Positions 1-47,063 of a DNA stretch of 47,063 nt are shown piece by piece (positions within the stretch are counted from its first letter, which is position 1; every line of letters begins with the position of its first letter). The notes under the pieces were generated by a model. It searched no databases and was not told the origin of the DNA. It saw nothing but the letters and a program-made list of their open reading frames with translations. The stretch lies in the NCBI GenBank assembly GCA_016873335.1, contig VGXN01000008.1, forward strand, positions 1 through 47,063, in the 5' to 3' direction. This DNA is from Phycisphaerae bacterium. Lineage in GTDB: Bacteria; Planctomycetota; Phycisphaerae; Phycisphaerales; SM1A02. A program made the position numbers and the translations under genes.

Positions 1-248
1 ATATCGGTTACTGGGTTTCACCTTGGGGACGAGGTAAGGGAGCGACTAAAGAAGCACTTCGGCTCGTGGAGAACTATGCAAAGAATGATCCAAATATAAA
101 AGCACTTTCGGCATGTATCTCTGACCTGAATGCTGTATCTCGGAAAATTGTTGAGTCTGTAGGATTCAAATGGGTAGAAGTTGCGGATCGCACTTGCCCA
201 GCAGGTACATGTCAAACAAGTTCCTCAATCTTTCTAAAAGTTATCTAA
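1..248 (+). CDS. GNAT-family N-acetyltransferase, C-terminal part (cut by window edge)
   Basis: An open frame runs from base 3 to the stop at 246-248 and has no start inside the window, so the N-terminus lies upstream. The visible 81 residues contain the acetyl-CoA pyrophosphate-binding signature of GNAT enzymes (GYWVSPWGRGKGATKEAL, R/G-x-x-G-x-G/A type) and the usual C-terminal element N-A-x-S-R-K-I-V-E-S-V-G-F, as in RimJ/RimL-type acetyltransferases. These transfer acetyl groups to protein N-termini or small amines; the substrate cannot be told from this fragment. A GTG at 66 could be mistaken for a start, but the conserved motif lies before it. Confidence 0.85.
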   Translation, partial: IGYWVSPWGRGKGATKEALRLVENYAKNDPNIKALSACISDLNAVSRKIVESVGFKWVEVADRTCPAGTCQTSSSIFLKVI

Positions 249-349
249 CTTCTTTTTTTGATGCAAACTTTCAAAGACTGACTGAATAGGGTATATTGGG
301 CATTGGTTCCAAACTGAATAGCGCATATCTTTTTAGAAAACAAACAAAA

Positions 350-372
350 GGGACAAAGCCCTCAGCGCCCAC
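350..372 (+). promoter_or_regulatory. Leader hairpin with motif CCCTCAGCGCCCAC (copy A)
   Basis: A small stem (GGG 350-352 with CCC 359-361) is followed by TCAGCGCCCAC. The same 14 bases CCCTCAGCGCCCAC recur at 1933-1946, again after a GGG...CCC hairpin and again upstream of a start codon. Here it lies 24 bases before the GTG at 396. It may be a small regulatory RNA element; I could not match it to a known riboswitch class. Confidence 0.35.
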
Positions 373-395
373 CAGAGTCAAGTAAGGAGTAAGCC

Positions 396-809
396 GTGAG
401 CGATGCAGCTCGTTGGATGATTGCGTTAGCCTTCATATCTCTCCCTACTATTGCTCTTGGTGGCTACTTCTTATTATCGATACTGAAACGGCAAGTTGGC
501 ACAGAGAATTTCACCACTGAGCAAAGAGATTACTTTCGTGCAGGCCATGCCCACGCTGGCGTCCTAGTACTACTTGCAATATTGGGCCAGATTGTTCTGG
601 ATGATTCGAGATTTAGCGCAGCAGCGACATGGAGTATTCGTTTTGGGTTATTCCTAGCGCCTTTATTTATCTCGGCCGGATTTTTTGGTGGGGCTCCACG
701 GAGTTCGGGGGCAAGAGCAACAGCGTTAGTAAGATTAGTGCCAATAGGCGCAATACTCCTATCAGTTAGCACCATAGGAGTTGGCCTTAGTCTTCTAATA
801 TCTATCTAG
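396..809 (+). CDS. Small four-helix membrane protein, unknown function (paralogue of the gene at 45162-45569)
   Basis: A 137-residue protein starting with GTG, preceded by a good ribosome-binding site (AAGGAG, 384-389). It has about four hydrophobic segments and a conserved central AGHAHAGVL stretch whose two histidines might bind metal or haem; that is only a guess. A second, closely similar protein is encoded on the minus strand at 45162-45569, and the last 50 bases of this gene resemble 28725-28775. I do not recognise a named family. It is followed closely by the oxidoreductase at 856, which could be co-transcribed. Confidence 0.75.
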   Translation: MSDAARWMIALAFISLPTIALGGYFLLSILKRQVGTENFTTEQRDYFRAGHAHAGVLVLLAILGQIVLDDSRFSAAATWSIRFGLFLAPLFISAGFFGGAPRSSGARATALVRLVPIGAILLSVSTIGVGLSLLISI

Positions 810-855
810 AGAAAGTCGGTTAGACTTCGAGCTCTTCAAAACAGAGAGTGCAAGC

Positions 856-1812
856 ATGCGTGCAATAACTCAGAGCAAGTACGGCTTAGACTCCCTTGTC
901 TTATCAGATATCCCGACTCCGAAGCTTGATTCAAAACAAATTTTGGTAAAGGTAGAGGCCGCCAGTGTGTATGCGGCAGTCCTGCATCTTGTAACGGCAG
1001 ATGTCTCACTTGTTAGATTGTTTGCAGGTTTTCGTAGACCACGCATGCGTCCTGGGCAATCATTCGCCGGGACAGTAGTTGAGGTTGGTCGCGAAGTGAA
1101 GGATCTAAGAGTTGGAGATCGGGTCTGTGGAACTGCACCCGGTGCGTTTGCAGATCTAGTGGTGGCCCGTGCAAAGCGTGTCGCTGTATTACCCGATGGG
1201 GTTGATTTTGATGAAGCATCAACAATTCCAGTGTCAGCCCGCACAGCACTTCAAGCAGTTCGAAAACATGGAGGAGTTAGCGCCGGACAAAAAGTTTTGA
1301 TCATAGGTGCCTCTGGCTGCGTCGGCTCCTTTGCAGTGCAGATAGCGGTGGCACTTGGAGCAGAGGTGACCGGTGTGTGTCGAGGAGCTAAGAAGAGTTA
1401 TGTTAGATCTTTGGGAGCTCGCCAGGTAGTTGATTATCAATCGCAATCCATAAAAGGTAAGTTTGATTGCATTATCGATACCTCAAGTTCATTGTCCTTA
1501 AGGGCATTGAGAAGGTTATTGGTGCCGAGCGGCAGATTAGTAATTGTTGGGGCGGCAGCTAATGCTGGCTCCAGTAATTTGGGGCGCAACCTGGCAGCAG
1601 CCTTGCTATCAGTTTTTGTGAAAGAGTCCTTAAAATCTTTTCTCCAGTCTGACAATAACGATGACCTGCCTGTCCTACTTGAAGATTTGGCGAAGAAAAG
1701 GATTACTCCAGTGATAGGAAAAGTCTTCACTTTAGAGCAGAGCGCCCAGGCCGTTGAGTTTTTTGCATCTGGCAGAGCTCAGGGTCATGTAGTAGTCTGC
1801 CCAACTTCCTAG
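856..1812 (+). CDS. Zinc-less medium-chain dehydrogenase/reductase (quinone oxidoreductase-like)
   Basis: A 318-residue protein with the MDR layout: an N-terminal GroES-like domain (residues 25-120, with GQSFAGTVVEVG and VGDRVCG motifs) and a Rossmann NAD(P)H domain with the glycine motif IGASGCVGSFAVQIA near residues 150-163. The catalytic zinc ligands of alcohol dehydrogenases are absent, which places it with quinone oxidoreductase/enoyl reductase-like enzymes that reduce small carbonyl or quinone substrates with NADPH. The length is typical (about 320). ATG start at 856, 46 bases after the preceding membrane protein. The substrate is unknown. Confidence 0.85.
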   Translation: MRAITQSKYGLDSLVLSDIPTPKLDSKQILVKVEAASVYAAVLHLVTADVSLVRLFAGFRRPRMRPGQSFAGTVVEVGREVKDLRVGDRVCGTAPGAFADLVVARAKRVAVLPDGVDFDEASTIPVSARTALQAVRKHGGVSAGQKVLIIGASGCVGSFAVQIAVALGAEVTGVCRGAKKSYVRSLGARQVVDYQSQSIKGKFDCIIDTSSSLSLRALRRLLVPSGRLVIVGAAANAGSSNLGRNLAAALLSVFVKESLKSFLQSDNNDDLPVLLEDLAKKRITPVIGKVFTLEQSAQAVEFFASGRAQGHVVVCPTS

Positions 1813-1891
1813 CAGAGTCGTTTGCTGATTGATGACCGAAGGCTTTGAATTCTGGAACCGACCAGGTAGGTTAACCAATTATGACCCGACA

Positions 1892-1946
1892 ATCTAAGAG
1901 CCGGGGAAGTACCCGGAAAAAGCGGGGGGAAACCCTCAGCGCCCAC
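1892..1946 (+). promoter_or_regulatory. Structured leader with motif CCCTCAGCGCCCAC (copy B)
   Basis: The 200-base gap 1813-2012 holds two neighbouring hairpins: CCGGG/CCCGG (about 1900-1915) and GGG/CCC (about 1926-1935), the second running directly into CCCTCAGCGCCCAC at 1933-1946. The same 14-mer with a similar hairpin lies upstream of the gene at 396. It sits about 66 bases before the ATG at 2013. It could be a riboswitch or protein-binding leader, but I see no match to the well-known aptamer cores. Confidence 0.35.
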
Positions 1947-2012
1947 GCAGCCTCTTCTTTTCAATAAGGATTGGTCTTCCTCTCCCTTCAAATCCTTCGC
2001 TAATGTTTCGGC

Positions 2013-3221
2013 ATGGCCTATGACGTCGATCGCATCCGCAAAGACTTTCCATCACTTGAAACCGGAATTGCCTACTTTGATGGACCAGGTGGATCGCAAG
2101 TTCCCAGAGTTGTGGGCGAAGCCTTAGCGCGGGCGATAACTCAGCCATCCTCAAATCGCGGCGTTGTGACGGAGTCCGAGATCAACGCTGATAACTACGT
2201 CAGTGGCTATAGAAGCGCTGTCGCTGATCTTCTCAACTGCGACCCCGGTGGAGTGGTCTATGGCAGGAGTTGGACTCAACTCACCTATGACTTCTCACGG
2301 ACCATCTCCAAGAGCTGGAGCAAAGGCGATGAAATCATCGTCTCACAGCTCGATCATGATTCGAATATAAGGCCCTGGATTCAAGCGGCTGAATCAAAAG
2401 GCGTGGAGGTTAGGTGGGGGAAGGTAAATGTCGAAACAGCGGAGTTGGATACCAGCGCCGTTACCGATCTTCTCTCGCCACGAACCAAACTCGTTGCGGT
2501 GACGGGAGCATCAAACACTCTTGGAACCAAACCGGATATAGAGGCAATCGGTAGGGCGGTTAAGGCGAACGGGTCTCTCTTTGTCGTTGATGGGGTCCAT
2601 CTCACGCCACATGCGGTAATTGATTTCAGGGCTATGACAGCAGATCTCTACGGCTTCTCACCATACAAACTCCTTGGACCACATTGCGCCACCATGGTTG
2701 CAGACCCTTCTCTTCTCGAGACTCTCTATAACGACAAGCTTTTGCCATCAACGATGATGGTGCCAGAGAGATTCGAGTTTGGCACTTTGCCCTATGAGTT
2801 GATGGCTGGAGTTACTGCTGCTATTGATTATGTGGCTGGACTCGATGATGAAGCAAAGGGATCGCGTCGTGAACAATTGATTCACTCCCTAACTTCTCTC
2901 GAAGAGTATGAACGATCTCTTTATGCTCATATGAAGTCAGCGCTGGAAGCACTCCCTGGGATAACCATCTATTCACGAGCCAAGAGTCACACCCCAACTG
3001 CCTATTTCAACTTTAAGGGCGTTCAACCGAGTGAAGTACATCAGTTCATGGCCACGAAGAAGGTCAATGTTCCTAGCCATAACTTCTATGCGCTCGAAGT
3101 TTCAAGGGCACTCGGACTTGGCGATACTGGAGCCATCCGCGCAGGCCTTGCGCCATACTCGACGAAAGAGGATGTAGTTCGCTTGATCAGTGGACTCGAG
3201 GAGTTCCTAGCAAAGCGATAA
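2013..3221 (+). CDS. Class V aminotransferase, cysteine desulfurase-like
   Basis: A 402-residue PLP enzyme of fold type I, class V. The Schiff-base lysine is in GFSPYKLLGPH (Lys219), the cofactor-binding Asp in VDGVHLTPH (Asp193) and the stacking His in LDHDSN (His115). It resembles the SufS/CsdA-like branch often annotated as a cysteine desulfurase family protein, but no nearby SufE/IscU partner exists and the loop cysteine used for persulfide formation is not evident. In this catabolic neighbourhood it may act on an amino acid or a sulfinate instead. No clear Shine-Dalgarno before the ATG; the leader is described separately. Confidence 0.85.
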   Translation: MAYDVDRIRKDFPSLETGIAYFDGPGGSQVPRVVGEALARAITQPSSNRGVVTESEINADNYVSGYRSAVADLLNCDPGGVVYGRSWTQLTYDFSRTISKSWSKGDEIIVSQLDHDSNIRPWIQAAESKGVEVRWGKVNVETAELDTSAVTDLLSPRTKLVAVTGASNTLGTKPDIEAIGRAVKANGSLFVVDGVHLTPHAVIDFRAMTADLYGFSPYKLLGPHCATMVADPSLLETLYNDKLLPSTMMVPERFEFGTLPYELMAGVTAAIDYVAGLDDEAKGSRREQLIHSLTSLEEYERSLYAHMKSALEALPGITIYSRAKSHTPTAYFNFKGVQPSEVHQFMATKKVNVPSHNFYALEVSRALGLGDTGAIRAGLAPYSTKEDVVRLISGLEEFLAKR

Positions 3222-3233
3222 GGGGCCTAGTAC

Positions 3234-3407
3234 CTAGTCCAGTTTGTAATTCTGTCCTGTCTGCTTTCCAAGAATTGATTTGAGATAGGCATCGGCAGCT
3301 GACTTAGCAGTATCTTGGTCATAGCCGGGAAACGAGGCGTGATAGTTGGTTGCTTCAACCAAATATTCAGGGAAGCGAGAAGGAATCTCCATCAGCACTT
3401 TTCTCAC
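3234..3407 (-). CDS. Small 57-residue protein of unknown function, coupled to the FAD oxidoreductase
   Basis: A minus-strand frame starts with GTG at 3407, one base after the stop of the FAD oxidoreductase (3409), and ends with TAG at 3234-3236. The protein begins MRKVLMEIPSRFPEY and ends GQNYKLD; it is polar, with no signal peptide or membrane segment. The tight spacing and clean reading frame argue for translation by coupling. An alternative start is the ATG six codons in. I recognise no family; it could be an accessory subunit of the oxidase. Confidence 0.55.
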   Translation of the reverse strand: MRKVLMEIPSRFPEYLVEATNYHASFPGYDQDTAKSAADAYLKSILGKQTGQNYKLD

Positions 3408-3408
3408 C

Positions 3409-4788
3409 TCAACCCATCACTGTTCCGCTTGATTCAGCATTCAGTTCTCGTTTACGAGAGAAAGTCCCGAGATTAATTGAGTGCTCGGTCTTGATGCACT
3501 TGTAGATGACTGGATTGTTATCGTGGTCGATGCCACTCTCTACCTGCTCGATCAACTCAGCCATGATGAAGCCAACCCCAGGTGCATTCTTAAATTGATT
3601 GCCACTAGTGCCGATTGCAACGTAGAAACCTGGCACATCAGTCCTGTCGTATATCGGTGTCCAATCAGAGGAGACGTCATAGACCCCGACGACACCGGTG
3701 GGAGACGAGGGAATCTGTGCCGCGGGAAATCGCCGTGCGAATCGATATGTCTGTGACTCAAAGACCTCGACGGTGCGGGTCATGTTGACCTCATCTACTT
3801 TATCTGGCTCAACCCAGTACATCGGATCGCATTCTGGTTCTGTGCCACCCACCAGAGTGATTCCACCCGGTGCTGAGCGGAGATAAGTGCCCAGATCGAG
3901 ATCGCCGATGATGGGGCCAGGGAGAAGATCTTTAGGTGTTGAGATCTGGTGCACCTCTTGGCGCATCGGCTTCAACTCGACGGTGAAATCACTTCCTGCC
4001 CCAGCCATGCGATTGATAAGGGTTGACCATGGTCCTGCGACGTTGACGATGACATCTGCATCAATGACTCGAGTCGGTGATGAAGTGAGCCTCTTGGTCT
4101 CTGGGTCGAATTCTTGGATTTCAACTCCAGTCACTCGACCGCCACCATCCTTCTTGATATCAATCACTGCGGTACGAAAGAGGGATTCGCACCCTTCGCG
4201 CTTTGCGGCGAAAGCTAAGTTCTCGCTGGCAAGTAGTGGATCAGTGACATAACCACCATGTCTACTGAAGATGCCACCAAGTTGCTCAGTCGCCTCCTCC
4301 CAGAATGCATCGGACTTCACTGGTTTGTTTGGCCAGTACTTTCCGACATCAATTCCTGGAACGCGCTCTGCAAGGGTCTTTGAATCCCATATCTCATAGG
4401 GGATTCCTGCCTGATCAAAGAGTTTCATGGTGCGATCGTGAGGCAAGACTGGAACATCGAGCATCACATAACCCCGATCCTCCATCAAGGCATAGTGTGG
4501 CCGTGAATCGGGGCTTGGATTCTTGCTGTAATGCTTGGTGCCATCGATCAAGTCTTTCCAATCGATCCAATGGAAGTATGACTCCCAAGAGAGCATCACG
4601 GCATCAATAGTGGAGTAGTTGAATCGAACCACAGCGCTCGATGCACTTGTTGATCCAAGTCCTGGGCCCTGGTTTCTATCGATCACAGTAACGTGATGGC
4701 CACGTCGAGTAAGTTGGAGGGCGATGGATGATCCGAGGACTCCAGAGCCAATGACGACTGCTCGCATTCGCCGAATGCTATTGCTCAC
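3409..4788 (-). CDS. FAD-dependent amine/amino-acid oxidoreductase (DAO family)
   Basis: A 459-residue flavoprotein of the D-amino-acid oxidase/DadA fold. The ADP-binding motif VIGSGVLGSSIALQL is at the N-terminus, followed by the acidic residue of the beta2 strand (VIDRN). The C-terminal half carries the typical VIVNVAGPWS flavin motif and the GVYDVSSDWTPIYD segment seen in sarcosine/dimethylglycine oxidase-like proteins. It would oxidise a secondary amine or amino acid to an imine. GTG start at 4788; an ATG eight codons in is an alternative. It is divergent from the EamA transporter and precedes a 57-residue ORF. Its place in the hydroxylysine route (2-aminoadipate or pipecolate oxidation) is inference. 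Confidence 0.85.
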   Translation of the reverse strand: MSNSIRRMRAVVIGSGVLGSSIALQLTRRGHHVTVIDRNQGPGLGSTSASSAVVRFNYSTIDAVMLSWESYFHWIDWKDLIDGTKHYSKNPSPDSRPHYALMEDRGYVMLDVPVLPHDRTMKLFDQAGIPYEIWDSKTLAERVPGIDVGKYWPNKPVKSDAFWEEATEQLGGIFSRHGGYVTDPLLASENLAFAAKREGCESLFRTAVIDIKKDGGGRVTGVEIQEFDPETKRLTSSPTRVIDADVIVNVAGPWSTLINRMAGAGSDFTVELKPMRQEVHQISTPKDLLPGPIIGDLDLGTYLRSAPGGITLVGGTEPECDPMYWVEPDKVDEVNMTRTVEVFESQTYRFARRFPAAQIPSSPTGVVGVYDVSSDWTPIYDRTDVPGFYVAIGTSGNQFKNAPGVGFIMAELIEQVESGIDHDNNPVIYKCIKTEHSINLGTFSRKRELNAESSGTVMG

Positions 4789-4884
4789 TTACTCAAAGTC
4801 AATCGGCTTTTCGGGGATATGAGTTACATAGTGAGATGAAGTCAATGGCGTACCCTTCGAGAGTGCGAAAACTTGGGGTCAGAA

Positions 4885-5799
4885 GTGAATAAGACCCAAG
4901 CGCAAGGAATCGCCTTTGCCTTCTTCGCCGTAGCCCTCTTCTCGCTCTCACTACCGATGACGCGGTGGGCCCTCGAGGGATTCACGCCACTCTTCACCGC
5001 GACGGGTAGGGCAGTTATTGCGGCGCTCCTTGCCATCATTTTTCTCAAGATTGTGCGAGAGCGCATCACGCCACCTGGCCACACCAGGGAATTCATCTAC
5101 ACCATGTTGGGCGCAGTATTCGGATGGCCCATTTTGATTGCGCTTGCCTTACTACGAACTGAAACTGCACCAGTGGCTGTCATCGCCTCAATCATGCCAT
5201 TGACGACTGCGATCTTTGCAGTGCTTCGCGGACACGAAAATGTCTCAAATCAATTCTGGATTGCTTCACTGATAGGGACTGCGATCTTGTCCTATTTCAC
5301 CGCATCGCGTGCTTCCTTTGATGGCGAAGATTTGATCGCTGATCTCCTTACCGTCGGCGCAGTCCTTGCCTCATCTTTTTGTTATGTGCAAGGCGCAGAG
5401 TTGACCCGTATCTATCCGGGGTGGAAGGTCATCTCTTGGGTTGTGATCATGGCGCTACCCATTACGATGCCCGTGACTATCTGGCTCTGGTTCCAAGTAG
5501 AAGATCACGGAGCAATCACTTCGCACGCCACCATCGGAATGCTTGTCCTTGGTATCTCTTCTATGTACCTCGGATTCATGCCGTGGTATCGAGGATTGAA
5601 AGATGCGGGTACCGCTCGCGGCTCGCAGGTTCAGCAACTGCAAGTATTTATGACTTTGGGTTGGTCAGTCCTGATTCTCGGTGAAAGCGTCCCACCATCA
5701 ACTCTGGCCTGCTCTACAGGGATCGTTATTGCAGTGACTTGGGCAATTCTTTCTCGACAAGGACGAAGCAAGGCCGCGAAGAATCAGCGCCCTTGCTAG
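4885..5799 (+). CDS. EamA/DMT-family transporter
   Basis: An integral membrane protein of about 304 residues with ten hydrophobic segments arranged as two EamA repeats, each of roughly 140 residues, as in drug/metabolite transporters. Features such as LPMTRWALEGFTPLF in helix 1-2 and a second-repeat AGTARGSQVQQLQ segment match this superfamily. DMT proteins export or import amino acids and other small solutes. The divergent position to an amino-acid oxidase suggests an amino-acid or amine substrate. The start is ambiguous: GTG at 4885 (MNKTQAQG) or in-frame TTG at 4873. Confidence 0.85.
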   Translation: MNKTQAQGIAFAFFAVALFSLSLPMTRWALEGFTPLFTATGRAVIAALLAIIFLKIVRERITPPGHTREFIYTMLGAVFGWPILIALALLRTETAPVAVIASIMPLTTAIFAVLRGHENVSNQFWIASLIGTAILSYFTASRASFDGEDLIADLLTVGAVLASSFCYVQGAELTRIYPGWKVISWVVIMALPITMPVTIWLWFQVEDHGAITSHATIGMLVLGISSMYLGFMPWYRGLKDAGTARGSQVQQLQVFMTLGWSVLILGESVPPSTLACSTGIVIAVTWAILSRQGRSKAAKNQRPC

Positions 5800-5817
5800 G
5801 CGCTCTTATTGAGGCGC

Positions 5818-6909
5818 TTAATGAAGTTCTGGTGGCGGTAAACGATAAGCCAGTGGTGATTTCGAGAGATGAATCGGATTTGCAACTGACTTCGAATTGG
5901 CGATTTCGACAGTTGGGTTGAGACCAAGCCGCTCGGCGAGTGCAAAGGCTTCATCGATTCGATTGATCGGTCCAACAGGGATCTTTGATGCGGTGAGGAG
6001 CGCTATCCAATGCTCTGATGGCTTTGAGGCGAAGATCTCATTGAGGCGAGCAGTGAGTATCTTGCGATTCTCCACGCGCATCTGATTGGTCGCGAATCGA
6101 TCATCTCTTTCGAGGCCAATCGCCTCTAGCAGGGCTTGGAACTGATGATCATTTCCCACCGCTATGATGAAGTCTCGGTCTGCGCTATGAAAAACTCCGT
6201 AGGGAACGATAGATGGGTGATCATTTCCCAGCGCCTCTGCAACAACGCCAGCGGCGACAAATGTACCGCTTTGATTGACCATTGCCGAAAGGGCCGAGCT
6301 GAAGAGGTTGATCTTCACTTCCTGGCCCACTCCAGATTGCTCCCTTGCGTGGAGGGCGGCCAAGATTCCTGTCGTCGCGTGGAGTCCGGCGATGACATCT
6401 ATAAGGGCTACACCTACCTTGGTTCCGCCTTTCGATGGTTCTCCAGTAATGCTCATCAGTCCGCTCATCCCTTGGATCAGCATGTCATAACCAGGCAGTG
6501 ATTGCGCCGCTTCACTGTCGCCGAAACCCGTAATGGAGCAATAGATGAGAGATGGCTTTTCCTTCGAGAGGGACTCGAAATCAAGTCCAAAGCGCTTCAT
6601 ACCGCCTGGACCAAAGTTCTCAACCACGATCTCACTTGCAAGGATCAGTTCGCGCGCTTTCAACATGTCCGCTTCATCACCTAGTTCTAACGAGACGCTG
6701 GTCTTATTGCGATTGACTGATTGAAAATAGGTAGCGCGTCCCTTCTGATCGAAAGGCGGTCCCCAACTCCGCGTCTGATCACCACTTCCTGGCCGTTCGA
6801 CCTTCGTTACCTCGGCACCAAGATCGGCAAGAAGCATCGTGGCATAGGGGCCAGCAAGGACGCGACTGAAATCGGCGATCTTGATTCCATGAAGAGCCGG
6901 AGTTGTCAT
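5818..6909 (-). CDS. Family III CoA-transferase (CaiB/BaiF), probably glutarate CoA-transferase
   Basis: A protein of about 363 residues with the family III CoA-transferase core: IADFSRVLAGPYATMLLADLGAEVTKVE at the N-terminus, the NRNKTSVSLEL loop, and the catalytic Asp in LPGYDMLIQGMSGLMS (Asp142 from this start). These enzymes form carboxylic-acid CoA thioesters using succinyl-CoA or another donor. Relatives such as SUGCT act on glutarate, and a glutaryl-CoA dehydrogenase is encoded in the same region, so glutarate is the favoured substrate (inference). The ATG at 6909 overlaps the TGA of the upstream fusion gene (ATGA), which suggests coupling; an ATG at 6924 is also in frame. It converges on the EamA gene. 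Confidence 0.88.
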   Translation of the reverse strand: MTTPALHGIKIADFSRVLAGPYATMLLADLGAEVTKVERPGSGDQTRSWGPPFDQKGRATYFQSVNRNKTSVSLELGDEADMLKARELILASEIVVENFGPGGMKRFGLDFESLSKEKPSLIYCSITGFGDSEAAQSLPGYDMLIQGMSGLMSITGEPSKGGTKVGVALIDVIAGLHATTGILAALHAREQSGVGQEVKINLFSSALSAMVNQSGTFVAAGVVAEALGNDHPSIVPYGVFHSADRDFIIAVGNDHQFQALLEAIGLERDDRFATNQMRVENRKILTARLNEIFASKPSEHWIALLTASKIPVGPINRIDEAFALAERLGLNPTVEIANSKSVANPIHLSKSPLAYRLPPPELH

Positions 6910-9869
6910 CTCTTCACCAACCATTGCTCGATGACTTCTAGGAAGAGATCAACATCCTTCTCCGTGATCACCATCGGGGGTTTGATCTTCAAGACGTTAT
7001 TGGCTGGTCCATCGCAGGAGAGCATCACACCTTGCATGAGGGCAAACTCCATCAGGTCAGCAACCTCAGCGGTCGCAGGGTGATCGAGGTCCTTAATCAA
7101 TTCGACACCGATGAAAAGGCCATGTCCCCTCACATCACCAATGATGGGGTGATCTTGAGCGAGCCGTCGAACTCCATCTTGCAAGTATTGACCGACACGA
7201 AGGGCGCTTCGCTGGAGCCCTTCATCTTCGACGACATCAAAGACTGCTTGACCAATCGCTGCGCTGACAGGATTTCCACCGAAGGTATTGAAGTACTCCA
7301 TACCGTTGTTAAATGAGGCGGCGATCTCGGGAGTAGTCGCGACTGCAGCTAACGGGTGGCCATTACCGAGTGGCTTTCCCATCGTGACGATATCGGGCAG
7401 AACGCCATGGAGTTGAAATCCCCAGAATTGCTCGCCAACTCGTCCCAGGCCGATCTGCACCTCATCGCTGACGCAGACTCCACCAGAATCTCTAATCGCC
7501 TTAAATGCAGATCTCAGATAGCCATCGGGGAGGACTATCTGACCTGCGGTGCTTACTATCGATTCGGCAAAGAAGGCACCGACTCCACCGGCAAATGAGT
7601 CAATCACCTCACTTAGCTGGGCGAGATAACGAGAGGTAGCGCCTTCGCCACGATAGAGACCGCGGAGAGTATCTGGAAGTTCAGCGAGGCCACAATGAGA
7701 AGGCTTGCCAAGCCCACCTTTCCCGAGGAACTTGTAGGGACTTATCTCTATCACGCACTCGGTATGACCGTGATAGCCATGCCTTAAGGCGATCGCAGAG
7801 TTTCGTTTGGTGTGGGCACGTGCAAGTCGAATGGCGAGATCGTTCGCCTCACTTCCACTGTTGACGAAGAAGATCACGCTCAGTGGATCTGGAAGCGTGG
7901 CAATGAGCGAGCGGGCATATTCTGTGATGCCCTGATGAAGGAATCGAGTATTGGTATTTAAGGTGCGCATCTGGCGCACCCCAGCTTCGACCACGCGTGG
8001 ATGGCAATGGCCGACATGTGCGACGTTGTTGACCATATCGAGGAATGCGCGCCCACTCTCGTCATAGAGGTATGCACCTTCGCCGCGAACGATATGGAGG
8101 GGCTTTGAGAAGTTGAGCGAGAGATTTTGCGAGATAGTTGAGCCACGATCTCGTTTGATCGATTCTCCAGTGATTCGACTATGAGCATCTGTACCTTCTG
8201 CGATGCGAAGAATCAAATTGGGATTTGGGGAGATGCTCCGCCAGAGCGAGACTTCATCTCGCGGTGCGACGCCGTAGATATCGATTCCCATTCCACAGAG
8301 ATCTGTGATGAGTTGAAAGTGAAGGTGAGGTGGCCACCCAACATTCTCACTTTCATCGCCCATCCACCCGATCAACTCACCAGCCTGGATCTTCTTTCCG
8401 ACCTGCCAGAGCGTTAGAGATTCCTTGGCGAGATGACCATAGAGAGTAAAGAAGGAATGGCCCTTATCCGTCTCATGACGAAGAATCACGACAGGTCCGT
8501 AGTCAAGGTAGGCATCGTTGTCATTGAAAATTTCAATAGTTCCCGCCAGTGGCGCATGTACCCGTGCACCGGCGCTCTGCCAGAGATCGACGCCGAGGTG
8601 GTATGTGCGAGCACTTGGGGCGTCGGCATCGAAAGAATCTGATGTGTAGACCGCTCGATTCTCACAATATCTTCCGATTCCAACATCTGCGCTGTTCTTA
8701 TGTAGGAAATCTGCGACCTCTTCAGTGGTGAGGGGGAGCTTTGGCGCATCAACCGACCAATCGATCCAGACTTTCTTGGCTGAGTGGAGTGGGATACCAA
8801 GGACATCTTTGGGATTCACTCGATTTAGAAGATAGGAGCGGATCTCCTTCGAGAGTGGATCTGCTTCCAGGCCGATGGCATTTCGGAACCGATAGAACCA
8901 GAGGTTGCGCTCGCTATCGGGTAAACGGGAGAGCGCTTTCGGCGCAAGACCTTGGCTGATATTGAGATAGTGATTTCTTGGATTCTCCGAACTCTGTAGG
9001 GCGGCATTTGCGATGCTCGTTGCGATTCTCACTCGCATTAGGTCGTAGAGAAGTGCAACCTCGTCACTGGCAAGTGGTGAAAGCGAGTGATAACCACGGA
9101 GTAGATCACAGATATTTATTGCAGGATTCTCTGAGTGCATGGCTAGATAAGCCGATGCGACAGCCACTCCCACGATTCGTGGCGCATAGATAAGGTCGCC
9201 AAAATCGATAAGCCCGAGGGAGTTCTTACCAAGGACTATATTCCATTCGTTGGCATCGTTATGGATCAGTTGAGGAGGCAAAGTCGCCAAGGTGTCTAGG
9301 GATTGTGCGGCTTCCCTCGAGATAAGATTCTCTACCAGTTTTCGGATCCTTGTATCTTCAATCTTCTCGCTCCACCCGAGAAGTGATTGAGCTTGATTCA
9401 TATTCCAGATGAAGGAACGTGAAGTTAGCGAGATCTCATCGCCGTCCATCGGCAAGGTCGCCAGTGATTTATCAACAAGCGCAATCATCCGCCCAAGATT
9501 GAGATGGTCATTACTTGAATGAGATCCAATCTCGCCCCACATCGGACCTTCAATCCAAGTGAGAAGACGAAGCAATTTTCCATCAGTTGCAACGAGAGTG
9601 GATCCACTCTCGTTCGCAAGCGCGCGAGGAACTATCGAATCTTTTAGATCCCTTAATGCATTGAGGTGCTCGAGCACACGATCTTCCAGATGAAGAAGCG
9701 CCCGTTTCTCCTCGGAATCCTGATAAACCTTGAAGATGTGGACTTTCTCGCCATCGACTCTGAAGTTGAGATCGCGCTCACCAATAAGCGCGGTGATTTT
9801 GCCTTCACAATTCCAATGGTCTTTGAGAAGGGATGATGCCGTATCAATGCTCAAAGCCATAGCCATCAC
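6906..9869 (-). CDS. Trimodular fusion: hydroxylysine kinase-like domain, M23 (LytM) domain, class III aminotransferase/phospho-lyase
   Basis: A 987-residue protein. Residues 1-330 are an aminoglycoside-phosphotransferase/HYKK-type kinase with a GERDLNF nucleotide loop, catalytic [10 protein letters not shown] (Asp205) and metal-binding IDFGD (Asp222). Residues about 395-555 are an M23 domain with the full zinc set HLGVD (His424, Asp428), LYGHL (His479) and HLH (His515/517). Residues about 565-987 are a class III PLP enzyme with [11 protein letters not shown] (Lys832), like human PHYKPL/ETNPPL. Kinase plus phospho-lyase implies ATP-dependent phosphorylation of 5-hydroxylysine followed by elimination to 2-aminoadipate semialdehyde, ammonia and phosphate; phosphoethanolamine is the alternative substrate. 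No signal peptide is seen. Start may be GTG 9869, ATG 9866 or ATG 9860, after the ribosome-binding site GGGGAGG. Confidence 0.9.
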
Positions 9870-10774
9870 CTCCCCATCTTCTTAAGAAGGAGTTCAACGA
9901 GGGCAGCATCTTGAATACCTAGCCCTACGCTAAAGAAATAACTTCTCCCTAAGATAGTAGGGGTAGGTCCGTGGAAGAGTGAACCGATTCCTCGAGGTTC
10001 GGTCCAGCTGCGCGTCGCCTGGGCAAGGGCCCCCCGGACCGATCCACATTGTTCGATTGAGATGGCTGGGTCATCAACGAAAAGATGGTCAGCCTTTGAT
10101 AGCAACTCGGGTGAGATTTCTGAGCGGTTTGGTGCAAATGATCCAATCGATACCACTAGGGAGTTTTCAGCAAGGGGGTTGCTAAGAACTGGGGCCATGG
10201 AGTTAGTACAGAGGAAGGCTAGGTCAAAACCGTCGAGCGATGAGATGTCAGAGGTAATCGAGGTAAAGGGAGAGTCGCCTGCACATGAACTATTTGCCTG
10301 GCGTGAGATTCCGATGAGTTCTAGCGGTTGGAAGATTTCTCGTGCGGCCGTTGCGTGGGCTAATCCTTGGTGTCCTATTCCAACTATTGCGATTCTCTTG
10401 GCATGGGCAGTCACGGTGTTGGCTACAGCCATGCTGGTAGCTACGGTTCGAAGTCTCGTAACTGTCTCACCATCAAAGAAGTGAGTGGGAGATCCGGTCT
10501 CAGCATCGAGAACTGCGACGGTAGTTTGGACTGCTGGTAATCCTCTCTGAGCATTCGAAGGCACGACCGTTCCGAACTTGACGATAGTTGGGCCTCCGCT
10601 ACTTGCCCGTGCGATGTAGGAGAACTGTGCATTCTCACCTTGGGTGAGAACTGCGCGAGGCCCAAGGACTGTCTCCGCCCGTGCGTGTCTGGCGAAAACT
10701 TCTCTTTGAGTTGCAATCACTTCCTCGAGAGTGCAGAGAGCTTCTATCTCTGATTGGGAGAGGAAGGTAGCCAT
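9866..10774 (-). CDS. Ornithine cyclodeaminase/mu-crystallin family protein
   Basis: A 302-residue member of the OCD/mu-crystallin family, slightly short of the usual 310-340. The NAD(P) motif IAIVGIGHQGLAHATAA lies near residue 128, and VVSIGSFAPNRSEIS and HLFVDDPA match the family's C-terminal half. Members include ornithine cyclodeaminase, alanine dehydrogenase and ketimine reductases that act on piperideine- or pyrroline-2-carboxylate. In this cluster a ketimine/pipecolate or 2-aminoadipate-linked step is plausible (inference). Its TGA overlaps the start of the fusion gene, so OCD, fusion and CoA-transferase form a tight minus-strand operon. Confidence 0.85.
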   Translation of the reverse strand: MATFLSQSEIEALCTLEEVIATQREVFARHARAETVLGPRAVLTQGENAQFSYIARASSGGPTIVKFGTVVPSNAQRGLPAVQTTVAVLDAETGSPTHFFDGETVTRLRTVATSMAVANTVTAHAKRIAIVGIGHQGLAHATAAREIFQPLELIGISRQANSSCAGDSPFTSITSDISSLDGFDLAFLCTNSMAPVLSNPLAENSLVVSIGSFAPNRSEISPELLSKADHLFVDDPAISIEQCGSVRGALAQATRSWTEPRGIGSLFHGPTPTILGRSYFFSVGLGIQDAALVELLLKKMGR

Positions 10775-10853
10775 GTCGAAAATCCTATGGCACGAGAAGT
10801 CACTTAGTCATTGCTCGTCGTCCTAGTTCACTTCAGGGTAATAGGATGGAGAG

Positions 10854-11387
10854 GTGGCGAGCGAGGATGGCGTTCGACTGGAGATCATTGACTCGGCCGA
10901 AAACTTAAGCGACGCCGATTTCCAGGCGCTTGTAAGACTCCTCCGCGACTCGATTAATGGCGGATTCTCAATCGGCTTTCTTCAATCAAATAGCGATGCC
11001 GATCTCCTTGAGTTTTGGCGAAGTGAGAGTTCTAATCTCACCGGTGGCAGTTTCTTGGTTGTAGCTCGAGTCGATGGAGTGGTTGCAGGGTGCACGATCA
11101 TCACCAGGGAGTCGAGATCTAATGCAAGACATCGAGCAGAATTTCGAAAGCTCATGGTTCACTCGGCATATCAGAGACGAGGAATAGCTTCAGCCTTGCA
11201 ATCCAAAGCTTGTGATGAGGCAAAGCGCAGGGGAGTGACTCTTCTGACCTTGGACTCGGCGACAGGATTTCTCACCGATGTCGTTTATGAAGCTTGGGGA
11301 TGGAATCGAGTGGGATCGATTCCCGATTATGCGACTAACCCTGATGGAACTCTGGTCGCAACCACATATTTCTATAAGCGACTGTGA
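10854..11387 (+). CDS. GNAT-family N-acetyltransferase
   Basis: A 177-residue GNAT protein. The acetyl-CoA-binding motif QRRGIASALQSKA follows the beta4 strand RAEFRKLMVHSAY, and the fold ends with YEAWGWNRVGSIPDYA. The GTG at 10854 has an upstream AGGATGGAGAGG ribosome-binding region. It resembles acetyltransferases that modify small amines or antibiotics; the substrate is unknown. It is divergent from the OCD/fusion operon and may share its promoter region (10775-10853). Confidence 0.85.
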   Translation: MASEDGVRLEIIDSAENLSDADFQALVRLLRDSINGGFSIGFLQSNSDADLLEFWRSESSNLTGGSFLVVARVDGVVAGCTIITRESRSNARHRAEFRKLMVHSAYQRRGIASALQSKACDEAKRRGVTLLTLDSATGFLTDVVYEAWGWNRVGSIPDYATNPDGTLVATTYFYKRL

Positions 11388-11430
11388 ACCCTATTGAGTC
11401 AATCCAGATCGCTTTAGATAGGCTCGGCTC

Positions 11431-11646
11431 ATGACAAGTAGATTTATGTTCATCTGGGCAATATTCGTCGCTGGTTTCATGGTGATCAACTACCGCAACA
11501 AGATTCGCCAAGATAAGAAACTTGGCGCCATGGACTGGACTCCCTACAAGATGAAGTTAAGTCAATCGTGGTGGAGTGGATTCCTCTGGGCGGCAGTGGC
11601 GCTGACGATTTTCTTCTTCCTCGGTGAAGCAGGGCTCACGCGCTAG
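11431..11646 (+). CDS. Small membrane protein (71 residues), unknown
   Basis: A 71-residue protein with two predicted membrane helices (about residues 5-20 and 49-66) separated by a charged, Lys-rich loop. No ribosome-binding site is seen just before the ATG, so the message may be leaderless or coupled to the acetyltransferase 43 bases upstream. It ends at 11646, overlapping the end of the convergent ThDP enzyme gene by 4 bases. I recognise no family. Confidence 0.55.
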   Translation: MTSRFMFIWAIFVAGFMVINYRNKIRQDKKLGAMDWTPYKMKLSQSWWSGFLWAAVALTIFFFLGEAGLTR

Positions 11647-13277
11647 TTCGCCTGACTCTCTCTCCAGCGCGGTGATGTAGTCCGAGGCGGCAAGAGCCGA
11701 TCACGCAAGAGCAATAGGCGCGGAACTTTGATATTGAGAGATTCGCCAAGATCATTGGATAGTGAATCTAGGTTCGTGTCTTTGAAGGAAACTCCAAAAC
11801 TTTCCGCAAGCAATCTCCAATTGGGATTGACAAGATCTACCCCCCGCTCGGGAGCGTTCATCACCTTCTGGTCGTAGCGCAACATGCCATAGCCGCCATC
11901 GTCATGAAGCAGGATGGTCACCGGAAGTGATTCCTGAACCAGCGTTGCAAGTTCGGAGAGTGCGAAAGCGATTCCCCCATCGCCTGCGACCACGAGCGTT
12001 GCTGTGCCATCAATTGCCGCGCCGATGCTTGATGGCAATGCGAATCCAAGAGTGCCCCAACCGACCGGATAAGCCATCCGCCGTGCTCGCTTTCCACGAG
12101 CGTATCCGCCAGACCAATACCCTGCGATACACATGTCCAAGACGATTCGCCCCTCATCTGGCCAACTTCGATCAATGGCATCAACGAGAGCCATTCCAGC
12201 AATTCCCTCAGGAGTCGAGGCGATTCTCGCTCGAGCCTTCTTGTTTATCGAGGCGACATCGACCCACTCATCTTTCTCTTCCAAGGAAAAGAGCGTTTCA
12301 AGGAGCACGGACTTCAGGTTGGCCTTGATAGCGATATCTATCTTGGTATTTCGCTGGATTAGTTCAGGAGCTGCATCGATAACTGCAACCTTTGGCGGGA
12401 GTTTGATGCTCCAGTTCTTGGTATTCATCCCATCAAACTGACTTCCCATGATGAGTAAGAGCTCTGCGCTAGCAAGGAGTTCGCCAGTTTCAGGTTCATG
12501 TACTGGAATCTCGAGTGAGAAGCGACTTGAAGCGCCTATGCCTCGACCGGCAAATGTCGTGATGATCGGTGCTTTGAAAAGTTCAGAGAGTCTTGCAATC
12601 TCTAGATCCACTCCAGTGGCGCCACCACCCACCCAAAAGATGACTCGCTCAGAGGTTCTAATGAGCTCTGATAGATCATCAAACTTGATGTGAGGATCGG
12701 AAGATACAGTAGGCGTATCCAGTTTTCCTTCAAAATGCGCAGAGAGAATATCTGCGGGAATACCGAGATATCCAGCACCGGTTGGAGCCTTCATGATCTC
12801 AGCTATCAATTCTTCTAGAAATCCAATCGCCTCTGATGCAGTCGTTGCACTCTTGGCCAAAGGAAAACCTGACACGGTCACTTTTGCGAGGGGAGCAAAG
12901 AGAGATGCTTGGTCGCCCATTTCATGGAGATATCCGCGATAGATGCCCTTGGTCCGAAAACCAATCGGTGCTTCAGATGAGATCACCAGTAGTGGTGATC
13001 GCGAAATGGCTGCTTCGCCGAATGCACCGAGGGTGTTAGCCGCACCAGGTCCAGTTGTGGTGAGTGCGACACCAATTCCGCCAGTTGTTCGCGCGAGTCC
13101 ATCAGCAGCGTAGACAGCGCTCTGTTCATGTCGGACATTGATGATTCGGGGAGCGCCCTCTACATCTGATTTCCAGAAGGCGAGATTATGAACTCCAGGA
13201 ATTCCGAAGGCAAAGCGGACTCCGTGAGATGCCAGGATTCGAAGGATTGCATCAGCAACGGTTTGCGTATGTGTCAC
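11643..13277 (-). CDS. Thiamine-diphosphate-dependent enzyme (decarboxylase/acetolactate-synthase-like), candidate 2-oxoadipate decarboxylase
   Basis: A 544-residue protein with the three domains of ThDP enzymes: PYR domain with the activating Glu in RHEQSAVYAADG (Glu51), a central Rossmann-like domain, and a PP domain with GDGGIAF (Asp433). The second half of the Mg-ThDP motif reads HDDGGYG (Asp459-Asp460) instead of the usual NNGGYG. It resembles benzoylformate decarboxylase/acetolactate synthase-like proteins. Given the neighbouring glutarate-activating and glutaryl-CoA genes, non-oxidative decarboxylation of 2-oxoadipate to glutarate semialdehyde is a good hypothesis, not a demonstrated function. 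GTG start; divergent from the aldehyde dehydrogenase with a very short gap. Confidence 0.82.
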   Translation of the reverse strand: MTHTQTVADAILRILASHGVRFAFGIPGVHNLAFWKSDVEGAPRIINVRHEQSAVYAADGLARTTGGIGVALTTTGPGAANTLGAFGEAAISRSPLLVISSEAPIGFRTKGIYRGYLHEMGDQASLFAPLAKVTVSGFPLAKSATTASEAIGFLEELIAEIMKAPTGAGYLGIPADILSAHFEGKLDTPTVSSDPHIKFDDLSELIRTSERVIFWVGGGATGVDLEIARLSELFKAPIITTFAGRGIGASSRFSLEIPVHEPETGELLASAELLLIMGSQFDGMNTKNWSIKLPPKVAVIDAAPELIQRNTKIDIAIKANLKSVLLETLFSLEEKDEWVDVASINKKARARIASTPEGIAGMALVDAIDRSWPDEGRIVLDMCIAGYWSGGYARGKRARRMAYPVGWGTLGFALPSSIGAAIDGTATLVVAGDGGIAFALSELATLVQESLPVTILLHDDGGYGMLRYDQKVMNAPERGVDLVNPNWRLLAESFGVSFKDTNLDSLSNDLGESLNIKVPRLLLLRDRLLPPRTTSPRWRESQAN

Positions 13278-13329
13278 GGCTCAACAATAACTCATGGAAT
13301 TTCATCTCTCTTTGGTGTTAGATAACGAG

Positions 13330-14823
13330 ATGACATTCACTTCCTTTAGTCCATCCAACCGCAGCGATAAAGTCGGTGAAGCCCCAGAAGCCAAGAGCGC
13401 AGATATCGTCGAGGCGCTTCGGAGAGCAAAAATCGCCCAAGCAAGTTGGGCGAAGGTGCCGGCTCCAGTACGAGGCCGCGTCATTGCAAATGTTGGACGG
13501 TTAGTTGAGAAGAACAAGGAAGCGCTATCGAAACTTGTCACTCGAGAGATGGGAAAGGTCTACCTGGAAGCACTTGGTGAGGTTCAAGAGGTCATCGACA
13601 CCTGTGATTTCTTCCTTGGCGAAGGGCGAAGGCTCTATGGCCAGACAGTGCCGAGTGAGATGCCAAAAAAGAATCTCTTTACCTTTAGAAATCCAGTAGG
13701 AAGCGTCTTTGTCATTACCGCAGGAAATTTCCCTGCCGCTGTTCCCTCGTGGTACATCGTCCCGGCCCTTCTTGCCGGCAACTCGGTCGTCTGGAAGCCA
13801 TCCGAATTCACGCCAGTTGTCGCTAAAGCTTTGACTTCACTCTTTCATGCTGGCGGGATCCCTCAGGACTTACTCATCACCTTAGTAGCAGAGGGAGGCG
13901 AGACCTTCTCTGCTCTCGAAGAGGGATTGCAGCAAGGATTGATCAATAAAGTGGGATTTACAGGATCAACAGAGGTCGGACGACGCATCGGAGCGAAGAC
14001 GGGCGAGTATGTCCAGAGCGCTTGTCTTGAACTGGGCGGGAAGAATCCGATGGTGGTGATGCCCGATGCAAATCTCGACCTCGCTCTGGAAGGTGCGCTC
14101 TTCGCCGGTTTTGGCACGGCAGGACAGCGTTGCACCTCTCTCGGAACGCTATGGCTTCATGAATCTATTCACGATCAATTCTTGGCTCGATATTCGAAGT
14201 TGGTTGAGGGGGCGAAAATTGGGGATCCGTTCCAGGATGTGCTCTATGGTCCGATGATCAGCGAGAAGTACCTAGAGAATCACCTCAAGCATCTAGCCAT
14301 GATCAAGGCACATCACAAAATCTCAGGTTCATCGGGAATTGGAAGGATCACTGCCGAGAATCCTCGCGCAGGATTTGTAGGGGATGCTTCACAGGGTATC
14401 TACGCCCATCCAACTATCATTTCTGGGATAAACAGTGATGATGAGCTCTATTACACCGAAACATTTGGTCCCCTTGTCACCGTTGGTTCATTCAAAGATC
14501 TCGATCAAGCGATCGAGCTTTCCAATGGACATGGCTACGGACTCTCGTCGGCGATCTACAGCACAAATCCCGATAGCGTCTGGCGCTTTAGAGAGGGAAT
14601 CTCTGCCGGAATGGTCTCAATCAATAACTCGACCTCGGGCGCAGAGGCGCATCTTCCCTTTGGTGGAAATGGCAAGAGCGGAAATGGATCGCGGCAGAGC
14701 GGAATCTGGGTCCTCGATCAGTTCACACGATGGCAGTCGATGAACTGGGATTGGTCGAATAAGTTACAGAAGGCACAGATGGATGTGATCGAAATCGATC
14801 ACAATCCTGATTTCACGCTCTGA
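13330..14823 (+). CDS. NAD(P)-dependent aldehyde dehydrogenase, candidate 2-aminoadipate or glutarate semialdehyde dehydrogenase
   Basis: A 497-residue ALDH-superfamily protein from ATG 13330 (an ATG at 13294 is in frame, but would leave only 16 bases to the divergent gene). The catalytic Cys is in GTAGQRCTSLGTL, the general base Glu in CLELGGKNP, and the cofactor region in GNSVVWKPSEFTP and GFTGSTEVGRRIG. It oxidises an aldehyde to an acid. The tail NNSTSGAEAHLPFGG suggests an ALDH7-like or related semialdehyde substrate; in context 2-aminoadipate 6-semialdehyde or glutarate semialdehyde is likely. First gene of a three-gene plus-strand operon with an FAD oxidase and glutaryl-CoA dehydrogenase. 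Confidence 0.88.
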   Translation: MTFTSFSPSNRSDKVGEAPEAKSADIVEALRRAKIAQASWAKVPAPVRGRVIANVGRLVEKNKEALSKLVTREMGKVYLEALGEVQEVIDTCDFFLGEGRRLYGQTVPSEMPKKNLFTFRNPVGSVFVITAGNFPAAVPSWYIVPALLAGNSVVWKPSEFTPVVAKALTSLFHAGGIPQDLLITLVAEGGETFSALEEGLQQGLINKVGFTGSTEVGRRIGAKTGEYVQSACLELGGKNPMVVMPDANLDLALEGALFAGFGTAGQRCTSLGTLWLHESIHDQFLARYSKLVEGAKIGDPFQDVLYGPMISEKYLENHLKHLAMIKAHHKISGSSGIGRITAENPRAGFVGDASQGIYAHPTIISGINSDDELYYTETFGPLVTVGSFKDLDQAIELSNGHGYGLSSAIYSTNPDSVWRFREGISAGMVSINNSTSGAEAHLPFGGNGKSGNGSRQSGIWVLDQFTRWQSMNWDWSNKLQKAQMDVIEIDHNPDFTL

Positions 14824-14824
14824 T

Positions 14825-15988
14825 ATGCAACTGCCGGAACGAGTCGATGTCGTCGTCGTCGGCGGGGGAGTGATGGGCGCCTCCACCGCCTTTCATCTCG
14901 CTGAGGCGGGGGTGTCGGTCGCGCTCTTTGAAGCAGAAGAATTAGCGAGTGGTTCAACGTCGAAGGCAGCAGGTGGTGTTCGAGCCAATTTCTCCGATGA
15001 ATTGAATATCGCTTTAGGTGCACGCTCACTCGACCTCTTCTCAAAGTTCTTGGAGCGCCCTGGCTATGAAATTGATCTGCGTCGCCCCGGCTATCTCTTC
15101 GCCCTCACCAAGAGCGAGGATGTATCGCGCTTTGAACAATCAACAGAGTTGCAGAAGAGTCTTGGAGTCGAATCTCGAATGCTCAGCGCCAAAGAGGCGT
15201 CCAAGATCTCACCCCTCCTGAGTGAAGAGGGAGTTCTTGCTTGTTCATTCACACCTAACGATGGTCACTGCACTCCTGAAGCGGTTGTTCTGGGTTATGC
15301 GGCAGGTGCACGCAAACATGGTGCAACAGTGAAGACTGGAGTTCGTGTCACTGGAATCGAGCTCAAAGGCGGTGAAATCGAGGCGGTCACGACAAGTGCG
15401 GGGAGAATCAAGACAGGCGCTGTGATCAACTGTGCTGGAGCTTGGTCGCCTGAGGTTGCGGCAATGGTCGGACTTGAACTCCCGGTCACTGCCTATCGAC
15501 GAGAACTTGCGATCACAGAACCGCTAGGCAGAGAGTTTGATGACTTGCCAGAAGAATTCCCGATGACGATTGATTACTCGACCTCGCTGTACTGGCACCG
15601 CGAAGGCAAGGGAATCTTGATGGGATTTTCGGATTCGAGTAATCCTCCTGGATTCGAGTTGAAGCGAGACCCCCGATTCGCAGAAAAGTTAGGCGCACTT
15701 GCAGAGAAGAGGGCGCCAAGGCTCCTTGATCTTGGGATACAGAGTGGATGGAGCGGGCTCTATGAAGTGACGCCCGATCACAACGCGATCCTTGGTGAAT
15801 ACAAGTCGGTGAGCAGGTTCTTCTACGCGACAGGATTTAGTGGCCATGGCTTCTTGCAAGGTCCAGCCATCGGGGAGATCTTGCGTGACCTATATCTCGA
15901 AAAGGAACCGTTCATCGACATTACTGCGCTATCTGCAGAGAGATTCTCTCGACCAGATTCACTGAGACCAGAATTGAATATCGTCTAA
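14825..15988 (+). CDS. FAD-dependent oxidoreductase (DAO/SoxB-like)
   Basis: A 387-residue flavoprotein: FAD motif VVVVGGGVMGASTAFHLAEAG at the start, followed by GSTSKAAGGVRANFS, then the C-terminal GLYEVTPDHNAILGEY and FFYATGFSGHGFLQGPAIGE segments typical of sarcosine oxidase beta-like proteins. It would oxidise a secondary or primary amino acid. Within the proposed route it could convert 2-aminoadipate to 2-oxoadipate, or pipecolate to piperideine-6-carboxylate. One base separates its ATG from the preceding stop, so it is co-translated with the aldehyde dehydrogenase; glutaryl-CoA dehydrogenase follows after nine bases. Confidence 0.88.
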   Translation: MQLPERVDVVVVGGGVMGASTAFHLAEAGVSVALFEAEELASGSTSKAAGGVRANFSDELNIALGARSLDLFSKFLERPGYEIDLRRPGYLFALTKSEDVSRFEQSTELQKSLGVESRMLSAKEASKISPLLSEEGVLACSFTPNDGHCTPEAVVLGYAAGARKHGATVKTGVRVTGIELKGGEIEAVTTSAGRIKTGAVINCAGAWSPEVAAMVGLELPVTAYRRELAITEPLGREFDDLPEEFPMTIDYSTSLYWHREGKGILMGFSDSSNPPGFELKRDPRFAEKLGALAEKRAPRLLDLGIQSGWSGLYEVTPDHNAILGEYKSVSRFFYATGFSGHGFLQGPAIGEILRDLYLEKEPFIDITALSAERFSRPDSLRPELNIV

Positions 15989-15997
15989 GATGACCAG

Positions 15998-17179
15998 ATG
16001 AGCAAAGAGAAACCCGCTCGAAATCTCACCGAGGTCCTAGCGCTTGATGCGCGTCTTAATGAAGAACAGCGCGCTCTCAAGAAGATGCTTCGAGAATTCT
16101 CAGACCGTGAACTACGACCGAAGATCGGTGAGTGGTTTGAGTGCGAGGAGATACCGGCTCGAGAAATCGCTCGTGAAGTCGGATCACTTGGAATCCTTGG
16201 GATGCATTTGGATGGCTATGGGTGTGCAGGTTCTGATGCGCTCTCCTATGGGCTCGCATGTCTTGAGCTAGAAGCGGTCGATTCTGGCCTTCGTTCCCTT
16301 ATCTCAGTGCAAGGTTCGCTCTCCATGTTTGCGATCCATGAGTACGGAAGTGATGCCCAGAAGGAGCGATGGCTTCCGGGGATGGCAAAGGGAGAGTTGA
16401 TTGGATGCTTTGGCCTGACTGAGGCCGACTTCGGGTCTAACCCATCTGGGATGAGAACATTCGCAAAGCGCGATGGAAATGATTGGGTGATCAACGGTTC
16501 CAAGATGTGGATCACAAACGGCAATATCGCAGATGTAGCAATTGTCTGGGCAAATACCGATGAAGGAATCCGTGGTTTTGCCATTCCCACGGATACGAAA
16601 GGTTTCAAGGCCAACCTCATCAAACACAAGCTCTCACTTCGCGCCTCGATCACCTCAGAGTTGGTCTTTGAGGGTATGCGCATTCCAGACCAGTATCGCC
16701 TTCCGAAAGCGACGAGCCTTCGCGCACCGCTGATGTGTCTTGCAGAGGCGCGTTTTGGAATCATTTTCGGGGTCGTTGGCGCGGCGCGTGATTGCCTCGA
16801 GAGTTCGCTTGGCTATGGAAAGACTCGAATCCAATTCGATCGTCCGATATCTGCCTATCAGTTGACCCAAGCAAAGTACGCGGAGATGGCTTCGAAGGTC
16901 ACCGCATCACTTCTTCTTGCCTATCACCTTGCAGATTTGAAAGATGCCGGAAAGATAGAGCCAGAACAGATCAGTATGGGTAAGTATCACAATGTACAAA
17001 GCGCGTTAGAAGTTGCTCGCTCTGCTCGTTCGATTCTAGGTGGCGCAGGAATCACCACCGAGTACCCGGTTTTTCGTCATATGAGCAATCTTGAGACGGT
17101 ATTGACTTACGAGGGTACGCACGAGGTACATACCCTCGTCATAGGGCTGGCGCTAACGGGCGAGAACGCGATCAAGTGA
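15998..17179 (+). CDS. gcdH: Glutaryl-CoA dehydrogenase
   Basis: A 393-residue acyl-CoA dehydrogenase. The specific signature of glutaryl-CoA dehydrogenase is present: VDSGLRSLISVQGSL, whose Arg99 matches the arginine that binds the distal carboxylate, IGCFGLTEADFGSNPSGM for FAD, and the catalytic Glu in LTYEGTHEVHTL (Glu372). It oxidises and decarboxylates glutaryl-CoA to crotonyl-CoA and CO2, passing electrons to ETF. It is the last gene of the ALDH-oxidase operon and ends at a bidirectional hairpin. This gene anchors the interpretation of the region as a lysine/hydroxylysine to glutaryl-CoA pathway. Confidence 0.93.
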   Translation: MSKEKPARNLTEVLALDARLNEEQRALKKMLREFSDRELRPKIGEWFECEEIPAREIAREVGSLGILGMHLDGYGCAGSDALSYGLACLELEAVDSGLRSLISVQGSLSMFAIHEYGSDAQKERWLPGMAKGELIGCFGLTEADFGSNPSGMRTFAKRDGNDWVINGSKMWITNGNIADVAIVWANTDEGIRGFAIPTDTKGFKANLIKHKLSLRASITSELVFEGMRIPDQYRLPKATSLRAPLMCLAEARFGIIFGVVGAARDCLESSLGYGKTRIQFDRPISAYQLTQAKYAEMASKVTASLLLAYHLADLKDAGKIEPEQISMGKYHNVQSALEVARSARSILGGAGITTEYPVFRHMSNLETVLTYEGTHEVHTLVIGLALTGENAIK

Positions 17180-17182
17180 GGC

Positions 17183-17203
17183 GCTATCCGAGGGATAGCT
17201 TTT
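17183..17203. terminator. Hairpin terminator between gcdH and the liv operon
   Basis: GCTATCC (17183-17189), loop GAG, GGATAGC (17193-17199), then TTTT. It lies between the convergent gcdH and livF genes, 3 bases after the gcdH stop, and can serve gcdH; with few T residues on the other strand it is weaker for livF. Confidence 0.75.
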
Positions 17204-17209
17204 GAGGGA

Positions 17210-17926
17210 TCAGTGTCCGCCGAGATATGCCTTGGTGATCGCTTCGTCCTTCTTCAGATCAGAGGCTTTACCACTCATCTTCACTTCGCCTGACTCCATG
17301 ACATAAGCCCGGTCTGCCACCTCGAGGGCGACCATAGCGTTCTGCTCGATAAGGAGGATCGTGGTTCCCTGCTCTCGGATCTTGACGATGGTATCGAAGA
17401 TCGCCTCTACCAAAATGGGTGCAAGACCCATTGATGGCTCATCCAGGAGTAAAAGGGAAGGTGCTCCCATCAGCGCACGGCTGACAGCGAGCATCTGCTG
17501 CTCGCCACCGGACATAGTTCCAGCGCGTTGTTCGATTCGCTCGCGAAGATGCGGGAAGAGGTCGAGGACTCGCTCCATATCGGCAGCGACTCCAGCCTTG
17601 TCATTGCGAAGGAATGCGCCAAGCTCCAAGTTCTCTCGAGCGGACATTCGAGGGAAGATTCGGCGACCTTCAGGGGATTGGCAGATTCCTGCGCTGACGA
17701 TCGTATGACCTGGCTTTCCATCGATGCGCTCGCCTTTGAAGGTGATCTCGCCCTTTCGCGGCTTGAGAAGACCTGAAATTGTGCGAAGCGTCGTCGACTT
17801 TCCAGCTCCGTTAGAACCGATGAGAGTGACGATTTCACCTTGATTGACGGTGAGTGAGACATCTTTGACCGCGACGATCTTTCCGTAAGCGACTTCGATG
17901 TTCTTGACTTCTAGCATCGCGGTCAT
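17210..17926 (-). CDS. livF: Branched-chain-type amino acid ABC transporter, ATPase LivF
   Basis: A 238-residue ABC ATPase with Walker A GSNGAGKST, signature MSGGEQQML and Walker B LLLLDEPSMGLAP, the set and length typical of LivF. It energises uptake with LivG, LivH, LivM and the binding protein. ATG at 17926 overlaps the TGA of livG by 4 bases. The substrate of this importer is probably an amino acid; proximity to hydroxyproline and hydroxylysine genes points to one of these (inference). Confidence 0.93.
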   Translation of the reverse strand: MTAMLEVKNIEVAYGKIVAVKDVSLTVNQGEIVTLIGSNGAGKSTTLRTISGLLKPRKGEITFKGERIDGKPGHTIVSAGICQSPEGRRIFPRMSARENLELGAFLRNDKAGVAADMERVLDLFPHLRERIEQRAGTMSGGEQQMLAVSRALMGAPSLLLLDEPSMGLAPILVEAIFDTIVKIREQGTTILLIEQNAMVALEVADRAYVMESGEVKMSGKASDLKKDEAITKAYLGGH

Positions 17927-18702
17927 GCTCGCCCCTCCTTAGCCCTACCGAGGTAGGCCTCGATGACTCGTGCATTGCTCTTTATCTGATCCGAAGTTCC
18001 CTCAGCGATCTTTTCGCCTTGATCCAAGACGGTGATTCGCTCAGAGACGCTCATGACAACTTTCATATCGTGTTCGATCAACATCACAGAGATGTCTTTC
18101 TCTGAAACGAGTCGCCTGACGAAATCAATGAAGACTCCTGTTTCCTGCGGATTCATACCCGCGGTCGGCTCGTCAAGGAGAAGGACCTTGGGGTCAAGTG
18201 CTAGTGCGCGTGCAACCTCGAGGCGTCGCTGATCCCCGTAGGAGAGATTTCGTGCAAACTCATAGGTCCACTTTCCGACTCCGACATAGTCAAGGAGGTA
18301 CTGCGCTTTGTCTTCAGCTTCGCTCTCTTCGCGACGTTGTTTCGGAGTGCGAAGGATCGTGGAGGTGATACCTGACTTCAATTTGGAGTGCATCGCAACG
18401 AGGAGATTTTCTTGTGCAGTCATCAAACCGAAGAGTCTGATGTTTTGGAAAGTTCGAGCGATTCCAATTGATGCGATCTTATGAGGCGGAAGGTCTGTGA
18501 TGTCTTTGCCTTCGTAGCTAATCGTTCCCACTGAAGGCTTATAGAGACCAGTGAGCACATTGAACAGCGTGGTCTTGCCAGCTCCGTTTGGTCCGATCAA
18601 GGATACGATCTTGCGTTTAGGAATATCAAAGTCGACGCTGTTGACGGCAAGGAGACCACCAAAGGCAACGCTGATGTTCTTTGCTTCCAGGACGTTACTC
18701 AT
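17923..18702 (-). CDS. livG: Branched-chain-type amino acid ABC transporter, ATPase LivG
   Basis: A 259-residue ABC ATPase with Walker [10 protein letters not shown], the LivG-type insertion after it, signature [10 protein letters not shown], Walker [14 protein letters not shown] and the LivG C-terminal segment [22 protein letters not shown]. Partner of LivF in the heterodimeric ATPase. It overlaps both neighbours by 4 bases (ATGA), so the four transport genes are translationally linked. Confidence 0.93.
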
Positions 18703-19880
18703 CTTGCCTTCTTTCCTGAAGCCTCTCTCTCATCAATGTCGCCTTCATGGAGAACCAGTTTCAACCTTGACTCAGGGAGCAACCCTTCTCGACGGAAGAG
18801 CATCATCAGGATCAAGACGAGTCCGAAGAGTAGGAAGGTGAAGGATGCGAAATCTATCTCTGTGCCGAATCGCTCGTTATACAAGGCGCCAAAGGCAGAG
18901 AGTCCATTTCCATTGACCCAGGAGAGAACGAATGCACCAAGGATCACGCCCCAGACATTTCCCATTCCACCCAAGACAACCATCGCAAGGAGGAAGATCG
19001 ATATGGCAAAGTTAAAACGCTCTGCGTAGACGCCATTGACGTGTGTTGCGAATGCAACGCCACCCAGTCCACCAGCGAATGCACCGACTGCGTAGGAGAG
19101 GAGTTTGGTGCGCATCAAAGGAACGCCCATCATGCTCGCCGCGAGTTCATCTTCGCGAATCGCAAGCCATGCTCGTCCAAGACGTCCGCGTCGTAGGCGA
19201 AGTGAGATGAAGACCATGACGGCAGCGAGGAAGAGAAAGATAAGTAGTTTCCATCCAAAGTCGAACGGACCAAGATCTTTGAATCCGACCGGGATTGGAT
19301 CGACCTGAACGATTCCCTTAGTGCCGTTGGAGATATTGAAGCCAAAGAAGTTCTCACCGTTGAAGAAGATCTGAGGAATGATCTCGCCAAATCCCAGGGT
19401 CACAAGGGCGAGGTAATCGCTCTTAAGACGAAGCGTCGGTGCCCCGATCAAGGCACCGAAGAAGGCACAGACAAAGCCGCCAATAATCAAGACCAACCAG
19501 AAGTTGATATGGATACCAGGCGCTTCGGCCGGGACGGCCCCAAAGAAGTGAATTTTAAGGAAGTAGAAGAACTCCGACATGAACCACCCGGCGCAATATC
19601 CGCCGATCGCCCAGAAAGCAACATACCCAAGATCTAGGAGCCCTGCATATCCCACGACGATGTTGAGGCCAAGTGCCATGATCACATAAACAAGTGACTC
19701 ATTGACGGCAGCAGGGGGCATCCATCGATTGATGGCGTCATAAATTCCAAGTGGCAATCCTTCCCAGTTGAGGAGAAATTGATAGACGAAGTAAAGAAAA
19801 GCACCGGCAATCGAATAGCCGATTATCCACTTTCGATTGGAGCGTGTGACGTTTTGGGGTTTTACCAGAGCTGTTGACAT
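18699..19880 (-). CDS. livM: Branched-chain-type amino acid ABC transporter, permease LivM
   Basis: A 393-residue polytopic permease with the LivM signature ([31 protein letters not shown], then [22 protein letters not shown]) and the EAA-like cytoplasmic loop with [19 protein letters not shown]. The hydrophilic insertion between helices (around [11 protein letters not shown]) is common in actinobacterial LivM. It forms the transmembrane channel with LivH. Confidence 0.93.
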
Positions 19881-19881
19881 A

Positions 19882-20934
19882 TCACACCTTCTCCGTCGTG
19901 ACCTTGCCCAACAAGCCCGCTGGCTTGAAGACCAAGATGGTGATCAGGATGGCAAAGACAACGGTCTGTGACCATTGCTGACCGAAAGCGATGGGAAGTC
20001 CGTCATTGAGGCCTTGAACAAGTCCGATAAGAAGAGCGCCAACGACCGCGCCCCAGAGATTGCCGATTCCGCCTAAGACCGCAGAGGTAAAGGCGATAAG
20101 ACCGAGTTGGAATCCCAGGTTGTAGTTCGTGGTGCCGATTGACTGCTGGTAGAGCAACCCTGCTGCACCAGCCATCGCGCCACCGATTGCGAAAGTGAAA
20201 GCGATGGTCTTGTTGACGTTGATACCCATTAGAGCTGCTGCTTGCTTGTCTTGAGCGGTCGCACGCATCGCTTTGCCACTCTTTGTATTTGTAACGATGA
20301 AGTTAAGTGCAAGAAGTAATGGGACTCCAACGAGCAATAGCAGAATTGTCGTCATGTTGATGCGAACTTCACCAATGTAGATGTCATTGTTGGGAATCAC
20401 TGAGGGCCACTGGCGAGGAGTCGAACCATTCCACTTCAATCCAATGAAGTTTAGGAGGAAGGACATACCAACGGCAGTGATGAGTGGCGCCAACCGTGGC
20501 GCGTTTCGAAGCCTTCGGTATGCGAGTCGTTCGATAAGAACGTTGATCACCGCCCCAAAGGCCATCACCGCAAATAGCGCCGAAATGAAGGTGAGCCAAC
20601 CTGCTGGGTTGGATTCATCTTGTTTGAACCAGACAGTGATGAAATATGAAGAGAAGATGGCGCTGAGCATGAAGAGATCGCCATGCGCAAAGTTGATCAG
20701 CTCGATGATGCCGTAGACCAGCGTGTAACCGAGGGCGATCAGAGCATAGAGAAGACCATTACGTAGGCCGAGGACTGCCACTTGGGCGACCTGTTGTGGG
20801 GATTTGAGAAGGTTGACCAGAATCCATGCTGCGAGGACGAGAGAGATGACGATTGCACCGGTTCGCTCGATACGTTGTCTACGGATTTGGCCGGGAGTGC
20901 CTTTGAACTTCTGCATCTCTGCGGACTTTGCCAA
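19882..20934 (-). CDS. livH: Branched-chain-type amino acid ABC transporter, permease LivH
   Basis: A 350-residue permease. After a polar 30-residue N-terminal extension come the conserved ALIALGYTLVYGIIELINFAHGDLFM segment and the cytoplasmic loop GKAMRATAQDKQAAALMGI typical of LivH. A hairpin (20964-20995) separates it from the binding-protein gene, which is the usual way to express the binding protein in excess over the permeases. Confidence 0.93.
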   Translation of the reverse strand: MAKSAEMQKFKGTPGQIRRQRIERTGAIVISLVLAAWILVNLLKSPQQVAQVAVLGLRNGLLYALIALGYTLVYGIIELINFAHGDLFMLSAIFSSYFITVWFKQDESNPAGWLTFISALFAVMAFGAVINVLIERLAYRRLRNAPRLAPLITAVGMSFLLNFIGLKWNGSTPRQWPSVIPNNDIYIGEVRINMTTILLLLVGVPLLLALNFIVTNTKSGKAMRATAQDKQAAALMGINVNKTIAFTFAIGGAMAGAAGLLYQQSIGTTNYNLGFQLGLIAFTSAVLGGIGNLWGAVVGALLIGLVQGLNDGLPIAFGQQWSQTVVFAILITILVFKPAGLLGKVTTEKV

Positions 20935-20963
20935 GACTAACTCCTAGACTCAAGAAGTTGTGA

Positions 20964-20995
20964 ATCTGGGCGGCCGCTTAGGCGACCACCCAGAT
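20964..20995 (-). terminator. Intercistronic hairpin between binding protein and livH
   Basis: Read on the minus strand, ATCTGGG...CCCAGAT with an inner GGTCGC/GCGGCC pairs over 14 base pairs (two or three G-U pairs) around a CTAA loop. No T-tract follows, so it is more likely a partial terminator or an RNA-stabilising end for the abundant binding-protein message than a full stop. Confidence 0.65.
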
Positions 20996-21011
20996 CCGTT
21001 ACTGATGGGTG

Positions 21012-22256
21012 TTACTTGATAGTGATCTTCTTGACGAAGGTCTCTGTCTTGTCCTTGACGATGAGGATGGTGATGTCCTTTGAGAGGATGTCACCGTTGT
21101 CATCGAACTTCAGGCGGGTTCCAACTGTAGACTTCTTAGCTGGGATATCGACAGTCTTCATCTTGAGGAAGATGTCCTTGCGTGTTCCATTGGAACGTGC
21201 GATTGCATCAAGGATTACCTGTGTAGCAGCAGCACCGTAGACGGAGAAGGAGCTCGTTGGAGGTTCCTTGTACTCCTTTAGATATGCCTTCTGGAACTGC
21301 TCGGCTGCGCCACCCTTCGGGAACTGATCGATTGAAAGACCAGTGAAGGAGAGGTATGCACCAGCAGCTTCTGGCAGAGCCAAGAAGTCTGGGTAACCGG
21401 TGAAGCCATCTGGCATCATGAACTTGACCTTGGTGTTGTCGCCGAGGAACTTAACCTTGTCCTTGACGAGCTGTCCACCATTGAGGTCGAAGATACCGCC
21501 GACATAGACCATTTCTGGCTTGAGTGCGCCGATCTTGACGAAGAGTGCCTCGTAGTTAGGAGCTTTTTCGTCCCAACCTTCGCCGGCATCACCAGGTGAG
21601 AGCACGTTGATACCCAACTTCTTGGCGGCAGCAGTGAATGCACGTGCAACACCTTGGCCGTAGGTCTGGCGGTCATTGAGGACGTAGACAGACTTAACGC
21701 CGAGGCTGTTTGCGAACGCAGCAGCCGCGTTACCCTGATTGTCATCGGTGGTGACTACACGCCAGTAGTTACGGAATCCGGTTGGGTAGTACTTGCCTGG
21801 CTCGCCTGGATCCCAGTTCTTTGTGAGACCTGGGTTGGTGTTCGCATTGGAAACCATAATCATTGGACCCTTTGGATCCTGGTTGAGGATTGGCACGATG
21901 ATCTTCGCGCAACCTGAGTTGTAGGTACCCATGACTGCTACTTCGTCACGAGATGCGACGTGTGCTTGTGCGTTCTTCGCGCACTGTGCATCGTCCCAAG
22001 AACCTTTGGCTGCCGTTGAGTTGTCGTACTCACGGAACTTGATTGTGTACGGGCCAGCTTTGTTGCCCATTTGTTTGAGAAGCAAACGGATCGCCTTGTT
22101 GGTCGAGGCGCTCTGATCAGCAGATCCGCCCTGCTTTGGCAGGTCAGATGAGATCCAGAGTGTCTTGGGAGCTGACTGCGCACTTGAGACGAGTCCCAAG
22201 CCGAGAGCAGCGGTTGCGATAGCAACAATTGCGATCTTTGCAGATTTGTACTTCAT
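21012..22256 (-). CDS. Branched-chain-type amino acid ABC transporter, periplasmic-type binding protein
   Basis: A 414-residue type I solute-binding protein. A classic signal peptide (MKYKSAKIAIVAIATAALG then SAQSA) is cleaved without a lipobox Cys. The mature part has the two-lobe LivJ/AmiC-like fold: AVMGTYNSGCAKIIVPILNQ, VYVLNDRQTYGQGVARAF, and MVYVGGIFDLNGGQLVKDKVKFLG. The first gene of the liv operon, preceded by a structured leader. The ligand cannot be read from the sequence; location next to hydroxyproline catabolism is suggestive. Confidence 0.9.
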   Translation of the reverse strand: MKYKSAKIAIVAIATAALGLGLVSSAQSAPKTLWISSDLPKQGGSADQSASTNKAIRLLLKQMGNKAGPYTIKFREYDNSTAAKGSWDDAQCAKNAQAHVASRDEVAVMGTYNSGCAKIIVPILNQDPKGPMIMVSNANTNPGLTKNWDPGEPGKYYPTGFRNYWRVVTTDDNQGNAAAAFANSLGVKSVYVLNDRQTYGQGVARAFTAAAKKLGINVLSPGDAGEGWDEKAPNYEALFVKIGALKPEMVYVGGIFDLNGGQLVKDKVKFLGDNTKVKFMMPDGFTGYPDFLALPEAAGAYLSFTGLSIDQFPKGGAAEQFQKAYLKEYKEPPTSSFSVYGAAATQVILDAIARSNGTRKDIFLKMKTVDIPAKKSTVGTRLKFDDNGDILSKDITILIVKDKTETFVKKITIK

Positions 22257-22264
22257 TTAATTAG

Positions 22265-22345
22265 GTATACCTTTCCTAGGTTTAACCAGAGGTCACCCCC
22301 TGGTTCAAGGGATACCCTAGGGTGAGTAGGGGGCCTTTGACCAGC
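22265..22345 (-). promoter_or_regulatory. Structured 5' leader of the binding-protein gene
   Basis: The 203-base gap 22257-22459 between the divergent binding protein and oxidase genes holds several inverted repeats: AACCAG/CTGGTT (22284-22289 and 22300-22305) and two CCTAGG-containing palindromes (about 22275 and 22316). They lie in the transcribed leader of the liv operon and may regulate its expression. The coupling of the two divergent operons through this gap suggests shared control. Confidence 0.4.
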
Positions 22346-22459
22346 AGGGGCAGAAATCGAGCGAGCGAGACAGAGTAACTTTTTCGTTATTGCCAATGGA
22401 ACTCCCATAAGACCCAAGGGGATCCCCATGGAAATTGACCTTCTGGCAGACTTTCTCAC

Positions 22460-23632
22460 ATGACCCGAAATCCCACTTCGTCAGAGCGGGAGATCGGCTC
22501 AGACCTGGTCATCATTGGGGCAGGAATAGTGGGCGCGATGTGCGCTCATTATGCAATCGCTTCCGGCCTTCGAACCATCGTCATCGATAGAAATGCAGTA
22601 TCGAGTGGAACGACTGGTAGTGGCGAAGGAAACATCATGGTCTCGGATAAGACTCCGGGGCCAGAACTCGATTTGGCACTGATCTCTCGTGAACTCTGGT
22701 TTGAGGTCGGAGCACGGGTTGGTGACACATTCGAACTAGTGGCCAAAGGTGGTCTCTCAGTCGCGCGAAATAATCCTGAACCACTTCGTGCTCTCGCGCA
22801 ATCACAGAGTCAGGTGGGCGTTGATGCGCGAGAAGTGAATAAGAGCGAATTGTCGCGACTAGAACCATACATCTCACCGGAGATCGAATACGGAGTTCAT
22901 TATCCGCAAGATGCCCAATGTCAGCCGATGCTTGCTACAGCCCGAATACTCCAAGACTTTCAGCGTCGCGGTGGTCAAGTCATTCCTCATCAAGAAGTCC
23001 TGTCTATTGAGCAGAGGAGCAACGGTCTTGGGATTTCAACATCTGATTCCATCTATCGCACAACTCATCTGATCAATGCTGCTGGAACTTGGGCGGGTGA
23101 GATTGCAAAGCGTGCTGGTTCTGATCTGCCGATCATGCCAAGGCGTGGATTCATTCTTGTGACAGCGCCACTTCCACAGTACGTCCTTCATAAGGTCTAT
23201 GACTCTGACTATGTGGATAATGTCGCAAGTAGTGATGCCGACCTTCAGACCTCAACAGTCATTGAGGGGACGAAGAGCGGAAACATCTTGATTGGTGCGA
23301 GCCGTGAACGTGTGGGCTATGACAAGTCGATCAGCGTGTCCGTGATAAAGAAGTTGGCGCGCCAAGCGACCTCACTCTTTCCAATCCTTAAGAATGCGCA
23401 ATTGCTCCGGGTCTACAATGGATTTCGTCCTTACTCTCCCGACCATCTTCCTGTGATTGGCCCAGATAGCAAGATCAAAGAGCTCTATCACTGTGCTGGA
23501 CATGAAGGAGCAGGGATTGGGCTTTCGGCAGCAAGTGGTAAGTTGATTGCCGAGATGATTACAGGCGTCAAGCCGTTCATCAATCCGGAACCATTCTCGC
23601 CAGGGCGTTTCCAGTTAGCGGGGGTGCGCTAA
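22460..23632 (+). CDS. D-hydroxyproline dehydrogenase, FAD (DadA/HcnC-like) subunit
   Basis: A 390-residue flavoprotein with the N-terminal FAD motif LVIIGAGIVGAMCAHYA, the GTTGSGEGNIM segment characteristic of the HcnC/OoxB-like subfamily, and a C-terminal YNGFRPYSPDHLPVIGP with CAGHEGAGIGLSAASG. Together with the following 2Fe-2S and NAD(P)/FAD-type subunits it forms the heterotrimeric type of D-hydroxyproline dehydrogenase, which yields 1-pyrroline-4-hydroxy-2-carboxylate. ATG at 22460 without a Shine-Dalgarno sequence, so possibly leaderless. First gene of the hydroxyproline cluster. Confidence 0.87.
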   Translation: MTRNPTSSEREIGSDLVIIGAGIVGAMCAHYAIASGLRTIVIDRNAVSSGTTGSGEGNIMVSDKTPGPELDLALISRELWFEVGARVGDTFELVAKGGLSVARNNPEPLRALAQSQSQVGVDAREVNKSELSRLEPYISPEIEYGVHYPQDAQCQPMLATARILQDFQRRGGQVIPHQEVLSIEQRSNGLGISTSDSIYRTTHLINAAGTWAGEIAKRAGSDLPIMPRRGFILVTAPLPQYVLHKVYDSDYVDNVASSDADLQTSTVIEGTKSGNILIGASRERVGYDKSISVSVIKKLARQATSLFPILKNAQLLRVYNGFRPYSPDHLPVIGPDSKIKELYHCAGHEGAGIGLSAASGKLIAEMITGVKPFINPEPFSPGRFQLAGVR

Positions 23633-23633
23633 G

Positions 23634-23888
23634 TTGGTGAATTCTTTCTCCTTTGATGGCGAAGGCATCTCTTTCGAACCGGGAGATAGCGTTGCAGCGG
23701 CTCTGATTCGCAGTGGAAAGAAATCACTTCGTCGAACCCGATTTAGTGGCGAAGAACGATCGATCTTCTGTGGTATCGGTCAGTGCTTTGATTGCATCGT
23801 CGTTGTCGATGGCGTAGCGAATCAGCGCGCTTGTCTCATTTCTGCAACAGAGGGAATCAAAGTCGAGTTTCAAGATGGCGCAGGGTGA
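23634..23888 (+). CDS. D-hydroxyproline dehydrogenase, small 2Fe-2S subunit
   Basis: An 84-residue ferredoxin-like protein with CGIGQCFDC and a further Cys in QRACLIS, the four ligands of a plant-type [2Fe-2S] cluster as in HcnA/Fer2_4 proteins. It would pass electrons between the flavin subunits. The start may be TTG 23634 or GTG 23637, immediately after the preceding stop, and the end overlaps the next start by 4 bases (GTGA). Confidence 0.9.
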   Translation: MVNSFSFDGEGISFEPGDSVAAALIRSGKKSLRRTRFSGEERSIFCGIGQCFDCIVVVDGVANQRACLISATEGIKVEFQDGAG

Positions 23889-25300
23889 GGCGATTGAACG
23901 AGGATCCCTTTAGACAGCGAGTTGCAATTATCGGAGCCGGACCAGCGGGACTATCTGCGCTTCGCGAACTACAGAAATCCTCGAGGTCACTTCGTGTCGC
24001 AGTCATCGACTCCAATCCGCGCATCGGCGGGCAGTTCTGGCGCCATCAGGTAGGCGGTCCTTTTCCCGCCCAAGAGTTTGATGCAAGGCATCACCCTTCA
24101 CATTCGGTTGAAATCAACTGGCATCTTTCCTCTTCGGTCTGGCAGATAGAGAGAGTAGATGCGACTTTTCGGATCCATATCGCCTTAGATATCGGCGATG
24201 TAGCAACGACGCTTGAGGTGGAGAAGATCATCATCGCCACCGGAGCCAGTGAGCGAACCTTGCCCTTTGGGAATTGGAGTGCGCCAGGAGTGATGAGCGC
24301 GGGTGCTTTGCAGAGCCTTGCGAAGGAGTATGGAGTCATTCCCGGCAAGAAAATCGTCATCGCGGGCAGTGGAGTTTTCGCGATGCCCGTGGCAAAGACG
24401 ATCAAGAAAGTGGCAAAGGATCTTGGCACGAGAGTAGAAGTAAGCATCATCGAAGCACAGAGTCTCTTTCGGTGGTGGCGAAATACCTTTGCATTCCTAC
24501 TCAATCCGAGCAAGATTATTGAAGCAATTGGCTTTGTGATGTTCATGAAAGGCAACGACGTAAAGACTCTTTCGAAAACGATTATCACGGAGGGAAAAAT
24601 CGATGCAGGGCAGATCATCGGCGTCGAAATCGCCAGAGTGAAAAGTGATCTCAGGCAGGATCAAATTAAGAAGTCACTATCGGCTGATCTGATTGCGACA
24701 TCATTTGGATTTATCCCTGATATGACTCTTGCAAGCATTCTCGGTCTCGAACGAAAGTTTCTCCATGGTGATGCTGTTGTTTTTGTTGATGGAAATCAGC
24801 GAACTTCTCTCGATGGCGTCTGGGCCGCGGGCGAGATCACCGGGATAGGTGGCCATGAGCTTGCAATCTCTGAGGGCGCTATCGCTGCGAGGGATCTTTT
24901 GAAGAAGGGTCACAGATCCAGGGGTTCATATTTCTCTACCGCACTATTGAAATGGCGCCGAATGAGGCAACAATTCTTTGCAGCAGGGTTAGCCAAGATA
25001 TATCCAGTTTCAAAAGGTTGGATCGAATCCCTTGATGACTCGACCATCGTCTGTCGTTGCGAAGAGGTTCGCGCTGGCGAGATAAGGGAGTCCGCAAGTG
25101 AACTTGGCGCCGATTCTGCGCGCACAGCGAAGCTCTTCACTCGTGCCGGGATGGGTCTATGTCAGGGGCGAATCTGTCAGAAGAATGTAAAGGAGATCAT
25201 CGACTTCATGCGAGGTGATGTGCCGAACGCCACCGATGCAAATCGCGAGACAGTGCGTCCGATCGGTGGGGTAGTGACGCTTGGTGGACTTTCCGACTAG
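23885..25300 (+). CDS. D-hydroxyproline dehydrogenase, HcnB-like FAD/NAD subunit with BFD domain
   Basis: From the GTG at 23885, which overlaps the stop of the 2Fe-2S gene, a 471-residue protein: FAD motif VAIIGAGPAGLSALREL, a second nucleotide motif IVIAGSGVFAMPVAKTI, the reading WAAGEITGIGGHELAISEG, and a C-terminal BFD-like domain with CRCEEV...CQGRIC for a [2Fe-2S] cluster. This matches the alpha subunit of multimeric D-amino-acid or opine dehydrogenases. A longer in-frame reading starts at 23792, but it would lie inside the preceding gene. Confidence 0.9.
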   Translation: MRRLNEDPFRQRVAIIGAGPAGLSALRELQKSSRSLRVAVIDSNPRIGGQFWRHQVGGPFPAQEFDARHHPSHSVEINWHLSSSVWQIERVDATFRIHIALDIGDVATTLEVEKIIIATGASERTLPFGNWSAPGVMSAGALQSLAKEYGVIPGKKIVIAGSGVFAMPVAKTIKKVAKDLGTRVEVSIIEAQSLFRWWRNTFAFLLNPSKIIEAIGFVMFMKGNDVKTLSKTIITEGKIDAGQIIGVEIARVKSDLRQDQIKKSLSADLIATSFGFIPDMTLASILGLERKFLHGDAVVFVDGNQRTSLDGVWAAGEITGIGGHELAISEGAIAARDLLKKGHRSRGSYFSTALLKWRRMRQQFFAAGLAKIYPVSKGWIESLDDSTIVCRCEEVRAGEIRESASELGADSARTAKLFTRAGMGLCQGRICQKNVKEIIDFMRGDVPNATDANRETVRPIGGVVTLGGLSD

Positions 25301-25355
25301 CATGATGGCCATGTAGAAGAAAATAACCTAAGCAGAAGAGATAGGTACAGCATCG

Positions 25356-26249
25356 ATGAGCACAAAACCCTGGCAGGGAATTCTCACCGCGACAGCAACG
25401 CCATTTCGCGAAGACTTGTCGATTGATTTCGATCGATATGCCGAGCATGTTGCCTGGCTTGCATCCTTCGGAACCCTTGGCGTCATACCTAATGGTTCAC
25501 TCGGTGAATACCAAGTCCTCACCCGCGAAGAGCGAATGAAGTTGGTGGCCACCGCGATTGAGGCCGCACCGAAGGGTTTTCAAGTAGTTCCAGGAATTGC
25601 AGCATATGGCGCGCGAGAAGCGCGGGAATGGGCTGAGCACTCAAAAGAGGCGGGCGCATCTGCCGTCATGCTGCTCCCACCGACTGCTTATCGAGCAAGC
25701 GACGAAGAAGTGATCGCACACTACAAAGAGGTATCGAGGGTCGGAATCGACATCATCGCTTACAACAATCCCTTTGATACTAGGGTCGATCTGATCCCAT
25801 CACTTCTGGGCAAGATCTGCGATGAAGTATCGAATGTCGTAGCAATCAAAGAGTTCTCCGGTGATGTGCGAAGGGTTTGGCAGATACATGAGTTGGCACC
25901 TCGCGTCGAAGTAATCGTTGGCGCAGACGATCTACTCCTTGAACTAGCGACCGGCGGGATATCAGGTTGGATCGCTGGATTCACCAACGCATTGCCTCGC
26001 GAATCGAAGATGGTCTATGACCTTGCAATGGCTGGAGATTTCGAGCGAGCTCGCCCGCTCTATGCAGCGCTTCACGATCTTTACCATTGGGATAGCCAGA
26101 AGGAGTTCATCCAAGCAATCAAGACGACGATGGAGTTCGAAGGTCGTTACGGTGGTCCGACGAGATTGCCACGCCTTCCATTGCCTTGGAAGGATAAGGA
26201 AAAACTTCACCAGCAGTATCTTCACTTCAAGAAAGCCTTCAACGCTTGA
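25356..26249 (+). CDS. Dihydrodipicolinate synthase-family lyase, probably 1-pyrroline-4-hydroxy-2-carboxylate deaminase
   Basis: A 297-residue (beta/alpha)8 protein of the DapA/NanA family with the Schiff-base lysine in VVAIKEFSGD (Lys165) and catalytic Tyr in IIAYNNPF (Tyr136). In hydroxyproline clusters this family member converts 1-pyrroline-4-hydroxy-2-carboxylate to 2-oxoglutarate semialdehyde and ammonia. Its neighbours (D-hydroxyproline dehydrogenase before, epimerase and KGSA dehydrogenase after) make this assignment strong. The next gene starts at TTG overlapping its TGA. Confidence 0.88.
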   Translation: MSTKPWQGILTATATPFREDLSIDFDRYAEHVAWLASFGTLGVIPNGSLGEYQVLTREERMKLVATAIEAAPKGFQVVPGIAAYGAREAREWAEHSKEAGASAVMLLPPTAYRASDEEVIAHYKEVSRVGIDIIAYNNPFDTRVDLIPSLLGKICDEVSNVVAIKEFSGDVRRVWQIHELAPRVEVIVGADDLLLELATGGISGWIAGFTNALPRESKMVYDLAMAGDFERARPLYAALHDLYHWDSQKEFIQAIKTTMEFEGRYGGPTRLPRLPLPWKDKEKLHQQYLHFKKAFNA

Positions 26250-27250
26250 GCAAGATCCTTTGTACAGTCCGAACCGTGGAATCTCACACCGAGGGTATGC
26301 CTACTCGCGTGGTCATCGATGGTTTCGGTGAGATCCCTGGCGCAACGATGTTCGAGCGCCGCGCTCACTTCATGGCCAACTCCGATGGTTTTCGCAAGTG
26401 GTTGATGTTCGAGCCTCGTGGCCACTCGGCAATGAGCGGAGCGATCTTGCAAAAGCCAACCAGGGCCGATGCCGATTGGGGAGTCGTATATATAGAGGTA
26501 TCGGGATGTCTTCCTATGTGTGGACACGGAACCGTCGGCGTGGCCACGGTCTTAGTGGAGAAGGGCTTGGTGGAGGTCACTGAGCCCGTTACGACAATCA
26601 GACTCGATACGCCTGCAGGGTTGGTTGTCGTTGATGCGGCGGTCAAAGATGGAAAAGCACTTCACGTGACTCTCACTAATGTTCCCTCTTTTCTCTTGGC
26701 GACCGACCAAAATGTCGAGGTTTCAGGATTTGGAAAACTGAGGTATGACATCGCCTATGGTGGAAATTTCTATGCCATCGTCCCCATCGAACGTGTCGGC
26801 ATCGAGTTCAAACGGGAAAATGGAAATAAGTTTCTCGATCTCGGCCTTCGCATCAGCGACGCGATCAACGAGCAGAATCGTCCCGTCCATCCAGAGAATC
26901 CAGAGATAGCGGTCTGTCATCATGTCGATTTCATCGCACCTGGAGATTCCCGGCTTCATTGGCGAAATGCGATGGCAATTCACCCAGGATGGTTTGATCG
27001 CTCGCCTTGTGGAACTGGAACGAGCGCTCGCCTTGCGCAGTTAGTTGCAAAGGGCGAGATGAGCGATGACGAAGTCTTGATCAACGAGTCATGGATAGGT
27101 TCGATCTTTGAAGGAAGAATCAAGGAACGGACCAAAGTCGGAACTCTCGATGCGATAGTTCCTACGATAAGAGGCAGAGCATGGGTAATGGGCGAATCCA
27201 CATGGACACTTGATGCAAGTGATCCATTTCCGGAAGGATTCTTGGTCTAG
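26246..27250 (+). CDS. 4-hydroxyproline 2-epimerase (proline racemase family)
   Basis: A 334-residue protein of the proline racemase family. Both catalytic cysteines are present, in LPMCGHGTVGVA (Cys92) and RSPCGTGTSARL (Cys255), so it is an epimerase/racemase and not a Cys/Thr dehydratase. It interconverts trans-4-hydroxy-L-proline and cis-4-hydroxy-D-proline, the first step of the pathway encoded around it. TTG start at 26246 overlapping the previous stop (TTGA). Confidence 0.93.
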   Translation: MSKILCTVRTVESHTEGMPTRVVIDGFGEIPGATMFERRAHFMANSDGFRKWLMFEPRGHSAMSGAILQKPTRADADWGVVYIEVSGCLPMCGHGTVGVATVLVEKGLVEVTEPVTTIRLDTPAGLVVVDAAVKDGKALHVTLTNVPSFLLATDQNVEVSGFGKLRYDIAYGGNFYAIVPIERVGIEFKRENGNKFLDLGLRISDAINEQNRPVHPENPEIAVCHHVDFIAPGDSRLHWRNAMAIHPGWFDRSPCGTGTSARLAQLVAKGEMSDDEVLINESWIGSIFEGRIKERTKVGTLDAIVPTIRGRAWVMGESTWTLDASDPFPEGFLV

Positions 27251-27253
27251 TTG

Positions 27254-28570
27254 ATGAGTATTCAAGAGGTCATTCTTGGCGCACGTAAAGCGCAGATATC
27301 CTGGTCAGCAAACCCCATCGCCCGTAGCGCCGCTCTCTCATCAGCGGCTAGGACATTCACGGCTCATCGCGATCAACTTGTTGATCTGATGGTCGATGAG
27401 GTGCATAAGCCAATCACAGAGGCGCGAGGAGAATTCGGGCGGGCCGTTGCGATACTCGAGTACTTTAGCCAGGCAGTCCTTGATCCTGATGGCACATCTA
27501 TTCCTACGATGGATCCGAACCTAATTCTCTCGCTTCGACGCCCTTACGGTGTCGCAGGATTGATTACACCGTGGAATTTCCCGGTTGCTATTCCACTCTG
27601 GAAGGCGGCTCCCGCTCTCGCCACGGGTAATGCAGTGATCATCAAGCCGAGTGAGTTTGCTACCAAGATCGCACAACTCGTTGCAGAGCTGATGAAGAAG
27701 GCTCTGCCAGAGGGAATCTTCAATCTCGTTCCCGGAGGTGCAGAGATAGGTGCTGAGTTGGTCGACTTAGCCGATGTCATCTCATTTACTGGTTCAGCCA
27801 AGGTGGGTAGGAGTGTTGTCGCTCGCGCTGCAACCCTCGGAAAGCCAGTTCAGGCAGAGATGGGCGGACATAGCCCGGCGATTGTTCTCCCTGATGCCGA
27901 TCTGGATTTGCTAGCGACCCACATTCAGATTGGCGCATTTAGTTACTCAGGACAGAAATGCACTGCCACAAGAAGGATCATCATCGTCGGCGATGAGAAA
28001 CGTAAGACTGCAGTCGTCGAAGCACTCGTTGCAAGCGCAGAAACACTTGTCGCCGGAGACCCACGAGATGAGAAGACATTCCTCGGTCCGCTGATTCACT
28101 CCGATTCCTACAAGAACTACTCCAATGCAATTGCTTCAGCAAAGGAAATCGGAGAAGTCATCTCTGGTGGAAAGATTGATTCCACTGGAGGCAATCTCCC
28201 CAGTGCAACGCTCACAGATTCCATTCCGCCAGAACACCAGCTCATGTGCGAGGAAGTCTTCGCGCCGATAACCCACATCGCGACAGTTGCAACGACTGAT
28301 GAAGCAGTCACACTTGCTAACGCTGTCCGATACGGACTCACTGCATCGATTCATACTGGGGATCTTGAAGCATCGCTTCGAATCTCACGTCGACTTGCCA
28401 CGGGTATGGTCAAAGTGAATGGCCCCACGGCCGGCGTGGATTTCCATGCGCCATTTGGCGGCGATAAGGACTCCTCGTACGGAATGCGCGAACAAGGCAA
28501 AGCTGCCCTTGATTTCTATACGCACACCCAGACTCTCACCATCAATTCGGGTGCAAGAAAGTTCCATTGA
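27254..28570 (+). CDS. Aldehyde dehydrogenase, probably 2-oxoglutarate semialdehyde dehydrogenase
   Basis: A 438-residue ALDH (ATG 27254; a TTG three bases earlier is also in frame). Catalytic Cys in YSGQKCTATRR, general base Glu in VQAEMGGHSP, and TPWNFPVAIPLWKAAPALATGNAVIIKPSE for cofactor and fold. It lacks about 30-40 N-terminal residues compared with typical KGSA dehydrogenases, but all catalytic elements remain. It would oxidise 2-oxoglutarate semialdehyde to 2-oxoglutarate, the last step of hydroxyproline degradation. Confidence 0.88.
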   Translation: MSIQEVILGARKAQISWSANPIARSAALSSAARTFTAHRDQLVDLMVDEVHKPITEARGEFGRAVAILEYFSQAVLDPDGTSIPTMDPNLILSLRRPYGVAGLITPWNFPVAIPLWKAAPALATGNAVIIKPSEFATKIAQLVAELMKKALPEGIFNLVPGGAEIGAELVDLADVISFTGSAKVGRSVVARAATLGKPVQAEMGGHSPAIVLPDADLDLLATHIQIGAFSYSGQKCTATRRIIIVGDEKRKTAVVEALVASAETLVAGDPRDEKTFLGPLIHSDSYKNYSNAIASAKEIGEVISGGKIDSTGGNLPSATLTDSIPPEHQLMCEEVFAPITHIATVATTDEAVTLANAVRYGLTASIHTGDLEASLRISRRLATGMVKVNGPTAGVDFHAPFGGDKDSSYGMREQGKAALDFYTHTQTLTINSGARKFH

Positions 28571-28775
28571 AATCGCCTTTGCGGAGCGTTTTGTTGCAAT
28601 TGCCCTGATTGGCGAAGTGGTCATCGCTGGTGTCTGTTTCCTTCCCTATGGAACGCGGGTATCGCTGGGTGGTTTGCCGCTTCATCCACTCATAGTCCAC
28701 GGGGCTGTGGTTCTTCTCCCTTTGCTTTCAGCAAGCACCATAGGCTTCGGTGTTAGTTTTATTACTTCTGCCTAG
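28551..28775 (+). CDS. Small membrane protein, apparently chimeric remnant
   Basis: A frame from GTG 28551, overlapping the aldehyde dehydrogenase end, codes 74 residues. The middle part LGGLPLHPLIVHGAVVLLPL resembles the first helix of DUF2231-type membrane proteins. From about 28725 the DNA switches to a sequence similar to the end of the gene at 396-809, sharing AGCACCATAGG and the stop context. It may be a truncated DUF2231 gene fused to the tail of another gene at the edge of the catabolic island. Whether it is translated is uncertain. Confidence 0.45.
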   Translation: MQESSIEIAFAERFVAIALIGEVVIAGVCFLPYGTRVSLGGLPLHPLIVHGAVVLLPLLSASTIGFGVSFITSA

Positions 28776-28862
28776 GCTAAGTAGGTTGCCACTCAAGCAA
28801 AGCCAAAGGATTGTAATGTTGGTATCGGGTACAAGATTGTCTGCATCAAGTTTGTTAAGATA

Positions 28863-28871
28863 GAAAGGAGG
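28863..28871 (+). promoter_or_regulatory. Strong Shine-Dalgarno site before a 28-codon gene
   Basis: AAAGGAGGG ending 9 bases before the ATG at 28881 is close to the perfect anti-16S complement, the strongest such site noticed in this window, and argues that the tiny frame after it is real. Confidence 0.7.
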
Positions 28872-28880
28872 GTCTAAATC

Positions 28881-28967
28881 ATGGGCGATCTCTTGTATGT
28901 GCTAGGTGTTTTCCTATTCTGCCTTGCTTGGGGCTGGGGCTTCTCATCGCTAATTGATCGGGATTAG
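28881..28967 (+). CDS. 28-residue single-helix membrane protein
   Basis: ATG 28881 to TAG 28965-28967. The protein MGDLLYVLGVFLFCLAWGWG followed by FSSLIDRD is one hydrophobic helix with a short charged tail. It has a near-perfect ribosome-binding site and its stop is directly followed by the TTG start of the next gene, so it may act as a coupling peptide as well as a membrane protein. No family recognised. Confidence 0.6.
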   Translation: MGDLLYVLGVFLFCLAWGWGFSSLIDRD

Positions 28968-29531
28968 TTGAGTCTGACCTCGACAGGAAAGGAGCGTTCG
29001 GCCTACTTTCCCAAGATAGAGGCCAAATATGGCCAGCCAATGAGCTATTGGTTTTTGGTCATGAAGGAAATCGCAGATCTTAAATACCCGCAGCAGATTG
29101 CATTTCTAAAGCAGGAGCATGGATTTAGCCAGGCCCACGCCAATGCCCTGGTGATGTATTCCAGAGGTTCTAAGAGTTCTAGGCGCTTTGATGACCTAGA
29201 TGGTTATCTAAGAGGCCATGATGGCGTAAAGAGTGAGACTATGAAGAAGATCTTTGGAGTAATCCAGAAGAAATATCCGAAACTAGAACTGGTCATTGCT
29301 TGGAATCAACCTATGTTTAAGCTGGGTGATGAGTACTTATTTGGCGCATCAATACTTAAAAACCACATTCTCATCGCTCCCTGGAACGCTAGCATCTTAT
29401 TGGCGATGAAGGAGGATCTTGAGGGCTATAAGGTAAATAAGAAGACGATTCAAGTTCCCATCGATTGGAAGGTAGATGAAGGAGTGCTAATCAAGATGAT
29501 AAAGCTAAATATCCAGAGCCTAAAGAGGTAA
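28968..29531 (+). CDS. DUF4287 and DUF1801 domain protein
   Basis: A 187-residue protein. The N-terminal 75 residues (YFPKIEAKYGQPMSYWF...QEHGFSQAHANALVMY) match DUF4287, and the rest (VIQKKYPKLELVIAWNQPMFK...FGASILKNHILIAPW) matches the YdhG-like DUF1801 fold, whose members are small cytosolic proteins related to iron chaperone frataxin-like folds. The function is unknown. TTG start at 28968 immediately after the preceding 28-codon gene. Confidence 0.8.
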   Translation: MSLTSTGKERSAYFPKIEAKYGQPMSYWFLVMKEIADLKYPQQIAFLKQEHGFSQAHANALVMYSRGSKSSRRFDDLDGYLRGHDGVKSETMKKIFGVIQKKYPKLELVIAWNQPMFKLGDEYLFGASILKNHILIAPWNASILLAMKEDLEGYKVNKKTIQVPIDWKVDEGVLIKMIKLNIQSLKR

Positions 29532-29537
29532 TGAGAG

Positions 29538-30080
29538 TTACCTAGAGAGCGGACCTAGAAGATAAGTTGCCAGAGTGGCTGAGGGTGATCCTCCAGTTCC
29601 ATGCTTTCCTCTGAATGAAGCAGTTCCATCAACGCCGCAAAGGGAGCGAATCGCTCCAGCTCCTCCTGGGTGAGAGGAAATCCAACTCGTTAAGTTATAG
29701 ACATTGTTATCTATAACGGTCCAACAGCTAGCGTTGCTGTTATTGGCTCGCACTTGATCCATGGTGTATCCAACCTTCGTCGGAGTAGGAGTAGGAGTAG
29801 GAGTAGGGGTCGGGGTCGGGGTCGGGGTCGGAGTCGGGGTCGGGGTCGGGGTCGGAGTAGGAGTGGGCATGGCTGTAACGGGAACAACCTTTTCTCCCTT
29901 GCTCCAAACCAGTTTCCTTCCTGACTTAAGGCAGGTGTAACGCAATCCTTTATAGATCTTCACTTGCTTTACTTTGGTGCACTTTGATCCACTTTTTGGA
30001 TTGACTGCAGTGGCGGTAGTGGAAGGAAAAAGCCAGAGGGTGAGAGTTAGGGAGATAAGGGCTGCAAGATTCCTTCTCAT
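29538..30080 (-). CDS. Secreted cytochrome b5-like haem protein with Pro-Thr linker
   Basis: A 180-residue exported protein: signal peptide (about residues 1-25), a small module KCTKVKQVKIYKGLRYTC...KSGRKLVW seen repeatedly in secreted proteins of planktonic actinobacteria, a linker of about 15 Pro-Thr repeats, and a C-terminal cytochrome b5-like domain with the axial-ligand motif SSHPGGAGAI and a second His in GKHGTGG. It probably binds haem outside the membrane. Convergent with the DUF1801 gene, separated by only 6 bases. Confidence 0.85.
   Translation of the reverse strand: MRRNLAALISLTLTLWLFPSTTATAVNPKSGSKCTKVKQVKIYKGLRYTCLKSGRKLVWSKGEKVVPVTAMPTPTPTPTPTPTPTPTPTPTPTPTPTPTPTKVGYTMDQVRANNSNASCWTVIDNNVYNLTSWISSHPGGAGAIRSLCGVDGTASFRGKHGTGGSPSATLATYLLGPLSR
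29780..29868 (-). repeat. Hexanucleotide tandem repeat encoding (Pro-Thr)n
   Basis: About 15 units of GGAGTA/GGGGTC-type hexamers on the plus strand, encoding the Pro-Thr linker of the secreted haem protein on the minus strand. Because the unit is two codons long, changes in copy number keep the frame and would alter linker length. Confidence 0.9.
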
Positions 30081-30156
30081 GAGGCCGCAAGCCTAAATCA
30101 GATACGAAAAGTGCGCGATTTATAGACACTTTCCCCTCTTAGCCTAAAGTGGGGCG

Positions 30157-30888
30157 GTGATGAAGTCTGAGAAACTATCCCAAGAGCGCCTCCTTGCGCT
30201 CCAAGATCTTGATTCATCCTTAATGCAGCTTGAACATAGGGCGAATAATCTGCCACATTCAAAGTTTCTTGACGAAAAACGCTTGGAATATGCCAGCGCC
30301 AGAGATCTAGCAGTGGCGGCCAGTACTGAGCGAAGTGATATCAAGCATGAGCTCTTGAAGTCAGAGGTTGATGTGGAGCAAGTTCTATCTCGCATTGAAA
30401 AAGATGAGAAGCTCCTGGCATCTGGGACAGGCACACCTAAGGAACTTGAGCAGATTCAACATGAATTAGAGTCTCTCAATAAGAGGCGCTCAGAGCTCGA
30501 AGATGTTGAACTTGAAGTGATGGTGCGCCTAGAGGGACTTGATAGCAGAATTGCCGAGCTATCAAAGAGGCGAGATGAGTTAGCAATAGAAGTTGAAGCA
30601 ACTATTAGAGAGCGCGATCTTGCACTTGCCCAGATTGAGCAAGCAAGGAGCGCTACAAAGTCAGATAGAGAGGTATTGGCTCAAGAGATAAAGGGTGAGC
30701 TACTAGACCTCTACGAAAGGATCAGAGCGACAGCTGATGGGATTGGAGCCGTTCGACTCTCTGATGGCAAGTGCCAGGGCTGCCACTTAGCTATGAGCGC
30801 TGCTGAACTAACCAGGATTAACTCTCTACCTGTAGATGAATTAGTACGCTGCGAAGATTGTCGCAGAATTCTAATTAGGCTCTCTTAA
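30157..30888 (+). CDS. C4-type zinc ribbon protein with long coiled coil
   Basis: A 243-residue protein: residues about 20-185 are a charged coiled coil, and the C-terminus has a zinc ribbon with CQGCHL and CEDCRR. The family (PF02591 type) is nearly universal in actinobacteria and lies directly before RNase HI, as here. It is thought to bind nucleic acid; its precise role is unknown. GTG or ATG start near 30157, 11 bases after a GGGGCGG region. Confidence 0.88.
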   Translation: MMKSEKLSQERLLALQDLDSSLMQLEHRANNLPHSKFLDEKRLEYASARDLAVAASTERSDIKHELLKSEVDVEQVLSRIEKDEKLLASGTGTPKELEQIQHELESLNKRRSELEDVELEVMVRLEGLDSRIAELSKRRDELAIEVEATIRERDLALAQIEQARSATKSDREVLAQEIKGELLDLYERIRATADGIGAVRLSDGKCQGCHLAMSAAELTRINSLPVDELVRCEDCRRILIRLS

Positions 30889-31290
30889 GTGTCGCGAAAG
30901 CTAGTTATCTATGCCGATGGTGGCTCAAGGGGAAATCCTGGGCAAGCTGCCTATGGAGCCCTGGTCTGCCAGGGAGATGAAGTTCTGGTTGAAATATCGG
31001 AGAGAATTGGCATAGCCACCAATAATGTCGCAGAGTATCAAGGCCTGATTGCTGGCATCAAAGCGGCTCATAGGATAGATCCGCAGGCCCACATCGAAGC
31101 CCGCCTAGATAGTAAATTGATAGTCGAACAGATGAGCGGGCGATGGAAGATAAAAAGCGTTCCAATAGCCAGGCTGGCAATGCAGGCGAAGACAATTCAC
31201 CCAGCGCAGCTAATTACCTTCACCTGGATTCCGAGGGAAGAGAATTACAGAGCAGATAGCCTGGTTAACCTAGCACTGGATACTCTGTAG
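30889..31290 (+). CDS. Ribonuclease HI
   Basis: A 133-residue RNase H-fold protein with all four catalytic carboxylates: Asp10 (YADGGSRGNPG), Glu49 (NNVAEYQGL), Asp74 (RLDSKLIVEQM) and Asp123 (YRADSLVN). It cuts RNA in RNA-DNA hybrids. In mycobacteria the equivalent protein has an extra C-terminal acid-phosphatase domain; here only the nuclease is present. GTG start follows the zinc-ribbon stop without a gap, forming an operon. Confidence 0.93.
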   Translation: MSRKLVIYADGGSRGNPGQAAYGALVCQGDEVLVEISERIGIATNNVAEYQGLIAGIKAAHRIDPQAHIEARLDSKLIVEQMSGRWKIKSVPIARLAMQAKTIHPAQLITFTWIPREENYRADSLVNLALDTL

Positions 31291-31293
31291 CCT

Positions 31294-32676
31294 TTAGCTT
31301 CCAGGGCTAACGGTCGACATATTGAACTCACCGATGACCATCGGTGGAACATGCAAATGAGTTGCGTACTCGGCCCATTCTCTAGGTTGGGTCCACTCAC
31401 TCGCTCCCGCCGCCTTGATACGCGATAGAGCGTTTACCGGTGAATCGTTCCAACGGAAGTTATTTGTTGCGCCTTGCACTTCACCATTTTTAACATAGTA
31501 AACGCCATCGCGAGTTAAACCAGTAAGAAGCAAAGTATTTGGATCGACCATACGTATGTACCAGAGGGTAGTTAGCAGCAAACCCTCGTTCATTTGCTCA
31601 ATCTGACTATTTAGGTCTCCGCTAGCTCCCGGAATCTCCATAAAGAAGTTATCGCCGATTGGAGTAAAGGGAAGTGAAGTCAATTGCGCAGATGCTCTGG
31701 TTTGAATCAGATTTTGCAGGACGCCGTCTTTTAGCCAATCCACTCGTGATGTTAATTGTCCATTATCAAAAATTGAACCAAGGGAGCTTGAAACTGAATG
31801 AGTAACAAAGGGGGATCCCGGTAATAATTTACTTGCGGGATCGCTATATAAATTTACTGGAAGATTTGAAAGTTTTTCTCCGACGCGAGTTCCGCCGCCT
31901 TTCTTGGAAAAAACACTCTGACCTTCCCAAGTATCTCTGGCTCCAGAAACCCAAATCATCCAGGTATAGAGATCTGCAACCGCGCCCGCCGGAAGAATTG
32001 CATCATATTTTTCAGCAGCTAAATCAATCTTTCGTGCCTGCCAATTTAGGCGCTCTTTTATTGCCTTCTCGATCTTTTCAATCGAGACATCTTTGAAATC
32101 GTGGGTTTCAACACCTTCCCAAGTGGAGCGAGAGCGCTCATGTGATTTTCCAGTCATTTCAACTCGACCAATTGGTGAATCGTTGCGCAATCGTAAGCCA
32201 CCTTTAGAGCCAACCCAGGTAGTTAGATTTGTATGTTCTGCATATCCAAATAATTCAATCTTCTCTTTAACAGAGCTCTTCAGCATTTCGCCAAGATCAG
32301 GAGCAAATTTCGAAAATACCTCTGGGCCAGTTGGATTATGAGAATTGCTCCATTCGCCAATAGCTACATCCTTTGCTAAGGGCGCGTAATCATCTGCCGG
32401 TCCAGCAGCTTTGGCTGCAGATATCGCTTCGGAAAAGAGAGAATCAATCTCTGACTCAGAGACATTAGTTCGTGTGACACCGCCGGTTGACATAACTGCG
32501 CCAGTTGAAACAAATGCGAGGACAGTGACATTACGCTCTTGAATTACGCCATTGGTAGTTAGAGTGCTATTTGCCCAGCGAAGATTTGCCTGGGATTTCT
32601 CTTTGACAATTACGATACATTCATCACAGTTTGCTTTTTGCAGAACCTTCTCAATCAGATCTTGTGCTGCGATCAT
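31294..32676 (-). CDS. TldE/PmbA-family protein
   Basis: A 460-residue member of the TldD/PmbA family with the TldE-type organisation and no HExxxH motif. It partners TldD to form a protease that matures modified peptides or degrades unfolded peptides. Conserved parts include GRVEMTGKSHERSRSTWEG and LLTGLTRDGVYYVKNGEVQG. ATG overlaps the stop of the upstream TldD gene by 4 bases. It converges with RNase HI, 3 bases apart. Confidence 0.88.
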   Translation of the reverse strand: MIAAQDLIEKVLQKANCDECIVIVKEKSQANLRWANSTLTTNGVIQERNVTVLAFVSTGAVMSTGGVTRTNVSESEIDSLFSEAISAAKAAGPADDYAPLAKDVAIGEWSNSHNPTGPEVFSKFAPDLGEMLKSSVKEKIELFGYAEHTNLTTWVGSKGGLRLRNDSPIGRVEMTGKSHERSRSTWEGVETHDFKDVSIEKIEKAIKERLNWQARKIDLAAEKYDAILPAGAVADLYTWMIWVSGARDTWEGQSVFSKKGGGTRVGEKLSNLPVNLYSDPASKLLPGSPFVTHSVSSSLGSIFDNGQLTSRVDWLKDGVLQNLIQTRASAQLTSLPFTPIGDNFFMEIPGASGDLNSQIEQMNEGLLLTTLWYIRMVDPNTLLLTGLTRDGVYYVKNGEVQGATNNFRWNDSPVNALSRIKAAGASEWTQPREWAEYATHLHVPPMVIGEFNMSTVSPGS

Positions 32677-34175
32677 TTTCCAGCCTCTGCAACAGTATTA
32701 AGAATGTTTACTTTTTCAAAGATTGCAGCAGGCGAGCCATGACTTACTGCAGCTACTTGTCCAGGTTGTGCTTTTCCACAGTTGAAGGCTCCACCAAGGA
32801 CATAAGTTGATGGACCGCCTACTACTCTCATCGATCCCCAGAAATCTGTCGTTGTCGCTTGATAAGCAAGGTCTTTTACTTGGCCAACAATTTTGCCGTT
32901 CTTGATTCTATGGAATTGCTGTCCGGTGAATTGAAAGTTATAACGTTGCATATCGATCGACCATGACTTATCGCCCAGAATATAAATTCCATCATCAATG
33001 GAGGAGATCATTTCTTCAAGTTCTGGCCCAGATGGATTAGGTTGCAGTGAAACATTTGGCATTCGCTGAATCGGAACGTGCGCTGGTGAATCAGCAAAGG
33101 CACAACCATTGCTGCGATCTTGATTTACTCTCGCGGCGATTCTTCGATCAAGTTGGTAACCAACAAGCATGCCATTTTTAACCAAATCCCATTTCTGGGC
33201 TGCGACGCCTTCATCATCCCAACCAACGGTGCTTAGGCCATGTTCGGTGATTCGATCACCAGTTATGTTCATGAGTTCGGTTCCGTATTTGAGTTTGTCC
33301 AACTTATCAGGGGTTGCAAATGAGGTTCCGGCGTAATTGGCTTCATAGCCAATAGCGCGATCAAGTTCGGTTGCATGTCCAATCGATTCGTGAATCGTAA
33401 GCCAGAGATTTGATGGATGAATCAAAAGATCATATTTACCAGGAGTAACTGAAGGTGACCTTACTTTCTCTTCCAACAAATCTGGAAGTTTCGAAACTTC
33501 CTCATCCCAATTCCAGTTTCGGTTATCCATCCATTCCCAGCCGTATCCGGCAGGTTGCGCCAGAGTTCGCATTGATTCAAAACCGGCATCACTAATAGAT
33601 ATCGCCTCGATCTGAGTCTGCATCCGAACGCGTTGTTGGGTTGTGCTCGTGCCATAAGAATCGGCATAGAACTTCTGTTCTTTTACATACATGGTGTGGG
33701 CATTTGCATGGTTAACTGATTTTGCAGAAAGTAGCTTCAAACTCAATTCTTCAATGCGACCTTTTCTTTCAGATTCAGAAACAGAAAATGGATCAATCTC
33801 GTAGGCAGATGCCCATTGTTGATTCTTATAAACAGGTTCGCTAGCCAAAGTAACGAATTCGGTCGAAAGAGGTTTGGAAATCTTTGCCATAGTAACCGCT
33901 TTTTCAGCTAACCGGGTTACTACATCTTTAGTGAGTTCAGGAGAGGAGGCAAAACCCCAAGCGCCATCAACGATTACTCGCACGCCCATCCCGATTACAG
34001 TTTCATCACTTTGTGATTCTGGTTTAGCGTCGCGCAGCGAAAGCAACCCAGTGCGAGTTCGCTCGATTCTTACATCGACATGTGATGCGCCCGATGACTT
34101 AGCTTGGTTTATTGCCGCATCTGCAAGGTTAGAGAGCGGAAGAGCTAGAAAATCCGCGTCAATCGTATGAACCAC
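32673..34175 (-). CDS. TldD-family metalloprotease
   Basis: A 500-residue TldD homologue with the zinc-binding HESIGHATELDR (HExxxH) motif near the middle and the conserved GGPSTYVLGGAFNCGKAQPGQ region at the end. It forms the active half of the TldD/TldE protease. The start is GTG or ATG at about 34175, divergent from the MFS gene. Confidence 0.9.
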   Translation of the reverse strand: MVHTIDADFLALPLSNLADAAINQAKSSGASHVDVRIERTRTGLLSLRDAKPESQSDETVIGMGVRVIVDGAWGFASSPELTKDVVTRLAEKAVTMAKISKPLSTEFVTLASEPVYKNQQWASAYEIDPFSVSESERKGRIEELSLKLLSAKSVNHANAHTMYVKEQKFYADSYGTSTTQQRVRMQTQIEAISISDAGFESMRTLAQPAGYGWEWMDNRNWNWDEEVSKLPDLLEEKVRSPSVTPGKYDLLIHPSNLWLTIHESIGHATELDRAIGYEANYAGTSFATPDKLDKLKYGTELMNITGDRITEHGLSTVGWDDEGVAAQKWDLVKNGMLVGYQLDRRIAARVNQDRSNGCAFADSPAHVPIQRMPNVSLQPNPSGPELEEMISSIDDGIYILGDKSWSIDMQRYNFQFTGQQFHRIKNGKIVGQVKDLAYQATTTDFWGSMRVVGGPSTYVLGGAFNCGKAQPGQVAAVSHGSPAAIFEKVNILNTVAEAGK

Positions 34176-34214
34176 AGCGTAACCTTATAGCATTGCCATT
34201 CAATTATTAGTCGA

Positions 34215-35894
34215 ATGGAGTGCACGTTGTCTAGCAGTGATCTCTTTGAAATCATGTTTGGCAGCTTCCGGGTATCAAAGACCGGCACCCTACGCAGACT
34301 TTTTGCTGGCGCATTTATTAGCGCTTTTGGCACTGGAATGACGCTCTGGTTATTGCTCGTCTATTTACATGACATCCGTGGTTTCACAAATGCCTTTGGC
34401 GGATTCTTACTCTCTTATATGGCCGTTGTTGCGATTGTTTTAACTGGCCCCTCAGGTTGGTTAATTGATCGAATCGGACCAAAACCGGTAATAATCTTTG
34501 GACTATTCGTTGAAGGCAGCGCTGTGGCAGCCTGGTCAATGGTTGAAAGTAAAGAACAAGCAATCTTGGTTGGAACGCTAAGCGCAATTGGCACTTTATT
34601 GATCTGGCCAGCACAGACGGTAATGATTACTCGCTCCACTGATGAATCAGATAGACAGAGTGCATTTGCGGTTAATTTCATGATGTTAAATCTAGGTATT
34701 GCGTTTGGTGGATTAATCGCTGCAACTATTATTCAAGAAGGAAACTTAAGAAGTTTTCAGACTCTATATCTTGTCGATTCGCTCTCGTATTTTGGGTACC
34801 TATTAATGGTCTCAACGATCAAAGATAAATTTCAGGCAAGTGAAGCCGAATCTAAGAAAACCGGCGCCGGATATCGAGAAGTAATAAAAGATAAAACTTT
34901 TATGCGGATTATTCTGGGCGGATTGGGCTACATAACCTTTGGTTATGCCTCTTTACAAGCTGGATTAGCAATCTTCACAACTCAATATCTTGAGCTATCG
35001 CCAAAATGGCTCGGTTTAGTTTTTGCCGCTAACACAATAAGTATTTTCTTCTTACAAGGCTTTATGTTGCGCTGGCTGGAAAGCGTTGTAGATCTAGTCG
35101 CACTTCGAAGAGTCGGCTATCTCTGGGGCTTATCTTGGATCATTATTGGAAGCGCCTCTTTAGCATCGGGTGTAATTGCCGGAGTCTTAGTATCACTTAG
35201 CCAGGTTGCATTTGCCTTTGGCGAAATGATCTGGGCTCCCAAAGCTCCCTCAATCGTTAATCGAATTGCTCCAGAGGAACTACGTGGACGTTATAACTCA
35301 GTAATGGCGATGAATTGGAATATCGCAGCAATCATCGGAGCAGCCTTAGTTGGGCTGATGATTGGAAGTGGCCTTTACTTGGAATGGTTGATCTTGATGT
35401 TAATCGGCTCGGTACTACCGATTACGATGTTTAGATCTATCCCAGGTCTTGAAGTTAAAGAGCGAGCGATAGCAGAAAAAGCATTTGATGCAGGTGCAAA
35501 AACTGTTACCCACCTTTACAACGGAATGAAAAAAGACGGGGGATTAGTTGATTTAGTTTTAGAGCGTGACGATGTACTTTTCCAAATGATTGTTGATGAC
35601 ACCCATGTCTCAAGAGATTTAGTTAAAAAAGCTTGCGATAAAGCTATCGACAGATTGATCATCACAACCGATGCCGTTTCTGCTGCAGGACTTGGTCAGG
35701 GACGTCATCGACTTGGCGATATGGAGATTGAAATCAGAAATGGCAGAGCCGAGCGCCTTGATGGAACTTTGGCTGGCGGAATTGGCACTTTAGCTAGATC
35801 TTTAGAAATCCTGGAAGAAATGGGCTATGCCCGCGAGAAAATACTGCCTGCAGTCACAACTCGTCCGCTCAAACTGATTAACGCTCACCTATAA
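34215..35894 (+). CDS. Chimeric MFS transporter fused to C-terminal part of N-acetylglucosamine-6-phosphate deacetylase
   Basis: A 559-residue frame. Residues 1 to about 415 form a complete-looking 12-helix MFS transporter. From about residue 422 (base 35478) the sequence becomes NagA: KTVTHLYNGM, IVDDTHV, RLIITTDAVSAAG and LDGTLAGG align with the last 140 residues of the 380-residue enzyme. The metal-site His residues of that half and the catalytic Asp are kept, but the N-terminal half with the rest of the active site is missing. This looks like an in-frame deletion fusion of two adjacent genes. The deacetylase part is probably inactive; the transporter may still work. An ATG at 34254 is an alternative start. 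Confidence 0.85.
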   Translation: MECTLSSSDLFEIMFGSFRVSKTGTLRRLFAGAFISAFGTGMTLWLLLVYLHDIRGFTNAFGGFLLSYMAVVAIVLTGPSGWLIDRIGPKPVIIFGLFVEGSAVAAWSMVESKEQAILVGTLSAIGTLLIWPAQTVMITRSTDESDRQSAFAVNFMMLNLGIAFGGLIAATIIQEGNLRSFQTLYLVDSLSYFGYLLMVSTIKDKFQASEAESKKTGAGYREVIKDKTFMRIILGGLGYITFGYASLQAGLAIFTTQYLELSPKWLGLVFAANTISIFFLQGFMLRWLESVVDLVALRRVGYLWGLSWIIIGSASLASGVIAGVLVSLSQVAFAFGEMIWAPKAPSIVNRIAPEELRGRYNSVMAMNWNIAAIIGAALVGLMIGSGLYLEWLILMLIGSVLPITMFRSIPGLEVKERAIAEKAFDAGAKTVTHLYNGMKKDGGLVDLVLERDDVLFQMIVDDTHVSRDLVKKACDKAIDRLIITTDAVSAAGLGQGRHRLGDMEIEIRNGRAERLDGTLAGGIGTLARSLEILEEMGYAREKILPAVTTRPLKLINAHL

Positions 35895-35902
35895 ATAGCG
35901 CG

Positions 35903-35908
35903 TACAAT
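35903..35908 (+). promoter_or_regulatory. -10 element of rnpB
   Basis: TACAAT, six bases before the predicted 5' end of the RNase P RNA. No good -35 box is seen at the expected distance. Confidence 0.5.
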
Positions 35909-35913
35909 TCGCA

Positions 35914-36293
35914 GCGAAGAGTCGCCCGGATCACTGCGTTACTTAAGAGCCTAATTAACTTTTAAGCACCGAGGAAAGTCCGGACTCCAAAGAGCAAAGT
36001 GGTGGATAACATCCACCCGGAGCGATCCGCGGGAATAGTGCAACAGAAAGTAAACCGCCAATAGCAATATTGGTAAGGGTGAAACGGTGGTGTAAGAGAC
36101 CACCAGTACTGATAGCAATATCAGTAGCTATGCAAACCCCACTTGGAGCAAGACCACATAGGCCAACGTTTGAGAACGGCTCGTTCAAGTTGGCGGGTAG
36201 GTTGCTTGAGTTCGTAAGTAATTACGAACCTAGATGGATGGTGATCTCGCTAGCAATAGCAAGACAGGATCCGGCTTATAGGGCGACTCTTCT
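35914..36293 (+). ncRNA. rnpB: RNase P RNA, bacterial type A
   Basis: The catalytic RNA of RNase P, which matures tRNA 5' ends. The 5' GAAGAGTCGCCC (35916-35927) pairs with 3' GGGCGACTCTTC (36281-36292) to form helix P1. Between them are the universally conserved GAGGAAAGTCC (35971-35981), ACAGAAA (36043-36049) and the 3' end GACAGGATCCGGCTTATAGG. The length of about 380 fits. Its 3' end is repeated three more times in the window and appears to be the attachment site of the island that follows. Confidence 0.95.
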
Positions 36294-36296
36294 TAA
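36270..36296 (+). repeat. rnpB-derived attachment core, copy 1 (candidate attL)
   Basis: The 3' end of rnpB, containing GGCTTATAGGGCGACTCTTC. The same core, 23-27 bases long, recurs at 38399-38421 (-), 44975-44997 (-) and 46937-46963 (+). Here the core is joined on the left to the rnpB body and on the right to a terminator and GGGCAAA-type repeats, as expected for one end of an element integrated into rnpB. Confidence 0.85.
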
Positions 36297-36301
36297 CCAT
36301 A

Positions 36302-36330
36302 AGTGGGCGGGGGCTAAATCCCCGCTCACT
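36302..36330 (+). terminator. rnpB terminator
   Basis: AGTGGGCGGGG (36302-36312), loop GCTAAAT, CCCCGCTCACT (36320-36330), then a TTCCTATTT tail. An equivalent but diverged hairpin follows core copy 4 (46972 onward), so the terminator region is duplicated with the attachment site. Confidence 0.85.
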
Positions 36331-36367
36331 TTCCTATTTAGAAGTGTTTAGTTTTATGCAAGACTTT

Positions 36368-36429
36368 GGACAAATCTGCCGATTTATATGGGCAAATTTG
36401 TGGGCACTTGGGCAAAATCGTGGACAAAT
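36368..36429 (+). repeat. Arm-type repeats beside core copy 1
   Basis: Five short direct repeats: GGACAAAT (36368, 36422), GGGCAAAT (36390), GGGCAAAA (36410) and GGGCAC (36402). Similar GGGCAAA repeats stand beside every other copy of the core, always in the same orientation relative to it. Such iterons next to a core are typical arm-type binding sites of tyrosine integrases. Confidence 0.6.
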
Positions 36430-36465
36430 TTCCGTGAATCAATTCATCAGCGAGTACATTGAAGC

Positions 36466-36621
36466 ATGAGACTCAACAACAGTGATGGCTTCAAGTACAC
36501 CTTGCAATTGACCTGGCCGGAGATAAGTGCGATTTTCTGGCTGGTCTTTGGTTATACGTATATGCTTCCATCGATGATCATGGCCTGGCGTGAGTCGAAG
36601 CGCCTAGATAGCCAATTATGA
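36466..36621 (+). CDS. 51-residue protein with one membrane helix
   Basis: ATG 36466 to TGA 36619-36621, overlapping the ATG (36618) of the next gene. The protein begins MRLNNSDGFKYTLQL and contains one hydrophobic segment (ISAIFWLVFGYTYMLPSMIM) with a charged tail. The ATGA overlap indicates translational coupling with the following exporter. No family recognised; it is short and easily overlooked. Confidence 0.55.
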   Translation: MRLNNSDGFKYTLQLTWPEISAIFWLVFGYTYMLPSMIMAWRESKRLDSQL

Positions 36622-37076
36622 ATTTAGAAGAGTGGGGTTTACTCGGCATCTTCCTCGCTGGAGCGGTTCCATGGATGGAAGCAATTGCTGTAGTTCCCAG
36701 TGGGATCATTCTCGGGCTTGATCCCACCGCTACCGTAATTGCGGCAATACTCGGTAATGCGATTACTATCTTTCTATTCGCATATCTTGGATCAACAATC
36801 AGAGCGAAAATAATCGCGCGTCGTATAACCAAGGGAAAGTCCGCAGAATCGCCTAAATTTGATAAAGCCTCAAAAGCATTCGACAAGTATGGAATCTATG
36901 GCATGGCCTTATTGGGGCCAATCATTATTGGCACGCAATTTGCTGCGGCAGCATCTGTAGCCGCAGGAGTTAAGCCACTTAAAGTTTCATTTCTCATAAC
37001 TGCTAGCATGATTCTTTGGGCAACGTTGATTGCGGTCGTGATGGTTGCCTTCGACCTGTCCTTCCAATTGATCTAG
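36618..37076 (+). CDS. Small multidrug export family protein (PF06695 type)
   Basis: A 152-residue membrane protein with LAGAVPWMEAIAVVPSGIILG near the start and YGIYGMALLGPIIIGTQFAAAASVAAG in the second half, matching the COG2426/small multi-drug export family related to DedA-like proteins. The role and substrate are not established. Second gene of a three-gene set with the 51-residue protein and the DUF418 protein, all within the left arm of the island. Confidence 0.75.
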   Translation: MNLEEWGLLGIFLAGAVPWMEAIAVVPSGIILGLDPTATVIAAILGNAITIFLFAYLGSTIRAKIIARRITKGKSAESPKFDKASKAFDKYGIYGMALLGPIIIGTQFAAAASVAAGVKPLKVSFLITASMILWATLIAVVMVAFDLSFQLI

Positions 37077-37085
37077 GAGATAGAA

Positions 37086-38237
37086 ATGCAGAGAGATATA
37101 GCACCAGATGTCTTACGAGGATTCGCGCTCCTAGGAATCCTTGTCGTAAACATCCAATTCATGGGACTAGATAGCGAAGAGGGAGCGCGTGGCGAGTGGT
37201 TGTCTGGTGGCGCTAACGGGGCTGCCGGATTCATAATGGCAGCTATCTTTGCTGGAAAGTTCTATCTTCTCTTTTCATTTCTATATGGATACAGCTCGGC
37301 CTACATAATCAAGGATGATCGGGCAAATAGAGGTCGTTGGATAAGGCGTTGCTTTGCCTTGATGCTCTTTGGGGCGCTTCATTTCACCTTCCTATGGCAC
37401 GGAGACATTATTTTTCTATACGGGCTTTTGGGATTACTCCTTCTCGCCATCTTCTTTAGGTCAGACAGGACTTTGCAGATCTGGACTCGTGTCATTTACA
37501 TAGTGTCTGCAGTATTCATTTCCTTGATTGGAATTCTTCTTCTAATTGGTGAGTGGTATTTCCCGCAAGAAACAACCGCTGAAGTGAATGAGCCAAGACT
37601 CAATCAAGTGCTTCGAGATGGGGCCTTTCTGGAGGCAGTTGGGCCACGGGTCGAGCTCTGGGTCTTCGGCCTCGTAACTGGAATTTTCCTTCAAGGGGGA
37701 ATGGCCTTTGCAGCATTTCTGCTCGGAGTTAGGATGGCAAGAAGCAAGTTCCTGACTTCTCTGATTGATCGAGTTCAAAATTCCCAGATGATTAAACGGG
37801 GTCTCATCTTCGGACTTCCGATTCAATTTGGTGCTGCATTCGTTATGGTAAGAAATGAGCAATCGGTTGATCCCTCCGAAGCACTTTATCTATGTTGCTT
37901 ATTCCTAGCGTTTTTAGCCGCCCCCTTGTTGTCTATGGCATATGTTGGCGTGATCCGTAAATTTGTTGAAGAGAGACCGGGATTAGTCGCCTGGATGAAA
38001 CCAGCAGGCAAAATGTCATTAACTGTTTACATTTTGCAATCAGTGGTTACATCTTTGCTCCTCAGCCCGTGGGGATTGGGACTATTCCAAGAGCTGCAGA
38101 CCTGGCAAGTTTTCTTGCTTGCGATAGGCATATGGATTGCTTTGGTATTTTTCGCAACCCAATGGCTGAAGAAATTCCAGCAAGGTCCGCTTGAGTCGCT
38201 TATGGGAACCTTAACGAGGCCCCGTCTACCCAAATAG
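37086..38237 (+). CDS. DUF418/YeiB-family membrane protein
   Basis: A 383-residue polytopic protein. RDIAPDVLRGFALLGILVVNIQFM at the N-terminus and the C-terminal AGKMSLTVYILQSVV...LLSPWGLGLF are the hallmarks of the YeiB/DUF418 family, related to acyltransferase-3 and heparan-glucosaminide acetyltransferase folds. Ribosome-binding site AGGAG about 7 bases before the ATG. The function is unknown; it may transfer acyl groups across the membrane. Confidence 0.85.
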   Translation: MQRDIAPDVLRGFALLGILVVNIQFMGLDSEEGARGEWLSGGANGAAGFIMAAIFAGKFYLLFSFLYGYSSAYIIKDDRANRGRWIRRCFALMLFGALHFTFLWHGDIIFLYGLLGLLLLAIFFRSDRTLQIWTRVIYIVSAVFISLIGILLLIGEWYFPQETTAEVNEPRLNQVLRDGAFLEAVGPRVELWVFGLVTGIFLQGGMAFAAFLLGVRMARSKFLTSLIDRVQNSQMIKRGLIFGLPIQFGAAFVMVRNEQSVDPSEALYLCCLFLAFLAAPLLSMAYVGVIRKFVEERPGLVAWMKPAGKMSLTVYILQSVVTSLLLSPWGLGLFQELQTWQVFLLAIGIWIALVFFATQWLKKFQQGPLESLMGTLTRPRLPK

Positions 38238-38262
38238 TCCACAATGAAGCGTAAATCGTGAG

Positions 38263-38301
38263 TTTGCCCGTTTTTCTGCCTGTTGCCCGATTTATTTGCC
38301 C
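38263..38301 (-). repeat. Arm-type repeats beside core copy 2
   Basis: TTTGCCC at 38263 and 38295 and TTGCCC at 38283, that is GGGCAA(A) on the minus strand, downstream of the inverted core and its terminator. The order core, terminator, GGGCAAA repeats is the same as at rnpB. The 359-base gap 38238-38596 otherwise holds core copy 2, its hairpin and the promoter of the Fur-family gene. Confidence 0.6.
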
Positions 38302-38361
38302 ATTTTTGTTGACCAATTTGATATCAGTTTTGTCAGAAATGATTCCAAAAGAAATAATGAA

Positions 38362-38388
38362 ACGAGGCGGGAATATCTCCCGCCTCGT
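38362..38388 (-). terminator. Hairpin next to core copy 2
   Basis: ACGAGGCGGGA (38362-38372), loop ATATC, TCCCGCCTCGT (38378-38388): 11 perfect base pairs. On the minus strand it follows the rnpB-like core exactly as the real rnpB terminator does and is followed by TTCATTATTTC. On the plus strand it could end the DUF418 message. Confidence 0.8.
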
Positions 38389-38398
38389 CTAATTTAAA

Positions 38399-38421
38399 GA
38401 AGAGTCGCCCTATAAGCCGGA
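38399..38421 (-). repeat. rnpB-derived attachment core, copy 2 (inverted)
   Basis: GAAGAGTCGCCCTATAAGCC on the plus strand plus GGA: the reverse complement of the rnpB 3' end. It is in direct orientation with copy 3 (44975-44997); the pair bounds the 6.6-kb zinc module. Confidence 0.9.
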
Positions 38422-38596
38422 CATAGAGTAAGACGGATCTTTTGCGCTGACAAGAACCTCCTTGTCCAGAAATTTGCCCTTAAGTTCAGGAGTTAATAGA
38501 TCGTCTGTCCTTGTGCTTCTCCTCAGCTTCAACCGCCGCTCCAACCGTACACAAGACAACGAAGAGGGGAACCACTCATAACCTACAATTGTTGTT

Positions 38597-39055
38597 ATGG
38601 AAAGAATTGCGAAGCAGCCTAAAGAACGTAGAAGTTCGACGAGACGCGAAATAATCTTGGCTCTTCTTATTGAAAGCAAGTCATTTTTGAGTTCGCAGGA
38701 GATACATAAATTACTATCAAGACAAGAAGTATCTATTGGACTTGCCACAGTCTATCGACAACTTGAAGGCTTGGTGGAGCAAGGGCGAGCGGATGCAATT
38801 GTCAGTCCCAGCGGAGAGCGGTTATATAGACATTGTGGGCAAGCAGAAACACATCACCATCACATAATTTGCCGCGTTTGTGGCGCTGCAACCGAGCTCG
38901 ACTTCCCAGAGGTGGAAATAATCACTCAAACTTACGCCAAGCGTTACAAGTACAAATCTGTTACCCACTCCTTAGAGATTTTTGGAGTTTGCCTAGCTTG
39001 TGATCGTCTTCAAAGCTCCTCGATAAAATCAAGAAGGAAACCGAAGCTCTCATAA
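38597..39055 (+). CDS. zur: Fur-family regulator, probably Zur
   Basis: A 152-residue Fur-fold repressor. The winged helix contains QEVSIGLATVYRQLEGLVEQGRAD, the regulatory metal site HHHHIICRVCG and the structural CxxC pair continues in GVCLAC. In company with zinc uptake genes and a zinc-type operator at 39551-39567 it is most likely the zinc regulator. A TACAAT -10 box lies about 12 bases before the ATG, so its message is probably leaderless. Its 3' end overlaps the convergent GNAT gene by 46 bases. Confidence 0.85.
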   Translation: MERIAKQPKERRSSTRREIILALLIESKSFLSSQEIHKLLSRQEVSIGLATVYRQLEGLVEQGRADAIVSPSGERLYRHCGQAETHHHHIICRVCGAATELDFPEVEIITQTYAKRYKYKSVTHSLEIFGVCLACDRLQSSSIKSRRKPKLS

Positions 39056-39549
39056 AGATTTCTAGCTTTTAGATTTGTCTCATCTGTGTACACCCACGCC
39101 CTATCACAACCAAATTCCTGCATATTAGTGAGAGCTTCAGAAACAAGAAAAGCCCCTACTCCATTTCTTCTAAATTGTTCTAAGACTCCAAGAACATAAA
39201 TTTCGCAGGGTGCTGCGCCCATCAACTGGTGATGCTTAAGCCAGAAATACGCTATGGGATTTCCCTGATGTAAGAGAACTTGGATATCTGACTCTGATCG
39301 AAGACTTTCGTTGAGTTGAATTAGCAACTTACCCGTAGTCCACGCGCCCTGATCGGGGTGTCCGAAGAAAATTTCATTGTTCAACTTCAACAACATGTCT
39401 TCATCCCGACTTCTCTGAAATGCAACCAACTCGCATGCCTCTGGGAGATGGGCTGTGTAGGCAACTTTGTTGACCAAATCAAGCTGGTATCTGAAAATCC
39501 GCCTCGGGAGCAACTGGGACAGTTTGTTGACTTCATCAATCATGGGCAT
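39010..39549 (-). CDS. GNAT acetyltransferase resembling the C-terminal half of mycothiol synthase
   Basis: A protein of about 179 residues. [20 protein letters not shown] and [20 protein letters not shown] match the second GNAT domain of MshD, which acetylates Cys-GlcN-Ins in mycothiol synthesis; only one domain is present here instead of two. The frame extends upstream to 39567, but those codons (a run of Ile) are the Zur box itself, so ATG 39549 or 39543 is the real start. It is transcribed divergently from the CobW gene through the Zur box and may help adapt thiol-bound zinc to shortage (inference). Confidence 0.7.
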
Positions 39550-39550
39550 T

Positions 39551-39567
39551 ATGATAATGATTATCAT
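39551..39567. promoter_or_regulatory. Zur box (zinc operator) in a divergent promoter
   Basis: ATGATAATGATTATCAT is a perfect 8-1-8 palindrome matching the actinobacterial Zur-type consensus TGAnAATGATTnTCA. It lies between the GNAT gene (minus) and the CobW gene (plus), so one dimer pair could control both. It is 20 bases before the CobW ATG. Confidence 0.85.
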
Positions 39568-39586
39568 TATTTATACAAGGAGCGCT

Positions 39587-40600
39587 ATGAACGATTCACG
39601 AATTCCCGTAACGGTACTCACCGGATTCCTGGGGTCTGGAAAGACAACTCTGCTCAACCGCATTCTGAACGAAAACCACGGGATGCGTATCGCAGTTATT
39701 GAAAATGAGTTTGGTGAGGTAGGTATTGATGACGCTCTCGTTATGGCCGCGGATGAAGAAATATTTGAGATGAACAATGGCTGTATATGCTGCACTGTAC
39801 GGGGTGATTTGATACGAATTCTTGGCAACCTTCTACAACGCAAAGACAAATTTGATCGAATCTTGATCGAGACAACCGGAATGGCTGATCCTGCTCCAGT
39901 CGCGCAGACATTTTTTGTCGACGATGAGCTGAAGGAATCTTGCAGATTAGATGCGATTATTACCATGGTTGACGCTAAGCATGCTCTACAGCACTTAACT
40001 GAGATCAAAGAAAAGAACTTTGAGAACGAAGCTGTTGAACAGGTTGCGTTTGCAGATCGCATTGTTTTGAATAAGGTAGATATCGCCACTCCAAAAGAGC
40101 AAAGTGAGGTCGTAGCGGAAATAAAGAAAATAAACTCAGCTGCACCCATTTTTACAGCAGAGAATGCAAATGTCGACCTAAAGGAACTACTTGATATTGG
40201 TGCTTTTGATTTGCAAAAAGTTCTTGACAATGATCCAGCATTCTTGATTGATACCGACCATGTACATGATTCGTCCATCTCCAGTGTAGGTATTGAATTG
40301 ACTGGTAACCTCGATATTGAAAAATTGAATAAGTGGCTCGGAAAGTTGCTTGGCGAAAAAGGAACGGATATTTTTCGTAGTAAAGGAATCCTCTCAATTG
40401 ATGGAAATGAGGAGAGATATTGCTTTCATGCTGTTCACATGCTCTTTAGTGGTGAATTCACATCTGCCTGGGGTAAGTCTGAGCGCATCAACAAGATGGT
40501 CTTTATAGGACGAAATCTCAATCGCAAAGAACTAACAGATGGCTTCAAGAAGTGCATAGTTTCCAGCAAAACCTCAAAAACTTTGGCTGGCAAGAAGTGA
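39587..40600 (+). CDS. CobW/ZNG1-family zinc-chaperone GTPase
   Basis: A 337-residue G3E GTPase starting at ATG 39587 with the ribosome-binding site AAGGAGC; a longer upstream frame runs through the Zur box and is not used. P-loop GFLGSGKTT (13-21), the metal site [12 protein letters not shown] (Cys66, Cys68, Cys69), switch region [10 protein letters not shown], and NKVD guanine motif. The C-terminal CobW domain follows. Under Zur control such proteins deliver zinc to client enzymes in zinc shortage. First gene of the plus-strand zinc operon. Confidence 0.92.
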
Positions 40601-41604
40601 TTGCTGTTTCAACTCCATTACCCATGTCAGTCAACATAAATCCAATTGATGCCTGCTCTCTTGATGATGAACGAGTTCTTTTGTTGGACGCTGAAGGACA
40701 TATATGTGAAGTCTTCCTCACTAGTCGTGAAGTAACTTTGAAGTGTGAGGCCTCAGTTGGTGGAAATCGCATTTCCTTGTCACCCAACCGTGAGATTCTC
40801 GCATGTGCAGGACCCGAGGGATTCGCTCTATTTAAAAGTGATGATGGGACATTACTTGAGTCTCGACGCGGTTCGTGGTCTTCGGTTGCAAAGTGGCATG
40901 ATTCTGGAAACAGAGTTCTCTTCACTTTTGGTAAAAGTATCTGTGTTACTGATTCATACGGAGTTCCTATTGTCGAAAGCGAGAACTTTTCATCTACGGT
41001 AACGGATGCCTCTTGGATTGGGGACAAAATCGCCGTAGCTGCATACGGTGGGGTAAGCGTTTCAGATGAGCAAGGAAGCAAATTCATTAAGCGGGAGTTT
41101 GTTGGATCATTACTGTGCTTGAGTGCCTCGCCAACTGGAGACTGGATTGTAAGTGGTAATCAGGATGCATCCCTTCAGGTCTATAAAGTTTCCGATGACA
41201 CGCGATTGGAAATGCAAGGTTTTCCTCGCAAGGTAACTATTGCTGAGTTCAATCTTGATGGTAAGTGGTTGGCAAATAATGGCGCTGATGAAGTAACTGT
41301 TTGGAGCTTTGCGGGAAAGGGTCCTAAAGGCCGCTCCCCTGTAATTCTGCCGAAACACGTTGGGGGTGGCACAGCCATTTCCTGGAGCAAGACTGATGCT
41401 AACTTGATTGCAACTGGAGATTCAATTGGTCAATTACGAGTCTGGGATTTGAAACTTGGTTTAGAAGGTAAACCCTTGTACCCCCGAAACCACTTTGAGT
41501 CTATGTCTAACTCTCCAGTTAAGTCGATTCTTTGGGATTCACACGGAAGTTCAATCATTGCTGTACATCATGATGGCATCATCTACCGGAGAGAGACTTC
41601 GTGA
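40552..41604 (+). CDS. WD40-like beta-propeller protein
   Basis: A 350-residue protein with several WD40-type blades, for example [47 protein letters not shown] and [25 protein letters not shown]. No signal peptide, so cytoplasmic. WD40 proteins are often found beside CobW and zinc ABC genes, where they may assist metal transfer; their role is unsettled. The GTG at 40552 overlaps the CobW gene by 49 bases; a later start is possible. The end overlaps znuC (GTGA). Confidence 0.8.
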
Positions 41605-42323
41605 GCCATGCTCTCCTTGAGGCCCGCAACCTCTACGTGTACAGAGGTGACAGATTGGTCCTCTCTCAGGTTTCGTTTGAGTTTAGTGGCGGTGAACAGG
41701 TTGCTCTGATCGGCCAAAATGGGTCCGGGAAGACAACTCTTTTGATGGCCCTTGCCGGCATCACAAAATATGAAGGGGAAATGTTCTACCAAAATAAACC
41801 TTGCCACCACGGCGAGCACCGGCAACAAATTGGATATGTTCCACAAAGATCCCAGGTCCGATGGGATTTACCATTACAAGTTCTCGATGTAGTTAAATCC
41901 GGTACAGCGGGCAATCCTCACCTAAAGGGATGGGTTCACAAAAGAGAGCGTGAGGAGAGGGCATATCAGGCGCTTCGACAGGTCAGTGCACTTCCTTTGG
42001 CGAAGCGAAGAATCAATAGTCTCTCTGGTGGACAAGCCCAGAGGGTTTTAATCGCCCGCAGCCTTGTATCAAGTCCCGACATACTCCTTTTAGATGAGCC
42101 ATTTGCTGGCCTAGATGCACAGGCCCTTGACCGGATTGTCGATGTGCTGCACGAAAAGTCGCAGGAGGGCACCCTTGTTGTAGCCGCCATGCATGAGTTA
42201 GACATCGTGCAGTCATCGTTCCAACGCGCCATTCTCATTGAGAGTCAGAGCAGGCTTATTGATGGGCCGCCAAACGAGATTTTAGATAGTCACTCCAGGA
42301 GAGTTCGGGTGGCGACGCCCTAA
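41601..42323 (+). CDS. znuC: Zinc ABC transporter ATPase ZnuC
   Basis: A 240-residue ABC ATPase with Walker A GQNGSGKTT, signature LSGGQAQRVLIA, Walker B ILLLDEPFAGLD, and the metal-transporter-type Q-loop GYVPQRSQV. GTG start at 41601 overlaps the WD40 stop, and its TAA overlaps the ATG of znuB. The family imports zinc or manganese; zinc is chosen from the Zur box and the CobW neighbour. Confidence 0.92.
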   Translation: MSHALLEARNLYVYRGDRLVLSQVSFEFSGGEQVALIGQNGSGKTTLLMALAGITKYEGEMFYQNKPCHHGEHRQQIGYVPQRSQVRWDLPLQVLDVVKSGTAGNPHLKGWVHKREREERAYQALRQVSALPLAKRRINSLSGGQAQRVLIARSLVSSPDILLLDEPFAGLDAQALDRIVDVLHEKSQEGTLVVAAMHELDIVQSSFQRAILIESQSRLIDGPPNEILDSHSRRVRVATP

Positions 42324-43177
42324 TGAATCTTTATGACATCTTGATCGCGCCATTTGATTACTCATTCATGCGAAATGCTCTCATTGCTGTTTTGATAGCC
42401 GGAGTCTTGGCGCCGATCTCTGGTTTCTGGGCTCTGAATAGACGAATGGTTTACCTGATGGATGCCATGTCACACTCGGTTCTCCCGGGAGTCATTTTGG
42501 CAACTCTCTGGGGCTTCAGCTATCTCTACGGCGGACTTCTCGCAGCTTTACTGCTGACGGCCATCGTATTTTTTTTGGCAAAAAAAGAGCGTGCCCCTGA
42601 GGATGGCGCCATCGGAGTGGGCGCCCAAACCCTCTTTGCTGCTGGAGTAATTCTGGCTTCGAAAAGCTCGGACTCGCGAAGTTTCAATCACATCCTTTTT
42701 GGAAATCCTTTTGCAATTGATTCTTCAGCTATCGCGCTCATGTTTTCCACGGCGATAGTTGCGATTCTTCTCCTAGGCTCAATGCAATCTAAATTGGTTG
42801 CATCCACTTTTGATCATGAACATGCTGAGGCAATTGGTGTGAAAGTGAAGTGGGTTGATCTAGTCCTAATTCTTGCATTGGCATGCACCACGGTTGTTGG
42901 CCTTAGCTCTGTTGGAGTGCTTATGACAATCTCACTAAGCGTCACTCCAGCCGTCACCATGAGAGTTTTAAAGGTCTCCTTCATGAAAGCTCGCTACGGG
43001 TGCGTGTTAGTGGGTGGCCTATCCGGGTTATTCGGCATCTTATTCTCGTACCACTTCGGTGTCCCTGCTGGACCAACAGTTGCATTGACTTGTACCGCAA
43101 TCCTCATTGCCAGCATTTTTTACATATACGCAAAGACTCTTTTTCTATCCAGCAAGAAGAGGGAGGTCACAGTATGA
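42323..43177 (+). CDS. znuB: Zinc ABC transporter permease ZnuB
   Basis: A 284-residue membrane protein of the ZnuB/MntB family with eight to nine helices. Typical features are SGFWALNRRMVYLMDAMSHSVLPGV, the IGVGAQTLFAAGVIL segment and GLSSVGVLMTISLSVTPAVT. It forms the channel with ZnuC. Overlaps by one base with znuC and by four with the next gene. Confidence 0.92.
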   Translation: MNLYDILIAPFDYSFMRNALIAVLIAGVLAPISGFWALNRRMVYLMDAMSHSVLPGVILATLWGFSYLYGGLLAALLLTAIVFFLAKKERAPEDGAIGVGAQTLFAAGVILASKSSDSRSFNHILFGNPFAIDSSAIALMFSTAIVAILLLGSMQSKLVASTFDHEHAEAIGVKVKWVDLVLILALACTTVVGLSSVGVLMTISLSVTPAVTMRVLKVSFMKARYGCVLVGGLSGLFGILFSYHFGVPAGPTVALTCTAILIASIFYIYAKTLFLSSKKREVTV

Positions 43178-43587
43178 GCAGAAAACTTGGTCGTATTGTG
43201 CTGTGTAGGGGTTGTTGCTGTGGGGTTGCTCCTGGTCGCTCCCAAGGGGCGGCGCATCGCATTGAACGGCTAGAAACGCTCAAAAACTCAGGTTTCGAAG
43301 TTACCACCTCTGAGTGTCTCGGCCCTTGCGCCCTCGGTGACATGCTCGTCTTCGTCCCCGGAAAAGAAGTTGCAAATCTAGGCGCTGCAGGCAGGCCGGT
43401 AGGCCGGAGGCGTCCACTCTGGTTTATGGGAATGCATCTCGATTCACTAAACGAACTTTTCATCGAGTGGATTCTCGCTAACCAGTCCTGGGCAGATGAA
43501 AAATTTGCGCTTCTGCGCAAGCAGCAGTACCAACCTAAAAACGACAACAGAAAGGCAATAAATGAGCACTTATCGTGCGTATCGTAA
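43174..43587 (+). CDS. Thioredoxin-like [2Fe-2S] ferredoxin-domain protein
   Basis: A 137-residue protein from ATG 43174 (ribosome-binding site GGGAGG). It has Cys11, Cys14, Cys15 and Cys16 in LCRGCCCGV and Cys48 and Cys52 in TSECLGPCALG, the spacing of thioredoxin-like [2Fe-2S] ferredoxins, with an unusual three-Cys run. It overlaps znuB (4 bases) and znuA (26 bases), so it is firmly inside the zinc operon. A role as a metal-binding or redox helper of zinc uptake is inferred; the family in this setting is not well described. Confidence 0.75.
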   Translation: MSRKLGRIVLCRGCCCGVAPGRSQGAAHRIERLETLKNSGFEVTTSECLGPCALGDMLVFVPGKEVANLGAAGRPVGRRRPLWFMGMHLDSLNELFIEWILANQSWADEKFALLRKQQYQPKNDNRKAINEHLSCVS

Positions 43588-44560
43588 AGCTAGGACCTCT
43601 CTAGTACTCGCTTTAGTTGTAGCGATGGGACTTTTGGTTTCTTCGTGTTCAAGCGCTACCAACACGAGCCAAGCAAATCTCAAACTCGTGGGAAATTTCT
43701 ATCCGATTACCTGGCTGGTTGAGCGGATTGCGGGAGATGCGGCTGACGTGACATCTCTGACTCCAAATGGTGTCGAACCGCACGACTTACAGCTCGACGC
43801 AAAGTCTGTAGCACTGATACAAGAGGCAAATTTAGTTTTCTATCTCGGGCTAGAGTTTCAACCTGAGGTAGAAAAAGCTATCAGCCAATTAGCTGACACC
43901 TCAAAGGCCATTGATCTTCTGAAGTCGCCCGGCGTAACTCTTTTGGATGTAAAGGAGGAAGAGGATGGGCACGACCATGAAGAAGGTGAAGATCACGACC
44001 ATGAGGGAGAAAAGGATGTTGAGCACAAACATCCTCTAGCTGGAGGCAAAGATCCTCACGTTTGGCTCGATCCAGCCAACATGACTTTGATGGCTAAGGC
44101 AATTAGTAGTGAGCTTAAGAAAATCGCCCCAGATTTCACAGAGACATTTGAATCCAACCTCAGCGCACTTGAGGGAGAGTTAAATGGTCTGGATAACGAT
44201 ATCTCCTCACAGCTTGCAAATTGCGAAATAAAGACTGTAGTGACTTCTCATGCAGCTTTCCTCTACTTCACCGAGAAATATGGTTTTGAGCAATTAGCTA
44301 TTGCGGGCATCAGCCCAGAGGATGAGCCAGATGCTAAACGCCTCGCTGGTATCGCCGACTCTGCTAAAGATGCAAAAGTGAAAACCGTATATTTCGAGGA
44401 GGTATTGTCACCAGCACTTGCCAAGACGGTGGCTCAAGAAGTTGGAGCAGAACTTAGTTTCCTTTCAGCTCTGGAATTCGTGCCTGAGAGCGGCGACTAC
44501 ATCTCACAAATGAGGAGCAATCTTCAAAATCTCTTCGTAGGACAAGGCTGTAGTAAGTAA
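43562..44560 (+). CDS. znuA: Zinc ABC transporter binding lipoprotein ZnuA
   Basis: A 332-residue cluster A-I binding protein. Lipobox LLVSSC gives a lipid-anchored Cys29. Zinc ligands appear in NGVEPHDLQL, DPHVWLDPAN and VTSHAAFLYF; the ligand-site loop has a His/Asp/Glu-rich stretch (GHDHEEGEDHDHEG) as in zinc-specific ZnuA. It captures zinc for ZnuBC. Its ATG lies inside the end of the ferredoxin-like gene. Confidence 0.93.
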   Translation: MSTYRAYRKARTSLVLALVVAMGLLVSSCSSATNTSQANLKLVGNFYPITWLVERIAGDAADVTSLTPNGVEPHDLQLDAKSVALIQEANLVFYLGLEFQPEVEKAISQLADTSKAIDLLKSPGVTLLDVKEEEDGHDHEEGEDHDHEGEKDVEHKHPLAGGKDPHVWLDPANMTLMAKAISSELKKIAPDFTETFESNLSALEGELNGLDNDISSQLANCEIKTVVTSHAAFLYFTEKYGFEQLAIAGISPEDEPDAKRLAGIADSAKDAKVKTVYFEEVLSPALAKTVAQEVGAELSFLSALEFVPESGDYISQMRSNLQNLFVGQGCSK

Positions 44561-44567
44561 AAAAACG

Positions 44568-44612
44568 ATCCTGCTTCCACTTAACTCTGTATACGTTAAG
44601 TGGAAGCAGGAT
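44568..44612 (+). terminator. 18-bp perfect hairpin after znuA
   Basis: ATCCTGCTTCCACTTAAC (44568-44585), loop TCTGTATAC, and its exact complement (44595-44612), preceded by an A-run and followed by ATTTAT. It ends or attenuates the zinc operon before the last gene, and lies 7 bases before that gene's ribosome-binding site. Confidence 0.85.
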
Positions 44613-44629
44613 ATTTATCGAGGAGTAGT

Positions 44630-44905
44630 ATGAACTTCGTTTCCGCCAACAAGGAAGGTTCTTCTGGCAAGTCACCTCATGTTCGCAGAATAAGAGAGTT
44701 TGTTCGCGAAATTATTTTTGACACTGAAGCGAATGTTATGGTTACTGAATTAGCCTGCCTTGAGCCGGGATGCCCTCCTATTGAAACCGCAATAGTAATC
44801 ATGGGCAAAATACCCAAAACCTATAAAATAGACAAAGAAATGAAAGACGTGAACTTAGAGGATGTTCGCCAAGTCCTTACTGGCGGTAATGACCATAATC
44901 ATTAA
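44630..44905 (+). CDS. Conserved small protein with CLEPGCPPIET motif, unknown
   Basis: A 91-residue soluble protein from ATG 44630 with a good ribosome-binding site (GAGGAG). It contains VMVTELACLEPGCPPIETAI and ends with a His-containing tail GGNDHNH. I recall similar CxxxxCPPxET proteins near metal-handling GTPases but cannot name the family. The two cysteines and terminal histidines suggest metal binding. Last gene of the zinc module, before core copy 3. Confidence 0.65.
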   Translation: MNFVSANKEGSSGKSPHVRRIREFVREIIFDTEANVMVTELACLEPGCPPIETAIVIMGKIPKTYKIDKEMKDVNLEDVRQVLTGGNDHNH

Positions 44906-44974
44906 GTCCTTTTGAAGAGGACTCTTGGTCACCATTGGGGATGCGCTGCTTGAACTCATATTGAGAGCCGTTTG

Positions 44975-44997
44975 GAAGAGTCGCCCTATAAGCCGGA
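44975..44997 (-). repeat. rnpB-derived attachment core, copy 3 (inverted)
   Basis: The same 23 bases as copy 2, in the same orientation, 6,576 bases away. Recombination between copies 2 and 3 would release the zinc module as a circle. Confidence 0.9.
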
Positions 44998-45043
44998 GAC
45001 GACATCTTTATGTTTATGCGTGAGAGCACGCTCGAGAAATGTA

Positions 45044-45062
45044 ATTGCCCTCAACTTTGCCC
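45044..45062 (-). repeat. Arm-type repeats beside core copy 3
   Basis: TTGCCCTCAA and TTTGCCCTCAA in tandem (45045-45066), GGGCAA(A) on the minus strand, upstream of the inverted core. The gap 44906-45161 otherwise holds a weak AGTCC/GGACT hairpin after the last zinc-module gene and the attachment core; I see no gene in it. Confidence 0.55.
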
Positions 45063-45161
45063 TCAAATAGTTAACATGCATTAGAGCAAATTGGAAACTT
45101 ATAAAACTGCAGTTAACTTGAAGTAGGCGCATTCGAGCGACCTTAACTCACAACCAAGTCT

Positions 45162-45569
45162 TCAGATGAGTAGGCTAACTCCTACACCTATTGCGCTTAG
45201 TCCAAGCATGATTGCACCAAGTGGGATCAGCTTGATGAGCGGTGTTGTGGAACCACCCGCTGTGCGAGGAGCTCCACCAAAGAAACCGCCAGAAATCAAC
45301 AATGGCGCTGCAAATAATCCAATCCTTAGCGCCCAAGTAATCGTTTCATTAAACCTAGAATCATCAAGAAGGATCTGGCCAACGATTGCAAGAAGTACTA
45401 GAACTCCTGCATGAGCATGTCCTGCACGGAAGTAATCACGCTGTTCTGATGTGACATTCTCAGTGCCAGCTTGGCGCTTGAGAATTGACAGTAAGAAGTA
45501 ACCGCCAAAGGCGATTGTGGGTAACGAGATGAAAGCAAGGGCATTCATCCAGCGCGCTGCATCAGTCAT
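45162..45569 (-). CDS. Small four-helix membrane protein (paralogue of 396-809)
   Basis: A 135-residue membrane protein nearly three-quarters identical to the protein at 396-809, including DAARWM...ALAFISLPTIA and the RDYFRAGHAHAGVLVLLAI centre. ATG start at 45569. The function is unknown. One copy lies just left of the catabolic island and this copy lies within the rnpB island, so the gene may travel with mobile DNA. Confidence 0.75.
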   Translation of the reverse strand: MTDAARWMNALAFISLPTIAFGGYFLLSILKRQAGTENVTSEQRDYFRAGHAHAGVLVLLAIVGQILLDDSRFNETITWALRIGLFAAPLLISGGFFGGAPRTAGGSTTPLIKLIPLGAIMLGLSAIGVGVSLLI

Positions 45570-45587
45570 TTCTTTGAATTGTCGCCT

Positions 45588-45797
45588 TTATCTCCCCAGG
45601 ATACACCCGAGGCAAAGAGGATTCGGTTTCCAGAAATAGGAGAAATAAATCCAAACCGCAAGGGAGGCGAAGAAGCAATTCCAGAAGTATTTCCGCGCGA
45701 GGGCTTTATCTTCGGCTTCCTTAGAAAACAGTCCCCACCCAAAAACTAGAAAAGAAAAGATTCCCGAGCCAATTACTCCCACCCACAATTCTTTCAT
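45588..45797 (-). CDS. Small membrane protein, unknown
   Basis: A 69-residue protein from ATG 45797 (MKELWVGVIGSGIFSF) with two hydrophobic segments and an aromatic-rich end (WIYFSYFWKPNP). The open frame extends to 45842, but those codons are made of GGACAAAT-type repeats and are unlikely to be coding. No family recognised. Confidence 0.5.
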   Translation of the reverse strand: MKELWVGVIGSGIFSFLVFGWGLFSKEAEDKALARKYFWNCFFASLAVWIYFSYFWKPNPLCLGCILGR

Positions 45798-45822
45798 CAT
45801 TCCAAAACTATCTCTTGTTTTG

Positions 45823-45839
45823 TCCAAAATTTGTCCAAA
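45823..45839 (-). repeat. Paired TTTGTCCAAA repeats
   Basis: TTTGTCCAAA twice in tandem (read as GGACAAA on the minus strand), the same variant as found beside core copy 1 at 36368 and 36422. Possibly arm sites of a recombinase. Confidence 0.45.
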
Positions 45840-45942
45840 CACGCTAGAAACAAGGTGGTATTAGAAGGAATTAGTAGAACAAGATAAGTTTGTTTTGAGG
45901 GTAAATTGATACAAAGAGAAGCTAGGAGAAACCACTAAGAGG

Positions 45943-45986
45943 GACTGGGGGTCATGTGGTCGGAGGTTCAAATCCTCTCGTCCCGA
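45943..45986 (+). mobile_element. 3' half of a tRNA-Pro(GGG) gene: probable integration scar
   Basis: GACTGGGGGTC looks like an anticodon arm with anticodon GGG; GGAGG-TTCAAAT-CCTCT is a proper T arm; CGTCCCG followed by A is the 3' acceptor strand with the A discriminator of proline tRNAs. The 5' half (D arm and CGGGACG strand) is missing upstream. Such 3' tRNA halves are left when an element integrates into a tRNA gene. The 363-base gap 45843-46205 contains this scar and repeats but no gene. Confidence 0.75.
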
Positions 45987-46082
45987 CTGTCTGAACTGCG
46001 GTTATCTTGATTTCATTTCTTACTCCTAGTCTCGATACCACTCTTCGCCTTATCAAGGAATTCCTCACGCACTAGACCACTT

Positions 46083-46131
46083 TTAGACCAAATTAGACCA
46101 AATTAAAGGCACCAAAAAATTTAATAGACCA
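46083..46131 (+). repeat. TTAGACCAAAT repeats near the tRNA scar
   Basis: TTAGACCAAAT occurs twice in tandem (about 46083-46103) and a third AATAGACCAA near 46122. They differ from the GGGCAAA repeats at the rnpB cores and lie about 100 bases from the tRNA-Pro fragment, so they may be arm sites of a different integrase. Confidence 0.55.
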
Positions 46132-46205
46132 ACCTCTGCTAAGACTTTAGGGTGCGTTTTTTAGGGAATATTGGACACCATGGACCCTCATGTTGTTTTT
46201 AACCG

Positions 46206-46649
46206 CTAAATTTTTAATGTGCGCGGCCATGTCCAAGCGGAGCGCAGGATGAAGGCCAGGAGCAGCACCTCGATTCCGATGGAGAGGCCGTAGAAGGACG
46301 CCCAGTCCCAAGATTCCCCTACTGCGTTGAACACCGTGACGGGGATGTAAAGCGATGCCACGACTAGGTTCGTGGTGCGGTTCACCCGGGCGGGGAGCGC
46401 CATTGAGAGTACGACCATCAGGGCCGGGATCGCGATCACCGCGAGGAACACGGTCAACAACGTCGGGCTGATGTCGAACTCGAAGACGATGCCAGCCCGG
46501 ATGTCGTCGACGATGCCAGGTTTGTAGAGGTGGAAGACGTCGACGTAGATATAAAGGAACATGAAGCTTGTCCATGCGGCGGCGAGCTTGGCCTGCACGG
46601 GGATCGGCGGGCTGTCGAGCAGGTTCGGGGTTTTCGTTTGGATGGTCAT
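46206..46649 (-). CDS. DUF6326-like membrane protein, GC-rich and probably foreign
   Basis: A 147-residue protein with four hydrophobic segments: KLAAAWTSFMFLYIYVDVFHLY, an IPALMVVLSMALPARVNR segment, and a final LLLAFILRSAWTWPR, matching the DUF6326 family. The function is unknown. Its coding sequence is visibly richer in G+C than everything around it, which marks it as a recent arrival. A second frame on the same strand is Arg/Pro/His-rich and is a composition artefact. Confidence 0.75.
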   Translation of the reverse strand: MTIQTKTPNLLDSPPIPVQAKLAAAWTSFMFLYIYVDVFHLYKPGIVDDIRAGIVFEFDISPTLLTVFLAVIAIPALMVVLSMALPARVNRTTNLVVASLYIPVTVFNAVGESWDWASFYGLSIGIEVLLLAFILRSAWTWPRTLKI

Positions 46650-46879
46650 CCGTTCTTCTTTCTAGAGGAGATGTCTGTTTCTTGGTTGTCACTCGATTAT
46701 CAAAGTAGGTGGGCAAGCGCCACATCCTAATACGTACTAGGAGATTTTTGCAAATCGCTGTGGCTTATGGTTCATCACAGATAGAGAGATTTTTTCCGAC
46801 TTTACAATTTATTTGACCGATAGGGAGATCTTTGCGGGAGTAAAAAGGTAAAAAATGACATTCAATTACATTTAGAAAC

Positions 46880-46900
46880 GGGCAAAAATAGCGGGCAAAA
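46880..46900 (+). repeat. Arm-type repeats beside core copy 4
   Basis: GGGCAAAA at 46880 and 46893, upstream of core copy 4 and in the same orientation. The 287-base gap 46650-46936 shows no gene; it is AT-rich apart from the promoter side of the GC-rich gene. Confidence 0.6.
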
Positions 46901-46936
46901 TAATATTTACGCTCAAAAACTCGCCCCTTGACTGCG

Positions 46937-46963
46937 TCCGGCTTATAGGGCGACTCTTCTTAA
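46937..46963 (+). repeat. rnpB-derived attachment core, copy 4 (candidate attR)
   Basis: The same 27 bases as the rnpB 3' end, 10,667 bases downstream and in the same direction, followed by a diverged copy of the rnpB terminator (from 46972) and then the shared TTTTAGTTTTATGCAAGAC. This is the other end of the island and probably the original sequence downstream of rnpB. Confidence 0.85.
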
Positions 46964-46971
46964 ATAGTAGG

Positions 46972-46999
46972 TGGGCGGAGGTCAAATCTCTGCTCACTT
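46972..46999 (+). terminator. Second copy of the rnpB-type terminator
   Basis: TGGGCGGAG, loop GTCAAAT, CTCTGCTCA followed by CTTTCC: the same architecture as 36302-36330 with several compensatory or G-U changes. Confidence 0.7.
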
Positions 47000-47063
47000 T
47001 CCTATCTCTAGCTTTTTAGTTTTATGCAAGACCTTGAATAAATGTGACAATTCTTACGTTCTC

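Follow-up and report, generated by a model that had tools for sequence, protein, structure and literature searches.

The window, by which we mean the whole stretch of DNA that was analysed (positions 1-47063 of contig VGXN01000008.1, 47,063 nucleotides), carries on its forward strand a single open reading frame that runs from an ATG at 34215 to a stop codon ending at 35894 and encodes 559 amino acids according to the list of open reading frames and their translations. In its product, an MFS transporter is continued by the C-terminal half of a NagA-like protein of a short type, and the frame lies between a divergent tldD, from which the MFS start is 40 nt away, and rnpB, which begins 23 nt after the stop of the fusion. 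The features of the locus are as follows.

30889-31290, plus strand: RNase HI-like gene, conserved left flank (tblastn matches to G066, G077 and G063)
31294-32676, minus strand: tldE (pmbA-like), left neighbour (tblastn, 76-80% to G073, G077 and G063)
32673-34175, minus strand: tldD, divergently oriented on the left, marker of the locus in relatives (tblastn, 81-82% to G073, G077 and G063)
34215-35456, plus strand: MFS transporter part, about 414 residues with 12 predicted helices (PF07690, AlphaFold, Foldseek, alignment to relatives)
35440-35465, plus strand: junction zone, where the MFS ends and nagA homology sets in (located by comparing DNA and protein with the MFS of G084 and the nagA of G073, G077, G063 and G066)
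35457-35894, plus strand: NagA part, about 145 residues that make up the C-terminal half of its short NagA-like parent, and the stop codon (TIGR00221 positions 204-347; alignment; ligand positions from PMC6016474)
35918-36294, plus strand: rnpB, RNase P RNA class A (RF00010, 323 bits; 95.5% identical to the rnpB of G066)
36270-36292, plus strand: core of the rnpB 3' end, presumed attachment site (recurs exactly in relatives and at other places of the window)
46937-47052, plus strand: the rnpB 3' end and its flank for a second time in direct orientation, by the end of the contig (82% identical to 36270-36384 over 115 nt)

Elsewhere in the window, the opposite ends of the contig each carry one of a closely similar pair of genes for membrane proteins of 135-137 aa (396-809 and 45162-45569).

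The window contig (C8 of bin G000, 2.0 Mb) is very probably misbinned, since the bin holds a second rnpB gene on its contig C1 and since searches of genomes from the same genus gave no relative of the fusion protein, its MFS or the window's TldD; for want of relatives of the fusion and of TldD there, the bin's own genus was rejected as host. The only match in the species-representative collection is contig VGBW01000021.1 (K_DeepCast_65m_m2_221), part of a 1.3-Mb actinobacterial genome of the same species (G061). Over window positions 28215-35375 (7,161 nt) it differs by a single mismatch, and the protein sequence encoded in its other 1,708 nt is 100% identical to what the window encodes further left. 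Because this contig is near-identical over the stretch compared, the host is probably a small freshwater actinobacterium of the Nanopelagicaceae. The fusion was looked for among 60 relatives of the bin and then among 150 and 296 relatives of the likely true host, and no other genome had it.

The MFS part, whose true start may be either ATG 34215 or ATG 34254, is a member of Pfam MFS_1 (PF07690), which covers residues 29-286 of the fusion with 98.1 bits against a cut-off of 33.4. An AlphaFold model of the fusion places 12 long helices with the MFS fold between residues 24 and 407, and the best Foldseek fold matches of this part are LmrP (E=2.4e-10) and NorA. The MFS_1 match and the 12 helices are common to DHA1-type MFS drug:H+ antiporters (MdtH, YdeE, LmrP, NorA), as is a motif-A-like GPSGWLIDRIGPK, whereas the foreign tail of 145 aa sets the window protein apart from them; its NCBIfam matches to MdtH and YdeE are weak, far under the curated equivalog cut-offs. 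Since the nearest MFS homologue (G084, 55%) terminates with KRKVS and a stop codon at the aligned point, a few residues from the junction, the transporter is complete, as the preliminary description had it, and has lost little more than its stop. MFS relatives, with identities of about 30-55%, are common in the family, and the homologues whose surroundings were read (G084, G100, G336, G366) adjoin peptide-ABC genes.

As for the tail, fusion residues 419-556 align to positions 204-347 of 380 in NagA TIGR00221, with NagA homology from residue ~417 onwards. The preliminary description saw here the C-terminal third of NagA, joined in frame behind an MFS gene next to rnpB and starting at the THLYN motif, with the junction at about 35465-35480. 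Fusion and neighbourhood hold good; comparison with the MFS and nagA of relatives moves the junction slightly to the left, to ~35440-35465, NagA homology begins some 15 residues before THLYN, at ~35457-35465, and the fragment is a half, its local parent being a NagA-like protein of ~294 aa that has no small beta domain. TIGR00221 scores 62.4 bits with the whole fusion and 67 with the fragment, both under its cut-off of 225.65, under which the intact local parent (294 aa) also falls (185.1). Canonical NagA was rejected as parent because it is only ~32% identical to the fragment, versus 67-80% for the short NagA-like family found at the locus; a canonical NagA of 367 aa is also encoded in the same-species genome G061. 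That genome holds, in addition, a second nagA-like relic (L092:7949-8421, on its contig C1), which misses its first half, has a frameshift near its end and is closest to the copy in G240 (69%). The short family at large (~294-301 aa; L076:3786-4667, L080:5469-6347, L125:2518-3414 and others) has nothing but the barrel, the small beta domain being absent, and elsewhere in the host's family its genes adjoin others that, as named by reading their sequences, resemble a sugar-isomerase-domain gene and a BadF-type kinase gene. We found no direct report on nagA in Nanopelagicales in the literature.

Compared with NagA (TIGR00221; PDB 6fv3, 1ymy, 2vhl), the tail shares the C-terminal half of the barrel with its THLYN, DDTHV and TTDA motifs, yet it is without the first barrel half (with the HxN/HxH, EGP and GH motifs) and most metal ligands. 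In M. smegmatis NagA, metals are bound by His-56, His-58, Glu-122, His-188, His-209 and Asp-267 (PMC6016474). Only His-209 and Asp-267 of this set have equivalents in the fragment, which also keeps the histidine of the second-half DxxHV and misses the equivalents of Glu-122 and His-188. So THLYN, previously described as the conserved metal-site motif, is indeed one ligand motif, while most of the others are gone. The intact short relatives, for their part, align to the barrel of 6fv3 (residues 66-326 of 401), with their Glu, His, His, His and Asp motifs preserved. Mutants in the metal Glu or the catalytic Asp (M. marinum NagA E127A, M. smegmatis NagA D267A) had no measured activity (PMC6016474). 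With most metal ligands missing, deacetylase activity of the fusion seems very unlikely, and the function of the short NagA at the tldD-rnpB locus has, judging from the motifs, most likely been lost.

What occupies the slot between tldD and rnpB differs among relatives. In G073, G077 and G063, tldE and tldD are followed, ~50-65 nt from tldD, by an intact nagA-like gene (293-294 aa), a distance similar to the 40 nt of the MFS in the window; the RNase HI-like gene lies upstream of tldE/tldD also in G077 and G063, and rnpB comes directly after nagA in G077, G063 and G066. The last of these keeps nagA-rnpB and has tldED swapped for a gene encoding a 609-aa solute-binding-protein-like product (L077:1505-3334), between the RNase HI-like gene and nagA, a further exchange of genes on the 5' side of rnpB. 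Five genomes (G075, G078, G062, G076, G081) have tldD directly beside rnpB, and in G083 the slot is taken by an acyltransferase-like gene. Being empty in five relatives and filled by an acyltransferase in one, the slot turns over, and the distribution suggests that the nagA-like gene most likely entered it within this clade. In the window, the MFS stands where the first half of nagA would be; the 3' half of nagA and the usual spacing to rnpB are kept. Apart from the window contig, the fusion is absent from all 296 family genomes, as is an MFS beside nagA. There is thus neither a conserved family of fusion genes (0/296), the prospect of many species sharing the fusion having been raised against the accident proposed in the preliminary description, nor, among the same 296, a relative with separate MFS and nagA genes at this locus of the kind that description advised looking for. 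Our searches found neither donor sequence nor an intermediate with the order tldD-MFS-intact nagA-rnpB.

Measured against intact copies, the fragment has 68-80% identity and a dN of 0.13-0.23; over the same stretch, intact copies compared with each other have 71-85% identity and a dN of 0.08-0.22, dS being saturated and dN/dS ratios therefore unusable for the fragment. There are no stops, and all 31 invariant columns are unaltered in the fragment, so that neither pairwise dN nor the invariant columns give a sign of relaxed decay. Because the tail is undecayed, the event was probably recent, albeit continuing selection could also leave such a tail.

These observations fit, quite probably in our view, a relic: a clipped nagA remnant that stayed behind an incoming MFS gene by accident and did not give rise to a new two-part protein. 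The reading presupposes that the junction is real, and the junction is present in one contig only. An assembler may instead have joined strain variants, with the genome itself having an MFS with its own stop and then an intact nagA, or another gene, before rnpB. The samples with K_DeepCast-type names belong to a Lake Tanganyika study in which each was assembled singly with metaSPAdes (PMC8245535); to go by the K_DeepCast name of the same-species genome, the metagenome behind the window probably comes from that lake as well. The same-species contig, a second assembly in which tldD is likewise adjoined by the MFS, stops at 35375, ~85 bases before the junction, and neither the window's nagA piece nor rnpB was found in the G061 genome. 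Moreover, the window contig very probably sits in a wrong bin and relatives' contigs often break at or near rnpB, too, which repeated rnpB ends would explain. On the other side, a random chimera is unlikely because the two flanks belong to one locus of one clade, with tldD to the left and the nagA 3' half with the usual short spacing to rnpB to the right; neither G000 nor G061 has a nagA 5' half of this type as a separate piece, and the join is an open frame, even though joining in frame happens by chance in ~1/3 of cases and is unremarkable alone. An artefact of assembly thus strikes us as improbable. The junction 23-mer has no match in IMG/VR, and the phage collection gave distant MFS or NagA matches only, none of which spans both.

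If the junction is genuine, the preliminary description's explanation, a deletion between two neighbouring genes, would yield it had an MFS gene first been inserted between tldD and nagA. As an event between genes that had long been neighbours, however, such a deletion has next to no probability for us, since no relative has an MFS beside nagA and nagA is directly beside tldD in G073, G077 and G063; MFS and nagA as long-standing neighbours were seen in no genome. Given the intact order tldD-nagA-rnpB without an MFS, and MFS homologues that, where their surroundings were read, lie elsewhere, insertion or replacement is needed. The other part of that explanation, an MFS joined to a truncated nagA in a frame kept by chance, is supported. 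Nor do we give much credit to a functional fusion in which the NagA half would give the transporter a non-catalytic cytoplasmic domain for binding, regulation or dimerisation, maybe one for amino-sugar phosphates: very improbable as it appears, it would account for the 31 invariant columns all being kept, for a divergence no faster than among intact copies and for part of the tail reaching pLDDT 80-94 in the model. Yet recency accounts equally well for the lack of decay, and partial order is expected because the model used aligned NagA rows. Besides, the tail is half a barrel with most ligands gone, and the fusion is confined to one lineage (0/296 others).

The accidental relic that we favour may have arisen as follows. 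An ancestor of the clade would have had a short nagA-like gene between tldD and rnpB. An MFS gene, of the kind found beside peptide-ABC genes in the family and presumably of horizontal origin, would then have entered the slot and displaced the promoter-proximal half of nagA, either through one illegitimate exchange or through insertion followed by deletion. The right breakpoint would have come to lie only a few codons from the MFS's own stop, and the frame with the rest of nagA would have been kept by a 1-in-3 chance. The product, if expressed, would most likely be an ordinary MFS transporter, with transport retained, plus a useless cytoplasmic tail. As such it would not differ notably from other chance gene fusions or clipped pseudogenes at insertion-prone loci, where a resident gene is cut short by a newcomer and the frame happens to be kept, in a single lineage.

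On its other side, rnpB borders a series of repeats. The last 23 bases of rnpB (TCCGGCTTATAGGGCGACTCTTC) recur at 38399-38421 and 44975-44997 (both inverted) and at 46937-46959 (direct), which makes four copies in the window, where they delimit three gene groups (36270-47052); the two inverted copies bracket a zinc-handling block with a Fur-like regulator, a CobW-like GTPase, a zinc-type ABC transporter and a binding protein. The exact 23-mer occurs in 151 of the 296 family genomes, and about 71 of the 151, as tallied, hold 2-6 copies, often clustered on one strand; among the matches listed there was none to a reversed control 23-mer pattern. Arrays were read in G141 (L172), G075 (L173), G093 (L174) and G281 (L177), with six copies in 3.4 kb in G075 and four exact ones in 6 kb in G141. 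In both of these genomes, single genes or small groups of genes immediately downstream of rnpB are set apart by the copies. One cassette, a 110-aa gene, is common to G141 and G075 (proteins 84% identical), another of 178 aa to G075 and G093 (78%). While arrays in relatives are mostly on the same strand, two of the four window copies are inverted. No integrase or recombinase was recognised among the open reading frames read in the window or the arrays.

Going by these repeats, the region downstream of rnpB looks like an additive or cassette island anchored on rnpB. It resembles the additive islands of Methylopumilus with their tRNA-Lys 3'-end repeats (PMC10872708) in that several copies of an RNA-gene end separate groups of cargo genes, four copies in the window; it differs from them in that the anchor is rnpB and not a tRNA (compare the Prochlorococcus tycheposons), and we found nothing direct on rnpB islands in the literature. 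The preliminary description had set the fusion just upstream of a site used for integration; the 3' end of rnpB does behave like one, with its copies at 38399, 44975 and 46937, but it is found across rnpB from the fusion, on the 3' side, and does not directly explain it. More tentatively, and we think it possible rather than likely, rnpB may be a two-sided hot spot of gene exchange in the family, where integron-like cassettes between copies of ~23 bases gather on the 3' side and the slot on the 5' side swaps its content (empty, nagA-like, acyltransferase, MFS), with the fusion as a by-product and no isolated accident.

The fusion protein itself, a remnant specific to its lineage, matters little, save that annotation pipelines might wrongly label it a fusion of transporter and deacetylase. 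What it documents is a slot next to an essential RNA gene that close relatives fill differently. A better lead than the fusion are the arrays of rnpB 3'-end repeats, which have the appearance of a family-wide cassette-gathering locus.

Follow-up and report, generated by a model that had tools for sequence, protein, structure and literature searches.

The 3' end of the RNase P RNA gene rnpB seems to be a docking site in the Nanopelagicales (freshwater acI actinobacteria) for mobile genes, which are often single and stand in tandem arrays. It is very probably the chromosomal attachment site of tyrosine-integrase elements of this order, whose insertion builds the arrays. The window, the whole stretch of 47,063 nucleotides that was analysed, is the entire contig C8 of bin G000 and has probably been mis-binned. 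It carries a composite array, one member of this family, which lacks an integrase and has a zinc-uptake cluster as cargo (table 1).

The rnpB gene of the window codes for an RNase P RNA of class A (Infernal), and its last 25 nucleotides form the attachment core. The earlier note on this DNA had reported that the last bases of rnpB recur at three further positions, and this was borne out: the 23-mer TCCGGCTTATAGGGCGACTCTTC, with which rnpB ends, occurs in four mismatch-free copies, the first at 36270-36292 (+) and the others as listed in table 1. None of 100 shuffles of the window contains a match, even with up to three mismatches permitted, and a 20-mer search of bin G000 (up to three mismatches) found no fifth copy. 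The exact positions also agree with the claim that copies 1 and 4 repeat each other in direct orientation at a distance of 10,667 bases. The similarity between these two copies extends for a further 85 nucleotides at 79 per cent, across a strong hairpin, which places an rnpB-type terminator at both ends. A third such hairpin accompanies core 2 on the minus strand. The terminator at copy 4, taken earlier as the unique native one, is thus not established as such, since copies 1 and 2 have one too. Copies 1 and 2 have tandem GGGCA repeats on their downstream side; at copies 3 and 4 such repeats are found upstream. A tRNA search of the window found none, though a tRNA 3' fragment is visible.

Table 1. 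Features of the array and of the adjoining rnpB gene in the window.
Feature	Position	Strand	Evidence
rnpB	35918..36294	+	RF00010, 323.4 bits
Core copy 1 = rnpB end, rnpB/element junction	36270..36295	+	exact match; order-wide conserved core 24-26 nt, sharp edges
Terminator-type hairpin after core 1	36301..36331	+	-22.5 kcal/mol, z -4.3
Three GGGCA repeats (candidate arm-type sites) after core 1	36390..36414	+	
Small membrane protein, Sm_multidrug_ex/VTT-like	36618..37076	+	
DUF418 (YeiB-like) membrane protein	37086..38237	+	
Three GGGCA repeats after core 2	38265..38301	-	
Terminator-type hairpin after core 2	38360..38390	-	-24.5 kcal/mol, z -6.9
Core copy 2, inverted	38399..38421	-	exact match
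Fur-family regulator, probably Zur-like	38597..39055	+	PF01475, 1.3e-23; further matches all below cut-off
GNAT acetyltransferase	39010..39567	-	
CobW/G3E GTPase, metallochaperone type	39587..40600	+	
WD40/beta-propeller protein	40552..41604	+	
Zinc-type ABC transporter ATPase	41601..42323	+	AztA best, below cut-off
Zinc-type ABC transporter permease (ABC-3)	42323..43177	+	AztB best, below cut-off
Small protein, family match none	43174..43587	+	
ZnuA-type zinc-binding protein	43562..44560	+	PF01297, 3.5e-73
Small protein, family match none	44630..44905	+	
Core copy 3, inverted	44975..44997	-	exact match
Two GGGCA repeats before core 3, with recurring end motif CACGCATAA..GTCGTC	45046..45062	-	
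Small membrane protein, family none	45162..45569	-	
Small membrane protein, family none	45588..45842	-	
DUF6326 protein, within 56% GC stretch	46206..46649	-	
Two GGGCA repeats before core 4	46880..46897	+	
Core copy 4, element/downstream junction	46937..46959	+	exact match
Terminator-type hairpin after core 4	46969..46999	+	-21.5 kcal/mol, z -4.8

The earlier note had proposed a search for repeated rnpB 3' ends in other genomes. Among 296 genomes of the order Nanopelagicales, the core is present in 185, with 431 copies in total; there are at least two copies in 113 genomes and at least three in 67. A reversed-pattern control gave a single match, in genome G107, and a control with the 5' part of rnpB matched 183 of the 296 genomes, 14 of them with two copies and none with more. 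Arrays are present in chromosome-sized contigs of 1.16-1.55 Mb (genomes G119, G147, G149, G201, G303 and G319-G321). In 136 non-redundant flanks, positions 0-23 of the core are conserved at 93-100 per cent and positions 24-25 at about 76 per cent, after which conservation falls to background; the search biases positions 0-19, and positions 20-23 are free of this bias. Of the 74 minus-strand rows given for the 5' control, 40 place rnpB at most 700 bases from a contig start. Contigs of these assemblies thus often stop just behind rnpB, so that arrays are easily missed.

The units between cores are short. In 73 loci, chosen mostly because they have several cores, there are 139 segments between cores, with a median length of 794 bp; 103 are shorter than 1.5 kb. 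Of 80 segments below 1.5 kb, 56 contain one open reading frame (at least 50 aa), 13 two, seven none and four more than two. The units of the window itself are larger, with two to nine genes each. Eighteen DNA families recur in at least two loci, and the recurring units have different neighbours in 41 of 49 comparisons and similar ones in eight. Loci L177 and L187, for example, share a stretch of 1,162 bp that is 99.7 per cent identical, and the remaining units of the two arrays cannot be aligned. Empty and occupied sites could be paired in 12 rows in 59 loci of other genomes, several of them across species; between L179 and L180, an insert of 4,104 bp lies precisely at the core.

Differences in array content among related genomes would also be expected if fragments of the rnpB end had been copied and dispersed through homologous recombination in the adjoining DNA, and repeated cores could favour unequal crossing-over. 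We consider such an origin, with no site-specific recombination, highly improbable: a stretch of 26 bp is short for exchange by RecA, conservation ends sharply at the core, inserts start and stop at cores, and an integrase is linked to the site.

This integrase is a phage-type tyrosine recombinase with an N-terminal SAM-like domain. All seven of its relatives at 47 per cent identity or above (one unplaced piece of 61 aa left out) are encoded on contigs with an rnpB-type core, and the six that were placed in a tree form one clade. In L295, L310, L306 and L307, some 30-310 bp separate the gene from the core that follows it; in L343, L344 and L345 it shares its contig with rnpB and a core, and a second core was not found there. 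The two autonomous elements with both ends located measure 4.8 and 11.1 kb, with the integrase near the right end. The element of genome G193 adds excisionase-like HTH_17 genes, a primase-like gene and a restriction-modification pair. Together with the empty and occupied sites of relatives, these elements uphold the earlier claim that the rnpB 3' end is an integration site at which the incoming core restores the end of the RNA. Only six of the 296 genomes were found to have the linked integrase, and most arrays are therefore without it now. In genome G125, a poorly related integrase (24 per cent) is likewise encoded at a distance of about 2 kb from a core, and the tree contains a second rnpB-linked clade in other actinomycetes. 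In other genomes of the class, four integrase-bearing elements, each measuring about 10-18 kb, are bordered by copies of the rnpB end; the use of rnpB as an integration target extends beyond this lineage.

The pdif modules of Acinetobacter plasmids are recombined by XerC/XerD, and the host enzymes might likewise act on the rnpB cores. In 13 array genomes besides G000, there are exactly two PF00589 matches in eight, one in G076 and three or four in the other four; we read those of the eight genomes and of G076 as XerC/XerD, so that several array genomes have XerC/D-like proteins as their only matches. A role of these enzymes is nevertheless improbable, since a dedicated integrase clade is found at the same core, the core is the end of rnpB, and some cores are flanked by phage-type arm-like repeats.

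Other candidates were rejected. The core is absent from IMG/VR in 23-mer and 17-mer searches, which speaks against its carriage by phages, and a search there for relatives of the linked integrase was negative. In GenBank phages, 1538 records match the integrase, every best place at less than 60 per cent identity; the ten rows listed lie at 27-29 per cent. A resident serine recombinase (PF00239) is present in just one of 25 array genomes. A small integrase family occurring in 25 of the 296 genomes has no core, with up to four mismatches allowed, in any of the 27 loci examined, and tRNA genes are near several of these. A rough integrase HMM, weak in that it included wrong-frame rows, found none in 40 array loci and the window; for the window alone, this negative is backed by the family annotation of its proteins and by the PF00589 search.

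Tandem GGGCA repeats occur within 200 bp downstream of 37 of 207 cores and upstream of 28 of 205, against a background of 36 of 3806; under the same test, 170 of 207 cores lack them downstream and 177 of 205 upstream. In cargo islands they are placed about 100-150 bp to the right and 45-60 bp to the left of the core. The repeats flanking some cores resemble integrase arm sites and are candidates for this function.

Within the window, the order is core 1, segment A, core 2 (-), zinc-uptake cluster, core 3 (-), segment C, core 4. Both ends of A bear right-type arms, and both ends of C left-type ones. Look-alikes of the two proteins of A occur past the last core of other arrays, that of the Sm_multidrug_ex/VTT-like protein in L187 and that of the DUF418 protein in L306. 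The earlier note had described a genomic island with four cores. The cores are real and this kind of reading is right; it is too narrow, as the window is one case of order-wide tandem arrays. The reading of copies 1 and 4 as attL and attR of one island is not supported: copies 2 and 3 are inverted unit ends with their own hairpin or arm repeats, which makes the stretch from 36.3 to 46.9 kb a composite. The contig also has no PF00589 match (the profile search of G000 found three loci, all on other contigs), and this, with the inversion of copies 2 and 3, argues against a simple attL-attR island.

A conventional island bounded by attL at 36270 and by attR at 46937, in which nested insertions had left the internal cores behind, would account for the direct orientation of copies 1 and 4, the right-type arms after the one and the left-type arms before the other. 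We think it unlikely, because copies 2 and 3 have, besides their own hairpin or arms, end motifs found at independent units elsewhere, and because genome G135, with an rnpB 95.7 per cent identical, holds pieces of the window in a different arrangement. The DUF6326 region is 95 per cent identical to contig C15 of G135, where it adjoins a core; on that contig about 22 kb with other genes separates the DUF6326 end from the core-3 end, and on contig C1 the Zur end lies beside a different cassette. The arms of A and C point instead, as the best reading, to two elements that flanked a zinc cassette and may later have undergone an inversion with breakpoints inside both. The inverted order could be a misassembly, confined to the window, in which two arrays were joined at repeats. 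The contig is binned with another lineage and stops 104 bp past the repeat that forms core 4, and a chimeric join would equally produce the symmetry of the arms. Inverted cores are also found on other contigs (three in L177, one in L187), and we regard an artefact, too, as an unlikely explanation.

We infer recombination at the core. The crossover would fall inside this core, which is up to 26 bp long (TCCGGCTTATAGGGCGACTCTTCTTT) and of which the 3' strand of helix P1 of RNase P RNA forms part. The incoming unit would bring an identical core and, in many cases, then its own terminator hairpin, so that a complete rnpB would be rebuilt at each insertion. Rare autonomous elements would supply the integrase, which may bind the GGGCA repeats and move cassettes in trans. 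Most units lack an integrase; they would be either cargo islands, which retain arm-like repeats, or bare cassettes of one gene with a core on each side. Successive insertions, whether at the core of rnpB or at cores within an array, would then yield tandem arrays, with units exchanged between genomes.

More tentatively, rnpB may be an integron-like platform, whose constitutive promoter would drive docked one-gene cassettes shuffled by the trans-acting integrase, the arrays forming a shared adaptive gene pool. This reading concerns some of the most abundant freshwater bacteria and bears on how streamlined freshwater actinobacteria retain and exchange variable genes. Docking of units, often of one gene, on an essential and always-present RNA gene would be a compact exchange system comparable to integrons. 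The linked integrase is a named, testable candidate for the recombinase of rnpB arrays.

A literature search, thin on subscription journals and without supplements, found no published integration or cassette arrays at rnpB, nor did the literature on acI hosts and tycheposons. In a subset of the papers returned, rnpB is mentioned once, in an unrelated context. Predicted extra rnpB copies are noted in mycobacteria, with no island, in the part of PMC9569102 available, and rnpB integration is not mentioned in that of PMC6582537. Islands and prophages at tRNA and tmRNA 3' ends (Islander; PMC12884075, PMC10654092, PMC8092301), as far as described in the parts consulted, likewise use a tyrosine integrase and a core that restores the RNA 3' end; the main texts of these three papers do not mention rnpB or RNase P. 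The arrays described here add rnpB to the RNA genes serving as integration sites. As in such islands, direct repeats of the RNA-gene end lie at both borders, and in other genomes of the order empty sites are seen among relatives. The additive flexible genomic islands of Methylopumilus (fGI-2, PMC10872708) and Actinomarinales (fGI1, PMC7771536), whose main texts lack the terms rnpB and RNase P, target tRNA genes in the sections seen. The rnpB arrays differ from them, as there described, in their target, in the small size of their units, some as short as about 0.1-0.2 kb and many with one gene, and in the identification of a linked integrase clade and arm-like repeats. Tycheposons of Prochlorococcus are likewise tyrosine-recombinase elements with nutrient-acquisition cargo; according to the part of PMC10872708 consulted, they measure 4-200 kb and lie at tRNA genes, whereas units at rnpB are often below 1 kb.

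The likeness to integrons lies in arrays of compact, often one-gene cassettes, read mostly in one direction from a fixed entry, and in cassettes common to several genomes in differing order. One gene and one recombination site per cassette are found in the order-wide segments. No IntI-type integrase beside an attI was found: the window contig has no PF00589 match, and the linked integrase is phage-type and rare in genomes. Unlike attI and attC, the recombination site of the rnpB arrays is the 3' end of an essential RNA gene.

The earlier note had claimed that the end of the RNase P RNA gene, rnpB, recurs behind the gene itself; its 23 terminal bases are indeed repeated exactly at three further positions of the window, where chance predicts none. 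Copies 1–4 of this presumed attachment core delimit stretch A (copies 1–2), a zinc cassette (2–3) and stretch C (3–4). Directly 3' of copies 1, 2 and 4 lies a strong hairpin of the rnpB-terminator type, and the likeness of copies 1 and 4 extends 85 bases past the core (79%). Tandem GGGCA repeats are present 3' of copies 1 and 2 and 5' of copies 3 and 4; the 5' side of copy 2 and the 3' side of copy 3 yielded none. The zinc-uptake cluster comprises a Fur/Zur-type regulator, a CobW-type GTPase, an ABC ATPase, a permease and ZnuA; stretches A and C encode DUF418 and DUF6326 proteins together with small membrane proteins. The window is the complete contig G000:C8, on which no tyrosine recombinase turned up.

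Locations of rnpB genes, cores and other features in the window and in further genomes.
Feature	Location	Strand
MFS/NagA-like ORF	window 34215-35894	+
rnpB	window 35918-36294	+
Core copy 2	window 38399	-
Core copy 3	window 44975	-
tRNA 3'-end-like fragment with nearby repeats (first range)	window 45958-45988	
tRNA 3'-end-like fragment with nearby repeats (second range)	window 46080-46105	
Core copy 4	window 46937	+
Second rnpB of bin G000	C1:32741-33108	
Core away from rnpB array, L296	G212:C1:347004	
Cores away from rnpB array, L297	G334:C2:558203 and 569586	
Core away from rnpB array, L298	G096:C51:22604	

Upstream of rnpB, a single ORF joins an MFS transporter (first approx. 400 aa) to an apparent NagA C-terminal part; in locus L036 and genome G135, a longer gene upstream of rnpB ends in this same part. 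The ORF results either from a fusion by deletion or from misassembly near 35.48 kb. In stretch C, a fragment similar to a tRNA 3' end, GGTCGGAGGTTCAAATCCTCTCGTCCCGACT, lies close to tandem AGACCAAATT repeats; it resembles the att end of an element that targets a tRNA gene and possibly marks an inversion breakpoint.

The contig is probably DNA of Nanopelagicales (freshwater acI actinobacteria) placed in the wrong bin. It encodes a TldD protein with up to 82 per cent identity to proteins of actinobacterial MAGs, and its rnpB is 95.7 per cent identical to that of G135, a member of this order. The second rnpB of the bin aligns with the window gene over 140 bases only (72%), and two such unlike genes in one bin point to mis-binning. 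Nanopelagicales here means the order to which G076 (SCGC AAA027-J17) belongs, with G064 (Candidatus Nanopelagicaceae) among its members; G001–G060, kin of bin G000, are absent from its 296 searched genomes.

A search of other genomes for repeated rnpB 3' ends, proposed with the original claim, found multiple copies throughout this order. The core (20 bases, up to two mismatches) occurs in 185 of the 296 genomes, with at least two copies in 113, at least three in 67 and a maximum of eight; of the 24 genomes that supplied the TldD loci, 15 contain it. Lack of a match partly reflects incomplete genomes or a diverged core. A 19-base piece from the 5' part of rnpB, searched likewise, was found in 183 genomes, twice in 14 and more often in none, so that it is the end of the gene, not the gene itself, that has been multiplied. 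Among the listed minus-strand matches of the 5' piece, 40 of 74 are no more than 700 bases from the start of their contig; assembly tends to break off just behind rnpB. One contig (L185, G102:C19) carries two rnpB genes about 8 kb apart with cores behind each, either a strain mix or a real duplication. Cores away from the array are either secondary sites or translocated units; that of L296 precedes an HTH gene pair also seen in rnpB arrays.

The fetched loci were picked mostly for several cores, and the following figures hold for arrays rather than average genomes. The conserved core measures 24–26 bases and has sharp edges. The 139 segments in 73 loci have a median length of 794 bp, the shortest measuring 93 bp and the longest 12.6 kb. 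Among 103 same-strand core-to-core segments in the first 40 loci, 80 are below 1.5 kb; these contain a single ORF (50 aa or longer) in 56 cases, two in 13, none in seven and more in four. The longest ORF is co-directional with rnpB in 56 of the 73 ORF-bearing short segments (binomial p = 5e-6, related cassettes not being independent), and in nine of the 73 the stop codon falls within the next core; gene edges frequently lie 5–35 bases off the core. Sixty proteins, chosen from 94 cassette proteins, match 67 Pfam families, none with more than three members; the 25 listed include GNAT, ASCH, SMR transporter, EamA, nucleotidyltransferase, epimerase, phosphotransferase and metallo-beta-lactamase fold. 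A few of the sixty also match PADLOC models, chiefly those of candidate systems.

The orientation of the cassettes by itself only suggests transcription from the rnpB promoter, and the hairpins after many cores speak against simple read-through. The Prochlorococcus rnpB promoter has been employed for efficient expression, as described in PMC8776855.

Eighteen DNA families recur in at least two loci; where both copies have a comparable neighbour, the neighbours differ in 41 comparisons and agree in eight. Loci L177 and L187 share one stretch that is 99.7 per cent identical over 1162 bp, and otherwise align only in rnpB (97.9%), one 253-base stretch (88%) and core-sized pieces. An automatic rule returned 12 rows of empty and occupied sites among 59 loci. 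In the cleanest pair (L179 versus L180), a 4104 bp insert has a core at its start and end, with flanks 95 per cent identical before and 93 per cent after; L262 versus L177 gives a 1139 bp insert (96% and 93%). L225 and L253 differ by inserts of 634 and 1095 bp at cores not belonging to rnpB itself; the latter consists of two units, and the former has flanks of 97 per cent before and only 79 per cent after. Weaker rows involve more distant genomes (83–88% before, 77–80% after). The sequences suggest that the arrays have been mobile, at least in the past.

Of 207 cores, 37 have tandem GGGCA (at least two copies, spaced 8–14 bp, within 200 bp of the core) on the downstream side, and of 205 cores, 28 have it upstream; random stretches drawn from these loci contain it in 36 of 3806 cases. 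The upstream pair lies about 45–60 bp from the core and often precedes a CACGCATAAC..GTCGTC-type motif, which recurs ahead of unrelated cargo. At this minority of cores, the layout resembles an attP with arm-type sites.

In the window, the arm repeats have the same outward orientation at both ends of A, and likewise at both ends of C. This symmetry is what a single inversion would yield if it broke within two elements on either side of the zinc cassette; a chimeric assembly would look alike. Genome G135 contains the DUF6326 end (95%), the Zur end (94%) and the core-3 end (96%) of the window. There the DUF6326 and core-3 ends share a contig but are separated by other genes, and the Zur end sits beside a different cassette on another contig. 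This rearrangement supports modular exchange; evidently the parts of the window keep no fixed order.

A candidate enzyme is encoded in G193, where two cores enclose an 11.1 kb element with a phage-type tyrosine integrase (PF00589, SAM-like domain), HTH_17 excisionase-like genes, a primase-like gene and a type III restriction–modification pair. Integrases of this family, at 47 per cent identity or more, occupy seven loci among the 296 genomes (G193, G107, G138, G255, G265 and two in G251); every one of these contigs also has an rnpB-type core (two mismatches in G265). Four, including the two of G251, which the contig end truncates, stop about 30–310 bp before a core; the stretch examined in G107, G138 and G255 showed no second one. 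Six form one clade (100/100 support), the shorter G251:C12 piece being omitted from the tree. Remaining matches are at 24–30 per cent identity, one of them (G125:C57) also about 2 kb from a core, except for a 61-aa piece in G329 (56%). The majority of cores lack GGGCA repeats and the majority of genomes lack a linked integrase; bare cassettes may have arisen and moved by recombination with a neighbour that has arm repeats or through an integrase acting in trans. A second family of small integrases (about 250–315 aa; loci L245, L246 and L248), present in 25 of the 296 genomes and in several cases near tRNA-Lys or tRNA-Arg genes, probably marks further island hot spots.

In 394 genomes of the class, a set that contains members of the order and was searched with the 3' end only, some members outside the order have their own rnpB end twice on a single contig. 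Nine pairs chosen by eye and one single end were examined. In G447, G538, G662 and G655, the copies are about 10–18 kb apart with an integrase about 30–760 bp from a core, and these integrases form a separate clade (100/99). G404 and G671 gave weak or partial integrase matches, and none was seen in G443, G676 and G546.

We found no report of rnpB as an integration platform in the literature searched, which left most subscription journals out of reach. Tandem islands marked by tRNA-end repeats are known, including in streamlined aquatic bacteria, as PMC10872708 and PMC7771536 describe. In their architecture, the rnpB arrays are like integrons.
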